Below are positions 1-64,000 of a stretch of 64,000 bases of DNA, piece by piece (the stretch's first letter is position 1; each line of letters opens with the position of its first letter). Position numbers and translations under genes: made by a program. This DNA is from an uncultured Pseudomonadota bacterium (GTDB lineage: Bacteria > Pseudomonadota > Gammaproteobacteria > Steroidobacterales > Steroidobacteraceae): positions 1 to 64,000 of the forward strand of contig CAIOZU010000016.1 in NCBI GenBank assembly GCA_903862885.1, written 5' to 3'. The notes under the pieces are model-generated. The model saw only the letters and a program-made list of their open reading frames with translations, was not told the DNA's origin and did not search any database.

Positions 1-552
1 CTCGGCAACGCCGCGGTCGGTCGCAACCTGCCGAACTTCGTCTGCATGGTGATCGTCGGCATGACCGTGATCGTGCCCGTGGCTGTGGCCGTGGTGGTCG
101 CCGCTCAAAAGCCATGCGCTCACGATATTCACCCCGAGGCCCACCACCGCAATCGGGATCGCCTCTGCAAAGTGAATCGGAACCGGAGACAAGAAGCGAG
201 CGATGGCCTCGTAGCCGATGAGCAGCGCGATCATCGCAAGCACGATTGCACTACTAAAGCCCGCCAAGTCGCCGAACTTACCGGTACCAAACATAAACCG
301 CCCATCATGGGCATGTCGCCGCGCATAGGTATACGCCAATGCGGCGATCAACATTGCGCCGGCGTGGGTCGACATATGCAAGCCATCAGCGACCAGCGCT
401 AGAGAGCCATAGACGCTACCGCCGACGATCTCGATGACCATCATCGCGGCGCACAACACGATCACCGCCCACGTCTTCCGTTCATTCTGCTCGTGCCGCG
501 CCCCTAAAAAGACGTGACTATGTCCGTCCGACTCGCTCGTGGTGCTATTCAT
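1..552 (-). CDS. dmeF: DmeF-type CDF cation efflux protein (3' part beyond window)
   Basis: Inner-membrane cation diffusion facilitator that exports divalent metal (Co/Ni in characterised DmeF proteins) in exchange for protons. The 184 visible codons begin MNSTTSESDG and give alternating hydrophobic helices. A TM2 motif ADGLHMSTHAGAM is typical of the DmeF branch, where the usual CDF second Asp is replaced by the HMSTHA pattern. A His-rich loop (residues about 153-175, repeated HGH/HHGH) is the expected cytoplasmic metal-binding loop between TM4 and TM5. The reading frame is still open at base 1, so the C-terminal half lies outside the window. It lies 43 bases downstream of the regulator gene on the same strand, so the two probably form a dmeR-dmeF-like operon. 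The substrate metal is inferred from family only. Confidence 0.88.
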   Translation of the reverse strand, partial: MNSTTSESDGHSHVFLGARHEQNERKTWAVIVLCAAMMVIEIVGGSVYGSLALVADGLHMSTHAGAMLIAALAYTYARRHAHDGRFMFGTGKFGDLAGFSSAIVLAMIALLIGYEAIARFLSPVPIHFAEAIPIAVVGLGVNIVSAWLLSGDHHGHSHGHDHGHADDHHADEVRQVATDRGVAE

Positions 553-595
553 TACGGGAAGCTCCTGACATGGCCTGTCACCGTTACGTTATCGA

Positions 596-856
596 TTAGA
601 GGTACTTGGTGAATGCCTGAAATTCTTTAACCAACACCCTGAACTCCTTCGGCAACGCCTCGGATGTCTCTTCCATGCAGTGATTGATGTGGTCCTTGAT
701 CAATTCCTTCTTCGCATTCCCGATGGCTTTTTCCACCGCGTGCAACTGTTGGGCTAGATCCAAGCAGGGCCTGCCTGCCTCCAGCATCTCGATTACTTTC
801 GCGAGATGTCCCTGGGCGCGTTTGAGGCGGCTACCGATCTCAGGAAATTTATGCAT
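596..856 (-). CDS. CsoR/RcnR-family metal-sensing repressor
   Basis: Small all-helical DNA-binding repressor (86 aa, normal for the family) that releases its operator when metal or another effector binds. Family features visible are the RLKRAQGHL segment near residue 10, Cys31, His56 and Cys60. The Cys-His-Cys triad with spacing 25 and 4 is the CsoR (Cu(I)) fingerprint. RcnR/DmeR-type Ni/Co sensors have Cys-His-His. Gene context (a DmeF exporter downstream, an RND pump divergent) would have predicted a Co/Ni sensor, so the ligand is uncertain. A Gly/Cys-type persulfide sensor is unlikely because His56 is present. It probably controls its own operon and perhaps the divergent efflux operon through the palindrome at 863-886. 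Confidence 0.88.
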   Translation of the reverse strand: MHKFPEIGSRLKRAQGHLAKVIEMLEAGRPCLDLAQQLHAVEKAIGNAKKELIKDHINHCMEETSEALPKEFRVLVKEFQAFTKYL

Positions 857-862
857 GGCGGG

Positions 863-886
863 TATCCTATCCCCCTAGACAGGATA
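863..886. promoter_or_regulatory. Probable CsoR/RcnR-type operator
   Basis: Perfect inverted repeat TATCCT-N12-AGGATA around a run of five C, the layout expected for this repressor family (A/T-rich arms flanking a G/C tract). A second, overlapping near-palindrome pairs TCCTATCCCCC (865-875) with GGGGCATAGGA (893-903). It lies in the 100-base region between the divergent regulator/dmeF and RND operons and overlaps the predicted regulator promoter. Binding is inferred, not shown. Confidence 0.6.
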
Positions 887-892
887 TTGGAA
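864..892 (-). promoter_or_regulatory. Putative sigma-70 promoter of the regulator-dmeF operon
   Basis: On the minus strand, -35 TTCCAA (887-892) and -10 TAGGAT (864-869) are separated by exactly 17 bases. Both hexamers are imperfect. The operator palindrome covers the spacer and -10, which fits autorepression. Confidence 0.4.
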
Positions 893-956
893 GGGGCATA
901 GGATCGCTTCCGCCTCGGGAGCCAGATTTGAATTCACTCCATTAGGGATGTCCTCC

Positions 957-2123
957 ATGCCGATTCACGACCATCAACCGGCGTTTCGCGGTCGAGCCTT
1001 TTTTTGGGGTGGCATAGGCTTGGGGCTCCTGTTGGTAGCGGCATTACTCACCCATGGCTTTGGGTTGATGGGGGGCGCAGCCAAGGCGACGCCGGAACCC
1101 GCCTGGATGGTCCGTCAAGGGAACAAGATCGTGATTCCCGAAGGCTCGCCCCTACGGTCTCGTCTCACCGTAGCGCCGGCGTCGGCCGATTCAATTCAGG
1201 CCAAATTGGTACTTCCGGGCGTAGTCGAGTCCGATCCTGCCCGTACTGCCATCGTCATTCCCCCGTTAAGCGGCCGTGTTATCGACCTCAAAGTCCGGTT
1301 GGGGGACCGGGTGATCAAAGGTCAGGTGTTGGCGGTATTGGATTCTCCCGACTTGGCGCAGGCCTACGATGACTACGACAAAGCCGCTGACGCCTTCAAG
1401 TTGACGCAAAAGAATTTGGGCCGGCAGCAAGAGCAATCCAAAATCGGCGTCGCCTCCGATCGGGATCTCGATCAGGCCAAAAGCGACAACGCCCAGGCGG
1501 AGGCGGAATACACGCGCACGCGCGCACGCCTTGCAATACTCGATGCACCGACCGACTCCCGGGGTTCCTTGCGCCAGCTCACCGTGCGTGCGCCCGTCGC
1601 AGGCAGTATCACGGCATTGAGCGTGACACCCGGGAGCACGATCAACGACGCCACGCAACCCCTGATGACCATTGCCGACTTGAGTACGGTATGGGTCACC
1701 GCGCTGGTGCCGGAGAAGGATATCGGCACGGTCGCCAAAGGTCAGGACGCTGAGGTGCGCCTCGTCGCCTATCCCGACCGGTCGCTGCATGGAAAAGTGT
1801 TGTTCGTCGGCGATGTGATCGAACCGGACTCTCGGCGCAACAAGCTCCGGATTGGATTTGCCAATGCCGACTACGCCTTAAAACCCAATATGTTCGCGAC
1901 CGTGACGCTGGTCGGCACCCCGCACTCGCAAGTGGTGCTGCCGAGTTCATCGCTGCTCATGAACAACGATCGGACCAGCGTCTTCGTCGCGACTGCCCCC
2001 TGGACCTTCGAGCGCCGCACCGTGGAGCCGCAACTGGAAGACGGCCCTTCGGTTGCTATCAGGTCCGGCGTCGCGGCCGGTGAACAAGTGGTCGTGAAGG
2101 GCGGGATCCTTCTCAATGATTGA
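957..2123 (+). CDS. HME-RND efflux periplasmic adaptor (CzcB/CusB-like)
   Basis: Membrane-fusion subunit that bridges an inner-membrane RND pump and an outer-membrane channel for metal export. An N-terminal membrane anchor (about residues 12-38) is followed by a biotinyl-lipoyl-like half (PLSGRVIDLKVRLGDRV), an alpha-helical hairpin with Gln/Ala-rich heptads (about 130-190), the second lipoyl half (VRAPVAGSITALSVTPGS), beta-barrel (TVWVTALVPEKDI) and membrane-proximal domains. Length 388 aa is typical. An in-frame ATG at 948 gives three more residues. ATG 957 is preferred because AGGGA sits about 8 bases upstream of it. No His-rich metal-binding N-terminus like that of CzcB is present. It overlaps the pump gene by 8 bases, so the two are translationally coupled. 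Confidence 0.92.
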   Translation: MPIHDHQPAFRGRAFFWGGIGLGLLLVAALLTHGFGLMGGAAKATPEPAWMVRQGNKIVIPEGSPLRSRLTVAPASADSIQAKLVLPGVVESDPARTAIVIPPLSGRVIDLKVRLGDRVIKGQVLAVLDSPDLAQAYDDYDKAADAFKLTQKNLGRQQEQSKIGVASDRDLDQAKSDNAQAEAEYTRTRARLAILDAPTDSRGSLRQLTVRAPVAGSITALSVTPGSTINDATQPLMTIADLSTVWVTALVPEKDIGTVAKGQDAEVRLVAYPDRSLHGKVLFVGDVIEPDSRRNKLRIGFANADYALKPNMFATVTLVGTPHSQVVLPSSSLLMNNDRTSVFVATAPWTFERRTVEPQLEDGPSVAIRSGVAAGEQVVVKGGILLND

Positions 2124-5100
2124 CCAGTTCGTCGGCTTCTGCCTAAACCGACGTATCGCGATCATTGTGCTCGCGGTGCTGTTGAGCGGCTTCGGCATTT
2201 ACGCCTGGAAGACGCTGTCGGTCGAGGCGTATCCGGACTTGGGCGACGTGGCCGCGCAGGTCACTACCCAGATGCCGGGGCTCGCGGCCGAAGAAGTCGA
2301 GCAGCTGATCACGGTGCCGCTCGAGCGCCAGATCAACGGCACGCCAGGTCTCCTTCTCATGCGCTCGACGAGTACCTTTGGCTTGTCGTTGATCACCGTG
2401 TTGTTTCGTGATGGCTATGAGGACTACTGGGCACGGCAGCGCCTCACCGAACGCATCAGCCAGGCCGTTCTTCCGACCGGAGCGACGCCGTCGCTCGATC
2501 CCGTCTCGGGACCGGCCGGTGAAATCTATCGGTATACGCTGGAGTCCGATGCCAAGAATCTTCAGGAGTTATCTGAGATCCAGCGCTGGACCGTGATTCC
2601 CGCCTTGAAGTCGGTTCCCGGCGTGGTAGATGACACGAATTTCGGCGGCTTCACCACCGAATACCAGCTCGATCTCGATCCAAGACAGCTCGAGCATTAT
2701 GGTCTCGGGATCACCGATGTCATCAATGCCATCAACAACAACAACACCAATGCCGGCGGCGGCCGGGTCTCGCGCGGCGATCAAAGCTACGTCATCCGCG
2801 GCGTCGGTTTAATCCATAACCTCACCGAAATCAGCTCCATCGTCGTGAGCCAGGTCAACGGCACGCCGGTCCTCGTCCGCGATCTGGGATCCGCGACGTT
2901 GAGCCACCAGGAGCGCGAAGGCATCGTCGGCAAAGACGCCAATCCCGACACGATCGAAGGCATCGTTCTGATGCTGAAATATCAAAACCCGTCGCAGACC
3001 TTGCTTGGGATTCATAACAAGGTGGCTGAGCTCAATCGTCAGCTGGAAAGTCGCGGCGTCAAGATCGTGCCGTATATCGACCGCGATGACCTCGTCAAGG
3101 CGACCATCGAGAAGGTCGGCCGTACGATTGCTGAGGGCATTGGCCTCGTCTTCCTGATCCTGATTCTGTTCCTGGGCAGCCCGCGTAGCGCACTGGTCGT
3201 GGCGGTAACCATCCCGTTGGCCCTGGTATCGGTGTTTTCGCTCCTCAATCTCACCCATGTGTCGGCTAATCTGCTGTCCTTAGGCGCCATCGATTTCGGC
3301 ATTTTGGTCGATGGGGCGATTGTCGTGACGGAAGCCGTACTGCGGCGGCGCGAAGCCATGCCCGCCGAAGAGATGAGCGAGAGCGAAGCCAAAGCCGCAG
3401 TCTTGCAGGTGACACGGCCGATCTTTTTTGCGAGCCTCATCATCATCACGGCTTATCTGCCGCTCTTTTCCTTTGAGCGCGCCGAGGCCAAGCTGTTTAC
3501 GCCGATCGCCTACACCATGGGTTATGCGCTATTCGGCGCATTGCTGACCGCATTGGCGCTGGTCCCTGGCCTCGCGTATCTCGCCTTTCGGCATCCTGGC
3601 AAGGTCTATCAGAATCGCTGGCTCGAGCGTCTGACGGTACTCTACGACCGCGCCCTCGCCGCCTGTCTCGATCAGCCGCGGATCATCTATGGTGTCGCGA
3701 TTTTTGCCCTATTGGCGGTGGTCGGATTCGGCGCCACCGTGGGCCGGGAGTTTCTGCCCGACCTGGACGAGGGTGCGCTGTGGCTGCAGGTGCAGATGCC
3801 GACCGGCCTGGCCTTGAACAAGGCCAGCGACATGGCAAGCGATCTGCGGCGCGCGATCTTGAAGTACCCGCAGGTTTCCTACGTGGTCACTCAAACAGGT
3901 CGCAACGACGACGGCACGGACTCTTGGACCATGTCGCACATGGAAGTCCCTGTGGGTTTGAAGCCCTACGACACATGGCCGGGCGGAGAATCAAAAAAGC
4001 ACTTCGTGGATCGGCTGGGGACGGACCTTGCCAAGGAACTGCCTGGTTATTCCATCGGCATCAGCCAGCCGATCATTGACGGCGTCAATGACATGATCGG
4101 GGGCGCCCATAGCCCGTTGGTCATCAAAATCTATGGCGATGATCTTGACGTATTACGCCGCATCGGCAACCAGATTGTCGACGTGCTGTATACCGTTCCC
4201 GGGACCTCGAGCGCATCGCTGTTCCAGGAGCCGCCGATTCCGCAGATGGAGATCAAGCTCGATCGCGAAAAGGCCGCCCGCTATGGCGTGAACATGACCG
4301 ACGTCCAGAACGTCATCCAAACGGGGGTAGGCCAGGCTCCCGTTTCGACTGTTTACGTCGGCGAGCGCACGTATCCCCTGACGGTGAGGTTTACGGCGCA
4401 ATCGCGCAGTGGCCCGGACGCTCTCGGCAATCTGCCCGTCCATACCGCTAGCGGCGCCCAGATCCCGCTCTCTCAGATCGCCGACATTCGCGTGCGCTCG
4501 GGAGAGAGTACCGTTACCCGCGAAAACGGCTCGCGGAACCTGACCATTCGCATCGATAACCGCGACCGGGATCTGACAAGCTACCTCGAGGACGCCCAGG
4601 CAAAAATCGCCGCACAGGTGCATTTCGACCATAACGCGATCCGGTTGGAATGGGGTGGCCAGTTCGAAAATCAGCGCCGTGCCGAGGCGCGACTGCTCGT
4701 CATCTTAGGTTTGGTGATGGGTCTCATGCTGATTTTTCTTACCGTCGGTACCGGCTCGCTGCGCCAGGCACTGTTGATTCTCAGTGTGGTACCGCTCGCC
4801 ACCCTGGGCGGTTTGATCTCTCTGCACCTGACTGGTCAGAACCTGAATGTCGCCAGCGGTGTGGGCTTCATTGCTCTGTTCGGCGTGGCCGTCCAAAACG
4901 GCATCATCATGGTGTCGAACCTGAATCGCATGCGAAAAGCCGGATTTGAACTTCACGAAGCCATCATGAAGGGTGCCACTGAACGCCTGCGACCCGTGTT
5001 GATGACGGCATCGGTCGCCACATTGGGAATGCTGCCCGCGGCACTGCACACGGGAGTGGGCAGTGACGTGCAACGCGGGATCGCGACCGTGGTCGTCGGA

Positions 5101-5208
5101 GGACTTGCCATTTCGACGGTGCTGACTCTCTTCGTGCTGCCGTCGATGTATCACGTAATCGAGCATTGGGCCGAGCAGCGACACGGCGAAGCAAGGTGGG
5201 GACGATGA
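2116..5208 (+). CDS. Heavy-metal RND efflux pump (CzcA family)
   Basis: Proton-driven inner-membrane antiporter of the HME-RND family, 1030 aa, which is full length. Visible parts are TM1 (residues 11-28), the first porter region, a TM2-TM6 block (about 330-500) and a mirror-image second half ending in a TM block. The TM4 proton-relay signature DFGILVDGAIVVTE places D393, D399 and E406 with the same spacing as D402, D408 and E415 of CzcA. This argues for divalent cation export rather than Cu/Ag (CusA lacks this pattern), but the residue after Glu is Ala, not the usual Asn. The gene starts inside the adaptor gene and overlaps the outer-membrane factor by ATGA. Substrate is inferred as Co/Zn/Ni/Cd class. 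Confidence 0.94.
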   Translation: MIDQFVGFCLNRRIAIIVLAVLLSGFGIYAWKTLSVEAYPDLGDVAAQVTTQMPGLAAEEVEQLITVPLERQINGTPGLLLMRSTSTFGLSLITVLFRDGYEDYWARQRLTERISQAVLPTGATPSLDPVSGPAGEIYRYTLESDAKNLQELSEIQRWTVIPALKSVPGVVDDTNFGGFTTEYQLDLDPRQLEHYGLGITDVINAINNNNTNAGGGRVSRGDQSYVIRGVGLIHNLTEISSIVVSQVNGTPVLVRDLGSATLSHQEREGIVGKDANPDTIEGIVLMLKYQNPSQTLLGIHNKVAELNRQLESRGVKIVPYIDRDDLVKATIEKVGRTIAEGIGLVFLILILFLGSPRSALVVAVTIPLALVSVFSLLNLTHVSANLLSLGAIDFGILVDGAIVVTEAVLRRREAMPAEEMSESEAKAAVLQVTRPIFFASLIIITAYLPLFSFERAEAKLFTPIAYTMGYALFGALLTALALVPGLAYLAFRHPGKVYQNRWLERLTVLYDRALAACLDQPRIIYGVAIFALLAVVGFGATVGREFLPDLDEGALWLQVQMPTGLALNKASDMASDLRRAILKYPQVSYVVTQTGRNDDGTDSWTMSHMEVPVGLKPYDTWPGGESKKHFVDRLGTDLAKELPGYSIGISQPIIDGVNDMIGGAHSPLVIKIYGDDLDVLRRIGNQIVDVLYTVPGTSSASLFQEPPIPQMEIKLDREKAARYGVNMTDVQNVIQTGVGQAPVSTVYVGERTYPLTVRFTAQSRSGPDALGNLPVHTASGAQIPLSQIADIRVRSGESTVTRENGSRNLTIRIDNRDRDLTSYLEDAQAKIAAQVHFDHNAIRLEWGGQFENQRRAEARLLVILGLVMGLMLIFLTVGTGSLRQALLILSVVPLATLGGLISLHLTGQNLNVASGVGFIALFGVAVQNGIIMVSNLNRMRKAGFELHEAIMKGATERLRPVLMTASVATLGMLPAALHTGVGSDVQRGIATVVVGGLAISTVLTLFVLPSMYHVIEHWAEQRHGEARWGR

Positions 5209-6704
5209 CGGCGTCTCGACTCGCGGCTGGTGTTCTCTTCGCGAGCCTGACCGCTTGCGCGGTCGGCCCCAATTTCCAGCGACCGCTGGCGCCGGCCGCT
5301 GCTGGCTATGGCAGCGCAACCGTACAGGGGCAGACATCCTCGGCCGAGGTGCACGGTGGCGACGCGCAACGATTCGTCACGGGCTTGGATATTCCCAGCC
5401 AGTGGTGGACTCTATTCCAATCACCCAAGCTCAATCACTTGGTCGAGCAAGCGCTCAAGGGCAACCCAAATGTTGGCGCCGCACAGGCGGCGCTGCGTCA
5501 AGCCCACGAGTTGTATTCGGCGCAGTGGACCAGCTACTTCCCGACTATCCAGGGGAATTTCAGCGGCACTCGATCCAAGAACGCCATTGGAACCATTGCC
5601 AATCCCACCAATCTTCCCCAAGCGAACCCCTACTACAATCTCTACACGGCCCAGCTCAGCGTCAGCTATCTCCCAGATGTCTTTGGCGCAACTCGGCGTC
5701 AGGTGGAACTGTCGAGGGCACAAGTCGAGAGCAATCGCTTCCAGCTCGAAGCCACGTACCTGACCTTGAGCAGCAACGTAGTCGTCGCAGCAGTTCAGGA
5801 GGCCTCGCTCCGCGGCCAGATCGCGGCGACGGAACGGCTGCTCGAGTTACAACATCAGCTGACTGACAAGGTTCAGCGGCAACGAGCGCTCGGAACCGCG
5901 AACGATTTGGATGTTCTCGCTCAGCAGTCTCTGGAGGCGCAAACCGCACAGACGCTGCCGCCCTTGCAGAAGCAATTGGGACAGACGCGGGACGCCATGA
6001 CCGCATTGCTCGGGAGGCTGCCCTCCGATGAACCACCCGAGACCTTTCGATTGGATGAGCTGACCTTGCCGTCTGAACTTCCGGTCAGCTTACCGTCGAA
6101 GTTGATCGAGCAGCGCCCGGATGTTCGCCAGGCAGAGGAAAACATGCATGTCGCATCCGCCGCCGTCGGCGTGTCGATTGCCAATCTGTTGCCGCAGTTT
6201 TCGATCAATGCCGATGTGGGGTCGAATGCGCTCGCGTTGAAAAATCTTTTTTCTCCCTATACCGGATTCTGGGATGTGGGCGCCTCCTTGACCGAAACAC
6301 TGTTCGACGCAGGGGCACTCCTCCACAAGAAGCGCGCGGCGGATGCCGCACTGGATCAAGCAGCAGATCAGTATCGCGCCGCCGTCATTCTCGCCTGCCA
6401 AAATGTGGCCGATAGCTTGCGCGCCTTGCAGGCCGACGCCGATGCCCTGAAGGCCAGTGCCGAAGCAGACCGTGCGGCCAAAGCCTCCTTTGACCTCGCT
6501 CAACGCCAGCGGACGCTGGGGACCATCAGCCTGGTGGCGGTGCTGAATGCCGAGCAGACCTACAGCCAAGCGGAACTATCCTTGGTGCAAGCCCAAGCCA
6601 ATCGGTATGCCGATACGGCGGGTCTGTTTCAGTCGCTGGGCGGTGGCTGGTGGAATCGAACACAGGAGCCTCACTATGAACAATTTAGTTCGCCGGGAAA
6701 ATAG
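5205..6704 (+). CDS. Outer-membrane efflux lipoprotein (NodT/CzcC-type OMF)
   Basis: TolC-like outer-membrane channel of the RND complex, 499 aa. The start ATG at 5205 overlaps the pump stop (ATGA) and has a purine-rich AAGGTGGGGA upstream. A longer frame from 5166 is less likely. The signal peptide ends in a lipobox, LTAC, giving acylated Cys18, followed by AVGPNFQRP, the hallmark of NodT-type factors. Two OEP repeats follow, with coiled-coil stretches around residues 65-230 and 290-460. Unlike a typical three-gene pump operon, the next gene (a crotonase) starts 29 bases before this one stops. Confidence 0.92.
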   Translation: MTASRLAAGVLFASLTACAVGPNFQRPLAPAAAGYGSATVQGQTSSAEVHGGDAQRFVTGLDIPSQWWTLFQSPKLNHLVEQALKGNPNVGAAQAALRQAHELYSAQWTSYFPTIQGNFSGTRSKNAIGTIANPTNLPQANPYYNLYTAQLSVSYLPDVFGATRRQVELSRAQVESNRFQLEATYLTLSSNVVVAAVQEASLRGQIAATERLLELQHQLTDKVQRQRALGTANDLDVLAQQSLEAQTAQTLPPLQKQLGQTRDAMTALLGRLPSDEPPETFRLDELTLPSELPVSLPSKLIEQRPDVRQAEENMHVASAAVGVSIANLLPQFSINADVGSNALALKNLFSPYTGFWDVGASLTETLFDAGALLHKKRAADAALDQAADQYRAAVILACQNVADSLRALQADADALKASAEADRAAKASFDLAQRQRTLGTISLVAVLNAEQTYSQAELSLVQAQANRYADTAGLFQSLGGGWWNRTQEPHYEQFSSPGK

Positions 6705-7434
6705 CGGCGGGGTGGCGACCCTGACATTGAATCGCCCGGAGAAGTTGAATGCGCTCTCCAAAGAGGTGTTCGAGGAATTAGACGTGCATGTGGATGCCAT
6801 CGCGCGTGAAAAGAGGAAAATAGGGCTCGTCATCCTGCGCGGCGCCGGCGGGCACTTCTCTGCGGGTTACGACATGAGCGAGGTCCTCGAGCACGTGAAG
6901 GCCCACGCCAAGCCTCATTTCCATTCGGAGGTTATTCAAAAGATCGCCAACCTGCCGCAACCCGTAATTTCAGCGGTGCAAGGGTTTTGCTCGACTGGCG
7001 CAATGGAGCTCGCTTTGGCGGCCGACCTGATTGTTGCGGCCGAATCGGCACAGTTCTCCGATGTCTACGCGCGGTGGGGTCTCACCCCGGTGTGGGGCTT
7101 GAGCTTGCGGTTGCCACATCGTATCGGCACCGCCAAGGCGAGCGAAATGATGCTCACCTGCCGAAGCTATTCGGGGCGGCAGGCCGAAGCCATGCATCTT
7201 GCGAATTTCTGTTTTCCCGATGATCGATTCGATACTGACCTCGCCGCTCTTGCGGCGGATATCTTGAGCAACTCGTGGTACGCCAACCAGGTAAATAAGC
7301 GCGCGCTGATCGAAATCGATGGGTTGAGCCTGCACGACGCCCATGCGTTGGAGTTGTTCAAGAACGAAGGATTGGCGCCGGATGCGGGAGAGCGGATTGC
7401 GAAGTTCTTCGCAAAACACGAAGCCTCAAAATAG
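6676..7434 (+). CDS. Enoyl-CoA hydratase/isomerase family (crotonase) protein
   Basis: Crotonase-fold acyl-CoA enzyme, 252 aa, normal length. Start ATG 6676 has AGGAG at 6664-6668. Oxyanion-hole segments are HFSAGYDM (about 60-67) and FCSTGAMELALAADL (about 104-118). Glu111 aligns with the first catalytic Glu of classical hydratase. The second catalytic Glu position, 20 residues on, is Tyr131 (SDVYARWGLTP), so a standard hydratase reaction is doubtful and isomerase, hydrolase or another crotonase chemistry is possible. It overlaps the outer-membrane factor gene by 29 bases and so is expressed with a metal-efflux operon, an odd pairing for which no functional link is known to me. Confidence 0.88.
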   Translation: MNNLVRRENSGGVATLTLNRPEKLNALSKEVFEELDVHVDAIAREKRKIGLVILRGAGGHFSAGYDMSEVLEHVKAHAKPHFHSEVIQKIANLPQPVISAVQGFCSTGAMELALAADLIVAAESAQFSDVYARWGLTPVWGLSLRLPHRIGTAKASEMMLTCRSYSGRQAEAMHLANFCFPDDRFDTDLAALAADILSNSWYANQVNKRALIEIDGLSLHDAHALELFKNEGLAPDAGERIAKFFAKHEASK

Positions 7435-7610
7435 CATCAGATGCCCAGTAGCGGTGGATCCAGGGTACTCATCTGCAACAATCGCCGGCATTCGCGCGTT
7501 GCGCTCACTTGGGATTCTAATCTGAGTTTTTGCCAGTTTTGCCCCCCTTTCCGCTATGTTCTGCCGTGGCAAGAGATGGCAGACTAGGGAAGCGCCCTGG
7601 TCCGGTCACT

Positions 7611-8006
7611 CCCACTCAGGCGTTGCGCGCCGCCGCCCATGGAGATATTAATGTCATCACGCTCCTATTGGGAGCAGAAGAGGCGGGCCTTGAGGTGTTT
7701 CATCCGTCATACGGGTGGATGCCGATTGAGGCCAGACCCGGCACCCTGGTATGCAATGTGGGCGATATGCTCGCGCGCCTAACCAACGGAAAACTGCCGT
7801 CCGCTTTACACCGCGTCACCAACCCCCCTCCCAGCCAGCCGGACCGCTCCCGCTACTCGCTGCCGTTTTTTATGCACTTTAATCCCGATTTTCTTGTAAA
7901 AACACTGCCCTACTGCATCGATGCCACGCACCCCGACGCCTATCCCACACCCATGACAGCGAATGACTTACTGCAAGAGCGGCTCGCTGCCATTCGTTTA
8001 AAATGA
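7611..8006 (+). pseudogene. 5'-truncated isopenicillin N synthase-like Fe(II)/2OG dioxygenase
   Basis: Only the C-terminal half of a non-heme iron dioxygenase is present. It begins abruptly at PTQALRAAAHGDINVITLL and keeps the iron ligands HGD and a later His (ALHRV), the RYS co-substrate motif and the tail NPDFLVKTLPYC. Family members are about 310-350 aa; here only about 130 residues match. The frame is open upstream to 7530, but residues before 7611 do not resemble the family and no ribosome-binding site is evident. The missing N-terminal half begins exactly where the metal-resistance block ends, which suggests that insertion or deletion destroyed the gene. A short protein could still be made, but it would lack half of the jelly-roll core. 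Confidence 0.75.
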
Positions 8007-8028
8007 TGCCAAGCGGTAGGATGCGCCC

Positions 8029-9285
8029 ATGAATGCATTGACCCTCGATCTGCAAGCCGCGCTCGGCATACTGATCTATGTGGCGCTGGCGATGCCGTTT
8101 AGCTCGCGCGTCCGAGGCATCCACTGGCCACTGGTGCTTAAAGCGATTGGCTGGCAATTTGCGATTTGCTGGCTGCTGCTTCGAGTACCCGTGATCACTC
8201 ACTCCCTTGGGTTCTTAAACCAAGTCGTAGCCGCCCTCTCCGCCGCCACCTTACGCGGCACCTCCTTTGTGTTTGGTTACGTTGGTGGCGCACCGCCACC
8301 CTTCGCCCTACAAAACCCATCGCAACTGGCTATTTTCGCTTTCCAAGTCATTGCCATTATCATGGTGGTCTCAGCGCTGTCGGCGGTGCTCTGGTATTGG
8401 CGTATCCTGCCCTTTGTGATTAAGGGCATCGCCTGGGTCTTTAAGCGTACGCTCGGTACCGACGGACCGGCTGGCTTTGCCATCACCGCCAATGTGTTTG
8501 TGGGCCAAGTCGAAGCCCCCTTGTTGGTGCGTCCATTTATCGCGCGCATGAGCCGCTATGAATTACTCCTCTTGATGACCGCCGGAATGGCCATGATCGC
8601 CGGCTCCATGATGGTGGTCTATTCGACGCTTCTGGCACAGCAGTTCAGTAATTTACCCACCCAACTAATGACTAAATCGCTGATGTCGATTCCGGCTTCT
8701 ATTTTGTTCGCCCACATCATGCTGCCAGACGATCATGCATCGAGTGGGCCAACAGAACCCACCCGCCCCTACACCAGCACCATGGATGCCATTACCCGCG
8801 GTACCACGGATGGATTACATATTTGGCTGAATGTGATTGCCATCTTGATCGTCTTGATCGCGCTGGTCGCCTTACTTAATCAAGGCATTGGCTTACTGCC
8901 TTGGGTGTTAGGCGAACCCCTGTCACTCGAGCGCATCGCAGGCTGGTTCTTCTCACCCTTGGCTTGGCTTATGGGCATTCCGTGGTCTGAGGCCCTGCAA
9001 GCCGGTAGCTTGCTCGGGATCAAAACCGTGCTCAATGAATTTCTCGCCTATTTAAAATTGGTCGATATGGGTCCGCATGCATTTTCAGAACGGACCCGCT
9101 TGATCGTGATTTATGCCCTTTGTGGTTTCGCCAATTTCGCCAGCATGGGGATCCAAATCAGTGGCATTGCAGCAATGGCGCCGGAGCGGCGGCACGATCT
9201 CAATGACTTGGCACTGCGTTCACTGCTGGGTGCGACCTTGGCGTCCTGCATGACCGCCGCCATCGTCGGTATCGTGGCTTTTTAA
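8029..9285 (+). CDS. NupC-type concentrative nucleoside transporter (CNT family)
   Basis: Inner-membrane symporter for nucleosides, 418 aa with about ten hydrophobic segments. The family core is visible: TLRGTSFVFGYVGG near residue 75, ITANVFVGQVEAPLL near 147 and the paired re-entrant region around GSLLGIKTVLNEFLAY (about 325), followed by CGFANFASMGIQISG. Start ATG 8029 follows TAGGATG. The TPR gene begins 12 bases after its stop. Substrate and coupling ion (proton or sodium) cannot be told from sequence by eye. Confidence 0.9.
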   Translation: MNALTLDLQAALGILIYVALAMPFSSRVRGIHWPLVLKAIGWQFAICWLLLRVPVITHSLGFLNQVVAALSAATLRGTSFVFGYVGGAPPPFALQNPSQLAIFAFQVIAIIMVVSALSAVLWYWRILPFVIKGIAWVFKRTLGTDGPAGFAITANVFVGQVEAPLLVRPFIARMSRYELLLLMTAGMAMIAGSMMVVYSTLLAQQFSNLPTQLMTKSLMSIPASILFAHIMLPDDHASSGPTEPTRPYTSTMDAITRGTTDGLHIWLNVIAILIVLIALVALLNQGIGLLPWVLGEPLSLERIAGWFFSPLAWLMGIPWSEALQAGSLLGIKTVLNEFLAYLKLVDMGPHAFSERTRLIVIYALCGFANFASMGIQISGIAAMAPERRHDLNDLALRSLLGATLASCMTAAIVGIVAF

Positions 9286-9297
9286 AAGGCACCTGAC

Positions 9298-10170
9298 ATG
9301 CGCACCGATCGTGCAGCACGCAGACGCACTGCCCTATGGATCCTTGCGGCACTGGTGGTGCTCCATGCAGGGGCGTACGGCGCGTACGCCCTGCGCGCCC
9401 GCCAAGCGGCGTTGGCAACGCGCTTTAGAGACGCTCGCGAACAGTGGGCTAACGGGCAGCGCGATCTGGCCGCCGAGCAGTACGCCCGTTTCGTCAGGGA
9501 ACGCCCACAGGCCACCTGGCCACTGGTTTTATTGAAGGCATTGCCCAGTGAAGCCGCAGGCTGGTTTGTATTAGGACGAATACGCGCAGAACAAGGCCAG
9601 ACGGAGGCCGCATTGGAGGCGTTTCAACACGCGATGTCACTCGAGGCACACCTAGGCCAAAAAGAATACCGCGATCTCTTGCTGGAAACCCATCAAGCAC
9701 AGCGCCTACGCGACGTGGCACTGGCTGAACTAAAGAAAAACGATCACTCACCTGTCGCCTACAAGGACTTAGGCGCGGCCGCCCTTGCCCTCGATCAGCC
9801 CGTAGAGGCGGTACGCGCCTACCAGCAGGCACTGACTGACTTGCCCGACTTTTTAGCCGTCACCGATCCGCGTCGCCCACCCGGCCTCAGCAGCCAAGAA
9901 GCCGATGTGCTGACGTTACTGTCCGTGTCTGCGCGACTGGCAGGTGATCCACTGACGGCCGATCGCACCTGCCGGCAGATCCATGCCCAACAGCCAAAAA
10001 CGGCACACCTCGATCGGCTGTGCCAAGCCTATGCCGCCGAAGCACTACATCAAACGGATACCGCACAGGCGCTACTCACTGCCTACCAGCCACCGGCACC
10101 AGAACACGATGCGTTAGTCGTCCGCTTGCAAGCGTCACTGGATGGTGTGCGCCCGCGATCCCCGCATTAA
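9298..10170 (+). CDS. TPR-containing membrane-anchored protein of unknown function
   Basis: 290 aa with a single N-terminal transmembrane segment (about residues 12-32) after a very basic start, so the rest is probably periplasmic. It contains several TPR-like helical pairs: EAAGWFVLGRIRAEQGQTEA (about 80-100), PVAYKDLGAAALALDQPVEA (about 150-170) and a weaker C-terminal set. Ala/Gln-rich helices make it a scaffold-like protein. It lies 12 bases after the nucleoside transporter and could be co-transcribed. Its stop TAA and the stop of the convergent oxidoreductase share the four bases 10167-10170. I cannot assign a function. Confidence 0.75.
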   Translation: MRTDRAARRRTALWILAALVVLHAGAYGAYALRARQAALATRFRDAREQWANGQRDLAAEQYARFVRERPQATWPLVLLKALPSEAAGWFVLGRIRAEQGQTEAALEAFQHAMSLEAHLGQKEYRDLLLETHQAQRLRDVALAELKKNDHSPVAYKDLGAAALALDQPVEAVRAYQQALTDLPDFLAVTDPRRPPGLSSQEADVLTLLSVSARLAGDPLTADRTCRQIHAQQPKTAHLDRLCQAYAAEALHQTDTAQALLTAYQPPAPEHDALVVRLQASLDGVRPRSPH

Positions 10171-11120
10171 GGCTGGGCAGGTTTCACCAGCTCTGCAATG
10201 CGAATGGCGGTCTCCAATGCAGCGAGCCCCTCGCGGCCACCCACTCGCGGCGGCTCGCCTGAGCGCACGCAGGCGACGAAGGCAGCGATTTCAGCTTTTA
10301 GCGCATCGCCCTGATCGTAGCAGCGCTCATCAATAGCAACCTGCGGCAGATCTCCGACTGGCGGCTCTGCACTGCGGCGAATCACCGTCATCACTTTCTG
10401 CTGCATATCAATGGACAGATAAGCGTCGTCCTCAAATAGTCGCAACTTACGCTCACTCTTCATACTGATGCGGCTGGCCGTGACGTTGGCCACACAACCG
10501 GACGCAAAAGTAAGTCGCGCATTAGCAATATCAATATCATCTGAAAAAACCGATCGGCCAATGGCGTCAATCGCGACGATCGGCGAGTTAACGATACTTT
10601 GAATCAGATCGATATCATGAATCATCAGATCCAAGACCACGCTGACGTCTGTACCACGCAGCTTAAAAGGCGCCAAGCGAGCCGATTCAATAAAACGGGG
10701 CGCACTCACTAAACCATCGAGCGCCAAAATCACTTCATTAAAGCGCTCCAAATGACCGACCTGCAGGATGCGACCGGCGGCGGCGGCCACCTCAATGAGC
10801 TCAGCCGCCTCCGCTACGGTGGTCGTGATCGGCTTCTCGACCAGCACATGAATGCCTGCCTTCAGACAATCCCGTGCGATGACAAAATGCGAAGGCGTTG
10901 AGGTGGCAATAGACACCGCATCCACCTGGCCGATCAGCTCTCGCCAATCCGAGACAGCGGCCACTTTTAATTCGGATGCCACCGCGACGCGAGCGGCCTC
11001 CGAGGGATCCGCCACCGCCACTAACTGGCAATCGGGTAAGGCGGCCCATTTTTGAGCATGAAATCGCCCGAGATAACCCACCCCGATCACCGCCGCTCGT
11101 ATAGGCCTGATAGCACTCAT
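10167..11120 (-). CDS. Gfo/Idh/MocA-family NAD(P)-dependent oxidoreductase
   Basis: Predicted soluble dehydrogenase, 317 aa. The N-terminal Rossmann fold shows AVIGVGYLGRFHAQKW (residues about 10-25). The EKPI motif (LVEKPITTT, about 95) carries the conserved catalytic-region Lys. The C-terminal GFO/IDH alpha-beta domain has MIHDIDLI (about 165), where the conserved His and Asp lie. Members act on sugars, inositols, UDP-sugars or biliverdin, and no substrate can be assigned. The convergent TPR gene shares the stop-codon bases. The upstream small membrane protein on the same strand (stop at 11179) is 58 bases away and might be co-transcribed. Confidence 0.88.
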   Translation of the reverse strand: MSAIRPIRAAVIGVGYLGRFHAQKWAALPDCQLVAVADPSEAARVAVASELKVAAVSDWRELIGQVDAVSIATSTPSHFVIARDCLKAGIHVLVEKPITTTVAEAAELIEVAAAAGRILQVGHLERFNEVILALDGLVSAPRFIESARLAPFKLRGTDVSVVLDLMIHDIDLIQSIVNSPIVAIDAIGRSVFSDDIDIANARLTFASGCVANVTASRISMKSERKLRLFEDDAYLSIDMQQKVMTVIRRSAEPPVGDLPQVAIDERCYDQGDALKAEIAAFVACVRSGEPPRVGGREGLAALETAIRIAELVKPAQP

Positions 11121-11178
11121 TAACGCCTCTCCAACACGCGATCTCTACTGTACCCAACCGCAGACCTGACGCCGGATC

Positions 11179-11475
11179 TCAATGACCCGGCGTCGGCCAA
11201 TAATGGACACCGATCAACAGCATCGCGAGCCACGTCCCGCCCTGCGCCCACCACAGCCAAGGCCGCTCCCAGAGGGTGGCGATAAAGGCGTAACTGGACA
11301 CAAAGGACAGACCCAAAAACAGACCAAAACTCGTGATCATTGGGCCATATTCACGGGCGAAACCCGAATATTCACCGGCCAAGCTCAAAAAAACGACCAG
11401 CACCATCGCCAAACCGATCGTAATGGTGACCGCCGACCCCATAATGATCCCTGTGAGAACAGCCAATGGCGACAT
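11179..11475 (-). CDS. Small membrane protein of unknown function
   Basis: 98 aa with three clear hydrophobic helices (about residues 8-31, 46-66 and 73-90), a Glu-Tyr-Gly loop between the first two and a Trp-rich WERPWLWW stretch before the third. Start ATG 11475 has AAAAGGAG just upstream, a good ribosome-binding site, which supports a real gene despite its size. It lies between the Gfo/Idh oxidoreductase and the divergent prc protease gene. No recognised domain. Confidence 0.7.
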   Translation of the reverse strand: MSPLAVLTGIIMGSAVTITIGLAMVLVVFLSLAGEYSGFAREYGPMITSFGLFLGLSFVSSYAFIATLWERPWLWWAQGGTWLAMLLIGVHYWPTPGH

Positions 11476-11606
11476 TTGTGCTCCTTTTGAGACAATACAC
11501 CTTGATCGAGCCCGCCCCGATCACTACCCTGCATGCCATGAAAATTATGGAAATCGTCACCTTCAGGCCCGCGCGCGACACCGCAGGACCGGTAGTCTAA
11601 CCTCCC

Positions 11607-13775
11607 ATGAACGAACCCCAACAGATGGCGCCTAAGCGGCGTAGCCGGCTCGCGACCCTCGCGGCCATCGGCGTGCCCTTATTGGTCGTAGGCGCCTTCG
11701 CCCTCAGCGGGGGGCATAGCCTCCACCTCGCAACGGGCGGCCAAGCGCAGGCCGCGACCGTCGGCCTACAGGCCTCTGAGCGCCACCGCAAGGTGGCGCG
11801 TCTGGTGGGCGAAGTCATTGAGCGCCAGCACTACCGTCAAACGGCGCTCGATGAAAAAATGTCCTCTGAGGTGTTTGATCAATTCTTTGATGGCTTAGAT
11901 AGCTCACGCGCCTACTTTTTAGCCTCTGACATCGCCGAATTCGAACCCTATCGGCAGAAACTCGGTGAGGTGATTCGTACCGGAAAACTAGAGCCCGTGT
12001 TCGAGATCTTTGCACGTTATCAATCGCGCAATCGCGCGGCCACCACCGCCGCGCTCGACGCGCTTCTGCACGAGCCTGACTTTACCATCGATGAAAGCCT
12101 CAACTTCGATCGCGCCAAAGCACCGTGGCTTACGACCCAGTCTGAGTGGGATGACTTGTGGCGTAAACGCGTTAAAAATGACGCGCTGTCTTTAATGCTT
12201 GCCAATAAGACGTGGACGGAAGCGGCAGAGATATTAAAAAAACGATACGAGCGTGTTTTAAAGCGCATCGACCAGGTCTCTAATGACGACGTCTTTGATA
12301 TCTTCATGAATTCATACGCACACGTCTACGACCCCCATTCCAACTACATGTCACCTCGTGCCAGCGAGGAATACAATATCGCCATGAAGCTGTCCTATGT
12401 CGGCATAGGCGCTACCCTGCAGTTGATCGATGATCACGTGACGATCATGAATGTGATTCCAGGGGGACCCGCCGCCATCAGCGGTCTACTCAAGGCCAAT
12501 GATCGCATCACGGCGGTCGGCCAAGGCAAGAGCGGCGAGATGGTCGACGTCATTGGTTGGCGTTTAGATGATGTCGTGCAACTGATCCGAGGCCCCAGCA
12601 GCTCGGTTGTTCGGCTGTCTATTTTGCCGGCTGGCGTCATGCCAGGCGGTAAGGAAACCGCCCTGCAATTCATACGCAATAAGGTAACCCTTGAGGCGCA
12701 AGCCGCGCAGAAAAAGCCCACGCTGACCGTCAAGCGCGGCGAGCGTGACCTAAAAATTGGCGTCATCGATGTGCCGAGCTTCTATCTCGATTTTGACGCC
12801 AAAGTGGCGGGTGAAAAGAACTATCGCAGCACCACCCGCGATGTGGCCAAGCTCATCGCGGAACTCAAAAAAGAGAACATCGATGGCCTGATCATGGATC
12901 TGCGCGGCAACGGCGGCGGTCACTTGTCTGAGGCGACAGGCCTCGTGGGCTTGTTTATTCCCAAAGGCCCCGTCGTCCAGCTGCGCGAAACCGGCGGCCG
13001 CATTGAGGTGCTGAACGATCCTGAACCCGGCGCCGTCTGGGAGGGTCCGTTGGCAGTCCTCGTGGATCGCACCAGCGCATCTGCGTCGGAAATTTTCTCA
13101 GCAGCCATCCAGGACTATGGTCGCGGCATCATCATCGGCCAACAAACCTATGGCAAGGGCACCGTACAAAATCTGTATCCATTGGATCGTTGGGCGCTCG
13201 GGCCGAATGCGGGCTTTGGCGAACTGACCGTGACCATTGGCAAGTACTATCGAATCACCGGCGACAGCGTGCAGAATCGCGGCGTGATTCCAGAGGTGGT
13301 ATTGCCCTCACTGATTAGCACCGATGAGGTGGGCGAATCCACCAAAACCAGCGCTCTCCCCTGGGATCGGATCCGTGGTGCAGATTTTCGCCCAAGCAAT
13401 AACCTGACCAGCTTATTGCTACCCATCAACCACGCCCATGAACAGCGCCTGACCTCGGATCCCGATCTCAAGGAACTGGCAGAAGACGCCGACGTGTTTG
13501 CGGAACTTCGACAAAAAAAGACCGTTTCATTGCAAATGGCGGTCCGCAAAGCCGAGCGCGAACAACAAGAATCAGACCGCTTAGCACGCATCAATACCCG
13601 CCGCTTGGCGCACGGACAAGCGGCGCTTAAAACCTTAGAAGAACTCAAGGCCGAAGACGAGCCGGATGCCAATCTGCAAGAATCGGGACAAATCGTTGGC
13701 GACCTATGGGATGGCTTACACGCGCCTAAGTCCGTACTATCCCAGCAGACCGTGCGGCTAGCTCACCCCGAATAA
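11607..13775 (+). CDS. prc: Carboxy-terminal (tail-specific) protease Prc, S41A family
   Basis: Periplasmic serine protease that trims or degrades proteins from their C-terminus, including outer-membrane biogenesis and peptidoglycan-related substrates in relatives. 722 aa, slightly over the usual 660-690. An N-terminal membrane/signal segment (about 18-40) precedes the Prc helical domain, a PDZ domain (about 240-330, starting YVGIGATLQLIDDHVTI) and the S41 catalytic core. The catalytic Ser lies in RTSASASEIFS and the Lys in QQTYGKGTVQ. A highly charged helical C-terminus (about 590-700) fits the DUF3340 region of Prc. It overlaps the convergent DUF1249 gene by 13 bases. Confidence 0.94.
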   Translation: MNEPQQMAPKRRSRLATLAAIGVPLLVVGAFALSGGHSLHLATGGQAQAATVGLQASERHRKVARLVGEVIERQHYRQTALDEKMSSEVFDQFFDGLDSSRAYFLASDIAEFEPYRQKLGEVIRTGKLEPVFEIFARYQSRNRAATTAALDALLHEPDFTIDESLNFDRAKAPWLTTQSEWDDLWRKRVKNDALSLMLANKTWTEAAEILKKRYERVLKRIDQVSNDDVFDIFMNSYAHVYDPHSNYMSPRASEEYNIAMKLSYVGIGATLQLIDDHVTIMNVIPGGPAAISGLLKANDRITAVGQGKSGEMVDVIGWRLDDVVQLIRGPSSSVVRLSILPAGVMPGGKETALQFIRNKVTLEAQAAQKKPTLTVKRGERDLKIGVIDVPSFYLDFDAKVAGEKNYRSTTRDVAKLIAELKKENIDGLIMDLRGNGGGHLSEATGLVGLFIPKGPVVQLRETGGRIEVLNDPEPGAVWEGPLAVLVDRTSASASEIFSAAIQDYGRGIIIGQQTYGKGTVQNLYPLDRWALGPNAGFGELTVTIGKYYRITGDSVQNRGVIPEVVLPSLISTDEVGESTKTSALPWDRIRGADFRPSNNLTSLLLPINHAHEQRLTSDPDLKELAEDADVFAELRQKKTVSLQMAVRKAEREQQESDRLARINTRRLAHGQAALKTLEELKAEDEPDANLQESGQIVGDLWDGLHAPKSVLSQQTVRLAHPE

Positions 13776-14311
13776 GGCGTGAGCTGATCTGTCCCTAGCG
13801 CATCGGGACGTGGACGATCGAAGGCATCGGCAAAACGATGCCCGCGATCCACACAGTATTCCAGCCATTTATTCAGCATCATATTGCGCGTCCAGCGCGC
13901 TGCCAACGACTGAGACGCATCGATGGGTCGCACCTTCGATCCTGCGCCCCCCACTTGCCCGAAGTGATGCGCCTCAGCGACGCGAGCGTCATGATAAATG
14001 CGAATCATTAAGTCCGGCGCTGGCGGCCACTGCGGCGCTGTCGCCTCCGTACTGAACAGATAGGTCAACAAAAGCCCAGTCGTGTAAGGACCCCGCTCGA
14101 GCACGGTTAAGCGCAGCTCACAATCATCCGGCCGTCTGGATCGATAGGCGCCTGACAGAGTCTCCAGATCCCCAGCCAACCAGCCCAAACGAATGTAATT
14201 GCTTTCGTACAGGGTCATGAGCCCAACGAAACTGCCCGGCGTCGAGCGCCATGAAACAGGACAGAGTTGATCACCGGTGATCATGCAAGCAATATAGCAC
14301 GCGACACCCAT
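13763..14311 (-). CDS. DUF1249 (YqiB-like) protein
   Basis: Small uncharacterised protein conserved in gammaproteobacteria. The 182 aa include a core starting LMTLYESNYIRLGWLAG, then LTVLERGPYTTGLLLTYLF, LMIRIYHDARVAEAHHF and a C-terminal NKWLEYCVDRGHRF, all recognisable against E. coli YqiB. The start at 14311 has AGGGA about 10 bases upstream. ATG 14284 is an alternative, because residues 1-25 do not belong to the domain. Its end overlaps the convergent prc gene. Function unknown. Confidence 0.82.
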   Translation of the reverse strand: MGVACYIACMITGDQLCPVSWRSTPGSFVGLMTLYESNYIRLGWLAGDLETLSGAYRSRRPDDCELRLTVLERGPYTTGLLLTYLFSTEATAPQWPPAPDLMIRIYHDARVAEAHHFGQVGGAGSKVRPIDASQSLAARWTRNMMLNKWLEYCVDRGHRFADAFDRPRPDALGTDQLTPYSG

Positions 14312-14351
14312 CGCGCCATCCCTAGCTTACAGACGGCACTCATCACCGCCA

Positions 14352-15176
14352 TTACGGATGTACGCGGCGCTCGAGCTTCATGGCTTGCATGATGCGACTG
14401 GCAATCTCTTCAATCGAACAATGCGTGGTATCGAAACAGGGAATACCTAAACGACTGAGTAATGCCTCTGCTTGTCGCACCTCGTAGGCCACCTGCTGAG
14501 CCGATGCGTAGCGGCTGTCGGGGCGCCGCTCATTGCGGATTTGACTCAGTCGATCGGGCTGAATGGTCAATCCGAAGAGTTTATGTTGATAAGGCAGCAA
14601 CGCCTGCGGCAGTCGATCCGCCTCTAAATCATCTTCTGTCAACGGATAATTGGCAGCGTAAATCCCATATTGTAAGGCCACGTATAGGCAGGTCGGCGTT
14701 TTGCCGGAGCGCGAGACGCCCACTAAAATAATATCGGCCTGATCGTAATCGCGCGTCCTTGACCCATCGTCATTGGCCATCGCAAAATTAGTCGCATTAA
14801 TACGTGCGCTGTAGCTTGCCGTATCCGTGACGCCATGAGCGCGGCCTTCTGCGTGCGAGCTCACCACACCGAGGGCGGACTCGAGCGGTCCCAAAAAGGC
14901 ATCAAAAAAATCCAAGAACACCGCCTTCGCCAAGCGCAGCTCAGACCTCACGTCTTCTTTGATCAAGGTGCTAAACACAATGGGCGTCATGCCATCGGTC
15001 ACACCCGTCGCATCGATGTGCGCACGCACCACCGTCGCTCGCTCCAGATCCGACACAAACGGCACCGTCACGGTCTGAAAGGTCACCCCCTCAAACTGAG
15101 TCAACAAACTGTGCCCCATGGTCTCAGCCGTGACGCCGGTTCCATCCGAGACAAAAAAGACCGTCCGACCGCTCAT
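14352..15176 (-). CDS. ppsR: PEP synthase regulatory kinase/pyrophosphorylase (PSRP, DUF299)
   Basis: Bifunctional enzyme that phosphorylates PEP synthase on a Thr with ADP (inactivation) and removes the phosphate with inorganic phosphate (activation). The 274 aa match the family. The chosen ATG 15176 has GGAAG upstream and starts MSGRTVFFVSDGTGVTAET, the conserved N-terminus; an upstream frame to 15290 is non-homologous. The P-loop is ILVGVSRSGKTPTCLYVA (about 145-160). It is divergent from its target, ppsA, which is the usual arrangement. Confidence 0.95.
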   Translation of the reverse strand: MSGRTVFFVSDGTGVTAETMGHSLLTQFEGVTFQTVTVPFVSDLERATVVRAHIDATGVTDGMTPIVFSTLIKEDVRSELRLAKAVFLDFFDAFLGPLESALGVVSSHAEGRAHGVTDTASYSARINATNFAMANDDGSRTRDYDQADIILVGVSRSGKTPTCLYVALQYGIYAANYPLTEDDLEADRLPQALLPYQHKLFGLTIQPDRLSQIRNERRPDSRYASAQQVAYEVRQAEALLSRLGIPCFDTTHCSIEEIASRIMQAMKLERRVHP

Positions 15177-15346
15177 AGCGCTTCCTTTACTACCGGCATC
15201 CAGTGTAACGCGCCATTTTGCCTGTAACCGCTGGGGACACACCAAAAGCGAGCCCCCTAGCATGTAAATTGTGAGCCCCAGTGGGTACAAATTCGGTCAG
15301 AATGCGCGACAATCAGCGCCGAGTAACGCTTCCCCAAGGACCGCCC

Positions 15347-17725
15347 GTGACCGCCTACGTAATGCCCTTTGAATCGGTTGGCATGTCTGCCGTTGACCTC
15401 GTCGGCGGCAAAAACGCCTCTATCGGCGAAATGATCAGCAACCTCACCCGGGTGGGGGTCAAAGTACCCGGCGGTTTCGCGACCACGGCGGCCGCCTACC
15501 GCGAGTTTTTGGCGCAAGACGGTTTAGCGGCGCGCATAGCCGATGCCTTAAAAAACTTAGACATCGACGATGTGCAAACACTGGCGGCCACCGGTGCGAA
15601 AATTCGCGGCTGGATGATGGCAACGCCCCTGCCTGCGGCACTCGAAAGCGCCCTCATCGCCAGTTGGACGGCGATGGGCGGCGACCGGATTGCCGTGGCT
15701 GTGCGCTCTTCGGCAACCGCGGAAGACTTACCGGAAGCATCCTTCGCCGGCCAGCAAGAGACTTTTCTGAACGTGCGGGGCCAAAAGGCCTTACTGATCG
15801 CAGTGCACGAGGTGTATGCCTCGCTGTTTAATGATCGGGCGATCGCCTATCGGGTTCATCAGGGCTTTGATCATCACTCCGTTGCGCTTTCGGTGGGCAT
15901 CCAGCACATGGTGAGAAGTGATTTGGGCGCCAGCGGCGTGATGTTTACCTTGGATACGGATTCTGGCTTTCGAGATGTGGTGTTTATCACTTCCGCCTAT
16001 GGTCTCGGCGAAACCGTCGTGCAAGGCGCCGTCAATCCTGATGAATTCTACGTGTACAAAACAGGGCTTCAAGCAAAGCGTCCTGCGATTCTCAGAAAGA
16101 ACTTAGGCGGCAAAGCCATCAAAATGGTGTATGCGACCGACGCCGGCCAAACGCGGCGTGTCGAGACCGTCGAGGTGGATCCTAAGGATCGCGCGCGCTT
16201 CTCACTCACGGATGCAGACGTAGAGGCACTGGCCCGCCAGGCCTTGCTGATCGAGGCGCATTACCAATGTCCGATGGACATTGAGTGGGGTAAGGACGGA
16301 GACAACGGCGAGCTGTACATTCTCCAGGCACGACCCGAGACGGTGCAGAGTCGAGTGGGTCGCTCCATTCAGCGCTTTACCCTCAAGGGTCACTCTAAGG
16401 TGTTAGTGCAAGGGCGTGCGATCGGCAGTCGTATTGGCGCGGGACCCGCTCGTTTAATAAAAGATGTCAGTGAGATTTCCCGGGTACAGGCAGGCGATGT
16501 ATTGATCGCTGATATGACGGATCCGGATTGGGAACCGGTCATGAAGCGCGCCTCCGCGATCATCACCAATCGCGGTGGTCGCACCTGTCATGCCGCGATC
16601 ATTGCAAGAGAATTAGGCATTCCGGCGGTGGTTGGCTGCGGCGACGCCACTGACAAGCTCACCGAGGGTGAGCCACTCACCGTATCCTGCGCAGAAGGCG
16701 ATACCGGCTTTGTCTATGCCGGCATATTAGATTACGACGAGCGCCAGATCGAACTCGATGCACTGCCACCCTGCCCCGTCAGCATCACCATGAACGTGGG
16801 TAATCCAGATCGCGCGTTTGACTTTGCCAGCATCCCAAACAATGGGGTGGGTCTAGCCCGTTTAGAATTCATTATCAATCGCATGATCGGCGTGCATCCC
16901 AGAGCGTTATTAGAATTTGATACGCTGGATAGCAAACTCAAAGAGACCATCCAACATCAGATGGCTGGCTACGCTGACCCCGTGTCTTTTTATGTGGATA
17001 AGCTCACCGAGGGTGTCGCGCAAATTGCCGCCGCCTTTGCACCCAAACCGGTGATCGTGCGCTTGTCGGATTTCAAGTCGAATGAATACGCCAACTTAAT
17101 TGGCGGCAAAGCTTACGAGTCGCATGAAGAAAACCCCATGCTGGGTTTCCGTGGCGCAGCGCGTTATGTAGACCCCACTTTCCGACCGTGCTTTGAACTG
17201 GAATGCCGGGCACTGAAGCGGGTACGCGACGACATGGGCCTGACCAATGTTCAAATTATGGTGCCCTTCATTCGCTCCTTAAGCGAAGCGAAAAAAGTAA
17301 CCGAATTACTCGCAGAAAACGGCTTAACGCGTGGCGTCAATGATCTCAAGATCATCATGATGTGCGAACTACCGACCAACGCTTTGTTGGCGGAGCGTTA
17401 TCTGGAATACTTTGACGGGATGTCCATCGGCTCCAACGACATGACCCAGTTGGTATTAGGGGTGGATCGCGACTCCGGCGTCATGGCGAACCAATTCGAT
17501 GAACGCGACGATGCCGTGAAGTCGGTATTTAGCATGGCGATTAAAGCGTGTCGTGCGCAAAACAAGTACGTCGGTATCTGCGGACAAGGGCCTTCAGATC
17601 ATCCGGAACTCGCGCGCTGGTTAGTGGATGAGGGCATCAGTAGTCTGTCGCTTAATCCGGATACGGTGCTAGAGACTTGGTTGTTCTTAGCCGGCCAAGC
17701 ACGCACCCTGACACCGACGCACTGA
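15347..17725 (+). CDS. ppsA: Phosphoenolpyruvate synthase
   Basis: Converts pyruvate, ATP and water to PEP, AMP and phosphate, the gluconeogenic entry step. The order is an ATP-grasp domain (about 1-330, [34 protein letters not shown]), a phosphohistidine swivelling domain with catalytic His in [15 protein letters not shown] and the conserved Thr just before it (the PSRP target region), and a C-terminal TIM-barrel PEP-binding domain ([13 protein letters not shown]; catalytic Cys in [11 protein letters not shown]). GTG 15347, with AGGA about 8 bases upstream, gives 792 aa, near E. coli length. ATG 15362 is also possible, while earlier starts at 15281 or 15302 lack a site. Divergent from ppsR. 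Confidence 0.95.
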
Positions 17726-17789
17726 TCGCTCATCACTGATCGCTGACCCATCCACACGCACAGGCGCGCAGGCCTTTGACCTGCAGACT

Positions 17790-18188
17790 TTAATGCGGGT
17801 CCCTGGAGAGTGTGCCTCGCGCCCTCTCCCAATCGCGACCATCGAAAGGGGTGACCGTCATCCCGGTCACCGTGCCCGGCTTTAAAGCCCGCACATTCAC
17901 GCTGATCTGATCGGGATGGGATCGCGGCACATAAAACGACTTGATGCCACAGACGCGGCAGAACCAATGCTGAGCGACGCCAGAAAGAAAGCGATACTCG
18001 ATCAGCTGATCGGCACCGGTGAGCAAGCGAAACTGCGCGCGTGGCACATACCAGTGCAGGTAAGCGACTAAGGCACACACGGAGCAGTTGCAATCGAGGA
18101 CCGACAACTGAGCCGGCCCCTCCGCCTCAAAGGTCACCGCACCACAATGACAACCGCCCCGATGCACGATATGAGGAAAATTAGTCAT
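17790..18188 (-). CDS. GFA/CENP-V family zinc protein
   Basis: 132 aa protein of the glutathione-dependent formaldehyde-activating (GFA) fold. Zinc ligands are GGCHCGAV (about 12-19), CNCSVC (about 33-38) and FCRVCG (about 76-81), the complete GFA pattern. Most members are of unknown activity and the original formaldehyde role is disputed, so the name describes fold only. Monocistronic, between convergent ppsA and the start-side flank of the glycosyltransferase gene's end. It has its own AT-rich promoter just upstream. Confidence 0.85.
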   Translation of the reverse strand: MTNFPHIVHRGGCHCGAVTFEAEGPAQLSVLDCNCSVCALVAYLHWYVPRAQFRLLTGADQLIEYRFLSGVAQHWFCRVCGIKSFYVPRSHPDQISVNVRALKPGTVTGMTVTPFDGRDWERARGTLSRDPH

Positions 18189-18200
18189 GATAAAAATGAT

Positions 18201-18229
18201 TTAATACAAAGATTTATAATAAACTTCAA
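18201..18229 (-). promoter_or_regulatory. Putative promoter of the GFA-family gene
   Basis: On the minus strand, -35 TTGAAG (18224-18229) and -10 TATTAA (18201-18206) are 17 bases apart, in an unusually AT-rich 70-base gap. A second possible -10 (TATAAA) lies within the spacer. The start codon follows about 12 bases after the -10, which would leave a very short leader. Confidence 0.45.
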
Positions 18230-18259
18230 TAAATCACTAGAACAACGATAGACCCCGAC

Positions 18260-19966
18260 TCACGGGCACAGCGGCTCGCCCTCAGGCAGATTGCGCGCCG
18301 CACTTAACAGCGCCAACGAGCGCCCACCCGGGCGCTCAAATACGCACATCACCCGAACACCGGGAAGCGGCAGATTGAAATGGCGATCGCTTTCGGCGAC
18401 CGTGGGCGCGGCGCGATAGCCCATAAACTGCAACCAACGACCGACACCCCAGTGCCCTTGATCGGGCACTCGCCACAACCACACGCTGTCCGCGTGAGCG
18501 CGCGCCTCTACGGCCGTCGGGAAATACAGGGAGACCAGCGCCAGCGTCGTCTCATCCGGATCCAACAGCTGCAAGGGATGGTGCTGACGGCTGGCGTCGA
18601 TGCGCTGCGCTAAATACTCAAGGCTCAGCCACTGGTTGAGCTTGAAATACAAAGGACCGGCAATGGCGGTGAGCGTTAAAGCAAAAGCCACCGCCAGCGT
18701 CGGCAAACACGCGGCCGTGATCTTCACCGTTCGCACACTGAGGAAGACCACCACGAGCATCGTCACAGCCGCCAGCAAGCCCCATGCCATCGATCCGGGC
18801 GAGCGATCCAGCGGCGCGAAATTAGCCAGCATCGCCAACAGCCCAAGCACCACCGCCATCGCGGCGATGAGCCATCCGGTCAACCGCCAAGCCCATCGAT
18901 CCCAGCGGTCTAATACCGCACCGGCAGCGCCCACATACAGACCGATCAATATCGCAAAACCCAAGGCCGGCGGTCCGTAGTACACCCCGCGGGCGGTCGC
19001 TGCGAACGATAGCAATACCGTCGCGGGCACAATCGCACCCACCGCCAAGCGCCACGCCGTGCCCTCACGATCCGCCCGTTGCACTGCGCGCGGTAACTTG
19101 CGACACGCCGCCAACGCAAGCGCCGTCCATGGCAGCAAGTACATCGGCAACTCGAACAAGTACTTGGCCGGTGTATTCAGATGGCCCTTGGCGTACTGCA
19201 AATCCCCCGGCGCATTGACCACCACCGCGCGCCCGACCAAGTTGTACCAGAACATCACTTTGAGCGATTCAAAGCCACCGACACTGTGCGCCACCCACGC
19301 CACCCAAGCACCGATCAGCAACAACAGCGCCCCGGCACCCGCCCATAACTCCACAGACCACAACTCACGAAAGCGGCGTTCCCACACCACCAGTGTTAAG
19401 AACGCACAGGCGGGTACCATCCAACCAGGGAATCCCTTAGCAAAAAAAGCGATCGCTAACCCGGCATGGAACAACCCATAGCCCTGCCGGCGCTGTGTTT
19501 GCACCTCGGTAGTCAGCGCGCTAAAACAACCCAGCAGACTCAAGGCCACGCCCGCAACCAAGGGCGCATCAGTGGCAAGCCACATCCCCACTTGATACAG
19601 CTGCAAGGCAGTCCCGGTCACCAAGCCCGCCGCAAACCCCGCCTGTGTGCCTGCTGCGCGCGCGACCAGCACCGTGATCGCAAGCACCGCGCCTAGCCAA
19701 TACGCCAGACCCGGTAGGCGCATCACCGACGGCGTGGGTCCTAAGAGCTTGACTGCGATCCCACCCAACCAATACAGCAGCGGTGGTTTTTCAGCGAACG
19801 GATGCCCAGCCAATGTCGGCAAGGAGAGATCGGCCTGATCAGCCATCGCCACGACCATACTGCCCTCACGCGGCTCATCGGGGGTATACAGCACGCGACC
19901 AAACAGCCCCACGCAGACGATGGGGATTAACAATAAGGCCAACCGAGCAGCGACCGTGCGTGTCAC
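18260..19966 (-). CDS. ArnT-like (GT83/PMT superfamily) lipid-linked glycosyltransferase
   Basis: Polytopic inner-membrane enzyme (568 aa, about 12 hydrophobic segments) that transfers a sugar from a polyprenyl carrier. The first periplasmic loop has the acidic signature [18 protein letters not shown] (about 27-45) with the conserved Asp-Glu pair, then [14 protein letters not shown] (about 56-69), both typical of ArnT (aminoarabinose to lipid A). No arn biosynthesis genes are in the window, so a different sugar or acceptor is equally possible. Its start overlaps the stop of orn by 4 bases, so it is co-transcribed downstream of orn. Confidence 0.82.
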
Positions 19967-20514
19967 GATTCCCGCACAATGAAGTGATCGCGGTAGTAAC
20001 GCATTTCCTCGATCGACTCGCGCACATCGTCTAAGGCTTGATGGGTGTTGCGCTTGGTGAGCCCGGCGGCCACGGTGGGTGCCCAGCGCTTAGCCAATTC
20101 CTTCAATGTGCTGACATCCAGATTGCGATAATGAAAAAACCGCTCCAGTGTCGGCATACAACGCGCGAGAAAACGCCGATCTTGGCAGATGCTGTTGCCG
20201 CACATGGGTGAGGTACCTGCCGGCACCCATTGGCTTAGAAACGCCAAGAGGAGGCGCTCACCCTCCGCCTCATTGAGGCGACTGTCACGCACCCGCTGAG
20301 TGAGGCCGCTGTTGCCGTGGGTACGGGTATTCCAAGCGTCCATGCGAGCCAGCACCTCTTCCGACTGATGGATCGCCAAGACCGGTCCCTCCGCCAAGAT
20401 ATTTAAATCCGAATCGGTAATGATCGCGGCCATTTCAATGATCCGATCCGTCTCCGGAAACAGACCCGTCATCTCTAAATCAATCCAAATCAGGTGGGCG
20501 GGGTTTGGCGTCAT
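19963..20514 (-). CDS. orn: Oligoribonuclease
   Basis: Essential 3'-5' exonuclease that finishes RNA decay and hydrolyses dinucleotides such as pGpG. 183 aa, as usual. DEDDh motifs are visible: WIDLEMTGL (Asp12, Glu14), the [13 protein letters not shown] region with the second Asp, and [13 protein letters not shown] with the catalytic His and last Asp. Divergent from the Ste24-like protease gene; the ATG is at 20514. Confidence 0.96.
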
Positions 20515-20582
20515 GGGAACCTCAGTTGCCCGGCAGTCTAGCAGAGGCTACAGTGCAAGCGCTTTGGAGGGTTGCATCCATT

Positions 20583-21818
20583 ATGTTCACCACACTGTTT
20601 CTTATCGCCTTAGGCGCCATGGTACTGATTCGCCTCTGGCTGGCACAGCGCCAGTTGCACGCCGTGCGCGCCCATCGTAACCACGTGCCAGACGCATTCG
20701 CCAGTACGATCAGTGCCGCCGATCATGCCCGCGCCGCCGATTACAGCGCCGCCAAGCTGCGTCTCGCGCAATGTGAACTGGTCTGGGAAGCCATCGTTTT
20801 ATTGGCCGTGACCCTAGGCGGAGGCTTTGCCTGGCTCGACCAGACCGCCGCCCAGCAAATCAGCGACCCGTTATGGGCGGGGGTCTTGTGCATTGCATTG
20901 CTCACCCTCGCCACGTCCACGCTGAGCCTTCCCTTGGAACTCATCAGCACCTTTCGCATCGAGAGCCGATTTGGATTCAATCGCACCACAGGGCGGCTGT
21001 ACGTCAGTGATCTGGCTAAATCCTTGGCACTCGGTATCGCCTTAGGTCTGCCGTTAGTTGCCGTTTTACTGTGGTTGATGAGAGCCGCCGGCCCCTACTG
21101 GTGGCTGTTTGCTTTTGTCACGTGGGCGGTCTTCACCTTGTCATTGAGTTTTCTCTGGCCGCGCTTCCTCGCTCCCTTATTCAATCGCTTTCGCCCTCTC
21201 GAAGCGGGGCCTCTGCGCGAAGCCATCGAACAGGTGCTTATCCGCTGCGGCTTCACTAGCGAAGGCGTGTTTGTTATGGACGGTTCACGCCGCTCCTCTC
21301 ATGGCAATGCCTACTTCACAGGCTTTGGCCGTCACAAACGCATCGTGCTCTTTGACACCTTAATCGAACACCTGAGCCCCACCGAGGTGCAAGCGGTACT
21401 CGCGCACGAACTCGGACATTTCCGCTTACACCATATCCGCAGTCGACTCAGCCTGATACTCGTCCTGGCAGCGATCGGTTTTGTGATTTTAGGGCAAGCC
21501 GCGGCGAATCCTGTGTTTTATCAGTCACTCGGCGTCCTCAAGCCCTCTCCGCAAGCCGCACTGGTGTTGTTTGCACTGGTCATACCCGTGTTTACCTTTT
21601 TCTTAAAACCGCTGTCCAGCCTCTGGTCACGACACCATGAGTATGCGGCGGATCGCTTTGCCGCCCGTCACAGCAGCGCCACGGAACTGGCGCATGCCTT
21701 GGTTAAACTCTATCGAGACAATGCCTCAACGCTCACGCCGGATCGACTGTATTCTGCATGGCATGACTCCCACCCACCGGCTCTGCTTCGCATCGCTGCC
21801 CTCAAGCGCCTCGCTTAA
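20583..21818 (+). CDS. M48 family (Ste24/CAAX protease 1-like) membrane metallopeptidase
   Basis: Integral-membrane zinc protease, 411 aa. The zinc motif HELGH lies at about 274-278 and the third ligand in HEYAADRFAAR at about 350. The N-terminal peptidase_M48_N domain has multiple TM helices and the conserved STFRIESRFGFNRTT segment, which separates it from HtpX and BepA. Start ATG 20583 (MFTTLFLIAL) has GGAGGG upstream with rather long spacing; in-frame codons from 20505 would overlap orn. rsgA follows with no gap (stop TAA then ATG), so both are probably co-translated. In bacteria its substrates are unknown, probably membrane protein quality control. Confidence 0.88.
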   Translation: MFTTLFLIALGAMVLIRLWLAQRQLHAVRAHRNHVPDAFASTISAADHARAADYSAAKLRLAQCELVWEAIVLLAVTLGGGFAWLDQTAAQQISDPLWAGVLCIALLTLATSTLSLPLELISTFRIESRFGFNRTTGRLYVSDLAKSLALGIALGLPLVAVLLWLMRAAGPYWWLFAFVTWAVFTLSLSFLWPRFLAPLFNRFRPLEAGPLREAIEQVLIRCGFTSEGVFVMDGSRRSSHGNAYFTGFGRHKRIVLFDTLIEHLSPTEVQAVLAHELGHFRLHHIRSRLSLILVLAAIGFVILGQAAANPVFYQSLGVLKPSPQAALVLFALVIPVFTFFLKPLSSLWSRHHEYAADRFAARHSSATELAHALVKLYRDNASTLTPDRLYSAWHDSHPPALLRIAALKRLA

Positions 21819-22793
21819 ATGAAGGAACTGAAGGCACCGGCGCCGACGGATGTGATCCTGCAATCGGGCCGACTGGTGGCTAATTATGGCCGTCAAGTCA
21901 TCATCGAGGACGCCTGCGGTGTACGCGTCCCCTGTCGGCTGCATGGTCGGCGCTTAAGCGCGGTCTGCGGCGATCAAGTGCAATGGGGCTATGCGCAGTC
22001 AGGGGATCGCACGGGTATCGTGTATCACCTGCTGCCGCGGCAACGCGTTCTTTCTCGACTATCCGGCTTAGGCACCAGTGAAGCGATTGTGGCCAACCTC
22101 AGTCAGTTGGTGGTGGTGGCAGCGGCCGTACCGGCACCGGACTGGTTTGTGGTGGACCGATACTTGGCAGGTGCCGAATGGAGCGGCCTCAAAGCGGTGG
22201 TGGTCTTCAATAAATGCGAGTTGGGGCTCACCCCCATGGCCGAGACGGAGCTGCTGAGTTACCAAGCGATGGGCTATCGCATCGCCCGCACCTCCACCCG
22301 GTCAGAGCCAGGCCATGGGGCGCTGAGTGCCACCCTGGCTGATCAAATCAGCGTATTGGTTGGACAATCAGGCACTGGCAAATCCAGCCTGTTAAACGCC
22401 CTAATTCCTGAGGCGATGGCCATCACCCAAGAGATCTCAGCGGCCACCGAAGAGGGCCGTCACACCACCACCCATGCGATTTTGCATCACTTAAAAACGG
22501 GTGGGGAGTTGATCGACTCACCGGGGGTGCGCGACTACTCACCCCCGGTACCGGAGTTGCGTCATATTGCCTCTGGTTTTGTCGATCTGTTGGCGCATGC
22601 CGCAGGCTGCAAATTTCAGGATTGTTTGCACACCCATGAGCCGGGCTGCGCGGTGCGCGCGGCCGTGGATGACGGTCGACTCCGCGCGCGACGCTATGAC
22701 AGTTTTCGCCATTTACTCAGCTTGGCTAGGGAGATGCACGAGCGCTTCCCTGTGCGCCGCAAGGGCAAAGAATCTTCGCGACCTAGAGAATAA
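21819..22793 (+). CDS. rsgA: Small ribosomal subunit biogenesis GTPase RsgA
   Basis: Circularly permuted GTPase that checks late 30S maturation. 324 aa. An N-terminal OB fold (about 12-70) is followed by the permuted G-domain: G4-like FNKCEL (about 130), G1 [14 protein letters not shown] (about 187), switch region TTTHA and G3 DSPGVRDY (about 232). A C-terminal zinc knuckle has ligands in [14 protein letters not shown]. Its ATG follows the stop of the protease gene directly. The 3' end overlaps the convergent recR by 11 bases. Confidence 0.95.
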
Positions 22794-23382
22794 GCTGCCG
22801 ACCGGCTAAGGCATGCGCCAAGGTGCCACCATCAACGTATTCCAGTTCACCACCCATCGGCACACCGTGCGCAATGCGCGTCGCACGGATGCCGCGCCGA
22901 GTCGCTAACTCACCCAAAAAATGCGCGGTGGCCTCGCCCTCCACCGTGGGATTGGTCGCTAAAATCAGCTCGCGCACCTCGCCCTCATCGAGCAGTAATT
23001 CTAACTGCGCCACGCCCAACTCCGCAGGTCCCACTCCATCCAGAGGGCTGAGATGCCCCATCAACACAAAATAACGACCCCTAAACCCAGCCGACTGTTC
23101 AACCGCCACGACGTCAGCCGGTGACTCCACCACGCACAGAAGCGTCGTATCGCGTTGCGTGCTCTGACAAATGGGACACAGGGGCGCATCAGCCAACATA
23201 CGGCAGCGCCCACACTGGCCAATGAGCGCGGCCGCCTCGGCCAAGGCCCGAGACAACTCAATGGCGCCCTCACGATCACGCTCCAACAGATGGAATGCCA
23301 TCCGTTGCGCCGATTTGGGACCGACACTCGGCAGCCGCCTAAAGGCAGCAATCAGCCGCGCCAGTGCGGGAGAGTAGTTCAC
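22783..23382 (-). CDS. recR: Recombination mediator RecR
   Basis: Loads RecA with RecO/RecF at gaps. 199 aa. A helix-hairpin-helix ([17 protein letters not shown], residues about 17-33), a C4 zinc finger (CGRC...CPICQ, about 57-72), a Toprim domain ([16 protein letters not shown], about 80-95) and a C-terminal RecR segment are visible. The start is GTG at 23382, three bases after the ybaB stop. Third gene of the dnaX-ybaB-recR operon. Confidence 0.95.
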
Positions 23383-23385
23383 CGT

Positions 23386-23709
23386 TTAGAACGGCATCTT
23401 GAGGCCAGGTGGCAACTGCATACCACCCATCACACCAGACAAGCGTGCTTGACTGGTGGTATCGATCTGTCGGACCGCATCATTAATGGCCACCGTGACC
23501 AAATCCTCTAATAGCTCACGATCATCGAGCGCCACCGCCGGATCAATCACCACCCGACTGACCTCGTGCTTGCCACTCATCATAATTTTAATTTGACCAC
23601 CGGCGGCCTCGCCCACCACTTGCATGGCGGCCAGCTCCGCCTGCACTTTCTTTAAATTATCTTGCATCTGTTGCGCTTGGCGCATCAGATTACCCATGCC
23701 ACCTTTCAT
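23386..23709 (-). CDS. YbaB/EbfC nucleoid-associated protein
   Basis: Small dimeric DNA-binding protein, 107 aa. It begins MKGGMGNLMRQAQQMQDNLK and has the conserved core MSGKHEVSRVVIDP. ATG 23709 overlaps the dnaX stop (TGATG) and has GGAGGT 5 bases upstream. A GTG at 23712 is possible but its spacing is worse. It lies between dnaX and recR, the conserved place for this gene. Confidence 0.93.
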   Translation of the reverse strand: MKGGMGNLMRQAQQMQDNLKKVQAELAAMQVVGEAAGGQIKIMMSGKHEVSRVVIDPAVALDDRELLEDLVTVAINDAVRQIDTTSQARLSGVMGGMQLPPGLKMPF

Positions 23710-25376
23710 CACTTACCTCCAGATCGACGAGTGGGTTTAACGCTGTCAGCCGCCACTTCCGCCCCAAAGCGCTGCTTAAGCGCCTGGACGGTCGGGTCCG
23801 ACTCCAGATCGGATCGTGCCGCCGATAACTCCGCGGCCAACTGACGCGCCTCCGCGCGTGCCGGCGTCTCCAGCACCACGGCCGCCGCCGCTTCCGCTGG
23901 TGGCTCTGCGCTGATCACCAGTCGCAGCGTCGCGCCCCAGTAGCGGCTCAAGGCGTGCGCTAAACGTTCTTCCGTCTGTGCAGTTCGAAGCGCTTCCCCG
24001 CGTGGATCGAGCCGCAGCCGCACCGTATCCTCGACACGCTCGATCCACGTGCACTGTGCGCCCAACTGGCGCGCCACACCGGTCAGATCCAAAGCAGCCA
24101 GCACCGCCGGCCAGTGATCAGCAGTCGGCTCCAAGCGGGCGACATCTATCGCCGCCGTCGCGGCAGGCGTTGCCGTCACCGGGGCCGACGCCCGAGGCGC
24201 CGAGGTCGCACGTGCGGACGCGCCTGATGCCTTTGCGGCGGGCGCGCTCACCACCGGGGCGCCAGACTGCCCACCGAGCGCTGGCGGTAGCGTGGCGGGT
24301 CTAAACGCTAACATCCTGAGCAAAGTCATTTCGAAACCAACCCGAGGCTCAGGTGCCAATGACAAATCGCGACGACCTACCAAGGCGATCTGATAATAGA
24401 GCTGCAGGTCATCCGCGGAAATCTGTTGACTCAAACGGCTCAGCAACGCGTCGTCAAAATGATGGTCGCCCCCCGCAGCAGGCACTTGCTGTTCAAGCGC
24501 CACACGCGCCAAGAGCAGACTCAACTCACACAGCGCCTGATCATAATCAGGTGCCCGCTCATCCAGCGCCTGTAAAATAGCGACCACGCCCGGTGCATCG
24601 CCACTCACTAAGCACTCCAACAGGCGCACGACATGCGCCCGATCGATCGTGCCTAACATACTGCGTACGTCCACCTCAGTGATGCGCCCACCACCGAAGA
24701 CGAGCGCTTGATCAAGAAGCGATAACGCATCGCGCAAACTGCCATCCGCTGCTCGCGCAATGAGTGGCAAGGCGCCTGCCTCAAACGCCACCTGCTCGGC
24801 AGCTAAAATCTCACTCAGCCGACCCACAATCAACGGCGCTGACAAGCGCTTCAAATGAAACTGCAAGCAGCGCGACAGCACCGTGATCGGCAGTTTCTGC
24901 GGATCAGTGGTCGCCAATAAAAACTTAACGTGCGCGGGTGGCTCTTCCAAGGTCTTCAACAGAGCATTGAATGAATGCCCTGACAGCATGTGCACTTCGT
25001 CTATGAGATAGACCTTGTACCGACCACGAGCGGGTGCGTATTGGACGTTCTCTAATAAATCCCGCGTGTCCTCGACCTTGGTACGGGAAGCGGCATCGAC
25101 TTCGATCAGATCGACAAAACGGCCTTGATCGATTTCCTGACACGCGCTGCACGAACCGCAGGGCTGCGAGGACACACCGGCTTCACAGTTGAGCGCTTTA
25201 GCGAGTAACCGAGCGACGGTGGTCTTGCCCACGCCGCGTGTGCCGGTAAATAGAAACGCGTGGTGCACCCGATTGCTGTCAAGGCCATTGGCCAAGGCGC
25301 GCACCACATGCTCTTGGCCGACCAACTGCGTAAACGCTCGAGGGCGCCATTTACGAGCGAGAGCGAGGTAGTTCAC
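23709..25376 (-). CDS. dnaX: DNA polymerase III gamma/tau subunit
   Basis: Clamp-loader ATPase and replisome organiser. 555 aa from GTG 25376; a TTG at 25382 would add two residues. The AAA+ module shows FTGTRGVGKTTVARLLAKA (about 43-61), a zinc module with Cys residues in CEAGVSSQPCGSCSACQEI, Walker B YLIDEVHML and sensor 1 LLATTDPQKLP. An Ala/Pro/Ser-rich linker (about 370-405) leads to a tau-like C-terminal domain. By eye I find no E. coli-type run of six A followed by G for the programmed frameshift, so a separate gamma form is not indicated. Confidence 0.95.
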   Translation of the reverse strand: MNYLALARKWRPRAFTQLVGQEHVVRALANGLDSNRVHHAFLFTGTRGVGKTTVARLLAKALNCEAGVSSQPCGSCSACQEIDQGRFVDLIEVDAASRTKVEDTRDLLENVQYAPARGRYKVYLIDEVHMLSGHSFNALLKTLEEPPAHVKFLLATTDPQKLPITVLSRCLQFHLKRLSAPLIVGRLSEILAAEQVAFEAGALPLIARAADGSLRDALSLLDQALVFGGGRITEVDVRSMLGTIDRAHVVRLLECLVSGDAPGVVAILQALDERAPDYDQALCELSLLLARVALEQQVPAAGGDHHFDDALLSRLSQQISADDLQLYYQIALVGRRDLSLAPEPRVGFEMTLLRMLAFRPATLPPALGGQSGAPVVSAPAAKASGASARATSAPRASAPVTATPAATAAIDVARLEPTADHWPAVLAALDLTGVARQLGAQCTWIERVEDTVRLRLDPRGEALRTAQTEERLAHALSRYWGATLRLVISAEPPAEAAAAVVLETPARAEARQLAAELSAARSDLESDPTVQALKQRFGAEVAADSVKPTRRSGGK

Positions 25377-25408
25377 AGGCAAGTCTCGACGGTCAGGTGG
25401 CCAAGGGT

Positions 25409-25520
25409 GGTGACCCGCGCCAGCCGCCCTCCGGCACCCAATCGCACCGCGACCGCTGCTCCCTTCCGGGCCTGACGGGGTTGACGGCTGATTGTCGCGG
25501 AGGAACCGACGCGGGTCACC
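25409..25520 (-). ncRNA. ffs: Signal recognition particle RNA, small bacterial (4.5S) type
   Basis: The minus strand carries the SRP RNA apical core GGCCCGGAAGGGAGCAGC (GGAA tetraloop plus the asymmetric loop that binds Ffh) within a long hairpin. The ends pair perfectly: GGTGACCCGC at the 5' end (25511-25520) with GCGGGTCACC at the 3' end (25409-25418). Length about 112 nt matches the small type. Just upstream of dnaX, a common position. Its protein partner Ffh is encoded 28 kb away at 53406. A TATGAT-like -10 can be seen about 20 bases upstream, without a clear -35. Confidence 0.93.
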
Positions 25521-25625
25521 ATTGAAAAACCATTAAAATCATAGGAATAGACGGGTTATCTCATCTGACTTAAAAAGATCAATCACCCCTCTAGACGGCG
25601 ACGGCACCCGCCCTCAGGGGCGATG

Positions 25626-25717
25626 TGGCGGAGAGGGTGGGATTCGAACCCACGAATACCCGTTAGGGCATTACTGGAATTCCAGTCCAGCGCCTTCGAC
25701 CACTCGGCCACCTCTCC
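25626..25717 (-). tRNA. tRNA-Ser (GGA)
   Basis: Class II tRNA of 92 nt including an encoded CCA. The acceptor stem GGAGAGG pairs with CCTCTCC, followed by discriminator G. The D arm begins TGGCCGAGTGG. Anticodon stem CTGGA/TCCAG encloses loop CTGGAAT, so the anticodon is GGA (reads UCC/UCU). A long variable arm and a standard T arm GGGTTCGAATCCC follow, with the stem pairing intact. Confidence 0.96.
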
Positions 25718-25772
25718 GGACGCTCAAAAGCCTAACCGCGCGATCGCAGTCATGCAAACTCTGAATGCTACC

Positions 25773-26129
25773 TTACGGCGTGCTGCTCGCGGGATCTGTT
25801 GTCACCGGCGCTGATACCGGCACCGGAGCAGACGGCACTTTGGATGGGGCCCCCTTCACCGCGTCACTCGTGAAGCGTGGCGGCTTATCTAAACAGTGCG
25901 GCTTCCATGCGCTGCCCGGCGGCGTCAGTGGCTCCGCGTCCCCGATCTTGAGTGCCGCTTTGGTATTCGGTGGTGACAAGCCATCCACCCCATGCACGGT
26001 CGCGACGCTGACGGCGGCCTCGTACGGCTGCACTTGACGACAGGCATCCTGACGTATCCGCATCGCATCACAGCCGGTCACTGCCACCATCAGCAGACAG
26101 GCACCGAACAGCTGATTCATCTTCTTCAT
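25773..26129 (-). CDS. Small proline-rich lipoprotein of unknown function
   Basis: 118 aa. The signal peptide MKKMNQLFGACLLMVAVTGC ends in a lipobox (VTGC, Cys20). The mature part has three further Cys residues and a Pro/Ala/Ser/Val-rich, probably disordered C-terminus (about 85-118). It starts within the dapA stop (4-base overlap), the place held by bamC (nlpB) in E. coli. I see no BamC similarity beyond position, length and signal peptide, so it is not called BamC. Probably co-transcribed with dapA. Confidence 0.78.
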   Translation of the reverse strand: MKKMNQLFGACLLMVAVTGCDAMRIRQDACRQVQPYEAAVSVATVHGVDGLSPPNTKAALKIGDAEPLTPPGSAWKPHCLDKPPRFTSDAVKGAPSKVPSAPVPVSAPVTTDPASSTP

Positions 26130-27001
26130 AAAACCCCTACAGCACGCATGGCATCGCGCACCCGTAATTGCCCTGCTGAGGACAGCGGCGTCAATGGCAA
26201 GCGAATGCCGCTAGAAATCAGACCGAGTTGTTCCACCGCCCACTTAGCAGGAATTGGATTCGGCTCCACAAAAAGCTCACGATGCAAAGGGCGCAGACGC
26301 TGATCGATTTCCCGCGCGCGCACCGCATCCCCCTCAAGCGCCGCATCCACCATCTGTCGCATCAAACGCGGCGCAACATTGGCGGTCACTGAGATCACGC
26401 CGTGCACACCCGCCAACAGCGTGTCGACCGACGTCGGGTCATCGCCCGATAACACCAGAAGATCCGCCCCGCAGCCCGCTAACAGCTCTAGCATACGCGG
26501 CAAACCGGCGGTGGCTTCCTTAATTGCCACGATGCGTGGATGAGCCGCCAAACGGATCACCGTCGCCGGCAGCATATCAACCCCGGTTCGACTCGGAACG
26601 TTATACAGAATGACCGGTACGCTGGCATCATCGGCGATAGCCGTGAAATGCAAAAAAAGCCCTTCTTGGGTCGGCTTATTGTAATAAGGGGTCACCACCA
26701 GCACACCATCCGCCCCGGCTTCCGCCATCACCTGGGTGCGCTCGATGGCCTTGGCGGTGTCATTGAGGCCGCTACCGGCGATCACCGGGATCCGACCCGC
26801 AATCCGTGCCTGGGCACGTCGCGTCAGCTCCGCCGCGTCAGCCATACTCACGGTCGCTGACTCTCCGGTGGTGCCGCACACCACAATGCCCTCGGTTCCT
26901 TCCGCCACATGCCAGTCCAGCAAAACATCCCACGCCGCGAAATCCACGTCACCTGAGGGGGTCATGGGCGTGACAAGTGCTACGAGAGTGCCGCTGAACA
27001 T
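26126..27001 (-). CDS. dapA: 4-hydroxy-tetrahydrodipicolinate synthase
   Basis: Condenses pyruvate with aspartate semialdehyde in lysine and diaminopimelate synthesis. From ATG 27001 (AAGG upstream) the protein is 291 aa, E. coli length. A longer frame to 27058 adds a non-homologous stretch. TIM barrel motifs seen: CGTTGESATVS (catalytic Thr pair), VVTPYYNKPTQEGLF with the catalytic Tyr, and IVAIKEATAG with the Schiff-base Lys at about 161. Divergent from gcvR; a lipoprotein gene follows with overlap. Confidence 0.96.
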   Translation of the reverse strand: MFSGTLVALVTPMTPSGDVDFAAWDVLLDWHVAEGTEGIVVCGTTGESATVSMADAAELTRRAQARIAGRIPVIAGSGLNDTAKAIERTQVMAEAGADGVLVVTPYYNKPTQEGLFLHFTAIADDASVPVILYNVPSRTGVDMLPATVIRLAAHPRIVAIKEATAGLPRMLELLAGCGADLLVLSGDDPTSVDTLLAGVHGVISVTANVAPRLMRQMVDAALEGDAVRAREIDQRLRPLHRELFVEPNPIPAKWAVEQLGLISSGIRLPLTPLSSAGQLRVRDAMRAVGVL

Positions 27002-27138
27002 AAAAGCCTTCGCCCGGAGAGGTTCGCGATGGTACCGAGCCGGTGGCCATGGGCGCAAGCGAGGCTTAGGATCCTCACCCAGCGAGCCTGCTCAAGGGTA
27101 CACTGGCAGGCCTAGTTCACTCCGCCGAGCCGACCCGA

Positions 27139-27669
27139 ATGAAGCAACTGATCGCGCTCTCCGCTCTTGGCAGCGACCGCACGGGCATGGTGCACGCCCT
27201 AACGCAGGCCATCATCGACTGCGGTGGCAATATCGTCGAAAGCCATATGGCGGCGCTTGGCAGTGAATTCGTGATCTCCCTACTGATTTCTGGCAATTGG
27301 CACTCCCTGGCCAAAGTGGAGACCGAAATCAAGAAAGTCGCCGATGCCGGTGAGATGACCATTCAAATTAAACGCACTGAGCCGCGCCCACCGCGTATCG
27401 ACATGATGCCGTACTCGATTGACATCGTGTGCCTAGACCAGCCAGGCATCGTCGCCAGCGTCACCGGCTTCTTCGCGGCCCGTGGCATTGATGTGGCTGA
27501 ACTGGACAGCCGAAGCTACCCCGCCGCCCACACCAGTGCGCCGATGTTCTCCGTGCGGGTCATCATCAACGTGCCGAGCCGCATCCACTTAGGCGTGCTG
27601 CGCGAAGAGTTCATGGATTTCTGCGATCATCTTAACTTGGACGCGATCCTGGAACCCGTCAAAAGCTGA
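27139..27669 (+). CDS. gcvR: GcvR-like ACT-domain regulator
   Basis: 176 aa protein made of two ACT domains (about 1-80 and 92-170), the architecture of the glycine cleavage system repressor GcvR. The first begins LIALSALGSDRTGMVHALTQ, the second YSIDIVCLDQPGIVASVTGFF. In E. coli GcvR works by binding the activator GcvA; no gcvA or gcv operon is in the window. It lies beside dapA and bcp, as in many gammaproteobacteria. No DNA-binding domain is seen. ATG 27139 has no strong ribosome-binding site. Confidence 0.88.
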   Translation: MKQLIALSALGSDRTGMVHALTQAIIDCGGNIVESHMAALGSEFVISLLISGNWHSLAKVETEIKKVADAGEMTIQIKRTEPRPPRIDMMPYSIDIVCLDQPGIVASVTGFFAARGIDVAELDSRSYPAAHTSAPMFSVRVIINVPSRIHLGVLREEFMDFCDHLNLDAILEPVKS

Positions 27670-27690
27670 GAAGAGACCTAAGGAACCCCC

Positions 27691-28155
27691 ATGACCCCAC
27701 CGGCCATTGGAAAAAAAATTGCTGATTTTGGCTTAGATTCAACGGCAGGTGCTTGGCGCCTCAAAGGTGCCGCCGGCACCAAACTGGTCATTTACTTCTA
27801 CCCGCGCGACAACACGCCCGGCTGCACCCAAGAAAGCGAAGCCTTTCGCGATCTGCATGCACAGTTCAAGAAAGTAAAAACGTTGCTGGTTGGCATCTCG
27901 CCGGACAGCGTACTGTCCCACCAAAAATTTAAGACGAAGTACCAATTACCTTTCGAACTGCTCGCCGACCCCGACAAAACGGCATGCGCTTTATTTGATG
28001 TCATCAAAGAAAAAAGCATGTACGGAAAGAAATATATGGGCGTGGAGCGCAGCACTTTCTTACTGGATGAGAAAGGTATCCTGCGACAAGAATGGCGTAA
28101 GGTAAAAATCACCGATCATGCAGCAGACGTGTTAGCCGCGGCCCGCGCTCTGTAA
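27691..28155 (+). CDS. bcp: PrxQ/BCP-type thioredoxin-dependent peroxiredoxin
   Basis: Reduces hydroperoxides; 154 aa. The peroxidatic Cys is Cys45 in YPRDNTPGCTQES, with the conserved Pro, Thr and Arg. The common resolving Cys five residues later is Ser/Ala here, and the alpha-3 resolving Cys known from Xylella and Xanthomonas enzymes (near residue 83) is Lys/Thr. The only other Cys is Cys99 (DKTACALFDVIKEK). The C-terminal KEKSMYGKKYMGVERSTFLL is a hallmark of this subfamily. AAGGA upstream; phoH follows 16 bases later. Confidence 0.93.
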   Translation: MTPPAIGKKIADFGLDSTAGAWRLKGAAGTKLVIYFYPRDNTPGCTQESEAFRDLHAQFKKVKTLLVGISPDSVLSHQKFKTKYQLPFELLADPDKTACALFDVIKEKSMYGKKYMGVERSTFLLDEKGILRQEWRKVKITDHAADVLAAARAL

Positions 28156-28171
28156 ACCGAAGGAGCCCTTC

Positions 28172-29584
28172 ATGAGCAAAGCTGCGCGCGCCAAACGCTG
28201 TCTTTTCGTGCTTGACACCAATGTGTTGATGCACGATCCCACCGCCATCTTTCGCTTTGAAGAACACGACATCTACATATCGATGATTGTGCTGGAGGAA
28301 CTGGACGCAGGAAAAAAAGGGGTTTCTGAAGCCGCCCGCAATGCTCGGCAAGTCAGTCGATTCTTGGACGAATTAATGCATGGTGCAGCCAAAAGCGCCA
28401 TCGATAAGGGCCTCGCGCTGCCCTCCGCCGGGATGGGCGCCAACACCAAGCGGCCGCCGGCTGGACGCTTGTTCTTCCAAACCGAGCGACTCGATGGCGG
28501 CCTACCTGCCCTCCCCGGAAAAGGCGCGGACAACGCCATCTTAGGACAAGCACTTGCTCTGAAGCTGGCTCGACCGGACACGGAAATCACCTTGGTGTCC
28601 AAAGACATCAATCTGCGGATCAAAGCGGCCATTGTCGGCGTACACGCTGAGGATTATTTTAACGATCAAACGATCGAAGACGCCGATCTACTTGCCACCG
28701 GCCATTTAGCTTTGGCGGGGGATTTTTGGGCACGCCATGGCAAGGACATGCACTCATGGAAAGAGCAATCCCGCACGTTCTATCGACTGACCGGACCTGA
28801 CATCGCTGAGTGGCATCTCAATCAATTTGTCTATGAAGACGCACCCAATGGCTTGGAAGCCATCGTCAGAAGCCTCAATGACAATGAAGCGGTGCTCGAA
28901 CTGGTGCATGATTATCGGGTGGAGCGACACAATGTCTGGGGCATCACCGCCAGAAATCGCGAGCAAAATTTTGCGCTGAATCTACTCCTCGACCCAGACA
29001 TCGATTTTTTAACCATCTTAGGACCGGCGGGCACCGGAAAAACGTTGCTCACACTGGCGGCGGGGCTCACCCAAACCCTAGACACGCGCCGCTTCAGCGA
29101 AATCATCATGACCCGAGTCACCGTACCACTCGGCGAAGATATTGGTTTCTTGCCGGGGACTGAAGAGGAAAAAATGGAGCCTTGGATGGGCGCTTTAATG
29201 GATAACCTAGAAGTACTGACCCAAGGCCAAGAGGGAGGGCACTGGGCGCGATCGGCCACCAATGATCTCCTGCGCAGTCGCATCAAGATCCGCTCCTTGA
29301 ACTTTATGCGTGGCCGCACTTTCCTCAATCGCTTCATCATTCTTGACGAAGCACAAAACTTAACACCCAAACAGATGAAAACCTTGGTGACCCGCGCAGG
29401 TCCAGGAACTAAATTTGTCTGCTTAGGCAACATCGCGCAAATTGATTCCCCTTATTTAACGGAAACCACCTGCGGACTCACCTACGTGGTCAATCGCTTC
29501 CATGGCTGGCAATACTCGGGCCACTTGACCCTGCTGCGCGGCGAGCGTTCGCGATTAGCTGACTTTGCCTCAGAACATCTGTGA
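28172..29584 (+). CDS. PhoH-family PIN-ATPase (PhoH2 type)
   Basis: 470 aa fusion of an N-terminal PIN RNase domain and a C-terminal PhoH P-loop ATPase, the PhoH2/YlaK architecture proposed to unwind and cut RNA. The PIN acidic residues appear in FVLDTNVLMHDP (about 12-23), VLEELDAGKKG, KGADNAILG and VSKDINLRIKA. The ATPase shows Walker A LGPAGTGKTLLTLA (about 285-298) and Walker B RFIILDEAQNLTP. AAGGAG sits 6 bases before the ATG. Probably co-transcribed with bcp. Confidence 0.92.
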   Translation: MSKAARAKRCLFVLDTNVLMHDPTAIFRFEEHDIYISMIVLEELDAGKKGVSEAARNARQVSRFLDELMHGAAKSAIDKGLALPSAGMGANTKRPPAGRLFFQTERLDGGLPALPGKGADNAILGQALALKLARPDTEITLVSKDINLRIKAAIVGVHAEDYFNDQTIEDADLLATGHLALAGDFWARHGKDMHSWKEQSRTFYRLTGPDIAEWHLNQFVYEDAPNGLEAIVRSLNDNEAVLELVHDYRVERHNVWGITARNREQNFALNLLLDPDIDFLTILGPAGTGKTLLTLAAGLTQTLDTRRFSEIIMTRVTVPLGEDIGFLPGTEEEKMEPWMGALMDNLEVLTQGQEGGHWARSATNDLLRSRIKIRSLNFMRGRTFLNRFIILDEAQNLTPKQMKTLVTRAGPGTKFVCLGNIAQIDSPYLTETTCGLTYVVNRFHGWQYSGHLTLLRGERSRLADFASEHL

Positions 29585-29644
29585 GATCATGCGCCGTGCG
29601 AGCGAGTGAACGAAACCCTGATGGTATGGTCTGATTGAGTCACT

Positions 29645-31192
29645 ATGACCGCTGATACCCTCACTTTTAAACGCGTCGCCGTCTCGGTGCTAAGCGTCAG
29701 CCTGCTGCTGTCGCATCTCGCCGCCGTGGCTTCACCCGGGCCACTGACTGGACCGAGCGTGCAGGATCTGCCGGATATCGGCAGTCCTGCCGATGCCGTG
29801 TTGACCACCGCCGAGGAACATGAAGTCGGCATCATGATGATGCGCGAGCTGCGTGATGCCGGCCTTCTGGTGGAAAACCCCGAACTGAGTGAGTACATCC
29901 AAGATATTGGCCAACGGCTCGCAAGCCACGCCCAAGAAGGCGATCGACGGTTTAGTTTCTTCTTGATTAAAGAGCCAGGCATCAACGCCTTTGCGGTACC
30001 CGGCGGCTTTGTGTTTGTGAATTCGGATCTGATTTTAGCGACCACCAGCGAAAGCGAACTCGCTGGGGTGCTAGCCCATGAAATTTCCCACGTCACCCAA
30101 CGCCACGCAGTCCGTGGCGTGCTGCAAGCAAGCCATGCCAGCCTCGCTTCGACCGCTGCCATGTTGCTCGCCATCTTAGTGGGCGCCGCCTCTCGCAGTT
30201 CGGATGCGGCCATGGCGGGTGTGACCATCGGACAAGGGGCTGCCGCCCAACAACAGCTCAACTTCTCTCGAGAAGACGAATATGAAGCCGATCGCATCGG
30301 CATTGGCGTGATGGCCAATGCCGGCTACGACCCCACCGCCATGGCCACGTTTTTTGAGACGCTCGGCCGACGCATGGGCAACTATGGAAAAAATGCCAAA
30401 ATCATTGAACTGCTGCAGAATCATCCCCTAACCAGTGCACGCGTCGCTGAAGCAAAAAACCGCGCCGCCAAATACCCCACCGTGCGACCGGTCGATTCGG
30501 TGTCCTATCGGCTTGCCCGGGAAAGACTGCGCGTCATGTCGTTAACCTCCGAGTCCGATCCGCGCTTGGTGTATGCAGACACGCTATTTAAGGACGACGC
30601 CGTGGCCGATTACCGGCACTTCGGCCGAGCCTTGGGCCTGATACAAGCGAACAGTCCGGCTGAGGCTAGCCCTATTCTTCAAGATTTGGTCAATCGCCAT
30701 CCGGATGTGATCGAGTACCACAGCGCACTCGGTCAAAGTCTGTTGGCCGAAGGCGATATCTCACGATCACGGCAGGTGTTGGCGCGCGCCAAGGAATTGT
30801 TTCCGCGCAATGGTCCGGTGACCATGCGCTATGCCGAGACGCTGATGCGCAGTGACGAGCCAAAGCTCGCGCATGCCGTCCTGCTGGATTTATTTAATAC
30901 CGTAGCGCCGAGCCAAAGTCAGGTGCGCGTCATTGCACTGGCGGCAAGCGCCTCTGGGGATGAAGCCGAAGCCAATTACTACATGGCCGAGTACCAACTG
31001 CTCAGTGGCGAACTGACCCTCGCCATTGAAACGCTGCGTCTGGCACTGACGAGCCCGACCATCACACCGGTACAACGTAGCCGATTTAAGGCCCGAATCG
31101 ACGAGCTCAAGGAATACCTCCCACCACGCCTCCAGGCGGCGTTGGAGCGAGGTGAACCACTCCCTTCACAAATGCCCGATAACCGCCGCTGA
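29645..31192 (+). CDS. bepA: BepA-like periplasmic M48 metalloprotease with TPR domain
   Basis: Periplasmic chaperone/protease that aids LptD and outer-membrane protein assembly and degrades stalled forms. 515 aa: signal peptide (about 1-29), M48 domain with zinc motif HEISH (about 144-148) and third ligand in EDEYEADRIG, an active-site helix rich in Ala (about 160-200), then C-terminal TPR repeats (about 310-500). Length and layout match E. coli BepA (about 487 aa). mlaA follows 55 bases later on the same strand, forming an outer-membrane maintenance cluster. Confidence 0.92.
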   Translation: MTADTLTFKRVAVSVLSVSLLLSHLAAVASPGPLTGPSVQDLPDIGSPADAVLTTAEEHEVGIMMMRELRDAGLLVENPELSEYIQDIGQRLASHAQEGDRRFSFFLIKEPGINAFAVPGGFVFVNSDLILATTSESELAGVLAHEISHVTQRHAVRGVLQASHASLASTAAMLLAILVGAASRSSDAAMAGVTIGQGAAAQQQLNFSREDEYEADRIGIGVMANAGYDPTAMATFFETLGRRMGNYGKNAKIIELLQNHPLTSARVAEAKNRAAKYPTVRPVDSVSYRLARERLRVMSLTSESDPRLVYADTLFKDDAVADYRHFGRALGLIQANSPAEASPILQDLVNRHPDVIEYHSALGQSLLAEGDISRSRQVLARAKELFPRNGPVTMRYAETLMRSDEPKLAHAVLLDLFNTVAPSQSQVRVIALAASASGDEAEANYYMAEYQLLSGELTLAIETLRLALTSPTITPVQRSRFKARIDELKEYLPPRLQAALERGEPLPSQMPDNRR

Positions 31193-31247
31193 ACGGATGG
31201 TACAGCCGATGGCACGGGTGTACCATGCGCCATCCCAAGGATGCTCT

Positions 31248-32000
31248 ATGACCGCCCACACCCGCCGAGGCACCGATCGACCGACCCCTATCCGGGCGCT
31301 TGCGCTACTCGGCTCGGTTGCCCTCCTGCTGTGCACCCGAGCCCATGCGGCCGAGACCCCCCATGATCCGTGGGAACGACTGAATCGAGCGACCTACGCT
31401 TTCAATAACGCCTTCGATCGCATGCTCGGCCGACCCGTCGCCAAAGCCTATGTGGCCGTGTTACCTGAAGCAGGCCGTCACGCGGTGGCAAATTTTGTGG
31501 CGAATTTAGCCTACCCGACCGCCATTGTGAATGACGCCTTACAGGGCAAGATCATCATCGCGGGCAGTGACACCGCGCGCTTTGTGCTGAACTCAAGCGT
31601 CGGTATAGCGGGTCTATTTGATCCGGCCACGCACGTGGGTCTGGCCAGCCACCATCAGGACTTTGGACACACCCTTAGCATATGGGGCGTGCCCGCAGGC
31701 CCCTACCTGATGCTGCCCATCCTCGGTCCCTCGGATCTTCGCGACGCACCGGCGGAGTTGGTCGATCGATATTTGACCGTCGATCACTATTTTAAGACCT
31801 CTAAAGAGCGCTATGGGATCACGGCGTTACGGGTGGTCGACCGACGCGCTGAGCTGCTGTCTGCCGACACGGCGTTGGATACGGCCTTTGATTCTTATGC
31901 ACTGGTCCGAGCGTCTTATATCGCGCGTCGTAACTATCTGGTGCATGACGGTCAAGTACCGGACATCAGCTACGACGATCCACCCGCCGATACCCCCTAG
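31248..32000 (+). CDS. mlaA: MlaA/VacJ phospholipid-removal protein
   Basis: Outer-membrane component of the Mla system, which removes misplaced phospholipids from the outer leaflet. From ATG 31248 (AAGGA 6 bases upstream) 250 aa. Conserved segments: DPWERLNRATYAFNNAFDRML (about 39-59), FVLNSSVGIAGLFDPA and GHTLSIWGVPAGPYLMLPILGPS. The signal peptide ends RAHA before AETPHDPWE. Its only Cys (Cys29) has Leu at -1 to -3, so no proper lipobox is present, unlike E. coli MlaA. Convergent with mlaB, 58 bases apart. Confidence 0.94.
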   Translation: MTAHTRRGTDRPTPIRALALLGSVALLLCTRAHAAETPHDPWERLNRATYAFNNAFDRMLGRPVAKAYVAVLPEAGRHAVANFVANLAYPTAIVNDALQGKIIIAGSDTARFVLNSSVGIAGLFDPATHVGLASHHQDFGHTLSIWGVPAGPYLMLPILGPSDLRDAPAELVDRYLTVDHYFKTSKERYGITALRVVDRRAELLSADTALDTAFDSYALVRASYIARRNYLVHDGQVPDISYDDPPADTP

Positions 32001-32058
32001 CGAGACGTCCGCGCCGATCCGTCAGAGCCGCTCTGAGGGCGGCGTCACCACGAATCAC

Positions 32059-32394
32059 TTACGCTTGGGCGGCGGTGAGCATCTGCTCGATGTCACATAC
32101 CCGAGCGATCGCTGCGAGCTGCGGCGGTAAACGACCCAACTGCACACGCTGACCCTTGCTCCTCAGTCGCTCTACCCAAGCGAGCAACACCGCAAGGCCG
32201 GCACTGTCCGCACTGGTCAATGCACTGAGATCAATCTCGATCACCGGCTGACCCGCAAAAGCGCGTAACCCCTGATTCAGTAAGTCACGGGCATTCGCAA
32301 AATGCAGCGCACCGGACAGCGCATAGTGACCCTGCTCACCGCTTAACAGGCACGCGGCGGTCCTTGATGAGGCAGTGGCGTTGACAGACTTCAT
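32059..32394 (-). CDS. mlaB: MlaB-type STAS domain protein
   Basis: Cytoplasmic STAS-domain subunit that binds MlaF and stabilises the MlaFEDB ABC complex. 111 aa. The STAS signature is IEIDLSALTSADSAGLAVLLAW, quoted here as two parts: IEIDLSALTSADS and AGLAVLLAW, with the conserved Asp-Ser before AG. Last gene of mlaFEDCB; its ATG overlaps the mlaC stop (TGATG). Confidence 0.9.
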   Translation of the reverse strand: MKSVNATASSRTAACLLSGEQGHYALSGALHFANARDLLNQGLRAFAGQPVIEIDLSALTSADSAGLAVLLAWVERLRSKGQRVQLGRLPPQLAAIARVCDIEQMLTAAQA

Positions 32395-33062
32395 CAGTTT
32401 TTCGTGGCGCCAGGCGGTGCCGACAAGCCGTCTTTCTCTAAACGCGCAATCACTTCATCTAGGCCCTTGGCCTCGATTTCGCCACCCAGATCGGTGCGAT
32501 AGTTTTTCACGTAGGAAATGCCCTCAATGATGACATCGTAGGCCATCCAACCGCTGCTTGTTTTATGTAAGCGGTAATCCACCGGGATCGTTGCCCCACT
32601 GTCGCGGCGGACCAAGGTGCGGACCGTCGCTTCCATCGCATTGGCGTCCCCACGAAAGGGCAATAGAGTCAAACGATCGGCGGTAAAGCCTGCGATGGCA
32701 CTGCCATAGAGACGCACCAGCGAGCGATAAAATGCAGCCACAAAGCGCGTCCGCTGCTCTGCCGTCGCTGCCGTCCAGTGAGTAGCTAACACCAAGCGCG
32801 CGGTGTACGCCGCATCAAAGTGCGGCAACAAAATGGCATCCACCAAGGGATACGCTTTCTCAGCGTCTTTTTTAATCGCCGCGCGATTGGCGTCTAACGC
32901 ACTGAACATCTGCTTCGACACCGAGTCCATCAGCTCTTGCGGGCCTTGCACGCTGTCGGCACGCGCAGGCACGGGCACACTCAATACCAAGCAGCCTACC
33001 GCCATCACGCTCGCCACCACGATCGTGAGCCGTTGGGTGAGTGCGCTTCGAATACTCATCAT
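32394..33062 (-). CDS. mlaC: MlaC periplasmic phospholipid-binding protein
   Basis: Shuttles phospholipid between the MlaA complex and the inner-membrane MlaFEDB complex. 222 aa. A signal peptide (about 1-36, ending PARADS) leads into the Tol-Tol-Ttg2/MlaC domain: LVDAILLPHFDAAYTARLVL, FVAAFYRSLVRLYGSAIAGF and YKLHKTSSGWMAYDVIIEG-like strands (here YRLHKTSSGWMAYDVIIEG), then SYVKNYRTDL. Overlaps the mlaD stop by 4 bases. Confidence 0.94.
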   Translation of the reverse strand: MMSIRSALTQRLTIVVASVMAVGCLVLSVPVPARADSVQGPQELMDSVSKQMFSALDANRAAIKKDAEKAYPLVDAILLPHFDAAYTARLVLATHWTAATAEQRTRFVAAFYRSLVRLYGSAIAGFTADRLTLLPFRGDANAMEATVRTLVRRDSGATIPVDYRLHKTSSGWMAYDVIIEGISYVKNYRTDLGGEIEAKGLDEVIARLEKDGLSAPPGATKN

Positions 33063-33553
33063 GGGGTTTTTCCTGTCGACGATTTGCTATCACCCTGCCC
33101 GGCTTTATCGAACAGGAACTTGCTAATTAAATGCTCGAGCACAATAGCTGATTGGGTCAACTGAATGGTGTCGCCATTTTTGTAAAACACATCAGACCCA
33201 CCGGGTGATAGCCCTAAGTATTGGCCTCCCAGCAGGCCGGCCGTATAGATCGCCGCGTCACTGTCGTTGGGGATGTGATCAAACTGCGTACGAATCGCCA
33301 GCTTCACAACCGCCTTATAGATGGTCGCGTCATACTGTATCGATTCAATCCGTCCAACCGTCACGCCACTCATGGAGACCGGCGCACCCACCTTTAGGCC
33401 ACCAACGTTTTCGAAGCTCGCCGTTAAGTGATAGCTCGTTTCACTGAGGCTCAGACCCCGACTGGTGATCTGGGTCATCAAGAAAAAAAGCGCTGCAAAG
33501 CCCAGCAGGACAAAAAGCCCGGTACTGAATTCAACGGCTCGTGTCTGTCTCAT
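33059..33553 (-). CDS. mlaD: MlaD MCE-domain subunit
   Basis: Inner-membrane anchored hexameric MCE protein that forms the lipid channel above MlaE. 164 aa: one TM helix (about 8-28), MCE domain (about 38-118) with FENVGGLKVGAPVSMSGVTV and the central hydrophobic pore-loop region AGLLGGQYLGLSPGG, then a helical, polar tail. Seventeen bases downstream of mlaE. Confidence 0.93.
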   Translation of the reverse strand: MRQTRAVEFSTGLFVLLGFAALFFLMTQITSRGLSLSETSYHLTASFENVGGLKVGAPVSMSGVTVGRIESIQYDATIYKAVVKLAIRTQFDHIPNDSDAAIYTAGLLGGQYLGLSPGGSDVFYKNGDTIQLTQSAIVLEHLISKFLFDKAGQGDSKSSTGKTP

Positions 33554-33570
33554 TTATTAGCTCCTAAACA

Positions 33571-34338
33571 TCACAGCAAGGCTGCAGTCAGCATGTAATC
33601 CAACGCCAAGATAGCTACCGAGGACACCACCACGGTGCGCGTGGTCGCTCGCCCCACACCCTCGGCGGTCGGCACCGCATAGTAGCCCTCAAAGACCGCA
33701 ATGCTGCTACACGCCAAACCAAACGCCACGCTCTTCACAATCCCTTCCACCACATCTTTCAGCTCAACCGAAGAACGCATCTGCGACCAAAACTGACCAC
33801 TGTCAACACCCATGATCACCACGCCCACTAGGTAGGCGCCCAAAATACCTAGCAAGCCAAAGATTGCCGCCAGTAACGGCATGGCCAGTACGCCCCCAAT
33901 AAAGCGGGGTGCGCACACCCGACGGATGGGATCGACCGCCATCATTTCCATCGCAGCCAACTGGTCCGTGGCACTCATCAAACCAATTTCTGAGGTCAGC
34001 GAGGTGCCGGCTCGACCCGCGAACAGCAACGCGGTGACCACCGGGCCCAACTCACGCAGCAAACCCAACGCCGCTGCTGTGCCTAAGGCTTCCGTTGAAC
34101 CAAAGCGGCGCAGCAAATCATAACCCTGCAAACCCAGCACCATGCCGACGAACAGACCTGAAAGCATGATGATCACCAGCGACCGCGCACCGGTATTATT
34201 CAGCTGCTCAACAATCAATCTAAAGCGCAACAACGCGCGCGGCGTGACCGCAAACAAACGCGCGGTGAAAATAGAAAACCTACCCCACTGGCGGACCTGC
34301 TCAGCGAGCATCTCAAGCCAGTCAACGAGCACGCTCAC
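33571..34338 (-). CDS. mlaE: MlaE ABC transporter permease
   Basis: Integral-membrane subunit of the phospholipid ABC transporter, 255 aa with five or six hydrophobic segments. Permease signatures: RSLVIIMLSGLFVGMVLGLQG (about 54-74), ELGPVVTALLFAGRAGTSLTSEIG (coupling helix region, about 111-134, written here in two parts ELGPVVTALL and FAGRAGTS) and VGRATTRTVVVSS near the C-terminus. Overlaps the mlaF stop by 4 bases. Confidence 0.94.
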   Translation of the reverse strand: MSVLVDWLEMLAEQVRQWGRFSIFTARLFAVTPRALLRFRLIVEQLNNTGARSLVIIMLSGLFVGMVLGLQGYDLLRRFGSTEALGTAAALGLLRELGPVVTALLFAGRAGTSLTSEIGLMSATDQLAAMEMMAVDPIRRVCAPRFIGGVLAMPLLAAIFGLLGILGAYLVGVVIMGVDSGQFWSQMRSSVELKDVVEGIVKSVAFGLACSSIAVFEGYYAVPTAEGVGRATTRTVVVSSVAILALDYMLTAALL

Positions 34339-35177
34339 TGCGGCACCTCTTGTGAGAGCATCTGCTGCAGGTAATCAGCGGCAGGGTAATGGAAGGGCAC
34401 AGGACCCTCCTCGCCGCCAGTCAGAAACTGCCGCACCATGGCATCCTGACTGTTGTGCAGACTCGCCGGCGCACCCGATGCCACCACACGGCCTTCCGAT
34501 AACAAATACACCGTATCGGCCAATGCCGTGATTTCCTGCACATCGTGCGACACCACAATACTGGTGAGCCCCAAGGCTTGATTCATATTACGAATTAAGC
34601 GCAACACCACGCCCATCGCGATGGGATCAAGCCCCGCAAAGGGCTCATCGTAAATCAAAATCTTAGGGTCCATCACAATCGCACGCGCCAACGCGATGCG
34701 CCGCGCCATACCGCCGGACAACTCACTGGGCATCAAACGAGCCGCACCGCGCAGGCCCACCGCCTGCAATTTCATCAGCACGATACGAGCCACCAAGGAC
34801 TCAGGCAGATCCGCGTGCTCACGCAGCGGAAAGGCGACGTTCTCGTACACGTCTAAATCCGTGAGCAATGCGCCGTTTTGAAACAACATCCCCATGCGCT
34901 GCCGCAGCGCATAAAGCTGATCAGTTTTTAGCGCCGCCAAGTCAACGCCATCCACCGACACCTGTCCCTGATCAGGTTGCAACTGGCCGGTGATCAATCG
35001 CAGCAACGTGGTTTTACCCGTGCCTGAAGGACCCATGATGGCGGTGATCTTGCCGCGCTCAATGCTCAAGTTGAGGTCCTTGAATACCGAATGACCACGC
35101 ACCTGATAGTGGACACCGGACAAGCGCGCGGCGGCAGACACCGAAGCCTGAGAATCGTCGGCTAAAGCCATAGTCAT
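34335..35177 (-). CDS. mlaF: MlaF ABC transporter ATPase
   Basis: ATPase of the Mla phospholipid ABC transporter. From ATG 35177, 280 aa; GAGGTG lies 5 bases upstream, and the longer frame to 35348 is non-homologous. Walker A GPSGTGKTTLLRL (about 46-58), Q-loop RMGMLFQNGALLTDLDVYEN, signature LSGGMARRIALARA, Walker B ILIYDEPFAGLDPIAMG and switch His SHDVQE are all present. First gene of mlaFEDCB, divergent from the SUF operon. Confidence 0.95.
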   Translation of the reverse strand: MTMALADDSQASVSAAARLSGVHYQVRGHSVFKDLNLSIERGKITAIMGPSGTGKTTLLRLITGQLQPDQGQVSVDGVDLAALKTDQLYALRQRMGMLFQNGALLTDLDVYENVAFPLREHADLPESLVARIVLMKLQAVGLRGAARLMPSELSGGMARRIALARAIVMDPKILIYDEPFAGLDPIAMGVVLRLIRNMNQALGLTSIVVSHDVQEITALADTVYLLSEGRVVASGAPASLHNSQDAMVRQFLTGGEEGPVPFHYPAADYLQQMLSQEVPQ

Positions 35178-35358
35178 CCGCACCTCACCTAGAGCCGCGC
35201 AGTGTGCCGCCTTAGCGGCCACAAGGCCAGCGCCATGCGCATACACCTGACCGATGAGACGGCCACCCGGGACACGCAATCCGTGGCGAAAAGGCCACGT
35301 GATCACCGCGACCGATCGCCCCCAGCCCCCGGCTGCGGGGACCGACATCGCGCGCCGC

Positions 35359-35398
35359 TTGGCGAATCCACCCCAATAGGACTAAAATGGTACTCAAT
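35359..35398 (+). promoter_or_regulatory. Putative suf promoter with overlapping Rrf2-type operator
   Basis: -35 TTGGCG (35359-35364) and -10 TAAAAT (35383-35388), spacer 18. The -10 is embedded in an imperfect palindrome ATAGGACTA-AAATGG-TACTCAAT-like region (35376-35398) that resembles type 1 IscR/Rrf2 sites, whose cores read GACT-A/T-rich-AGTC. The right arm matches only about half. The position fits autorepression by SufR, whose start is 18 bases downstream. The remaining bases 35178-35358 of this divergent region hold no other clear signal. Confidence 0.45.
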
Positions 35399-35416
35399 AG
35401 ATGCGAAGGCCCCGAT

Positions 35417-35890
35417 ATGCTCCGAATCAGTAAATTGACCGACTACGCGACGGTGCTCCTCGCTCAGCTGAGCGACGGTGAGGCCCTGCCCCGCACGGCG
35501 GTGGCATTGGCGGAGCGCACCCACATCGGTGTCGCCACCGTCAGCAAGGTCCTGAAAGAGCTGCAGCGCGGCGGGCTGGTCCGCTCGACCCGCGGCGCCC
35601 ATGGGGGCTATGCCCTCAATCGGCCGGCAACGGCCATCAGTGCGGCCGACATCATAGATGCCGTTGAGGGACCGGTCGGGCTCACCGAGTGCGCCACCCA
35701 CCCCGGTCAGTGCGACCTAGAACCCAACTGCCGAGTCGGCCACGCCTGGCAGCGCGTGCATCGCGCGATCAGAGGCACCCTGCAAGACATCAGCCTCGCC
35801 GAACTGATTGGACAAGCGCCCAGCAGCCCGCCTGCGACCGAGCGCTTAGTCAGCTTAGGCGCACGGCCTTCTCTGCGCGTGAGGATCTAA
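35417..35890 (+). CDS. sufR: SUF operon regulator, Rrf2 family
   Basis: Iron-sulfur-sensing transcription repressor of the Rrf2/IscR family, 157 aa. The winged helix starts [19 protein letters not shown] and continues [19 protein letters not shown] and GAHGGYAL. The cluster-binding loop [14 protein letters not shown] (about 92-105) supplies three Cys. The N-terminus [13 protein letters not shown] marks the gammaproteobacterial SUF regulator subfamily rather than IscR. An in-frame start at 35387 is less likely. First gene of the operon, 8 bases before sufB. Confidence 0.92.
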
Positions 35891-35898
35891 ACACACCC

Positions 35899-37347
35899 AT
35901 GGCGACCACCCCACAAGACCTGCACGCGCTGGTTCAGCAGAAGTACCAACACGGCTTTGTCACCGACATTGAATCCGATACGGTGCCACCGGGCCTGAAC
36001 GAAGACGTCATTCGCCTCATTTCTGCCAAGAAGAAAGAACCCGCGTTCTTATTGCAATGGCGTCTGAAGGCCTTTAGCCACTGGCTCACCCTGAAAGAGC
36101 CGCACTGGGCCCACGCCCAGTATCCAGCGATCGACTATCAGGCCATCTCCTACTACTCGGCACCCAAAACGAACCGCGACGGCCCCAAAAGTCTCGCCGA
36201 TGTCGACCCCAAACTGCTCGCCACCTACGACAAGCTGGGGGTACCGCTGCATGAACGCGCACGACTGGCCGGCGTGGCCGTGGATGCGGTCTTTGATAGC
36301 GTGTCAGTCGCCACCACCTTTAAAGACCGACTCAGCAAAGCCGGCGTCGTGTTCTGCCCTTTTTCGGAGGCTGTCCATTCACACCCTGAACTACTCGAGC
36401 GTTACCTCGGCACGGTGGTCCCACCGGGTGACAACTTCTATGCCGCGTTGAACTCGGCGGTCTTTACCGACGGCTCCTTTGTGTATATCCCGAAGGGTGT
36501 TCGCTGCCCGATGGAGTTATCTACCTACTTCAGAATTAACGCCGCCAACACCGGTCAGTTCGAGCGCACCCTGATCATTGCCGATGAAGGCAGTCAGGTG
36601 AGCTACTTAGAAGGCTGCACGGCGCCGATGCGCGATGAAAATCAACTGCACGCTGCGGTGGTCGAATTAGTCGCCCTCGATGAGGCCAACATCAAATACT
36701 CGACCGTCCAAAACTGGTACCCGGGCGATGAAAATGGACTCGGTGGTATTTATAACTTCGTGACGAAACGCGGCGAGTGCCGCGGTCATCACTCGCGCAT
36801 CTCTTGGACGCAAGTCGAAACCGGTTCAGCGATCACCTGGAAATACCCTAGCTGCGTCCTATTAGGAGACCACTCCGTCGGTGAGTTCTATTCGGTCGCC
36901 GTCGCCAATCATTATCAACAAGCCGACACCGGAACGAAAATGATTCACGTCGGCCGCCACACTAAAAGCACGATCGTCTCTAAAGGGATCTCGGCTGGGC
37001 ACGCGCACAACACATACCGCGGTTTGGTCAAAATACTGCCGTCGGCTGAAGGCGCGCGCAATTATACGCAATGTGATTCGCTCTTAATGGGTGACCAATG
37101 TGGCGCCCACACATTTCCTTACGTAGAAGTCAAAAATCCCAGCGCCACCCTTGAGCACGAAGCGACTACGTCGAAAATTGGTGAAGATCAACTATTTTAC
37201 TGCTTAAGCCGCGGCCTATCGGCAGAAGACGCTGTCAACATGATTGTCAGCGGATTTTGCAAAAGCGTTTTCAAAGAACTGCCCATGGAATTTGCCGTCG
37301 AAGCGCAAAACCTGCTGGCCGTTAGCCTCGAAGGCTCCGTGGGCTAA
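35899..37347 (+). CDS. sufB: Fe-S cluster scaffold subunit SufB
   Basis: Scaffold subunit of SufBC2D, where new Fe-S clusters are built. 482 aa. The N-terminal helical part is followed by the parallel beta-helix core: [38 protein letters not shown] and [20 protein letters not shown] with the catalytic Cys region, then a C-terminal [19 protein letters not shown] segment. ATG 35899 is chosen because it matches the family N-terminus; an overlapping upstream frame is a shadow of sufR. Confidence 0.96.
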
Positions 37348-37377
37348 GCCCCTCATACTCCGGATGATTCAAAGACC

Positions 37378-38157
37378 ATGACAGCAATCACAGCAGGCGA
37401 TCTGATTTTAAGTGTCCGCGACCTTAAAGTCTCGGTCAATGACCGCAGCGTACTCAAAGGACTCAACCTCGATGTGCGCGCAGGTGAAGTGCACGCCATC
37501 ATGGGGCCGAACGGCGCCGGCAAAAGCACCCTCTCTCAGGTATTGGCTGGTCGCACCGATTATCGGGTGGACCAGGGTAGCGCCACTTTCTTGCAAGAAG
37601 ACTTGCTCGCGTTACCTGCGGAGGAACGCGCGCGCCGCGGTCTTTTCTTAGGCTTTCAGTACCCTGTCGAAATACCCGGCGTCAATAATGTCTATCTGTT
37701 AAAGGCAGCCCTCAATGCGAGGCGTCGCGCACAAGGAATCCCAGAGGTTGATGCCTATGAGTTTTTGACGCTGGTGCGTGAGAAAATGAAACTCATGCAG
37801 ATGGATGACAGCTTCCTCAGCCGTGGCGTCAACGAGGGCTTCTCGGGCGGTGAGAAGAAACGTAACGAAATTCTGCAAATGACGGTATTAGAACCGACCC
37901 TCGCGATCCTTGATGAGACCGATTCTGGCCTAGACATTGATGCGCTAAAAGTGGTTGCGCAGGGCGTGAATAGCTTACGAGGCAGCGAGCGCGCGATTAT
38001 TTTAGTGACCCACTACCAGCGCCTGCTCGACCACATTATTCCTGACTTTGTACACGTGCTGGCTGACGGCAAGATATTAAAAACCGGCGATCGAACGCTC
38101 GCTCTGGAACTGGAGAGCCGCGGTTATGACTGGGTGCTTGAGGAGGCCCGCGCGTGA
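37378..38157 (+). CDS. sufC: Fe-S assembly ATPase SufC
   Basis: ABC-type ATPase that drives conformational change of SufB-SufD. 259 aa. Walker [17 protein letters not shown] (about 41-56), Q-loop [12 protein letters not shown], signature [11 protein letters not shown] (the SufC-specific variant of LSGGQ) and Walker [18 protein letters not shown]. The sufD GTG start overlaps its stop (GTGA). Confidence 0.96.
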
Positions 38158-39461
38158 GTGTAAGCGCCCAGAGTGAGTCGCCGCTTGCCCGACTGAGTCG
38201 CGTTACCGTACCGGCCCCAGCGGCTTTGAACAGCGCATTGGCTCGCTGGCAGCAGACGCGCCTGAGTCAATTAGCCACGGCGACTTTACCGACACCGCGT
38301 GACGATGCGTGGAAGTACACGTCACTTCGCTCCCTTGATCGGCGCGATCTCAGCCCGGCCGCTGACGGGCTAGAGGCACAAGAGTTATTAGCCCAACTCC
38401 CGACTCTTGGCTCGCACCGGCTGGTGCTGGTGAATGGCCGACTCGACACCACTTTATCCTCACCGCAACTGCCGCCCGGGTGCACCTTGACGCGCTTTGA
38501 CGACTATTTCTCACAAGTGCCCGAAGCCTTGTTTGCTGGCGATATCCACCTCATTGAGGACAGGCTTCGCTATGTTAATGCGTGCATGACTCGCGATGGC
38601 GTGTGCATTGAGATCGCGCCCCATACCCAGCTGAGTGAGCCAATCGAAATCATCTTGTTAGCAACCGGCCAGGGGGCCTATCCGCGGGTGGTACTCTCCG
38701 TCGGTGAAGGCGCGCAAGTACAGGTGTTAGAACAACATCGATCGGCCGCCAACACCGACAGCGTCACCGTACAAAGCATGGACCTGAGGGTCGCACCTAA
38801 CGCGACACTCACCCACACCACCGTGCAAGAAAGCGGCCATCAGGCCATTGTGCTCGCAGAGACCCGCGTAGCCATTCAACGCGAAGCCCACTACGCTCAT
38901 CAGTGGATGGCACTCGGTGGCCAAATGAATCGCTTGGATCTCAAGGTGAGCCTCGAGGGCCACGGCGCCCATGCGGATCTATCGGGTTTGTTTTTTGCGG
39001 ATGGCAGCCGAGAGCAGCACCTGCGCACTTTGCTTGATCACCAGGTCGCCCACACCCAAAGCGATCAGCGCTATCGCGGTGTCGCGGCCGGGCGTGGACG
39101 CGGCAGCTACGATGGCAAAGTGGTCGTCCATAAAAATGCGCAAAAAACCGCATCGAGTCAATCGAGTCGCAACCTTCTGCTCAGCCCGGGCGCTGAGATC
39201 AATACCCGCCCACAATTAGAAATCCATGCTGATGACGTTAAGTGTAGCCATGGCGCGACCACCGGCACACTCGATGAAAATATGGAGTTCTACTTGCTCT
39301 CGCGCGGCCTTGAGCGCAGTGCCGCGCGCGCCTTACTGACCTTCGCCTTCATCGACGATGTGCTAAAGAAACTCACCCCAAGTGCACTGCGTACCCGCCT
39401 TGAAGCGGCGGTGCTTGCCCGTCTACCGGACGCGGCGATACTTCGCGAGTTCGTCACATGA
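38154..39461 (+). CDS. sufD: Fe-S assembly subunit SufD
   Basis: SufB paralogue completing the SufBC2D complex; needed for iron entry. 435 aa from a GTG start that overlaps the sufC stop by 4 bases. The N-terminal part includes [19 protein letters not shown]. The beta-helix shows [20 protein letters not shown] and [20 protein letters not shown], and the conserved His lies in [20 protein letters not shown]. The ATG of sufS overlaps its stop. Confidence 0.95.
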
Positions 39462-40702
39462 GTGGGCTAGATGGCAGCACCCTCGCCGCCGCCATGGGGC
39501 GGCTCCGAAGTGACTTTCCGGTCCTTCAACAGAATATCAATGGCCATCCTTTGGTATATCTCGATAATGGTGCATCCAGCCAGCGCCCCTTGGCCGTGAT
39601 CGAGGCGGAGCGTCATTACGCGAGTCACTTGCACTCCAACGTCCACCGTGGCGTACACAGCCTCTCTGCATTGGCGACCGACGCGTTCGAAGGCGCGCGC
39701 GACAATGTCCGGCGGTTTTTAAATGCACGCTCCACTCGCGAGATCATCTTCACCCGCGGCACCACGGAGTCGATCAATCTGGTCGCACAGTCTTACGGAC
39801 GCAGTCGTTTGGGCGTCGGCGATGAAATTTTAATCACTGCGCTTGAGCATCACTCTAATATAGTGCCCTGGCAGATGGTGTGCGCAGCCACCGGAGCCAC
39901 CCTCAAGGTCGCCGCCATTAACCGACGCGGCGAACTCGACCTGAGCTCATTTAAGGCCGCGCTGTCAGCGCAAACCCGTCTGGTGGCCACCAGCCACGTG
40001 TCTAATGCCTTGGGCAGCGTCCTGCCGGTGGCTGAGATCGTGGCTCTCGCCCATGCACAGGGTGTGCCGGTGCTGTTAGATGGTGCCCAAGCGATTCCGC
40101 ACTTAACTATTGATGTGCAGGCCTTAGATTGCGATTTTTACGCATTTTCTGGTCACAAGCTCTATGGCCCCGATGGCATTGGCGTGCTCTATGGCCGCGA
40201 GTCGCTGCTCGAGGCGATGCCGCCCTGGCAAGGGGGTGGCGATATGATCTTATCAGTGAGCTTCACCGGCACCACCTACAACCAGCTGCCCTATAAATTT
40301 GAAGCCGGTACGCCGCATATCTCAGGTGCCATTGGCTTAGGTGTGGCGATCGATTATGTATCCAAAATCGGACTGCCGGCCATTGCTGCGTGGGAGCAAC
40401 ATCTACTCGAGTACGCCACCACTCAACTCTCGACCATTGAAGGACTCACCATCATCGGCACAGCCGCCGACAAGGCGAGCCTCGTCTCCTTCACCGTGGA
40501 GGGCATCCATCCGCACGACTTAGGCACCATACTCGATCAATCCGGCATCGCCATCCGCACCGGACACCACTGCGCCATGCCCGTCATGCAATTTTTTGGA
40601 CTGCCAGCCACGGCCCGTGCCTCCTTCGCGTTCTACAACACCACCGATGAGATCGATCAATTAGTGATCGCGGTGCAGTCTGCGCAACGCCTATTTCGCT
40701 GA
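39458..40702 (+). CDS. sufS: Cysteine desulfurase SufS
   Basis: PLP enzyme that takes sulfur from cysteine for cluster assembly (group II desulfurase). 414 aa. N-terminal PLYYLDNGASSQRP-like segment (PLVYLDNGASSQRPLAVIE), PLP-pocket TRGTTESINLVA and ALEHHSNIVPW, the Schiff-base Lys in FYAFSGHKLYGPDGIGVLYG, and the active-site Cys in IRTGHHCAMPVMQFF (about 365). Lies between sufD (overlap) and sufU, its sulfur acceptor. Confidence 0.96.
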   Translation: MSGLDGSTLAAAMGRLRSDFPVLQQNINGHPLVYLDNGASSQRPLAVIEAERHYASHLHSNVHRGVHSLSALATDAFEGARDNVRRFLNARSTREIIFTRGTTESINLVAQSYGRSRLGVGDEILITALEHHSNIVPWQMVCAATGATLKVAAINRRGELDLSSFKAALSAQTRLVATSHVSNALGSVLPVAEIVALAHAQGVPVLLDGAQAIPHLTIDVQALDCDFYAFSGHKLYGPDGIGVLYGRESLLEAMPPWQGGGDMILSVSFTGTTYNQLPYKFEAGTPHISGAIGLGVAIDYVSKIGLPAIAAWEQHLLEYATTQLSTIEGLTIIGTAADKASLVSFTVEGIHPHDLGTILDQSGIAIRTGHHCAMPVMQFFGLPATARASFAFYNTTDEIDQLVIAVQSAQRLFR

Positions 40703-40712
40703 GCACATCACC

Positions 40713-41156
40713 ATGGACCTTAAAGATCTCTATCGCGATGTGATTTTAGATCACAACAAAACACCGCGGCACCGCGGCACCCTGCCACCGCCGGCGCGTG
40801 TGGCGCAAGGTCATAACCCGCTGTGCGGTGACCAATTAACCGTCTATGCCTTGATGGATGGCGATATCCTCAAAGAGGTACGCTTTGAAGGCAGCGGATG
40901 CGCTATTTCAGTGGCCTCAGCGTCCTTAATGACCGAAGCCGTTAAGGGCAAATCACAAGCCGAGATTGCTCACTTATTTAAAGCCATCCACGACCTACTG
41001 ACCCGCGCCGACGCACCGATCCCCGCCTCACTGGGAAAGCTGGCCGCCCTGTCTGGCGTGCGCGAATTCCCGGCGCGGGTAAAATGCGCAAGCCTCTGCT
41101 GGCACACGCTGAACCAGGCCTTAGCGGGTGCTGACGCGCCCATCACCACTGAATAA
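40713..41156 (+). CDS. sufU: Sulfur acceptor SufU
   Basis: Zinc-dependent sulfurtransferase partner of SufS. 147 aa, IscU-like fold. Ligand segments: NPLCGDQLTVYA (Cys and Asp), GSGCAISVASASLM and RVKCASLCWHTL, i.e. three Cys and the Asp of the zinc site. No sufE is in the window, so SufS probably relies on SufU here, as in Firmicutes and Xanthomonas-type operons. Confidence 0.94.
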   Translation: MDLKDLYRDVILDHNKTPRHRGTLPPPARVAQGHNPLCGDQLTVYALMDGDILKEVRFEGSGCAISVASASLMTEAVKGKSQAEIAHLFKAIHDLLTRADAPIPASLGKLAALSGVREFPARVKCASLCWHTLNQALAGADAPITTE

Positions 41157-41167
41157 ACACCGTCATC

Positions 41168-41719
41168 ATGCAACACCAAGATCGTGATCCGTTCGTTGTT
41201 AACCGAGATGTGAAAGCGGTGCTTGTCCCGGCAGGCATCGAAGTCAAGCTACGCCCAGGCAGCGTGGGCTATATCACTCAAGCACTGGGTGGTAGCTTCA
41301 CTGTACAAGTGGAGGGCAACTTATTTCGCATCGCAGGCGTCGATGGCGATGCGATCGGTCGGGAACCACCGGTCGCCATTGAATTGCCGCCGAATGCCAC
41401 GGATGCGGATGTGGAAGCGCTCGCCTGGGATCAACTGCGCACCTGCTATGACCCAGAAATTCCAGTCAATATTGTGGATCTCGGGCTCGTCTATAGCTGC
41501 ACGATCCATCGGCGCGAAGACGACGCTCGCTATGCCAAAGTACAACTGACCTTGACCGCACCGGGCTGCGGCATGGGTGAAGTATTGGTGCAAGACGCCA
41601 AAGACAAGCTCGAGCAAATACCGACGCTGGTCAACGCGGATGTTGAATTAGTGTTTGACCCACCGTGGAGTCGCGAGATGATGTCAGAAGCGGCCCGACT
41701 ACAAACCGGCATGATGTGA
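41168..41719 (+). CDS. sufT: SufT-type Fe-S assembly protein (long form, DUF59)
   Basis: 183 aa protein with an N-terminal extension (about 1-85) of the FeS_long_SufT type and a C-terminal MIP18/DUF59 domain (about 86-175): LRTCYDPEIPVNIVDLGLVY and LTLTAPGCGMGEVLVQDAKD with the conserved Cys. Known members help maturation of Fe-S proteins under high demand. Its stop overlaps the next start (TGATG). Confidence 0.93.
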   Translation: MQHQDRDPFVVNRDVKAVLVPAGIEVKLRPGSVGYITQALGGSFTVQVEGNLFRIAGVDGDAIGREPPVAIELPPNATDADVEALAWDQLRTCYDPEIPVNIVDLGLVYSCTIHRREDDARYAKVQLTLTAPGCGMGEVLVQDAKDKLEQIPTLVNADVELVFDPPWSREMMSEAARLQTGMM

Positions 41720-42054
41720 TGAGCGCGCCCGAGACCCTCCTCTCATGGATCGATGTGGCACCCGCCACCGACGTACCCGAAGGTGAGCATCGCGTGTACG
41801 AGGTTCGGGGGCGATTCATTGCGGTCTACCAGGTAGCCGGCACACTGTATGCGATCGAAGACCTGTGCACACACGATGGCAATCCCCTGTCCGACGGGCC
41901 GGTGGAGGGGCTTGAAGTGATCTGTCCGCGGCATGGCGCCCGCTTTTGTCTGCGCACAGGCGTCGCGCTGTCACCACCCGCCTATGAGCCCGTTACCACC
42001 TTCGCCGTTCGCATCCACAACCAGCGGCTGAGCCTTGGCCTTGCGAACGAATGA
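41719..42054 (+). CDS. Rieske [2Fe-2S] ferredoxin
   Basis: Small soluble Rieske-type ferredoxin, 111 aa. Cluster ligands are CTHDG (about 47-51) and CPRHGARF (about 66-73), the Cys-X-His plus Cys-X2-His pattern. It resembles the ferredoxin subunits of ring-hydroxylating dioxygenases, but no oxygenase gene is nearby. Its ATG at 41719 overlaps the sufT stop, so it is translated as part of the SUF operon. A role as electron donor for assembly, or as a client, is inference. Confidence 0.9.
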   Translation: MSAPETLLSWIDVAPATDVPEGEHRVYEVRGRFIAVYQVAGTLYAIEDLCTHDGNPLSDGPVEGLEVICPRHGARFCLRTGVALSPPAYEPVTTFAVRIHNQRLSLGLANE

Positions 42055-42073
42055 CCCACCGCCAAGATAAACC

Positions 42074-42571
42074 ATGCGCCAACTCACCCTCATCCGCCAC
42101 GCGACCGCCACCCGCTACATTGACGCCGAAAGCGACGCCGGCCGCCATTTAACGGCCGCCGGCCAAGGCGAAGCCCGGGCGCTGGGAAAACATCTGGCTA
42201 AGCGCAGTGATCGACCCAGTCACTGGCTCGTGAGCTCCGCCACGCGCACACAAGAGACCGCTCGAGCGATTGGCTTGGCACTGCGCGAGGAGCCGAGCCC
42301 CCACTGGCTCGAACCGCGCCTTTACTTAGCCGAGTCGAGCGCGATCGTTGAGCTCATGCGCACGCTTCCTAGCGACTGCACCCACGCCGTGATCGTTGCT
42401 CATAACCCGGGGATCACCGATCTGTATCGGCATTTGTTGGACCAACCCACGGCGCCGACGCTCGAACCGGCCACCTGCATCACCTTAATTAGCCCCCAAG
42501 CGGCGTGGTCCGACACCGGGGCGGGGGACTTTAAGCTCAGTGAGCGCTGGCAGCCACCTCGAGGCGAGTGA
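42074..42571 (+). CDS. sixA: SixA-like phosphohistidine phosphatase
   Basis: Histidine phosphatase superfamily, 165 aa. The catalytic RHA motif is at the N-terminus (LTLIRHATATRYID, phospho-accepting His about residue 8), with WLVSSATRTQETARA (catalytic Arg) and VIVAHNPGITDLYRHLL (second catalytic His). SixA in E. coli dephosphorylates histidine phosphotransfer domains and NPr; the target here is unknown. Nineteen bases after the Rieske gene, so probably the last gene of the operon. Confidence 0.87.
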   Translation: MRQLTLIRHATATRYIDAESDAGRHLTAAGQGEARALGKHLAKRSDRPSHWLVSSATRTQETARAIGLALREEPSPHWLEPRLYLAESSAIVELMRTLPSDCTHAVIVAHNPGITDLYRHLLDQPTAPTLEPATCITLISPQAAWSDTGAGDFKLSERWQPPRGE

Positions 42572-42640
42572 CCCTCCTCCTTTGAGTCGAGCCATTGAGC
42601 CAGGGCGCCGACCCGGCGGGAGAGGGCCGGGAAAGTGGAT

Positions 42641-42666
42641 AAAGCGTGCACTTTTAGACGCTTTTT
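42641..42666 (+). terminator. Possible rho-independent terminator after the SUF operon
   Basis: Stem AAAGCGT (42641-42647) pairs with ACGCTTT (42658-42664) and runs straight into a T tract ending at 42666. The stem is short and A/T-rich at its base. A GC-rich hairpin (CCCGGC/GCCGGG, 42612-42631) lies just upstream. No gene is seen in 42572-42756. Confidence 0.45.
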
Positions 42667-42756
42667 CATAGCCACCCACCCACAAAGAGGTAAACTAGGC
42701 CTCCGTTGCGTTTGTACTGAACAGACGGGGGAACTAAAGGATTGAAGATTGTTTCT

Positions 42757-43833
42757 ATGTCCATGATCCACCTGCATCTCGCCGCCATCGGCGCACTGGC
42801 GATCACCATCGGTGCTATTTTTGCGCTTCGGCCTCTCGCCCAAGCCATTCGCTTGGTCGATAAGCCCGGTGGACATAAAGTGCATGCAGGCGAAGTCCCC
42901 ATCGTGGGCGGCTTAGGGATTTTACTCGGCACCCTGTTTGCGCTGAGCTCCAGTCAAGATGCCTTTGGCCCCCTGCAGCAGTATGTGTTCTCCGCGGTAT
43001 TAATCACCGTCACGGGCATGATCGATGATCGCTTCAAGTTAGATCATAAAATCCGCCTCGTGGTGCAAGTGGTCGCTCTGCTACCCATGTTCTATGGTGC
43101 GCACATACAGCTGCTCTCCTTTGGCGATCTGTTAGGAACCGGCCCGCTACACACCGACGGATGGACCATCGTGGCGACGGCCATTGTGGTGTTAGGTGCC
43201 ATTAATAGTTTCAATATGCTCGACGGATTAGACGGCTTAGCGGGCGCCGTGTCCCTCTCTACCCTCACTCTGCTGCTCATCCTGTGCGTACACGGCGGCT
43301 CGTTCGCCCTGCCTGTGGGTGACCCAATACTGATCGTGTCACTGATAGGCAGCATCCTAGGGTTTCTGGTGTTCAACGCCCCCATCAAAGAGAATCGCGG
43401 CATTCGCTGCTTCATGGGCGATGCGGGCAGCACCTTAATCGGCTTCTCGCTCGCTTGGCTGCTCATTGACTTAAGCCAGGGAACCAGCCGAGTCGCTCAG
43501 CCGATCACCATGGTGTGGCTCACCGCCATTCCGATCACTGATCTGGTGTGGACCGTCATCCGTCGCCTCCTGAAGCGGAAGTCGCCCTTTCATCCGGACC
43601 GCGGGCATCTACACCATCTGCTAACCGACGCAGGCTTAGCGCCCTTCGCGGTCGTATTGATAATGACCTCATCGGGGCTGCTATTTGGTATGGCAGGACT
43701 CGCCTTAGAACTCACGAAGGTGCCCGAACAGACGTCGTTGTTGCTGTGGGGTGTGGCAGCCGGCACGCTGGTGGCGGCCTTTAAGTCAGCGGCCAAACTC
43801 CGCCTCTGGGTGAAGCCTTTGAGCGCCTCTTAA
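42757..43833 (+). CDS. WecA/MraY-family polyprenyl-phosphate sugar-1-phosphate transferase
   Basis: Glycosyltransferase 4 family membrane enzyme that links a sugar-1-phosphate to undecaprenyl phosphate to start glycan synthesis. 358 aa with about ten TM helices. Key motifs: KVHAGEVPIVGGLG, catalytic Asp pair TGMIDDRFKLDHKIR, INSFNMLDGLDGLAG, FMGDAGSTLIGFSLAWLL and the basic loop FHPDRGHLHHLLTDAGL, which points to WecA-type (N-acetylhexosamine) specificity. ATG 42757 or 42763 is favoured; a TTG at 42742 would be only two bases from AAAGG. Its stop overlaps the convergent Nudix gene. Confidence 0.88.
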   Translation: MSMIHLHLAAIGALAITIGAIFALRPLAQAIRLVDKPGGHKVHAGEVPIVGGLGILLGTLFALSSSQDAFGPLQQYVFSAVLITVTGMIDDRFKLDHKIRLVVQVVALLPMFYGAHIQLLSFGDLLGTGPLHTDGWTIVATAIVVLGAINSFNMLDGLDGLAGAVSLSTLTLLLILCVHGGSFALPVGDPILIVSLIGSILGFLVFNAPIKENRGIRCFMGDAGSTLIGFSLAWLLIDLSQGTSRVAQPITMVWLTAIPITDLVWTVIRRLLKRKSPFHPDRGHLHHLLTDAGLAPFAVVLIMTSSGLLFGMAGLALELTKVPEQTSLLLWGVAAGTLVAAFKSAAKLRLWVKPLSAS

Positions 43834-44279
43834 GCGATCGTCCGTTCATTGCCAAAACGCTGCCGACAATAGTCAGCGACGATACGAGCGTGATCAAATA
43901 CCAAGGGGGGTGGATCACGCGGATCGATGATCACCAAGGACTTGGCGTCATCTAGGGCGCGCGGCTCGCCCGCCGCCTCCCCCACGTAGACGATCCCCAC
44001 CGTGTGCCCCCGGGGGTCACGCGCGGGATCCGAATACACGCCCAGTAGACGCGTCAGCCGAACGACTAAGGACGTTTCCTCGTGGGCCTCGCGGATCGCC
44101 GCCTGCTCCACCGACTCGCCAATCTCCACAAAGCCACCGGGTATCGCAAAACCCAACGGGGGATAGCGGCGCTCGATCAACACGATCGGCCGTCCCGGCC
44201 GATCGGTCAGTTCAATCAATACATCCGCGGCCACCGGCGGCGTACTCGGGCGCCAGTGGCTTGGCATGGACTCACTCAT
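43830..44279 (-). CDS. Nudix hydrolase
   Basis: 149 aa nucleoside-diphosphate-X hydrolase. The Nudix box is GGFVEIGESVEQAAIREAHEET (quoted as GGFVEIGESVEQAA and REAHEET), with Ser replacing the usual Gly after EET. The preceding RRYPPLGFAIPGGF and following GVYSDPARDPRGHTVGIVYVG resemble ADP-ribose pyrophosphatase-like members. Substrate not assignable. Ends overlapping the convergent WecA-like gene by 4 bases. Confidence 0.88.
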   Translation of the reverse strand: MSESMPSHWRPSTPPVAADVLIELTDRPGRPIVLIERRYPPLGFAIPGGFVEIGESVEQAAIREAHEETSLVVRLTRLLGVYSDPARDPRGHTVGIVYVGEAAGEPRALDDAKSLVIIDPRDPPPLVFDHARIVADYCRQRFGNERTIA

Positions 44280-44301
44280 ACCGGCACACTCCCGCGTTCA
44301 C

Positions 44302-44754
44302 TTACCCACCCCCCTGCGCACGCGCCAAGGCCTTTAAGGTGCGACGTTCTTTTTTGTCAGGACGCCCACTCGAGTGGGGCTTACTCAAGGCCGCCAGTCG
44401 TTGTGCGGCCTGCCACTTCTGGCCATTGAGCTGACTCTCCACGGTTTCCTGGTAGCAGCGGCGGGCCTGCACGGCCGGTCCACGCGCATCGGGCAGGGCG
44501 AGTACATCAAGAACGATTTGCCGACCACCTAAGGACACACTCAAGCGATCGCCGATCCGCACCCCCCGAGCAGCCCGGGCGCGCACGCCCGCCACCTCCA
44601 CCCGCCCCGCCGAAAGGGCCTCCGCGGCGAGCGCACGCGTTTTATAAAGACGCACCGACCACAGCCATCGGTCGAGCCGTAACGCCAAGGCCGCCCCCTC
44701 TGGGCTAAGCGCTGCCTCGCGATCACCGACTCGCACCCTGTCTTTTCGACCCAT
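44302..44754 (-). CDS. hslR: S4-domain ribosome-associated heat-shock protein Hsp15
   Basis: RNA-binding protein that in E. coli binds stalled 50S subunits carrying nascent chains. 150 aa. The S4 domain starts LRLDRWLWSVRLYKTRALAA (about 26-45) and continues GRVEVAG and RIGDRLSV. A basic C-terminal helix SSGRPDKKERRTLKALARAQ is the Hsp15 hallmark. The N-terminal 22 residues are extra relative to E. coli, so the start may be internal. Upstream of the Nudix gene by 22 bases on the same strand. Confidence 0.88.
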   Translation of the reverse strand: MGRKDRVRVGDREAALSPEGAALALRLDRWLWSVRLYKTRALAAEALSAGRVEVAGVRARAARGVRIGDRLSVSLGGRQIVLDVLALPDARGPAVQARRCYQETVESQLNGQKWQAAQRLAALSKPHSSGRPDKKERRTLKALARAQGGG

Positions 44755-44805
44755 TAGATTGCACTCATGCCACGCTCAATTAACCCATCATGCCTGCGAA
44801 GCGCC

Positions 44806-44811
44806 TATAAT
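44806..44811 (+). promoter_or_regulatory. Consensus -10 box upstream of kbl-tdh
   Basis: Perfect TATAAT 27 bases before the kbl ATG. No good -35 is found at 16-18 bases, so activation by a regulator or a weak -35 is possible. Confidence 0.4.
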
Positions 44812-44838
44812 TGCGGTACTTTTTTTACGAGCAAGCCC

Positions 44839-46029
44839 ATGGACACGCCCTTTTACGACCGACTGAACGACGCACTGTTAGATCTGCGCGCGCAGGGTCT
44901 GTATAAGACCGAACGCCAACTGCAATCGCCTCAAGGCGGCCACATTCGTAGCCAAGAAGGTCGCGAAGTCATCAATCTGTGTGCCAACAATTACTTAGGC
45001 TTTGCCTCACACCCCAGTATCCGCGAAGCCGCCCACCGTGCGCTCGATCGCTATGGTTATGGCATGGCCTCGGTGCGCTTTATTTGCGGCACGCACCAAG
45101 TGCATCGCGAACTCGAGCAGAAGCTCTCTGGCTTCCTTGGCATGGAAGACACGATCCTTTACTCCTCCTGCTTCGATGCCAATGGCGGATTATTTGAGAC
45201 GCTGTTGAGTGAAGAGGACGCGGTGATTTCCGATTCACTGAACCATGCCTCCATCATTGACGGCATCCGCCTGTGCAAAGCCCGTAAAGCCCGTTATGCC
45301 AATCGCGACATGGCAGAACTCGAGACCTGCCTAAAACAAACCGCCGATGCGCGCACGCGCCTGATCATCACCGATGGCGTGTTCTCTATGGATGGCACGC
45401 TGGCCCCGCTCCAAGCGATTTGCGACCTCGCAGATCGCTACCACGCGCTGGTCGCGGTCGATGACTCGCATGCCACCGGCTTCATGGGCGCCCATGGACG
45501 CGGCACCCACGAGCACTCGGGCGTCATGGGCCGGGTGGACTTACTCACCGGCACCTTGGGCAAGGCCTTGGGCGGCGCCTCGGGTGGATACATTGCCGGC
45601 AAAGCCCCGGCCATTGCGTGGTTGCGGCAACGCTCACGTCCGTACCTGTTTTCCAACTCGGTACCGCCCGTGATTGCAGCAACGACACTTCGGGTGCTGG
45701 ATCTCATTCAAGAGGGCGACGCGCTTCGAACCCAGTTGCATGACAACGCACAGCACTTTCGCCAAGGCATGACCGCCGCCGGCTTTAATTTAGTCCCGGG
45801 CGAGCACCCGATCATCCCGGTGATGCTAGGAGATGCCACCTTGGCTGTCAAAATGGCCAATCGGCTGTTAGAGCTCGGCATTTATGTCATCGCCTTCTCA
45901 TTTCCTGTCGTCCCCAAAGGCCAAGCACGGATCCGCACGCAGATGAATGCCGCTTTAAGCCGTGCTGATCTAGACCAAGCCATCGCTGCCTTCACGATGG
46001 CTGGACGTGAGCTCGGCCTCATCCCTTAG
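44839..46029 (+). CDS. kbl: 2-amino-3-ketobutyrate CoA ligase (glycine C-acetyltransferase)
   Basis: PLP enzyme that splits 2-amino-3-ketobutyrate with CoA to glycine and acetyl-CoA, the second step of threonine degradation. 396 aa from ATG 44839 (E. coli 398); an upstream in-frame ATG at 44767 would include the promoter region. Conserved: [14 protein letters not shown] (about 46-59), [32 protein letters not shown] and the Schiff-base Lys in [17 protein letters not shown] (about 240). tdh follows 10 bases later. Confidence 0.95.
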
Positions 46030-46039
46030 GAAGTATTCA

Positions 46040-47068
46040 ATGAAAGCCTTAGTCAAAAGCAAAGCAGAAAAAGGCATCTGGATGGCTGACATTCCAGAAC
46101 CGACCATTGGCCCCAATGACGTGATGATCCGCATGAAAAAAACCGCTATCTGCGGTACCGACATGCACATCTGGCATTGGGACGAGTGGGCGCGGCGCAC
46201 CATTAAAGTACCGATGGCGGTCGGCCACGAGTACTGTGGCGAGATCGTCGACATGGGCAGCGAAGTGCGCGGTTTCACGGTCGGTGATCGGGTGTCAGGC
46301 GAAGGCCACATCACGTGTGGCTTCTGTCGTAATTGTCGCGCGGGCCGACGCCATCTGTGTCGCAACACCGTCGGTGTGGGCGTCAATCGACCCGGCTGCT
46401 TTGCAGAACTGATGTCTTTACCCGCAGCCAATGTCTTTAAGCTCTCGCCTGCGATTTCGGATGACATCGCCTCCATTCTCGATCCATTCGGCAATGCCAC
46501 GCACACCGCCTTGTCCTTTAATCTGGTCGGTGAGGACGTGCTCATCACGGGTGCCGGCCCGATCGGCATCATGGCAGTGGCCGTTGCCCGCCATGCGGGC
46601 GCCCGCCACATCGTCATCACCGATGTAAACGCTTATCGTTTGGAGCTCGCCCAACGCATGGGGGCGACCCGCGCCATCGACGTCCGCAGTGAATCACTTA
46701 ACGACACCATGAGCGCTTTAGGCATGGAAGAAGGCTTTGATATTGGTATGGAGATGTCCGGTGTGCCCTCCGCTTTCCGTGACATGCTGCGCACCATGCA
46801 GCATGGTGGCAGCGTGGCGCTGCTTGGCATCATGCCGGAGGACACCGGCATCCATTGGGACGAGGTGATCTTTAAGGGCCTCATGATGAAAGGCGTGTAT
46901 GGGCGCGAGATGTTTGAAACCTGGTACAAAATGTCGAGCATGCTGCAAAGCGGCTTGGACATCAGCCCCGTGATCACCCACCGCTTAGGGGTAGATGACT
47001 TTCAGATCGGCTTTGAAACCATGGCCTCAGGCCACAGCGGTAAAATCATTTTAGACTGGGAAAAATAG
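46040..47068 (+). CDS. tdh: L-threonine 3-dehydrogenase
   Basis: Zinc-dependent medium-chain dehydrogenase oxidising threonine to 2-amino-3-ketobutyrate. 342 aa from ATG 46040 (AGGAAG upstream). Catalytic zinc: Cys in [17 protein letters not shown], then GHEYCGEIV. Structural zinc: [15 protein letters not shown] with four Cys. Rossmann [17 protein letters not shown] (about 168-184). Works with Kbl in the same operon, as in E. coli. Confidence 0.96.
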
Positions 47069-47073
47069 CATCC

Positions 47074-47102
47074 GGCTGGGCGTGGCAAGGCCACGCCCAG
47101 CC
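47074..47102. terminator. Strong hairpin between convergent tdh and the lipoprotein gene
   Basis: Perfect 13-base stem GGCTGGGCGTGGC / GCCACGCCCAGCC with a 3-base loop, placed between the two stop codons. On the minus strand it is followed within a few bases by ATTTTT (revcomp of the tdh end). On the plus strand no T run follows. Probably acts as a bidirectional terminator. Confidence 0.7.
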
Positions 47103-47123
47103 CTCGGCAGGTGATGCGCTGAG

Positions 47124-49220
47124 TTAAGGGGCCACGCAATTCGCGGCACGCACGGGCAAGCGGAACAACTGCAGAAGGCCTTGACCTGCGCCGCCATCCA
47201 CCGAGGCACCGACATACACGTTGCCATCGCAACTCACGCCGATGCTCATCGCATGCGGCGCTTCATTGGGCTGATACGCACTCAGTGAGCCGGTCCAATT
47301 GGTATCTTGATAGCGGCTCGTATACGGCGTCAGCGAACCGGCCGTGAAATTTAAATCATAGACCGTGAGTACTTGACGGTTGTTCGCGGCTTGACCTGTC
47401 GCGGCACTGCCTGCTTGGTAGGCGGTGATATAAAAATCATTGCCATTGCCACTGTAGGTGATCGCAGCGTCCAACCCCTCGTAAAGCGCCGAGTTGGTAA
47501 TCGCCACCGGCACCGTATCAATCAACTGAATACCCGGTGGCACCGGTGTCGGCGGCGTCGTCACCGGCGGCGGAGGGGCATTCGGCAAGCTCAGCGTGAA
47601 GCGCACATAATACAACTGATGACGGGGCTGTGACGACGCACTGGCGGTGCCATCCACATCGGAGAATATCAACACGCCTTGCGTATCGTTTAAGGCGACG
47701 GCGGCGCCATTTAATGTCCCCGTGTTCAAGAACGTGGTCAGCAAGGTGGTCGCGGTACTGACCCGCGTCCACACACCCGCATTCACCGCATATTCATCCA
47801 ATCCAACCGCGCCCGGCTGCAGGCGCGCGAGCACAGCGACGGGTCCTACGGTCGTACCGTTCTCGCAAGCCAGCGCGTCGCTGGCTAAGGAACCACTGAT
47901 GGGCACATAAGGATCCGCGCCTAAGGAGACGCTCTGCGGGCTGGTCGCGGCGGTCAGCGGCGCGAGATAACCTTGTGTCTGATAGCTGACCGGATTTGAG
48001 CTCGCCCCGGACACACTGGTGAGGTAGGCCTCAGAGCCAATAGCACAGGCCACCGTTTCATAGGCGCCGTTGCCCGCGAAGGGTGTGGCGACACCCGCAC
48101 TGTCAATCAACACCGCCTGGCCGCCCACTCCACCCACGGTGGTGTGACCCATCGCAAACAGGGCCTGCGTACCCAACGCAAAGGGCACACCCGCCCCACT
48201 ATAGATCGTTGCTTTATCGAGGCCCACTTCGGTATCCAGTGCGACCGAGGTGCGCACCGGCAAGTCACTGCCCGTATTGCTCATAGGGGCAAGACCACCG
48301 GTGTTCGCCAAGAAATACCAACTCGAGGGTGTCGCACCGGTCAAGGTGTAGCTGACCACCGTACGGCCACTCGATAGAGGCACCACATTCACATGGCGCT
48401 GACCGATGCTGGGATCAAGACCCGGATTTTGACCTTCCGCCTTAAGTACCAACGTGAGTAACTGCGAGCCGTTACCCGACAAAGCGACTGACGGGGACGC
48501 AATGGGCTCATTGGATGCGGAGCTGACAATACTGAGACTGGCGGCCGCCGCACCGGGTGCCGCGGGTGTGAAGCTCACATAAATGGTGCACACGCCGCCG
48601 ACCGCCACTTGCACGCCACAATCATTGGTCTGCGCGAACTGCGCTGCATTGGCACCTGCCAGCACCACCGTCGCACTACTCAACGGCGCCGTGCCATTGT
48701 TAGTCACCGTGATCGCTTGTACCGCACTCGTGGTCGGTGGCAACTGATCACCGAAGCTCAGTGAGCTCGGATTAAATGACACGCTTTGAGCCGTTCCTAC
48801 GCCATTTAAGGAAGCCGACTGCGTGGTGCCGCCCGCATAATCAAAGGTCACCGAGCCTGACACGGCGCCATTGCTCGCTGGAGTGAACACCACCGTGACC
48901 AAGCACGCGCCGCCCACCGCAATGGTCGTGCCGCAATCATTAGTCTCAGCGAAGGCGCTGCTGCCGGTCGTGGCAATAATTAAATTCACAATCGGCGTGG
49001 TGCCTTGGTTGGAGACCGCGATGGTCTCACCCACACTGTGCGTGCCCACGAGTTGTGGCTGAAAGGATAAGCCAGACCCGATCAGCAAGGTGTTTTGCAC
49101 GACGCGCACTTGCACGTTGTTGGAGTTCGAGCCGCACGCACACAGCACACCGAGGAGTCCCCCGATAAGAACAGGGCGCAAGCATCGATCAATAAGGGAT
49201 CTCAACAGATACGTAGTCAC
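47124..49220 (-). CDS. Large lipoprotein with choice-of-anchor/ASH-like repeats
   Basis: 698 aa. The signal peptide ends LLGVLCACGSNSNN, with acylated Cys at about 29. Two Ig-like repeats of the ASPM-SPD-2-Hydin/choice-of-anchor D type follow (about 48-135 and 145-250). Each ends in an almost identical motif: ETNDCGTTIAVGGACLVTVV and QTNDCGVQVAVGGVCTIYVS, with paired Cys that could form a disulfide. The C-terminal about 430 residues are rich in Gly/Thr/Ala/Val beta-strand pattern, possibly a propeller, interrupted by a Pro/Thr linker near 555-572. Probably a surface or periplasmic adhesin-like or binding protein; no catalytic motif seen. Monocistronic. Confidence 0.82.
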   Translation of the reverse strand: MTTYLLRSLIDRCLRPVLIGGLLGVLCACGSNSNNVQVRVVQNTLLIGSGLSFQPQLVGTHSVGETIAVSNQGTTPIVNLIIATTGSSAFAETNDCGTTIAVGGACLVTVVFTPASNGAVSGSVTFDYAGGTTQSASLNGVGTAQSVSFNPSSLSFGDQLPPTTSAVQAITVTNNGTAPLSSATVVLAGANAAQFAQTNDCGVQVAVGGVCTIYVSFTPAAPGAAAASLSIVSSASNEPIASPSVALSGNGSQLLTLVLKAEGQNPGLDPSIGQRHVNVVPLSSGRTVVSYTLTGATPSSWYFLANTGGLAPMSNTGSDLPVRTSVALDTEVGLDKATIYSGAGVPFALGTQALFAMGHTTVGGVGGQAVLIDSAGVATPFAGNGAYETVACAIGSEAYLTSVSGASSNPVSYQTQGYLAPLTAATSPQSVSLGADPYVPISGSLASDALACENGTTVGPVAVLARLQPGAVGLDEYAVNAGVWTRVSTATTLLTTFLNTGTLNGAAVALNDTQGVLIFSDVDGTASASSQPRHQLYYVRFTLSLPNAPPPPVTTPPTPVPPGIQLIDTVPVAITNSALYEGLDAAITYSGNGNDFYITAYQAGSAATGQAANNRQVLTVYDLNFTAGSLTPYTSRYQDTNWTGSLSAYQPNEAPHAMSIGVSCDGNVYVGASVDGGAGQGLLQLFRLPVRAANCVAP

Positions 49221-49275
49221 GCCTTTCTCCTACCAAAGCACCGTGTATGCGACCGACCCCGCCGGGTGGCCAGCG

Positions 49276-49295
49276 CACCCCCCACTTGGGGGGTG
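49276..49295. repeat. GC-rich inverted repeat upstream of the lipoprotein gene
   Basis: CACCCCCC-ACTT-GGGGGGTG, a perfect 8-base stem with a 4-base loop. It lies 55 bases before the lipoprotein start, inside its 5' leader or promoter region, and also downstream of sppA. No T run follows on either strand, so its role (regulatory hairpin or operator) is open. Confidence 0.5.
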
Positions 49296-49313
49296 TCAGG
49301 CGTTCAAAATACC

Positions 49314-49344
49314 ACTGCGATCACACCATCCCGTGTGACGCAGT
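49314..49344 (-). terminator. Probable terminator of sppA
   Basis: Minus-strand hairpin ACTGCGTCACAC-GGGATG-GTGTGATCGCAGT (one bulged T), followed by GGTATTTTG. It lies 28 bases after the sppA stop. Confidence 0.6.
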
Positions 49345-49371
49345 TCCGCTTTTGGTCGGTTTTAACTAGGC

Positions 49372-51219
49372 TCAGCGCTCGAGTGTCTGCTCACACCCGC
49401 AATATAAATACAGATGTCGCGGATCGTTCAATCCACTCAGCACCCCGAGGGCCTGCGCCGACTCGCCGACCACGCGGCCAAACGCCCCCGCGGAGGAGAC
49501 CGTTACACCGAGGCGCGCACCTAGACCTAACGCCTCGCCATGCAATTGACGCAGCAGCACCTCTCGCCAACTCAAGTCTCGCTCTAACCAGTCCGTGGTG
49601 TATTGCCCTTCCGCCAAGTGGGCTCGCGCAGCGGCGGCCTTGACCGCGCCATCCAGACCACCCAAGCGATCGACCAAACCCAATCGCAAGGCTTCCGTAC
49701 CGATATAGACGCGACCCTCCGCCAAAGGCTCCATCTCTTCATAGGACTTGTGACGCGCCTGAGCCACCTCACTGACAAACTGACGGTAAGCGTGCTCCAC
49801 CCCCAAGTGCAGCACCGCCTTGGTCTCCGGCGAGAGGCTGCGCTCTAAGTGCATCGCCCCGGCCAGCGCAGAGGTCGCCACCCCATCACTACTGACCCCG
49901 ACCTTGGCGAGGGTTTTGTTGAAGGTAGGCAGCAAACCAAACACGCCGATGGAGCCGGTGATCGTGGTCGGTTCTGACCAGATTTCATCGGCGTTCATCG
50001 CAATGTAGTAACCCCCCGAGGCCGCCACACTAGAGAACGACGCCACCACCGGTTTGCCACTGGCCTGCAAAGCGACCACTTCCTGGCGAATCGCTTCAGA
50101 GGCCATCATGCTGCCCCCGCCACTGTCGATGCGCAGCACCACCGCTTTCACCTCATCATCAAAGCGGGCTTGGCGCAACAAGTCGCTGAAGCTGTCACCG
50201 CCAATCTCACCATCCGGTCGTTCGCCCTCAGAAATCGTGCCCGCCGCCACCAAGATCGCAACCTGACCGGCGGCATGATGCTTGAGCCGCGCCTTCGGTT
50301 TAGCGGCCAACAGATAATCACTGTCCGTGATGGCGTTAAAGGAATGACTAGTGTGATCCTCCCCCACCAACCCAATCAATTGCTGCTCAAACTCAATTTT
50401 TGTCTTGCGTGCAGTGATCCAATGACGAGATTCTGCCAGCGCCGCCTCATCGCCCTGCGCGGCTTGAAGGGCAGGCACTGCCTCTTTAACCGCCAAAGCC
50501 ACGGAGCCCGGCACCAATGCACGCGGCGTCTCGATGCCCGCCACATAGGCGGCCCACAAAGGCGTCATATAACCCAAGACCTGCTCACGATCCTCCGGTG
50601 ACATGCTCTGTCTAGTAAACGGCTCAGTGAAAGACTTGTGCGTCCCTACCTTGAACACATTCACCTCAACACCTAAGCGCTCTAAGACATCATGAAAATA
50701 CAGCCCGTAGGCGGCATAGCCTGAGATCTCAATAGCGCCAGAGGGCTCTAGATACACTTCATCGGCCTGCGCCATCAGGTAATACTGCTCTTGACTGACA
50801 TAGCGACCAAAGGCGTAGACCTTTTTGCCGCTTTTCTTAAAATCGGCGATGGCCTCAGCAATCGCCCGCAACTTCGTGAGCCCGCCACCACTGAGGTGGT
50901 GCGTATCGAGCACCAATACAGTGATGCGCGGATCTTTAGCGGCCAACTGCAGCGACTCCACCACATCGCGCACTAAGGTCTCATGATCTTGCGAGTCGTT
51001 TAATAAACCCATCGAGACGCTCAGCGGCGTGTCCGTCAACTGCTCCACCAAGTGCCCATCTAACTGCACCACCATCGCCGCTTTGGCAGGCACCGTAGGC
51101 GCACCTCGATGCAACGCAACCCACACGAAGATCAATAGCGTCAATAGCAAGATCAGACTCAGCGTTTTGCGTAAGCCATCCAGCACCCGTCCTATCGCAC
51201 GACACACTCGACCGATCAT
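49372..51219 (-). CDS. sppA: Signal peptide peptidase SppA, 67K type
   Basis: Membrane-anchored periplasmic Ser/Lys protease that degrades cleaved signal peptides. 615 aa from ATG 51219, with GGGGAG 5 bases upstream; a GTG at 51225 is less well spaced. One N-terminal TM helix (about 20-38), then tandem S49 domains. Catalytic Lys is expected in KVGTHKSFTEPF of the first repeat, catalytic Ser in VAASGGYYIAMNADEI of the second, followed by TTITGSIGVFG. The C-terminal NDPRHLYLYCGC also matches E. coli SppA. Long form is complete. Confidence 0.94.
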   Translation of the reverse strand: MIGRVCRAIGRVLDGLRKTLSLILLLTLLIFVWVALHRGAPTVPAKAAMVVQLDGHLVEQLTDTPLSVSMGLLNDSQDHETLVRDVVESLQLAAKDPRITVLVLDTHHLSGGGLTKLRAIAEAIADFKKSGKKVYAFGRYVSQEQYYLMAQADEVYLEPSGAIEISGYAAYGLYFHDVLERLGVEVNVFKVGTHKSFTEPFTRQSMSPEDREQVLGYMTPLWAAYVAGIETPRALVPGSVALAVKEAVPALQAAQGDEAALAESRHWITARKTKIEFEQQLIGLVGEDHTSHSFNAITDSDYLLAAKPKARLKHHAAGQVAILVAAGTISEGERPDGEIGGDSFSDLLRQARFDDEVKAVVLRIDSGGGSMMASEAIRQEVVALQASGKPVVASFSSVAASGGYYIAMNADEIWSEPTTITGSIGVFGLLPTFNKTLAKVGVSSDGVATSALAGAMHLERSLSPETKAVLHLGVEHAYRQFVSEVAQARHKSYEEMEPLAEGRVYIGTEALRLGLVDRLGGLDGAVKAAAARAHLAEGQYTTDWLERDLSWREVLLRQLHGEALGLGARLGVTVSSAGAFGRVVGESAQALGVLSGLNDPRHLYLYCGCEQTLER

Positions 51220-51337
51220 GATCACTCCCCGTGAGGTTCTCAGCGTCCTCTCGCTCAGTACGAACTAAGCCCGCCTGCGCGTCTGTCACCCAGCGCGACG
51301 GATCCCCGCTATTTTTCTGCTAACCCAAAACGACAAC

Positions 51338-51368
51338 GGGGCCAAGTGGATAGCTCCACGTTGGCCCC
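51338..51368 (-). terminator. Rho-independent terminator of the rpsP-rplS operon
   Basis: Minus strand: GGGGCCAA at one end pairs with TTGGCCCC at the other, with GTGGA/TCCAC pairing inside, followed by GTTGTCGTTTTGGG. It lies 36 bases downstream of the rplS stop. Confidence 0.75.
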
Positions 51369-51403
51369 GATTCTGCTTCCGCCGCGCCGTGAGGCGCGCA
51401 TCC

Positions 51404-51751
51404 TCAGATGCGTTCTTCGATTCGTGCCGACTTGCCGGAGCGCTCACGCAAGAAGTACAACTTAGCGCGACGCACTTTACCGCGACGCTTGACGGTGATG
51501 GCACCGAGGGCCGGGCTGTAGGTCTGAAACACGCGTTCCACGCCTTCACCATGCGAAATCTTGCGAACGGTGAATGAGGAGTTAAGACCGCGATTACGGC
51601 GTGCAATCACTACACCCTCGTAGGCCTGCACACGCTCACGCTCGCCTTCCTTGACCTTCACTTCGACCACCACCGTGTCCCCAGGACCAAACTCAGGAAT
51701 CACGCGGCCGGTCTGGCGCTTCTCAATGGCTTGAATAATTAGGTTCTTCAT
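51404..51751 (-). CDS. rplS: 50S ribosomal protein L19
   Basis: 115 aa, standard length, at the 30S-50S interface. Recognisable motifs: [59 protein letters not shown] and [20 protein letters not shown]. Its ATG overlaps the trmD stop (ATGA). Last gene of rpsP-rimM-trmD-rplS and followed by a strong terminator. Confidence 0.98.
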
Positions 51752-52512
51752 AACTTCCGTTCCTCTCGATACTCATCTAGGAGCCGTTGCTCCTCACTGT
51801 TCAACTGTTTCGTGCCAAGCAAATCCGGTCGTCGCTCAAACGTGCGCCCCAACGACTGCTTCAAGCGCCAGCGCCTGATCGCTGCGTGATCCCCGCTCAT
51901 CAGCTCCGCCGGCACCTGTCGTCCGCGCCACACCTCGGGCCTCGTAAAGTGCGGCCAATCGAGTCGCCCCGCCTCGGCCGCAAAAGACTCTTGAACCGCC
52001 GACTCGGCATCTCCTAACACGCCCGGCAATAAGCGCACGGTCGCATCGATCATCACCAAAGCCGCCAACTCACCACCCGACAAGACATAATCGCCAATCG
52101 ACCATTCTTCATCGATCGACTCAGCAATCAACCGCTCGTCGACACCCTCATAGCGTCCAGCGAGCAACAAAAACCCAGACAGTCCGGCCAAACGCCGCGC
52201 TGCCGACTGATCAAAACGGCGACCCTGAGCGGACACATAAATCCGCGGGCTCCCTGCTGGCAAGCGCGCGGCGGCGGCCGCGATCGCCGTTGCCAACGGC
52301 TCCACCGTCATCACCATCCCCGGACCGCCCCCGTAAGGTCGGTCGTCCACTGAGCGGTGCACATCGTGGGTGTGGGCTCTCGGGTCTTCCGTGCCCACGC
52401 GCACCAAGCCACGCTCCAGCGCCCGCCCGATGACCCCCATACCGAGTGCCGTTCGCACGACCTCCGGAAACAACGTCACCACCTCAATCGCCAAGGGTGA
52501 CTCCATCGTCAC
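51748..52512 (-). CDS. trmD: tRNA (guanine-N1)-methyltransferase TrmD
   Basis: Methylates G37 of tRNAs to prevent frameshifting. 254 aa. SPOUT deep-knot motifs: [28 protein letters not shown] and [20 protein letters not shown], where AdoMet binds. GTG 52512 is favoured over ATG 52506 because GGAGG sits 7 bases upstream of the GTG. Third gene of the ribosomal operon. Confidence 0.97.
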
Positions 52513-52514
52513 AA

Positions 52515-53030
52515 TCAGCCCTCCGGTTCCCAGTCGACCACCACACGGCGCTCACTGAGATCGACCTGCTTCAAGTGGGGGGCCACGAGCGGCAGCCAAT
52601 GCTCCTTCGCGCCCTCTTTCACCACCATCACCGGATTCGCCGGAAACTCTAAAAAGTGACTGACCACCCCAAGCGCTCGTCCATCGAGCAAAAACACCTG
52701 GCAGCCCATCAAATCTTCCCAGTAGTACTCGCCGGTGGCCGGCTCCGGCATGGCCGAGCGCGGCTGAGCGATCTCACGCTCCGTGAACAAGCGCGCACGC
52801 TCCGGCGAGTCCACCCCATCGAGTTCTACGACCAACGTGGACCGGCCGCCGTGCGCCCGTCCCGCTTTAACCTTCATCGTCTCCCAGCCCCTCGCCGCAG
52901 AACCGACGTACCAGACGGGATAATTCAATAAGCCGGTGGGTGGGTCCGTGTAGGACTCGACTTTGAGGCCACCCTTAACACCCCAAGGGGCTCCGAGGCG
53001 CCCCAGCACCACCATCCGTTCCGAGGCCAT
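52515..53030 (-). CDS. rimM: 16S rRNA processing protein RimM
   Basis: Assists 30S head assembly with S19. 171 aa. The N-terminal RimM barrel starts VVLGRLGAPWGVKGGLKVES; the C-terminal PRC barrel starts GEYYWEDLMGCQVFLLDG and ends LPLVAPHLKQVDLSERRVVV. Between rpsP (11-base gap) and trmD (2-base gap). Confidence 0.96.
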   Translation of the reverse strand: MASERMVVLGRLGAPWGVKGGLKVESYTDPPTGLLNYPVWYVGSAARGWETMKVKAGRAHGGRSTLVVELDGVDSPERARLFTEREIAQPRSAMPEPATGEYYWEDLMGCQVFLLDGRALGVVSHFLEFPANPVMVVKEGAKEHWLPLVAPHLKQVDLSERRVVVDWEPEG

Positions 53031-53041
53031 GGCCGCCTTTA

Positions 53042-53308
53042 TCAGGCGGCGACCGGTACCCCGGCCTGTGCCCGGTACTCCTTGACGAGTGCCGCCACTC
53101 GATCAGACGCTTTCGCACCTGTTTTGAGCCATGCATCAATTTTGGCGATATCCAGACGAAGCACCGTCTCTTTGCCACGAGCGACCGGGTTATAAAACCC
53201 AACGGACTCTAAGGCGGTTCCGCCCTGGCGCTTACGACTATCAGTGACTACGACGTGATAGAAGGGTTCCTTCTTTCCGCCGCGGCGCGTCAAGCGAATC
53301 GTGACCAT
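53042..53308 (-). CDS. rpsP: 30S ribosomal protein S16
   Basis: 88 aa. The N-terminus MVTIRLTRRGGKKEPFYHVV and VTDSRKRQGGTALESVGFYN are canonical S16, and RVAALVKEYRAQAG the usual tail. First gene of the operon; AGGAAGG about 8 bases upstream. A G/C-rich element with AAAAGGGG lies between it and ffh (53334-53353) and could end ffh transcripts, but the stem is short. Confidence 0.97.
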   Translation of the reverse strand: MVTIRLTRRGGKKEPFYHVVVTDSRKRQGGTALESVGFYNPVARGKETVLRLDIAKIDAWLKTGAKASDRVAALVKEYRAQAGVPVAA

Positions 53309-53405
53309 CGTCTAGCCTTCCTACAACTGGTTGAAAAGGGGGGCGGCCCGCCCTGCGACGACCCACCAAAGAGCCGCGCATTCTACTGAATTGATTGCGT
53401 TTACG

Positions 53406-54767
53406 CTAGGGGCTAAAACCGGGCGGCATTCGCCCCCCCAAGGTGCGCATCAGACCCTTGATTCCGCCCTTAGAGAACTGCTTCATGACCTTTTGCATCT
53501 GCAAAAACTGCTTCATGAGCCGGTTGACATCTTGCACTTGGACACCCGAACCATTGGCAATGCGCCGCTTCCGCGAACCATCGATTAACTCGGGCTTGCG
53601 CCGCTCGGCAACTGTCATCGAGTTAATGATGGCGATTTGCCGCCTCACCTGCTTATCCTCGAACACCCCCGGGGCCTGGGTAGCGGCTTGGGCGAGCTTG
53701 CCTGGTAATTTATCCAGTAACGCCCCCATGCCGCCCATTTTCTGCAACTGCAGCATCTGGTCTCTCAAGTCATTAAAGTCAAAACCACGGCCTTTTTGTA
53801 TCTTTTTGGCGAGTTTCTCCGCCTGGGTGCGATCCAGATCGCGCTCCACCTGCTCAACCAAACTCAGCACATCGCCCATACCCAGAATGCGCGAGGCGAC
53901 CCGTTCCGGATGAAACAGCTCCAAGGCCTCGACTTTCTCACCGGTCCCCAAAAACAGGATCGGTTTGCCGGTGACTTGCCGCACCGACAGCGCCGCACCC
54001 CCGCGCGCATCGCCATCGGCCTTGGTGAGAATGATGCCCGTCAGATCCAAGGCGTCATTGAAGGCGCGCGCCGCGTGGATGGCGTCCTGACCGGCCATAC
54101 TGTCTACGATGAATAAGCGCTCATGCGCCGCAGCGGCCCGATCCACAGCCACCACCTCGGTCATCATCTCGGCGTCCACATGCAAACGACCCGCCGTGTC
54201 GATGATCAGCACATCAAACAGGCCCCGTTCCGCTTGTTCTTTAGCGCCACGCACAATCTCAAGCGGCGATGTCCCTAAAGCCACCGGATGGAACGCCACC
54301 TCAATCTGTGCCGCCAGACGCTCTAGCTGAGTGATCGCCGCGGGTCGATAGACGTCGACCGACGCTAATAAAACGCGCTTTTTTTGCTGCTCTTTTAAAA
54401 GTCGAGCCAACTTAGCGGCGGTGGTGGTTTTACCGGCCCCTTGCAAGCCGGCGAGCAACACCACCACCGGCGGCTGCGCGCGCAGATTGAGCCCAGCCGC
54501 GGGCTCCCCCATCACCCGCACCAACTCTTCGTGCAGCACCTTTATGAAGACCTGCCCAGGCGTCAGGCTTTGCGCCACTTCGGTGCCCAAAGCGCGGACT
54601 TTCACGGCATCAATAAATGACTTCACGACCGGCACGGCCACGTCGGCGTCAATCAGTGCCATCCGCACTTGGCGGAGCGTGTCACTGATATTATCGTCGG
54701 TGAGTCGGCCCCGACCGGTCAGGGCGGACACCGCCCCAGACAGGCGTTCAGTCAGTCGATCAAACAT
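53406..54767 (-). CDS. ffh: Signal recognition particle protein Ffh
   Basis: GTPase that binds signal sequences and 4.5S RNA to target proteins to the membrane. 453 aa from ATG 54767 (a GTG precedes it). N domain, then G domain with GLQGAGKTTTAAKLARLL (about 107-124), DVYRPAAI, DTAGRLHVD and TKADGDARGGAALS. The Met-rich M domain shows QLQKMGGMGALLDKLPG and the RNA-binding RKRRIANGSG, with a Met-rich C-terminus LMKQFLQMQKVMKQFSKG. Its RNA partner is at 25409-25520. Confidence 0.97.
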   Translation of the reverse strand: MFDRLTERLSGAVSALTGRGRLTDDNISDTLRQVRMALIDADVAVPVVKSFIDAVKVRALGTEVAQSLTPGQVFIKVLHEELVRVMGEPAAGLNLRAQPPVVVLLAGLQGAGKTTTAAKLARLLKEQQKKRVLLASVDVYRPAAITQLERLAAQIEVAFHPVALGTSPLEIVRGAKEQAERGLFDVLIIDTAGRLHVDAEMMTEVVAVDRAAAAHERLFIVDSMAGQDAIHAARAFNDALDLTGIILTKADGDARGGAALSVRQVTGKPILFLGTGEKVEALELFHPERVASRILGMGDVLSLVEQVERDLDRTQAEKLAKKIQKGRGFDFNDLRDQMLQLQKMGGMGALLDKLPGKLAQAATQAPGVFEDKQVRRQIAIINSMTVAERRKPELIDGSRKRRIANGSGVQVQDVNRLMKQFLQMQKVMKQFSKGGIKGLMRTLGGRMPPGFSP

Positions 54768-54860
54768 CACCGCTCCTTGTTAGCAGGTACATTATAGGGA
54801 TCGGGCTGATTGATGTGTGTCTCGCGTTAAGATGCCGCCTCCTAGACCGTTGGGGTTTCC

Positions 54861-55667
54861 ATGATTCGCCACTTGGCTCTGTCCCTGTTACCACTGCTGC
54901 TGTATGCGGCGGCCATCGCGTGCTTGGCTTGGCAGCCCCCCGCTTCTAACCGGTACCCACGAGCCGCCGCCGGGTGGGCGGCAGCCGGCGCGCTGGTCCA
55001 TGGATTGATGGTGGCGATGGCCATTCAAAGCCCGGCGGGACTCATCATCAGCATGACCGACAGCCTATCGCTGATCGGTTGGGTGATCGCGACGACGACG
55101 GTGATCATGATGGTGTGGCGACCCTTGGGCCTACTCGCGGTCGCACTCTTAACGATCGCTGGATTGCTGGCGATTGGCACGGGATGGCAAAGCGGCTTCA
55201 TCGAAGTCACGCCGCCCGAGTGGGAGATGAGCGCACACATTGGCTTAGCCGCACTCGCCGCAGGCTGGCTGTCCATGTCGGCGGTCATCGTCTTACTGCT
55301 CGCCTGGCAACAACAGCGTTTACGCGCACGCATCCCCTTAGGCTTACTGGCGCAGCTGCCGCCCGTGGAAACCATGGAGAACACCCTGTTTCATATCATT
55401 GCTGCGGGTTTTGCGGTGTTAACGCTCGCCTTAGTCACCGGCTTCTTTTTTGTCACTGACTTATTGGCGCAGCATCTGGTCCATAAAATGGTGCTCGCTC
55501 TGCTGGCGTGGTTGGTGTTTGGCTGCCTACTCATTGGCCGGGTGCGCTATGGATGGCGCGGGACTCGTGCGCTGCAGTTCACCCTCGTGGGTTTTGCGAG
55601 CCTCGTACTCGCCTACTTTGGTTCAAAGTTCGTGTTAGAGACCCTACTGGGACGTCACTGGGGGTGA
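54861..55667 (+). CDS. YpjD/CcsA-like cytochrome c assembly family membrane protein
   Basis: 268 aa with eight hydrophobic helices. It belongs to the cytochrome c assembly/HemX-type family represented by E. coli YpjD. His residues in HIGLAALAAGWLSMSAVI, NTLFHIIAAGFAVLTLAL and LLAQHLVHKMVLALLAWLVF are candidate heme ligands. YpjD function is unsettled. Divergent from ffh and followed by the CNNM-type gene with a 1-base gap, a conserved gammaproteobacterial order. Confidence 0.85.
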   Translation: MIRHLALSLLPLLLYAAAIACLAWQPPASNRYPRAAAGWAAAGALVHGLMVAMAIQSPAGLIISMTDSLSLIGWVIATTTVIMMVWRPLGLLAVALLTIAGLLAIGTGWQSGFIEVTPPEWEMSAHIGLAALAAGWLSMSAVIVLLLAWQQQRLRARIPLGLLAQLPPVETMENTLFHIIAAGFAVLTLALVTGFFFVTDLLAQHLVHKMVLALLAWLVFGCLLIGRVRYGWRGTRALQFTLVGFASLVLAYFGSKFVLETLLGRHWG

Positions 55668-55668
55668 C

Positions 55669-56952
55669 TTGATCGAGTTGTCCCCGGCACTTGCGCTCAG
55701 CGGCCTCCTCATCAGCTTAGTGTTGTCTGCGTTTTTCTCAAGCACTGAGACCGCGCTGATGAGCATCAATCGCTATCGTCTGAGACACTTAGCGCACTCA
55801 GGGCACGCCGGCGCACGCCTGACCGAACGCCTGCTCGTACGCCCCGATCGACTGATCGGTGTCATGTTGCTTGGCAATACGGTCGCCAATGTGAGTGCCG
55901 CGAGTATTGTCACGGTGATGACCCTCAATTCTTTTGGGGAGCATTGGTTAGCCGCAGCGAACGGCGTCTTAACGCTGCTGCTGCTGATGTTTGGTGAAGT
56001 GGGGCCAAAGACCTATGGGGCGTTAAACGCTGAGCGCTTGGCGATTTCGGCGGCTTATATTTATCGGCCGCTGCTGTGGATCACCTCACCCTTTTTATGG
56101 CTGATGAATGGCATCACCAACAGCCTGCTGCGTCTTTTTGGAGCCACCGGCGAACGCGCCTCGTCACGTTCCTTGTCGGCCGATGAACTGCGCACCGTAG
56201 TCACTGAAGCCGGCGCGCTCATTCCATTAAAGCACCAGCAAATGCTGGTCGGCATCTTGGATTTAGAGCGCATTCAGGTGGAAGATATCTTAGTGCCACG
56301 CACGGAAGTCACCGGTATTGATGTGGACGACGACTGGGAAGACATCGTGGCGGTCCTACGCGAGGCGGAGAACACTCGCCTCCCGGTGTATCAAGGCAGT
56401 CTCGATCACATCATTGGCGTCTTGCATTTAAAGCGCGTGACCCGTGCATTGATCAGAGGCGATCTCACGCGCGAGTCGCTGATCGCTTTAGCCGAGCAAC
56501 GGCCACCGTACTATGTGCCGGAAGGCACGACCCTTACCCAACAATTAGCGGCTTTTCAAGAAAACCACCGACGACATGCCTATGTGGTAGATGAGTATGG
56601 CGACGTCTTAGGATTAGTCACCATCGATGACATCCTCGAAGAAATTGTTGGTGAATTTACGTCCATCCCGTATGCCGGTCGACGTGAAGTCAGGATTGAA
56701 GAAGATGGTAGCTACATCGTCCCCGGTGGCACCCCGGTGCGATCTCTGAACCGCATGCTGCGCCTTAACCTGCCGACCCGCGGTCCGCGCACCATCAATG
56801 GCCTGATCATTGAGTACTTGGAAACCATCCCGGAACCGGGTACCTCACTGAAGTTAGGCGGTCACGCCATGGAAGTGATGCAAGTGGCAGAACACAGCAT
56901 CAAGACCGTGCGCATCTGGGCCACTGACCCGCTGCTCAACACACCCGCCTAA
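55669..56952 (+). CDS. CNNM/CorC-HlyC family transporter (DUF21-CBS), YfjD-like
   Basis: 427 aa. An N-terminal DUF21/CNNM transmembrane domain (about 1-180) has AFFSSTETALMSINRYRLRH and VMLLGNTVANVSAASIVTV. It is followed by paired CBS domains (about 200-330, ILVPRTEVTGIDVDDDW; RHAYVVDEYGDVLGLVTIDD) and a C-terminal CorC_HlyC domain (about 345-420). Implicated in Mg/Co handling. The start is TTG at 55669, just after the ypjD stop, with GGGGGTGA upstream. Ends overlapping convergent radA by 4 bases. Confidence 0.9.
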   Translation: MIELSPALALSGLLISLVLSAFFSSTETALMSINRYRLRHLAHSGHAGARLTERLLVRPDRLIGVMLLGNTVANVSAASIVTVMTLNSFGEHWLAAANGVLTLLLLMFGEVGPKTYGALNAERLAISAAYIYRPLLWITSPFLWLMNGITNSLLRLFGATGERASSRSLSADELRTVVTEAGALIPLKHQQMLVGILDLERIQVEDILVPRTEVTGIDVDDDWEDIVAVLREAENTRLPVYQGSLDHIIGVLHLKRVTRALIRGDLTRESLIALAEQRPPYYVPEGTTLTQQLAAFQENHRRHAYVVDEYGDVLGLVTIDDILEEIVGEFTSIPYAGRREVRIEEDGSYIVPGGTPVRSLNRMLRLNLPTRGPRTINGLIIEYLETIPEPGTSLKLGGHAMEVMQVAEHSIKTVRIWATDPLLNTPA

Positions 56953-58319
56953 ACCGCCCCTCGATCAATCCTTAAGGCCTCATCGAGTCGCGACACGCCG
57001 ATCACCTGAAGGCCCTCAATCGCTTTTCTAGGGACATTCGCGGTGGGCACAATCGCGCGCTTAAACCCATGTTTCACGGCCTCCCGTAGCCGCTCTTCAC
57101 CAAAAGGGACCGGTCGGATCTCGCCCGCCAAACCCAACTCACCAAAGGCCACCCAATCGGAGGCGACCGGCCGATTGTCTAAACTCGAGACCGCTGCCAA
57201 TAAGGCCGGTAGGTCCGCAGCGGTTTCACTCACCCGCACCCCGCCGACCACATTAATAAATACATCATGGGCCTGCAGACCGATGCCGCCATGGCGATGC
57301 AAGACGGCCAGTAACAGCGACAACCGATTGGACTCGAGCCCGACCGTCACGCGCCGCGGCTGCTGTGCGCGCGACTCATCCACCAAGGCTTGCACCTCAA
57401 TAAGCAAGGGACGACTACCCTCACGAATCACGGTCACCACACTGCCAGGCACGGGTGACGGATGACGCGATAAAAAGATCGCCGAGGGATTTTTAACTTC
57501 CTTAAGACCCGCTTCTTCCATGGAAAAAACACCGATTTCCTGCGCCGCACCAAAGCGATTTTTAATGGCGCGCACCACCCGAAACCGACTGCCCGCATCG
57601 CTTTCAAAATACAACACCGTATCGACCAAGTGCTCTAGTACCCGCGGCCCTGCAATGACGCCTTCTTTGGTGACATGCCCAATCAGCACCACTGCCGTGC
57701 CGGTGGATTTTGCAAATTGCACCAAGCGCGCCGCCGACTCTCGCAGCTGCGAGACCGACCCGGCACTCGCTTCGACCTCTGCACTGGCCATGGTCTGAAT
57801 CGAATCCACCACCAGCAACTGCGTCCCTAAAACACGCGCCTGCTCCAAGATGCGCTCCACATCGGTCTCAGCGAGTAGCACCAAAGCCGCCGCCTTCAGG
57901 CCTAAGCGTTTGGCACGCAGGCCGACCTGCCGGATACTCTCTTCACCGGTGGCATACAGCACCGGCACGATCGGCGCCACGGCCGCCGCCGCTTGCAATA
58001 ACAGGGTGGATTTACCGATGCCGGGGTCGCCGCCAATCAAGGTCACAGAACCCGCCACCCAACCACCCCCCAGCACCCGATCAAACTCAGACGACCCAGA
58101 GGACAAGCGCGGGGCTTCTAAGGCCGCGTCTGAGCCTAAGGCCTCCGGCAAACTAAAAACGCTCGGGGTACGGGGGGCCGCTGATTTAGTGCTTTGCTTG
58201 GCACGCTGCAGGGCCGATAAGGTGTTCCACGCCCGACAGGCGGGGCATTGACCCTGCCATTTGGGCGAATCCTCCCCGCAGGCGCTGCACACATACACGG
58301 TTCGCGATGGACTGCTCAT
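56949..58319 (-). CDS. radA: DNA repair protein RadA (Sms)
   Basis: Branch-migration helicase in recombination. 456 aa: an N-terminal C4 zinc finger (CSACGEDSPKWQGQCPAC, about 11-28), RecA-like ATPase with Walker A LIGGDPGIGKSTLLLQ (about 94-109) and Walker B LLVVDSIQT, the RadA-specific KNRFG motif (RAIKNRFGAAQEIG, about 257), and a C-terminal Lon-like domain. Convergent with the CNNM gene, divergent from the kinase operon. Confidence 0.96.
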   Translation of the reverse strand: MSSPSRTVYVCSACGEDSPKWQGQCPACRAWNTLSALQRAKQSTKSAAPRTPSVFSLPEALGSDAALEAPRLSSGSSEFDRVLGGGWVAGSVTLIGGDPGIGKSTLLLQAAAAVAPIVPVLYATGEESIRQVGLRAKRLGLKAAALVLLAETDVERILEQARVLGTQLLVVDSIQTMASAEVEASAGSVSQLRESAARLVQFAKSTGTAVVLIGHVTKEGVIAGPRVLEHLVDTVLYFESDAGSRFRVVRAIKNRFGAAQEIGVFSMEEAGLKEVKNPSAIFLSRHPSPVPGSVVTVIREGSRPLLIEVQALVDESRAQQPRRVTVGLESNRLSLLLAVLHRHGGIGLQAHDVFINVVGGVRVSETAADLPALLAAVSSLDNRPVASDWVAFGELGLAGEIRPVPFGEERLREAVKHGFKRAIVPTANVPRKAIEGLQVIGVSRLDEALRIDRGAV

Positions 58320-58429
58320 CCTGTGATGCTAACAGAGCCTCCATCGTTCAGACCTGAGACCCTGTTCCGCGACGCCCCCCTTTACGCCCACCTACACTTT
58401 GTGCCCATTAACTCAAGGGTTTAGCCGCC

Positions 58430-60664
58430 ATGTCAGTGCCTCCCCACCTGCGTCCTGTGTTGCTCGCGACCGCCGTGGTTTGCGCCTGGGTGCTGCTGGT
58501 GGACCTCTTTCTCCCGGGCTTTGGCGCCACCCTCGAGGGTCTCCCCCTGCAACTGCGCGCGCGCAGTAGCTACCCGGATCGTACGTCCCCCGTCCTGTGG
58601 ATTCCGCTCACCGATGAACGCGCCGATCACGGCAGCTCGCGTCATGCACTGGCAGTGGCCATCGGCCAAGCCGCCGCCCAAGGCGCGGCGGCGACCGTAC
58701 TCGCCGTGCCGCTCTCCAGTCCCGATGACAACAAAGATTTAGCTCGGGTGCGCACCCTGCTCGAATCACCCGCCGATCCATTAATGCATGCGCGCCTACA
58801 GAACTGGGAGACGGAGCTCGATCAGGATGCTGAGCTCGAACGTGCGATCAAAGCCGCCGGCAATGTGATTCTGTATGCCGACGCCACCCATCTCCCCTTA
58901 GATCGCTTTACCGCGGTGGCCCGTGGGGTAGGCATGGAACCTGCCATGGGCACCGATGCCGATGGGGTGACACGCCGTGACCGCTTATATAGTCGTGCCG
59001 CCAACAACACCTTAGTGCCCTCACTGAGCTTCGCCGCATGGCTTGCCTCCCATGGAGAACTCGACTTACACGGCGCACTGTCCGATCACGCCATTGATCT
59101 GGCGGCATCGCAACTGCACCTCTACGGCAATGGGGAGTGGTTGCCTCAGATGGGGCTGCCAGCGAGCGACGCACGCGGTACACCGCACCGCGCACTGAGT
59201 GACTTAGGCAGCGCGCAAACGGCACTGATTGCCGGCCGGGTGCTGGTGATCGGTCAAGGACCTAACGAACTGACACTCATCCACGGTCCAAAGCTTTCAG
59301 TCGGCGAGGCGGTCAGCCAACGCGTGATCAGCCTTGAGTCCGCGGATTATGGTCAGCAGCCCTCGCTCAGCTGGCTGATCAGCTTAGCGGCCGCCCTCGC
59401 GATCATCGCCTGGGTAGGCCTGATGGCCCCTAAACGATCGCGCTATGCACAATATCGCTGGGCGGCGGTGTGGATGGTGGCCTTATGGCTCATTGAATTA
59501 ATCGCCCTGCTGAGCGCGCACCTTTGGATTCCACTGATGGCCGTGAGTTTAAGCGTGCCATGGGCGGTGGCGAGTTTAAGCCTGCTCAAGCGTCGCCCCG
59601 CCAAGCCGGCCGTGTATGAAGACTATGAACCCCTCTCACTGACCGGCCCACGAGCGAGCGCCCACCCGCGCCACGCCGGCCATGAAAAAACCCAGCCGGT
59701 AGAACCGGACTCCGTCAAACACGCCAAAGCCCCGTCACTCAGTGACATCAGCAAAGCCCTGAATGCGCGCCTACAAGAGCCCACCAAAGAAGAAGTCACT
59801 GACCTGCTGTTGGGAAAAAAGCAACGCCCCGCCCCACCCACACTCGGCCGCTACCAACTCGAGCGAGAGATAGGCCGCGGCGCGATGGGCACCGTTTACT
59901 TGGGCCGTGATCCTCGCCTGAATCGCATCGTGGCTATTAAAGCCATCCCGTTGGCAGAAGAATACGATGAGCGCGATCTCGGTGAAGCCCGAGCGCGGTT
60001 CTTTAGAGAAGCAGAAATGGCCGGGCGCTTGCGCCATCCAGCGATTGTCACCGTCTACGACGCCGGTGAAGACGCGGGCATCGCCTGGATCGCCATGGAG
60101 TACCTGCAAGGCACAATGCTGAACCAACACGCCATGCCAGACACCTTGCTTGAGCCGCACACCGCGCTCGAGGTGGTGGCACGAGTCGCTGACGCGCTTG
60201 ATTATGCGCACGCCAATGACGTGATCCATCGCGACATCAAACCCGCTAACATTGTTATCGATCCTGCAAGCCGATCCGTCAAGTTGATGGACTTTGGCAT
60301 CGCCCGCAATACCAACACCAGCAATACCCGCAGCGGCATCGTGCTCGGCACGCCTTCGTTCATGTCGCCTGAGCAGTTAGAGGGCGGTGTCATTACCGGC
60401 CGTTCGGATCTGTTCTCACTTGGCGTCACCTTGTATCAACTGCTGGCCGGTCAACTGCCCTTTCGCGCCGATTCCATGACAGGCCTCATGAACAGCATCG
60501 TCAACAACCCACACCCGCCACTGCGAACTATCCGTCCGGACTTGCCTCCCTCGATTGGCGACATCATTGATCGCGCTCTACAAAAGAACCCCGATGCGCG
60601 TTATCAGCGCGCCTCTGAAATGGCCACGGCGTTGCGCGCCGCTGCACTCCAATTGATGAGCTAA
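58430..60664 (+). CDS. Membrane Ser/Thr protein kinase with CHASE2-like sensor
   Basis: 744 aa. TM helix at about 9-28, a periplasmic CHASE2-like domain (about 30-305; IPLTDERADHGSSRHALAVA, VGMEPAMGTDADGVTRRDRL, AGRVLVIGQGPN), two or three TM helices (about 310-388), a charged cytoplasmic linker, then a C-terminal Hanks kinase (about 472-738). Kinase motifs: IGRGAMGTVYLGRD, VAIKAIPL (ATP Lys), VIHRDIKPANIVI (about 597-609), LMDFGIARN and GTPSFMSPEQL, all intact, so it should be active. The reversed order (sensor first, kinase last) fits CHASE2-STPKs. First gene of a four-gene run with PP2C, FHA and dehydrogenase. Confidence 0.9.
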   Translation: MSVPPHLRPVLLATAVVCAWVLLVDLFLPGFGATLEGLPLQLRARSSYPDRTSPVLWIPLTDERADHGSSRHALAVAIGQAAAQGAAATVLAVPLSSPDDNKDLARVRTLLESPADPLMHARLQNWETELDQDAELERAIKAAGNVILYADATHLPLDRFTAVARGVGMEPAMGTDADGVTRRDRLYSRAANNTLVPSLSFAAWLASHGELDLHGALSDHAIDLAASQLHLYGNGEWLPQMGLPASDARGTPHRALSDLGSAQTALIAGRVLVIGQGPNELTLIHGPKLSVGEAVSQRVISLESADYGQQPSLSWLISLAAALAIIAWVGLMAPKRSRYAQYRWAAVWMVALWLIELIALLSAHLWIPLMAVSLSVPWAVASLSLLKRRPAKPAVYEDYEPLSLTGPRASAHPRHAGHEKTQPVEPDSVKHAKAPSLSDISKALNARLQEPTKEEVTDLLLGKKQRPAPPTLGRYQLEREIGRGAMGTVYLGRDPRLNRIVAIKAIPLAEEYDERDLGEARARFFREAEMAGRLRHPAIVTVYDAGEDAGIAWIAMEYLQGTMLNQHAMPDTLLEPHTALEVVARVADALDYAHANDVIHRDIKPANIVIDPASRSVKLMDFGIARNTNTSNTRSGIVLGTPSFMSPEQLEGGVITGRSDLFSLGVTLYQLLAGQLPFRADSMTGLMNSIVNNPHPPLRTIRPDLPPSIGDIIDRALQKNPDARYQRASEMATALRAAALQLMS

Positions 60665-60671
60665 GCCCCTC

Positions 60672-61490
60672 ATGAAACATGAAATCACTGCAGCCGCCTG
60701 CACCCACACCGGACGCATACGAGGACATAATGAGGACACCATCGGTGAAGAATCCTCCATTGGTCTGTACGTACTCGCGGATGGCATGGGTGGCTACAAC
60801 GCCGGCGAGGTCGCGAGCGACCTCGCGGTTAAAACGACCTTAAGCATTGTCCGCGAAGCCTTCTCCCGACAGCTGCTGACTACCACCGATCGGCTGTCAG
60901 GCCTCATGCGGCCAAGCATCATCCTGCGCGATGCCATTTTAAGAGCCAATAAGATTGTGCACTTAAGCTCTAAAAGCCAGTCGAACTGCGCCGGCATGGG
61001 CACCACCATCGTCGCCATGATGTTCTATACCGACAAAGTCATCGTCGCACATGTCGGCGACTCACGACTGTACCGACTACGCCATGGGCATTTACAGCAG
61101 CTCACCATTGATCATTCCCTACTACAAGAACTCGTGGATCGCGGATTTTATTCAGAAGAAGAAGCGCTCCAGTCCACCAATAAGAATTTTGTGACGCGCG
61201 CATTGGGTGTTGAAAACACGGTCGAAGTAGACGTTCGTGAACACCAAATGGAAAGCGGCGATCTTTACATGTTGTGCTCAGACGGGCTCACCGACATGCT
61301 AGACGACGCGCAGATCGAATCGATACTAAAAACCCCAGGTCAATCCCTAAAGGATATCGTGCAAAGCTTAATTGACAGCGCCAACACAGCCGGCGGCCGC
61401 GACAATATTTCTGCGGTACTAGCGCATGTCGATCAACTCTATATGCCAGTCATTAGCCTCTTAGACCGCATTCGCGGTTGGTTTTCATAA
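60672..61490 (+). CDS. PP2C-family Ser/Thr phosphatase
   Basis: Metal-dependent phosphoprotein phosphatase, 272 aa. Motifs: RGHNEDTIGEE (Asp ligand), YVLADGMGGYNAGEVASDLA, VIVAHVGDSRLYRLRHG, LYMLCSDGLTDML and GGRDNISAVLAHV, the full set of metal-binding acids. Seven bases after the kinase stop, so it is most likely the antagonist of that kinase. The C-terminus LLDRIRGWFS is slightly amphipathic and might touch the membrane. Confidence 0.93.
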   Translation: MKHEITAAACTHTGRIRGHNEDTIGEESSIGLYVLADGMGGYNAGEVASDLAVKTTLSIVREAFSRQLLTTTDRLSGLMRPSIILRDAILRANKIVHLSSKSQSNCAGMGTTIVAMMFYTDKVIVAHVGDSRLYRLRHGHLQQLTIDHSLLQELVDRGFYSEEEALQSTNKNFVTRALGVENTVEVDVREHQMESGDLYMLCSDGLTDMLDDAQIESILKTPGQSLKDIVQSLIDSANTAGGRDNISAVLAHVDQLYMPVISLLDRIRGWFS

Positions 61491-61509
61491 AAAGGCGGAG
61501 GACTCTACC

Positions 61510-62175
61510 ATGGCACAGCTCATTTTAAGTTTAGATGCAGAGATACTCGCTGAGTACAATATGCAAAAAGAGCGCTTCTCTATTGGCCGATTACCGGGCA
61601 ATGACGTGCGCATTGATCACCCTGGGGTCAGCGGTCACCATGCGCTGGTCGTCAACATTCTGCAGGATTCCTTTCTCGAGGACTTACGTTCCACCAATGG
61701 CACCTGCGTCAATGGCAGCCTGATCAAAAAACATGCACTGCAGCATGGCGATCTCATCACCTGCGGCATACACCAGTTGCGGTTTTTGGATGGCAGTCAA
61801 CGCACTGAAGACACGACCGGCTTTGCCAGCACCATCGTGATTCCACCGGACACGCTGCCGCCACTCGACCTACCGCCGACGCCCGGGACGCCCCCCGCAC
61901 CGGTCATGAAGGCCACCTTACATATCCTCTCTGGCCCCTCAGCCGGTCGTCATCTGCCACTGGTTAAAACGGTCACCACGGTTGGACGCCCCGACACGCA
62001 GGTGGCCGCCATCAATCGCCATGGCGATCGCTATTACCTGACGCATGTCGAGACACTGATCGAGTGCCCATATCCTGCTATTAATGATCAGCCCATCGGA
62101 TCCGAAGCCAGCCTGCTGAAAGATCAAGATATCATCACCGTTGCCGGCGTTAAGATGGGGTTCTTCACGCACTGA
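61510..62175 (+). CDS. FHA-domain protein
   Basis: 221 aa. The N-terminal FHA domain (about 20-95) keeps the phosphothreonine-binding residues: FSIGRLPGNDVRIDHPGVSG then HHALV, and RSTNGTCVNGSLI. A Pro/Thr linker (about 115-135, with TPG/TPPAP) leads to a second FHA-like fold (about 138-221, GPSAGRHLPLVKTVTTVGRP). There the Ser-X-X-His and Asn-Gly motifs are degenerate, so it probably does not bind phosphopeptides. GGCGGAGGA upstream. Likely the phospho-dependent adaptor for the kinase/phosphatase pair. Confidence 0.88.
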   Translation: MAQLILSLDAEILAEYNMQKERFSIGRLPGNDVRIDHPGVSGHHALVVNILQDSFLEDLRSTNGTCVNGSLIKKHALQHGDLITCGIHQLRFLDGSQRTEDTTGFASTIVIPPDTLPPLDLPPTPGTPPAPVMKATLHILSGPSAGRHLPLVKTVTTVGRPDTQVAAINRHGDRYYLTHVETLIECPYPAINDQPIGSEASLLKDQDIITVAGVKMGFFTH

Positions 62176-62186
62176 CCGAGGCCACC

Positions 62187-63395
62187 ATGAATCGTCATCG
62201 CGCCTATCGCTGTCGAACCGTTCAGAGCGCGATCAACATCGAAGACTTACGGCGCTTGGCGGCGCGCCATCTGGCCAATATCGCCTTTGAGTACCTCGAA
62301 GGCGGCGCGGAGGAAGAGCGTACGCTGCGACGCAATCGGCAAGCCTTCGATCAGTGGCAGTTCATCCCACGCACACTGGTCAACACGGAAAGCCGCCACC
62401 TGCGCACCTCGCTCTTTGGTCGTGACTATGCCCTGCCGATCATCATTGCACCCACCGGCAACAATGGGCTACAACGGCGCCAGGGCGATCTTAAGCTCGC
62501 GCGCGCCGCCACACAGGCGCAGATTCCGTTTTGCTTAAGCACGGTGTCGAACACCCGCCCGGAAGAGATCACCTCACGCAGTGGATGCGATCTATGGATG
62601 CAGCTGTACATCTTAGAGAAACCCGAAATCACGGCGGATTTACTCACCCACGCCGCTGCGGCCAATGCCCAGGCGCTCATGGTGACGACGGATGCGAACG
62701 TATTTGGCAACCGCGAATGGGATCAGCGCAACTTCAAACGCCCCGGTCAGCCGAATCTCCGATCGGTACTTGATGCGCTGTGCCACTTGCCATGGTTATG
62801 GGATGTGGCTTTTCCAACGGGCTTTGCAGAATTCGTCAACATCGCCGCTTTTCTGCCGCCCCACATGCGAAGCGCCCGACATGGTGCCACCTACTTGCCA
62901 ACGATATTTAAAGCGCGGGTCGACTGGGACCTACTGGCGCGACTGCGTGAGCGATGGCCGCGCACCCTGATCGTCAAAGGCATCTTGCACCCGAAGGATG
63001 TCGAACGGGCTATTGAACTCGGCATAGACGGCGTCGTCTTATCAAACCACGGCGGCCGCCAACTCGATGGCAGCGTGGCACCCATCGAAATGCTTCCAGA
63101 GATCGCACAAGCTTATCGCGCGCGCATCACCTTATTAATTGACAGTGGTTTTAGGCGGGGTACGGACATTGCCAAAGCCTTAGCGCTCGGTGCCCATGGC
63201 GTCTTATTAGGTCGCGCCCCGTTATATGGCCTCGCGGCCGGCGGGGAAGCCGGCGTCACGCGCGCCCTCACGATTCTCACCTGCGAGCTTGACCGCGTGC
63301 TCGGACAATTGGGATTGAACTCAGTGCAAGAACTCAACCCCGCCTGCTTACGCGCAGGCTGGCCGACAGCATTCACCGAGCAAGGCGCCCGCTGA
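62187..63395 (+). CDS. FMN-dependent 2-hydroxy-acid dehydrogenase (LldD/glycolate oxidase family)
   Basis: Oxidises an L-2-hydroxy acid (lactate, glycolate or mandelate type) to the keto acid. 402 aa TIM barrel. Active residues seen: Tyr in AFEYLEGGAEEE (about 33), WMQLYILEK (Tyr near 135), the Asp of MVTTDANVFGNRE and the following Arg, VKGI Lys (about 264), and SNHGGRQLDG with catalytic His and Arg (about 287-295). All are retained, so it should be active. The loop FKRPGQPNLRSVLDALCHLP is closest to mandelate/lactate dehydrogenases that dock to the membrane. Eleven bases after the FHA gene. Confidence 0.9.
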   Translation: MNRHRAYRCRTVQSAINIEDLRRLAARHLANIAFEYLEGGAEEERTLRRNRQAFDQWQFIPRTLVNTESRHLRTSLFGRDYALPIIIAPTGNNGLQRRQGDLKLARAATQAQIPFCLSTVSNTRPEEITSRSGCDLWMQLYILEKPEITADLLTHAAAANAQALMVTTDANVFGNREWDQRNFKRPGQPNLRSVLDALCHLPWLWDVAFPTGFAEFVNIAAFLPPHMRSARHGATYLPTIFKARVDWDLLARLRERWPRTLIVKGILHPKDVERAIELGIDGVVLSNHGGRQLDGSVAPIEMLPEIAQAYRARITLLIDSGFRRGTDIAKALALGAHGVLLGRAPLYGLAAGGEAGVTRALTILTCELDRVLGQLGLNSVQELNPACLRAGWPTAFTEQGAR

Positions 63396-63396
63396 G

Positions 63397-64000
63397 TTAA
63401 CGAGCCGAGCCCCCTTGACCACCGGAGCCGCCACCGGGACCTCGGCGACCCCCACCGGACCCTGAACGCGACGGGCCCGATGGCCGTCCACCCGGACGCG
63501 CCACTGCTCCACGCCCCGCCGGGGCGGCGGCGCCTCGCTTGGCTTGGCCACGTGACCGATCGGATGCCTTTTTGGCGCGAATCGCTGCGATTCGTTCAGC
63601 CAAAGGCACCTCAAGCTTCGCCTCTACGCGCGCGTGGTAGTCAAAATCGGGGACGGTCACGCGCGGCAATCGCTTACCCAGCACTTTCTCAATCGCATTG
63701 AGATCACCCTCTTCTTCACGTGACACGAAGGTAAAGGCATCACCCACCGCCTCCGCACGACCCGTGCGGCCGATGCGATGGATGTAATCCGCTGGCACTT
63801 GCGGCACATCAAAATTCACTACATGGCCGAGATCCTCGACATCAATGCCGCGCGCCGCGATATCTGTCGCCACGAGCACCCGAAACTTACCCGCTTTAAA
63901 GCCTGCTAAGGCAGCGGTGCGCTGTGTTTGCGAACGATTGCCATGAATGCGCTCCGCTGCAATGCCTTGCTTAACTAAATACTCAGCCAAGCGATTAGTG
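63397..64000 (-). CDS. DEAD-box RNA helicase, RhlE type (5' part beyond window)
   Basis: C-terminal half of an ATP-dependent RNA helicase; the frame is open through base 64000, so the N-terminal RecA domain lies outside. Helicase motifs IV-VI: HGNRSQTQRTAALAGF, VLVATDIAARGIDVEDL, HVVNFDVPQVPADYIHRIGR TGR (motif VI, split here). An RhlE-type DFDYHARVEAKLEVPLAERI segment and a long disordered Gly/Arg/Ser tail (about the last 60 residues) follow. It ends one base from the convergent dehydrogenase stop. Confidence 0.9.
   Translation of the reverse strand, partial: TNRLAEYLVKQGIAAERIHGNRSQTQRTAALAGFKAGKFRVLVATDIAARGIDVEDLGHVVNFDVPQVPADYIHRIGRTGRAEAVGDAFTFVSREEEGDLNAIEKVLGKRLPRVTVPDFDYHARVEAKLEVPLAERIAAIRAKKASDRSRGQAKRGAAAPAGRGAVARPGGRPSGPSRSGSGGGRRGPGGGSGGQGGSAR

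Follow-up and report, generated by a model that had tools for sequence, protein, structure and literature searches.

An isopenicillin-N-synthase-like dioxygenase gene in an uncultured member of the Steroidobacteraceae has been split by the insertion of an 8,550-bp metal-efflux element at an 8-bp core sequence, and no part of the gene was replaced or deleted in the process. The best explanation, to which we assign a probability of about 0.8, is that the element is an integrase-less cassette of the guaA-specific type that inserted site-specifically at a secondary site, TCCCACTC(A), within the dioxygenase gene. The DNA analysed here, termed the window, is a stretch of 64,000 nucleotides that constitutes the start of contig C16 of a draft genome (G000). 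A second species of the genus (G010) harbours a near-identical copy of the element at its guaA 3' end, and cassettes with related ends are found across the family.

The split dioxygenase gene

Of the 101 positions of the 2OG-Fe(II) oxygenase domain, the open reading frame at 7530-8006 covers 16-100 (PF03171; E 1.2e-18); the N-terminal part seen in intact relatives is missing from this frame. A preliminary description, made from the sequence of the window, had correctly recognized this truncation, as well as the absence of any relationship between the dioxygenase and the DNA upstream of it. The first codons of the frame (7530-7617) are element DNA, and the dioxygenase DNA proper (7618-8006, forward strand) represents the 3' half of the gene, which keeps the HGD motif and the distal histidine. 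It is followed by its ancestral neighbour, as indicated by synteny, a nupC-type nucleoside transporter gene (8029-9285, forward strand; PF07662/PF01773).

The 5' half of the dioxygenase gene lies on contig C69 of the same genome (about 19465-20038). There the gene runs into the element at the junction of GTGAGTCCCACTC with AATTG, and on the window side the corresponding junction is that of GGTCACTCCCACTC with AGGCG. Joining the two flanks at one copy of the core restores the empty site as a single frame of 329 codons (...HYPPIVSPTQALRAAAHGDINV...), whose product is 55% identical over 303 residues, free of gaps, to the enzyme of G002 from the same genus, and which matches all 13 of the homologous loci offered for comparison. 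As the rejoined flanks form one open frame and both halves are present, the gene was split and nothing was replaced. The enzyme itself was very probably lost after the split, because the HGD motif is absent from the 5' piece, while the 3' piece has no start of its own.

Intact dioxygenase genes directly preceding nupC, an arrangement that the preliminary description had proposed to look for, are indeed found in 9 of the 59 relatives searched (G002, G024, G026, G028, G034, G035, G037, G048 and G052), with uninterrupted frames of 291-396 codons. The short dioxygenase with the same flanks, which that description had named as evidence against its own reading, was found in none of these 59. The closest relative as judged by nupC (G004, 89% identity) gave no dioxygenase match, and hence the presence of this gene is patchy within the genus.

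Extent of the element and its ends

A search of 15 genomes of the genus with the spacer next to the dioxygenase recovered a 100% match in G010 that stops at window position 7617. This position is the end of the element, as opposed to the edge near 7435 that had been suggested previously. The left 89% of the element (1-7617) is 99.93% identical to G010:C38:89381-96997, with 5 mismatches and a match that ends exactly at 7617. The remaining 933 bp correspond to C69:20031-20963, and the next 141 bases of that contig (C69:20964-21104) are exactly the same as window positions 1-141. We join C69 to the window because of this 141-bp overlap and because the corresponding DNA is continuous in G010. Comparison of C69:20025-21104 with G010 revealed 2 mismatches in 1,080 bases, both just outside the core-bounded element. 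The complete element, including both copies of the core, spans 8,550 bp and differs from the G010 copy at 5 positions (99.94% identity).

The right-hand copy of the core TCCCACTC, located by comparison of both junctions, occupies 7610-7617, and the second copy is C69:20031-20038. The left end of the element on the att arm side (TTTTTGCCAGTTTTGCCC ... CCGTGGCAA ... TCACTCCCACTC; 7508-7617) is identical in G010, and related left ends are seen in many other cassettes. Both attL and attR are therefore retained, in the form of the core and the conserved ends on either side of the element. Given both junctions, the insertion at the 8-bp core occurred by site-specific recombination.

Cargo of the element

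The element carries six cargo genes. The 5' part of dmeF, coding for a Co/Ni efflux protein of the CDF family, occupies 1-552 on the reverse strand, by coordinates taken from the one-to-one alignment to G010, and the rest of the gene is on C69. The full gene in G010 (L091:9447-10709) scores 501 bits against the DmeF model NF033827 (cut-off 250). It is followed by a gene for a CsoR/RcnR-type metal-sensing repressor (596-856, reverse strand; PF02583, E 2.4e-20), for which no NCBIfam model scored above its cut-off. On the forward strand there are genes for an RND periplasmic adaptor (948-2123; PF16576, and TIGR01730 above cut-off), a heavy-metal RND pump of the CusA/CzcA family (2116-5208; TIGR00914, 864 bits, cut-off 701) and an outer membrane efflux channel of the NodT family (5205-6704, with the start at either 5166 or 5205; TIGR01845, 384 bits, cut-off 210). 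The last cargo gene (6676-7434, forward strand) specifies a protein assigned, at family level only, to the enoyl-CoA hydratases/isomerases (PF00378, E 7e-41). Metal resistance would be the phenotype conferred by this cargo, going by the names of the families. Neither an integrase nor AlpA nor transfer genes are present among the six genes, as judged from the gene list and the Pfam and NCBIfam families. On plasmids, the cargo had only partial matches, at 60-80% identity, to the pump or dmeF genes.

Related metal clusters are found in other genera of the family at 71-75% DNA identity. The fuller forms end at positions equivalent to 7385-7415, which places the hydratase gene within the cargo. The earlier statement that the metal block ends about 175 bases before the dioxygenase holds for the interval between the end of the hydratase gene and the dioxygenase DNA (about 175-185 bases), and not for the RND genes, which end at 6704. 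The cargo also differs from the host genes in composition: among the leucine codons, TTA makes up 12 of 268 in five genes of the element versus 56 of 308 in six genes of the host (8029-17725; Fisher p = 2e-7). GC3 is 0.72 versus 0.63, and overall GC content is 59.4% versus 57.0-58.4%. The rarity of TTA codons in the metal block, noted previously by eye, is thus borne out, and codon use is not uniform across the boundary.

The guaA site and the copy in a second species

The window copy lies inside the dioxygenase gene, and the G010 copy of the element is located at the 3' end of the GMP synthase gene, guaA. In both G010 and G009, an end of this kind directly adjoins the final guaA codons. The host proteins of G000 and G010 are only 72% (GuaA) and 63% (NupC) identical, and the 99.94% identity of the element against this background supports its recent movement between species as a single unit.

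The core TCCCACTC found at both ends of the element is the reverse complement of GAGTGGGA; it is the core typical of guaA elements and differs from that of integrons. Counting both strands, 76.4 kb of host flanking DNA contain the 8-mer 3 times, so that a random insertion would meet it about 4 times in 100,000. Published work assigns GAGTGGGA to guaA-specific P4-type integrases, among them that of GIsul2, as their core (PMC9376610; PMC7775301), and ICE6775 generates a 12-bp GAGTGGGAGTGA duplication that includes GAGTGGGA (PMC7419628). IS21-like or Tn7-like ends, which the look of the left end had suggested, were dropped as candidates once the guaA core was seen.

Two guaA genes are present in G000, C42:688-2271 (L277) and C14:129353-130921 (L276), both of which end in GAGTGGGAGTAG. 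The former is 67-69% and the latter 72% identical to that of G010. The 5.2-kb contig C42 carries guaB-guaA and may be foreign to the bin, and C14 stops 84 bp beyond guaA.

A family of cassettes with a conserved right end

The 136-bp right end of the element, searched as a 157-bp query, was matched in at least 37 of 217 genomes of the family, distributed over 11 of 25 genera; this count is a lower bound, as the search missed the right end in G005 (92 bits). A profile of the right end produced 97 whole or partial matches in 43 loci, 16 of which also contain guaA, and the cassettes often stand in tandem behind that gene. We aligned 57 near-complete copies and used 39 for column statistics: TACCGT is invariant in these, and CGATAGA motifs are repeated. 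The conservation of this end over 11 genera suggests that the cassettes constitute a class with an independent life and are not solely products of decay. When the public genome collection was scanned with a pattern, 31 stretches were recovered, all of them from metagenome bins according to their titles; the right end had no match in either the plasmid or the phage collection.

Two att boundaries delimit 36 intervals of 469 to 14,456 bp, with a median of about 2.3 kb. Their cargo was surveyed with Pfam and PADLOC on those 103 of the 126 open reading frames that reach at least 90 aa. The 25 commonest of the 131 and 86 families were inspected, and the cargo includes Fic proteins, DUF4143 ATPases, PIN domains, AbiEi, TOTE primases and TonB receptors, in addition to metabolic genes. 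Fic, DUF4143-ATPase, PIN, AbiE- and TOTE-type genes recur in the cassettes of L128, L133, L136, L138, L151 and other loci, a recurrence that suggests roles in stabilisation or defence. Since a single integrase could hide outside the 25 commonest families, a dedicated scan was carried out, which found its positive-control integrase and no complete integrase in any of the 36 bounded cassettes. One of the 36, the guaA-proximal cassette of G035 (L158, 10306-14960), has an arm-domain integrase remnant; it might be an intermediate in the loss of an integrase.

Right ends with an outer flank that lacks the full core were observed in L129 (9461), L132 (9698), L146 (353) and L157 (9822); these may represent additional insertions at off-target sites, or boundaries that have decayed. 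Right ends were also recovered from CALQLF020000026.1 (L211), which is titled Candidatus Planktophila lacus; it is probably mislabelled, the genome (G155) being placed in the Steroidobacteraceae.

Candidate integrases and a proposed mechanism

A P4-type integrase gene (Arm-DNA-bind_3 and Phage_integrase domains) is present directly behind guaA in G203. Nine loci encode integrases at least 57% identical to this enzyme, and all nine belong to guaA, with eight of them directly 3' of it. In all eight, the right-end/arm profile has a match between guaA and the integrase gene, one of these matches being weak (E 0.002). The ninth, from the genus of the window (G005), has its integrase gene 8.5 kb downstream of guaA, following integrase-less cassettes in one array (L275, G005:C117, 6937-16706), with the guaA-type integrase on the outer side. 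Conversely, none of 21 integrase loci at 41% identity or less to the G203 enzyme lies at guaA.

The integrase of the Steroidobacteraceae is also 53% identical to an integrase encoded beside alpA on an Acinetobacter baumannii plasmid, whose other genes include ars, trbJKL, repA/C and sul2 as well as an IS91-like element. On the basis of this gene content, we take the island on this plasmid to be GIsul2. The arm profile had no match in 17.6 kb around its integrase, and the association with the arms is therefore drawn from the Steroidobacteraceae only.

A resident helper was sought in G000 and G010 and rejected, no guaA-type integrase being found in either at E 1e-40; their three non-Xer tyrosine recombinase genes look unrelated. 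Movement driven by Xer enzymes was likewise discarded: PF00589 matches on the contigs of the large arrays, among those listed, are mostly XerC/D-like as judged by score rank, and they lie about 30-50 kb away.

The mechanism that we propose is one in which the cassette carries a portable attachment site, composed of the core, a left end some 110 bp long and the 136-bp right end with its repeated arm sequences. In a circular form of the cassette these ends would come together as a lambda-like attP of about 250 bp, on which a P4-type tyrosine integrase specific for guaA, supplied in trans by another element, would act. The assignment of the ends as attP arms for such an integrase is based on the shared arm sequence and on the precedent of GIsul2. 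The usual address would be the 3' end of guaA, with cassettes stacking there in tandem, and the dioxygenase gene would be an off-target site. The circular intermediate, the action in trans and the route between cells are parts of this scheme that we infer.

Alternative explanations and relationship to known systems

GIsul2 with its CR2-sul2 unit is among the closest precedents. Experiments have shown that the GIsul2 integrase can transfer CR2-sul2, a unit without an integrase, from one GAGTGGGA site to another, and that it tolerates degenerate sites (PMC9376610). The guaA 3' end as target, the core, an integrase-less unit between two att sites and the use of degenerate secondary sites are thus common to both systems. 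In contrast to GIsul2, the window element is devoid of integrase, AlpA, ISCR/IS91 transposase, trb and rep genes, its cargo is for Co/Ni/heavy-metal efflux, and its conserved right end of 136 bp is its own, being undetected around the GIsul2-like integrase. Measured against guaA islands of this type, it has the 8-bp core at both ends and lacks a P4-type integrase of its own, which usually comes with alpA; the window copy is inserted in a dioxygenase gene, whereas the G010 copy and the relatives are at guaA. ICERspD18B and ICE6775 share the guaA 3' end, GAGTGGGA or the 12-bp duplication, and metal or metalloid resistance cargo, but are described as self-transmissible, ICERspD18B with its own integrase (PMC7775301, PMC7419628), unlike the 8.55-kb element, which has neither integrase nor transfer genes.

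The main competitor of our interpretation is that the cassette arrived as part of a composite: linked to an integrase-bearing island by accretion of the kind known for CIMEs and ICEs, the whole would have inserted in the dioxygenase gene and the helper would later have been excised. Accretion of CIMEs is established, and these elements are described as keeping their att sites, lacking integration and transfer genes and accreting in tandem at one target gene (PMC5704250). The window element similarly retains attL and attR and contains no integration or conjugation genes, but it differs from CIMEs in standing alone at an off-target site in another species and in having a right end conserved over 11 genera. 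Composite arrival is favoured by the tandem array of cassettes with an integrase island in G005 and by the cassette with an integrase remnant in G035. Against it, the insertion consists of precisely one cassette, whose ends are clean and which shows no scar of a helper, and an extra step is needed. We regard composite arrival as unlikely.

Kinship with integron gene cassettes, whose end would be a folded single-stranded attC site, is far less probable. The logic of tandem arrays, the small size of the cassettes and a mixed, adaptive cargo with toxin-antitoxin and defence-type genes are reminiscent of integrons, but the 39 right ends contain no conserved pairs, their conservation taking the form of repeated linear motifs; no integron integrase was seen, and the target is different.

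A chimera of assembly or binning, in which the element comes only from a G010-like strain and was stitched to contigs of G000, is more improbable still. G000 is a draft of 73 contigs with a contig break, bridged by the 141-bp overlap, inside the element, and its second guaA contig looks foreign. Nonetheless, two independent junctions on the same 8-bp core restore one reading frame, and the left and right contigs supply the 5' and 3' halves of one gene, which is not expected of a chimera.

That the gene's 5' half was lost by ordinary deletion, or replaced by the metal block through homologous recombination, one of the two readings offered in the preliminary description, is scarcely credible: codon use does change abruptly at the boundary, but the 5' half survives on C69 and is joined there to the opposite end of the block, which refutes replacement unless the contigs are chimeric. 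In G010, moreover, the ends of the block are the same at another locus. What stands of that description is that the metal block was acquired, with its edge exactly inside the dioxygenase gene.

Conclusions

The site-specific insertion of an integrase-less guaA-type cassette combines features that each have a precedent, in guaA islands, CIMEs and CR2-sul2. The latter two are the only integrase-less cassettes of guaA that we encountered in a survey consisting mostly of titles and the openings of abstracts, and in the same material we found no earlier description of a family-wide class with a conserved right end. Tentatively, and with somewhat less than even confidence, we suggest that the Steroidobacteraceae harbour a helper-dependent class of cassettes specialised on guaA, which would possess a complete portable attP and no recombinase, stack in the manner of integron cassettes, carry metal-resistance, toxin-antitoxin and defence cargo, and spread, sometimes to off-target sites, on integrases borrowed from GIsul2-like islands.

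What had appeared as an untidy gene fragment can now be understood as the product of recombination, with both of its junctions identified and a near-identical copy known from a second species. It also directs attention to environmental bacteria as a reservoir of recombinase-free cassettes behind guaA, at the same address that is used by the clinical sul2 islands. With the core, both ends, an integrase of the family and an off-target site defined, the movement of integrase-less passengers becomes directly testable.
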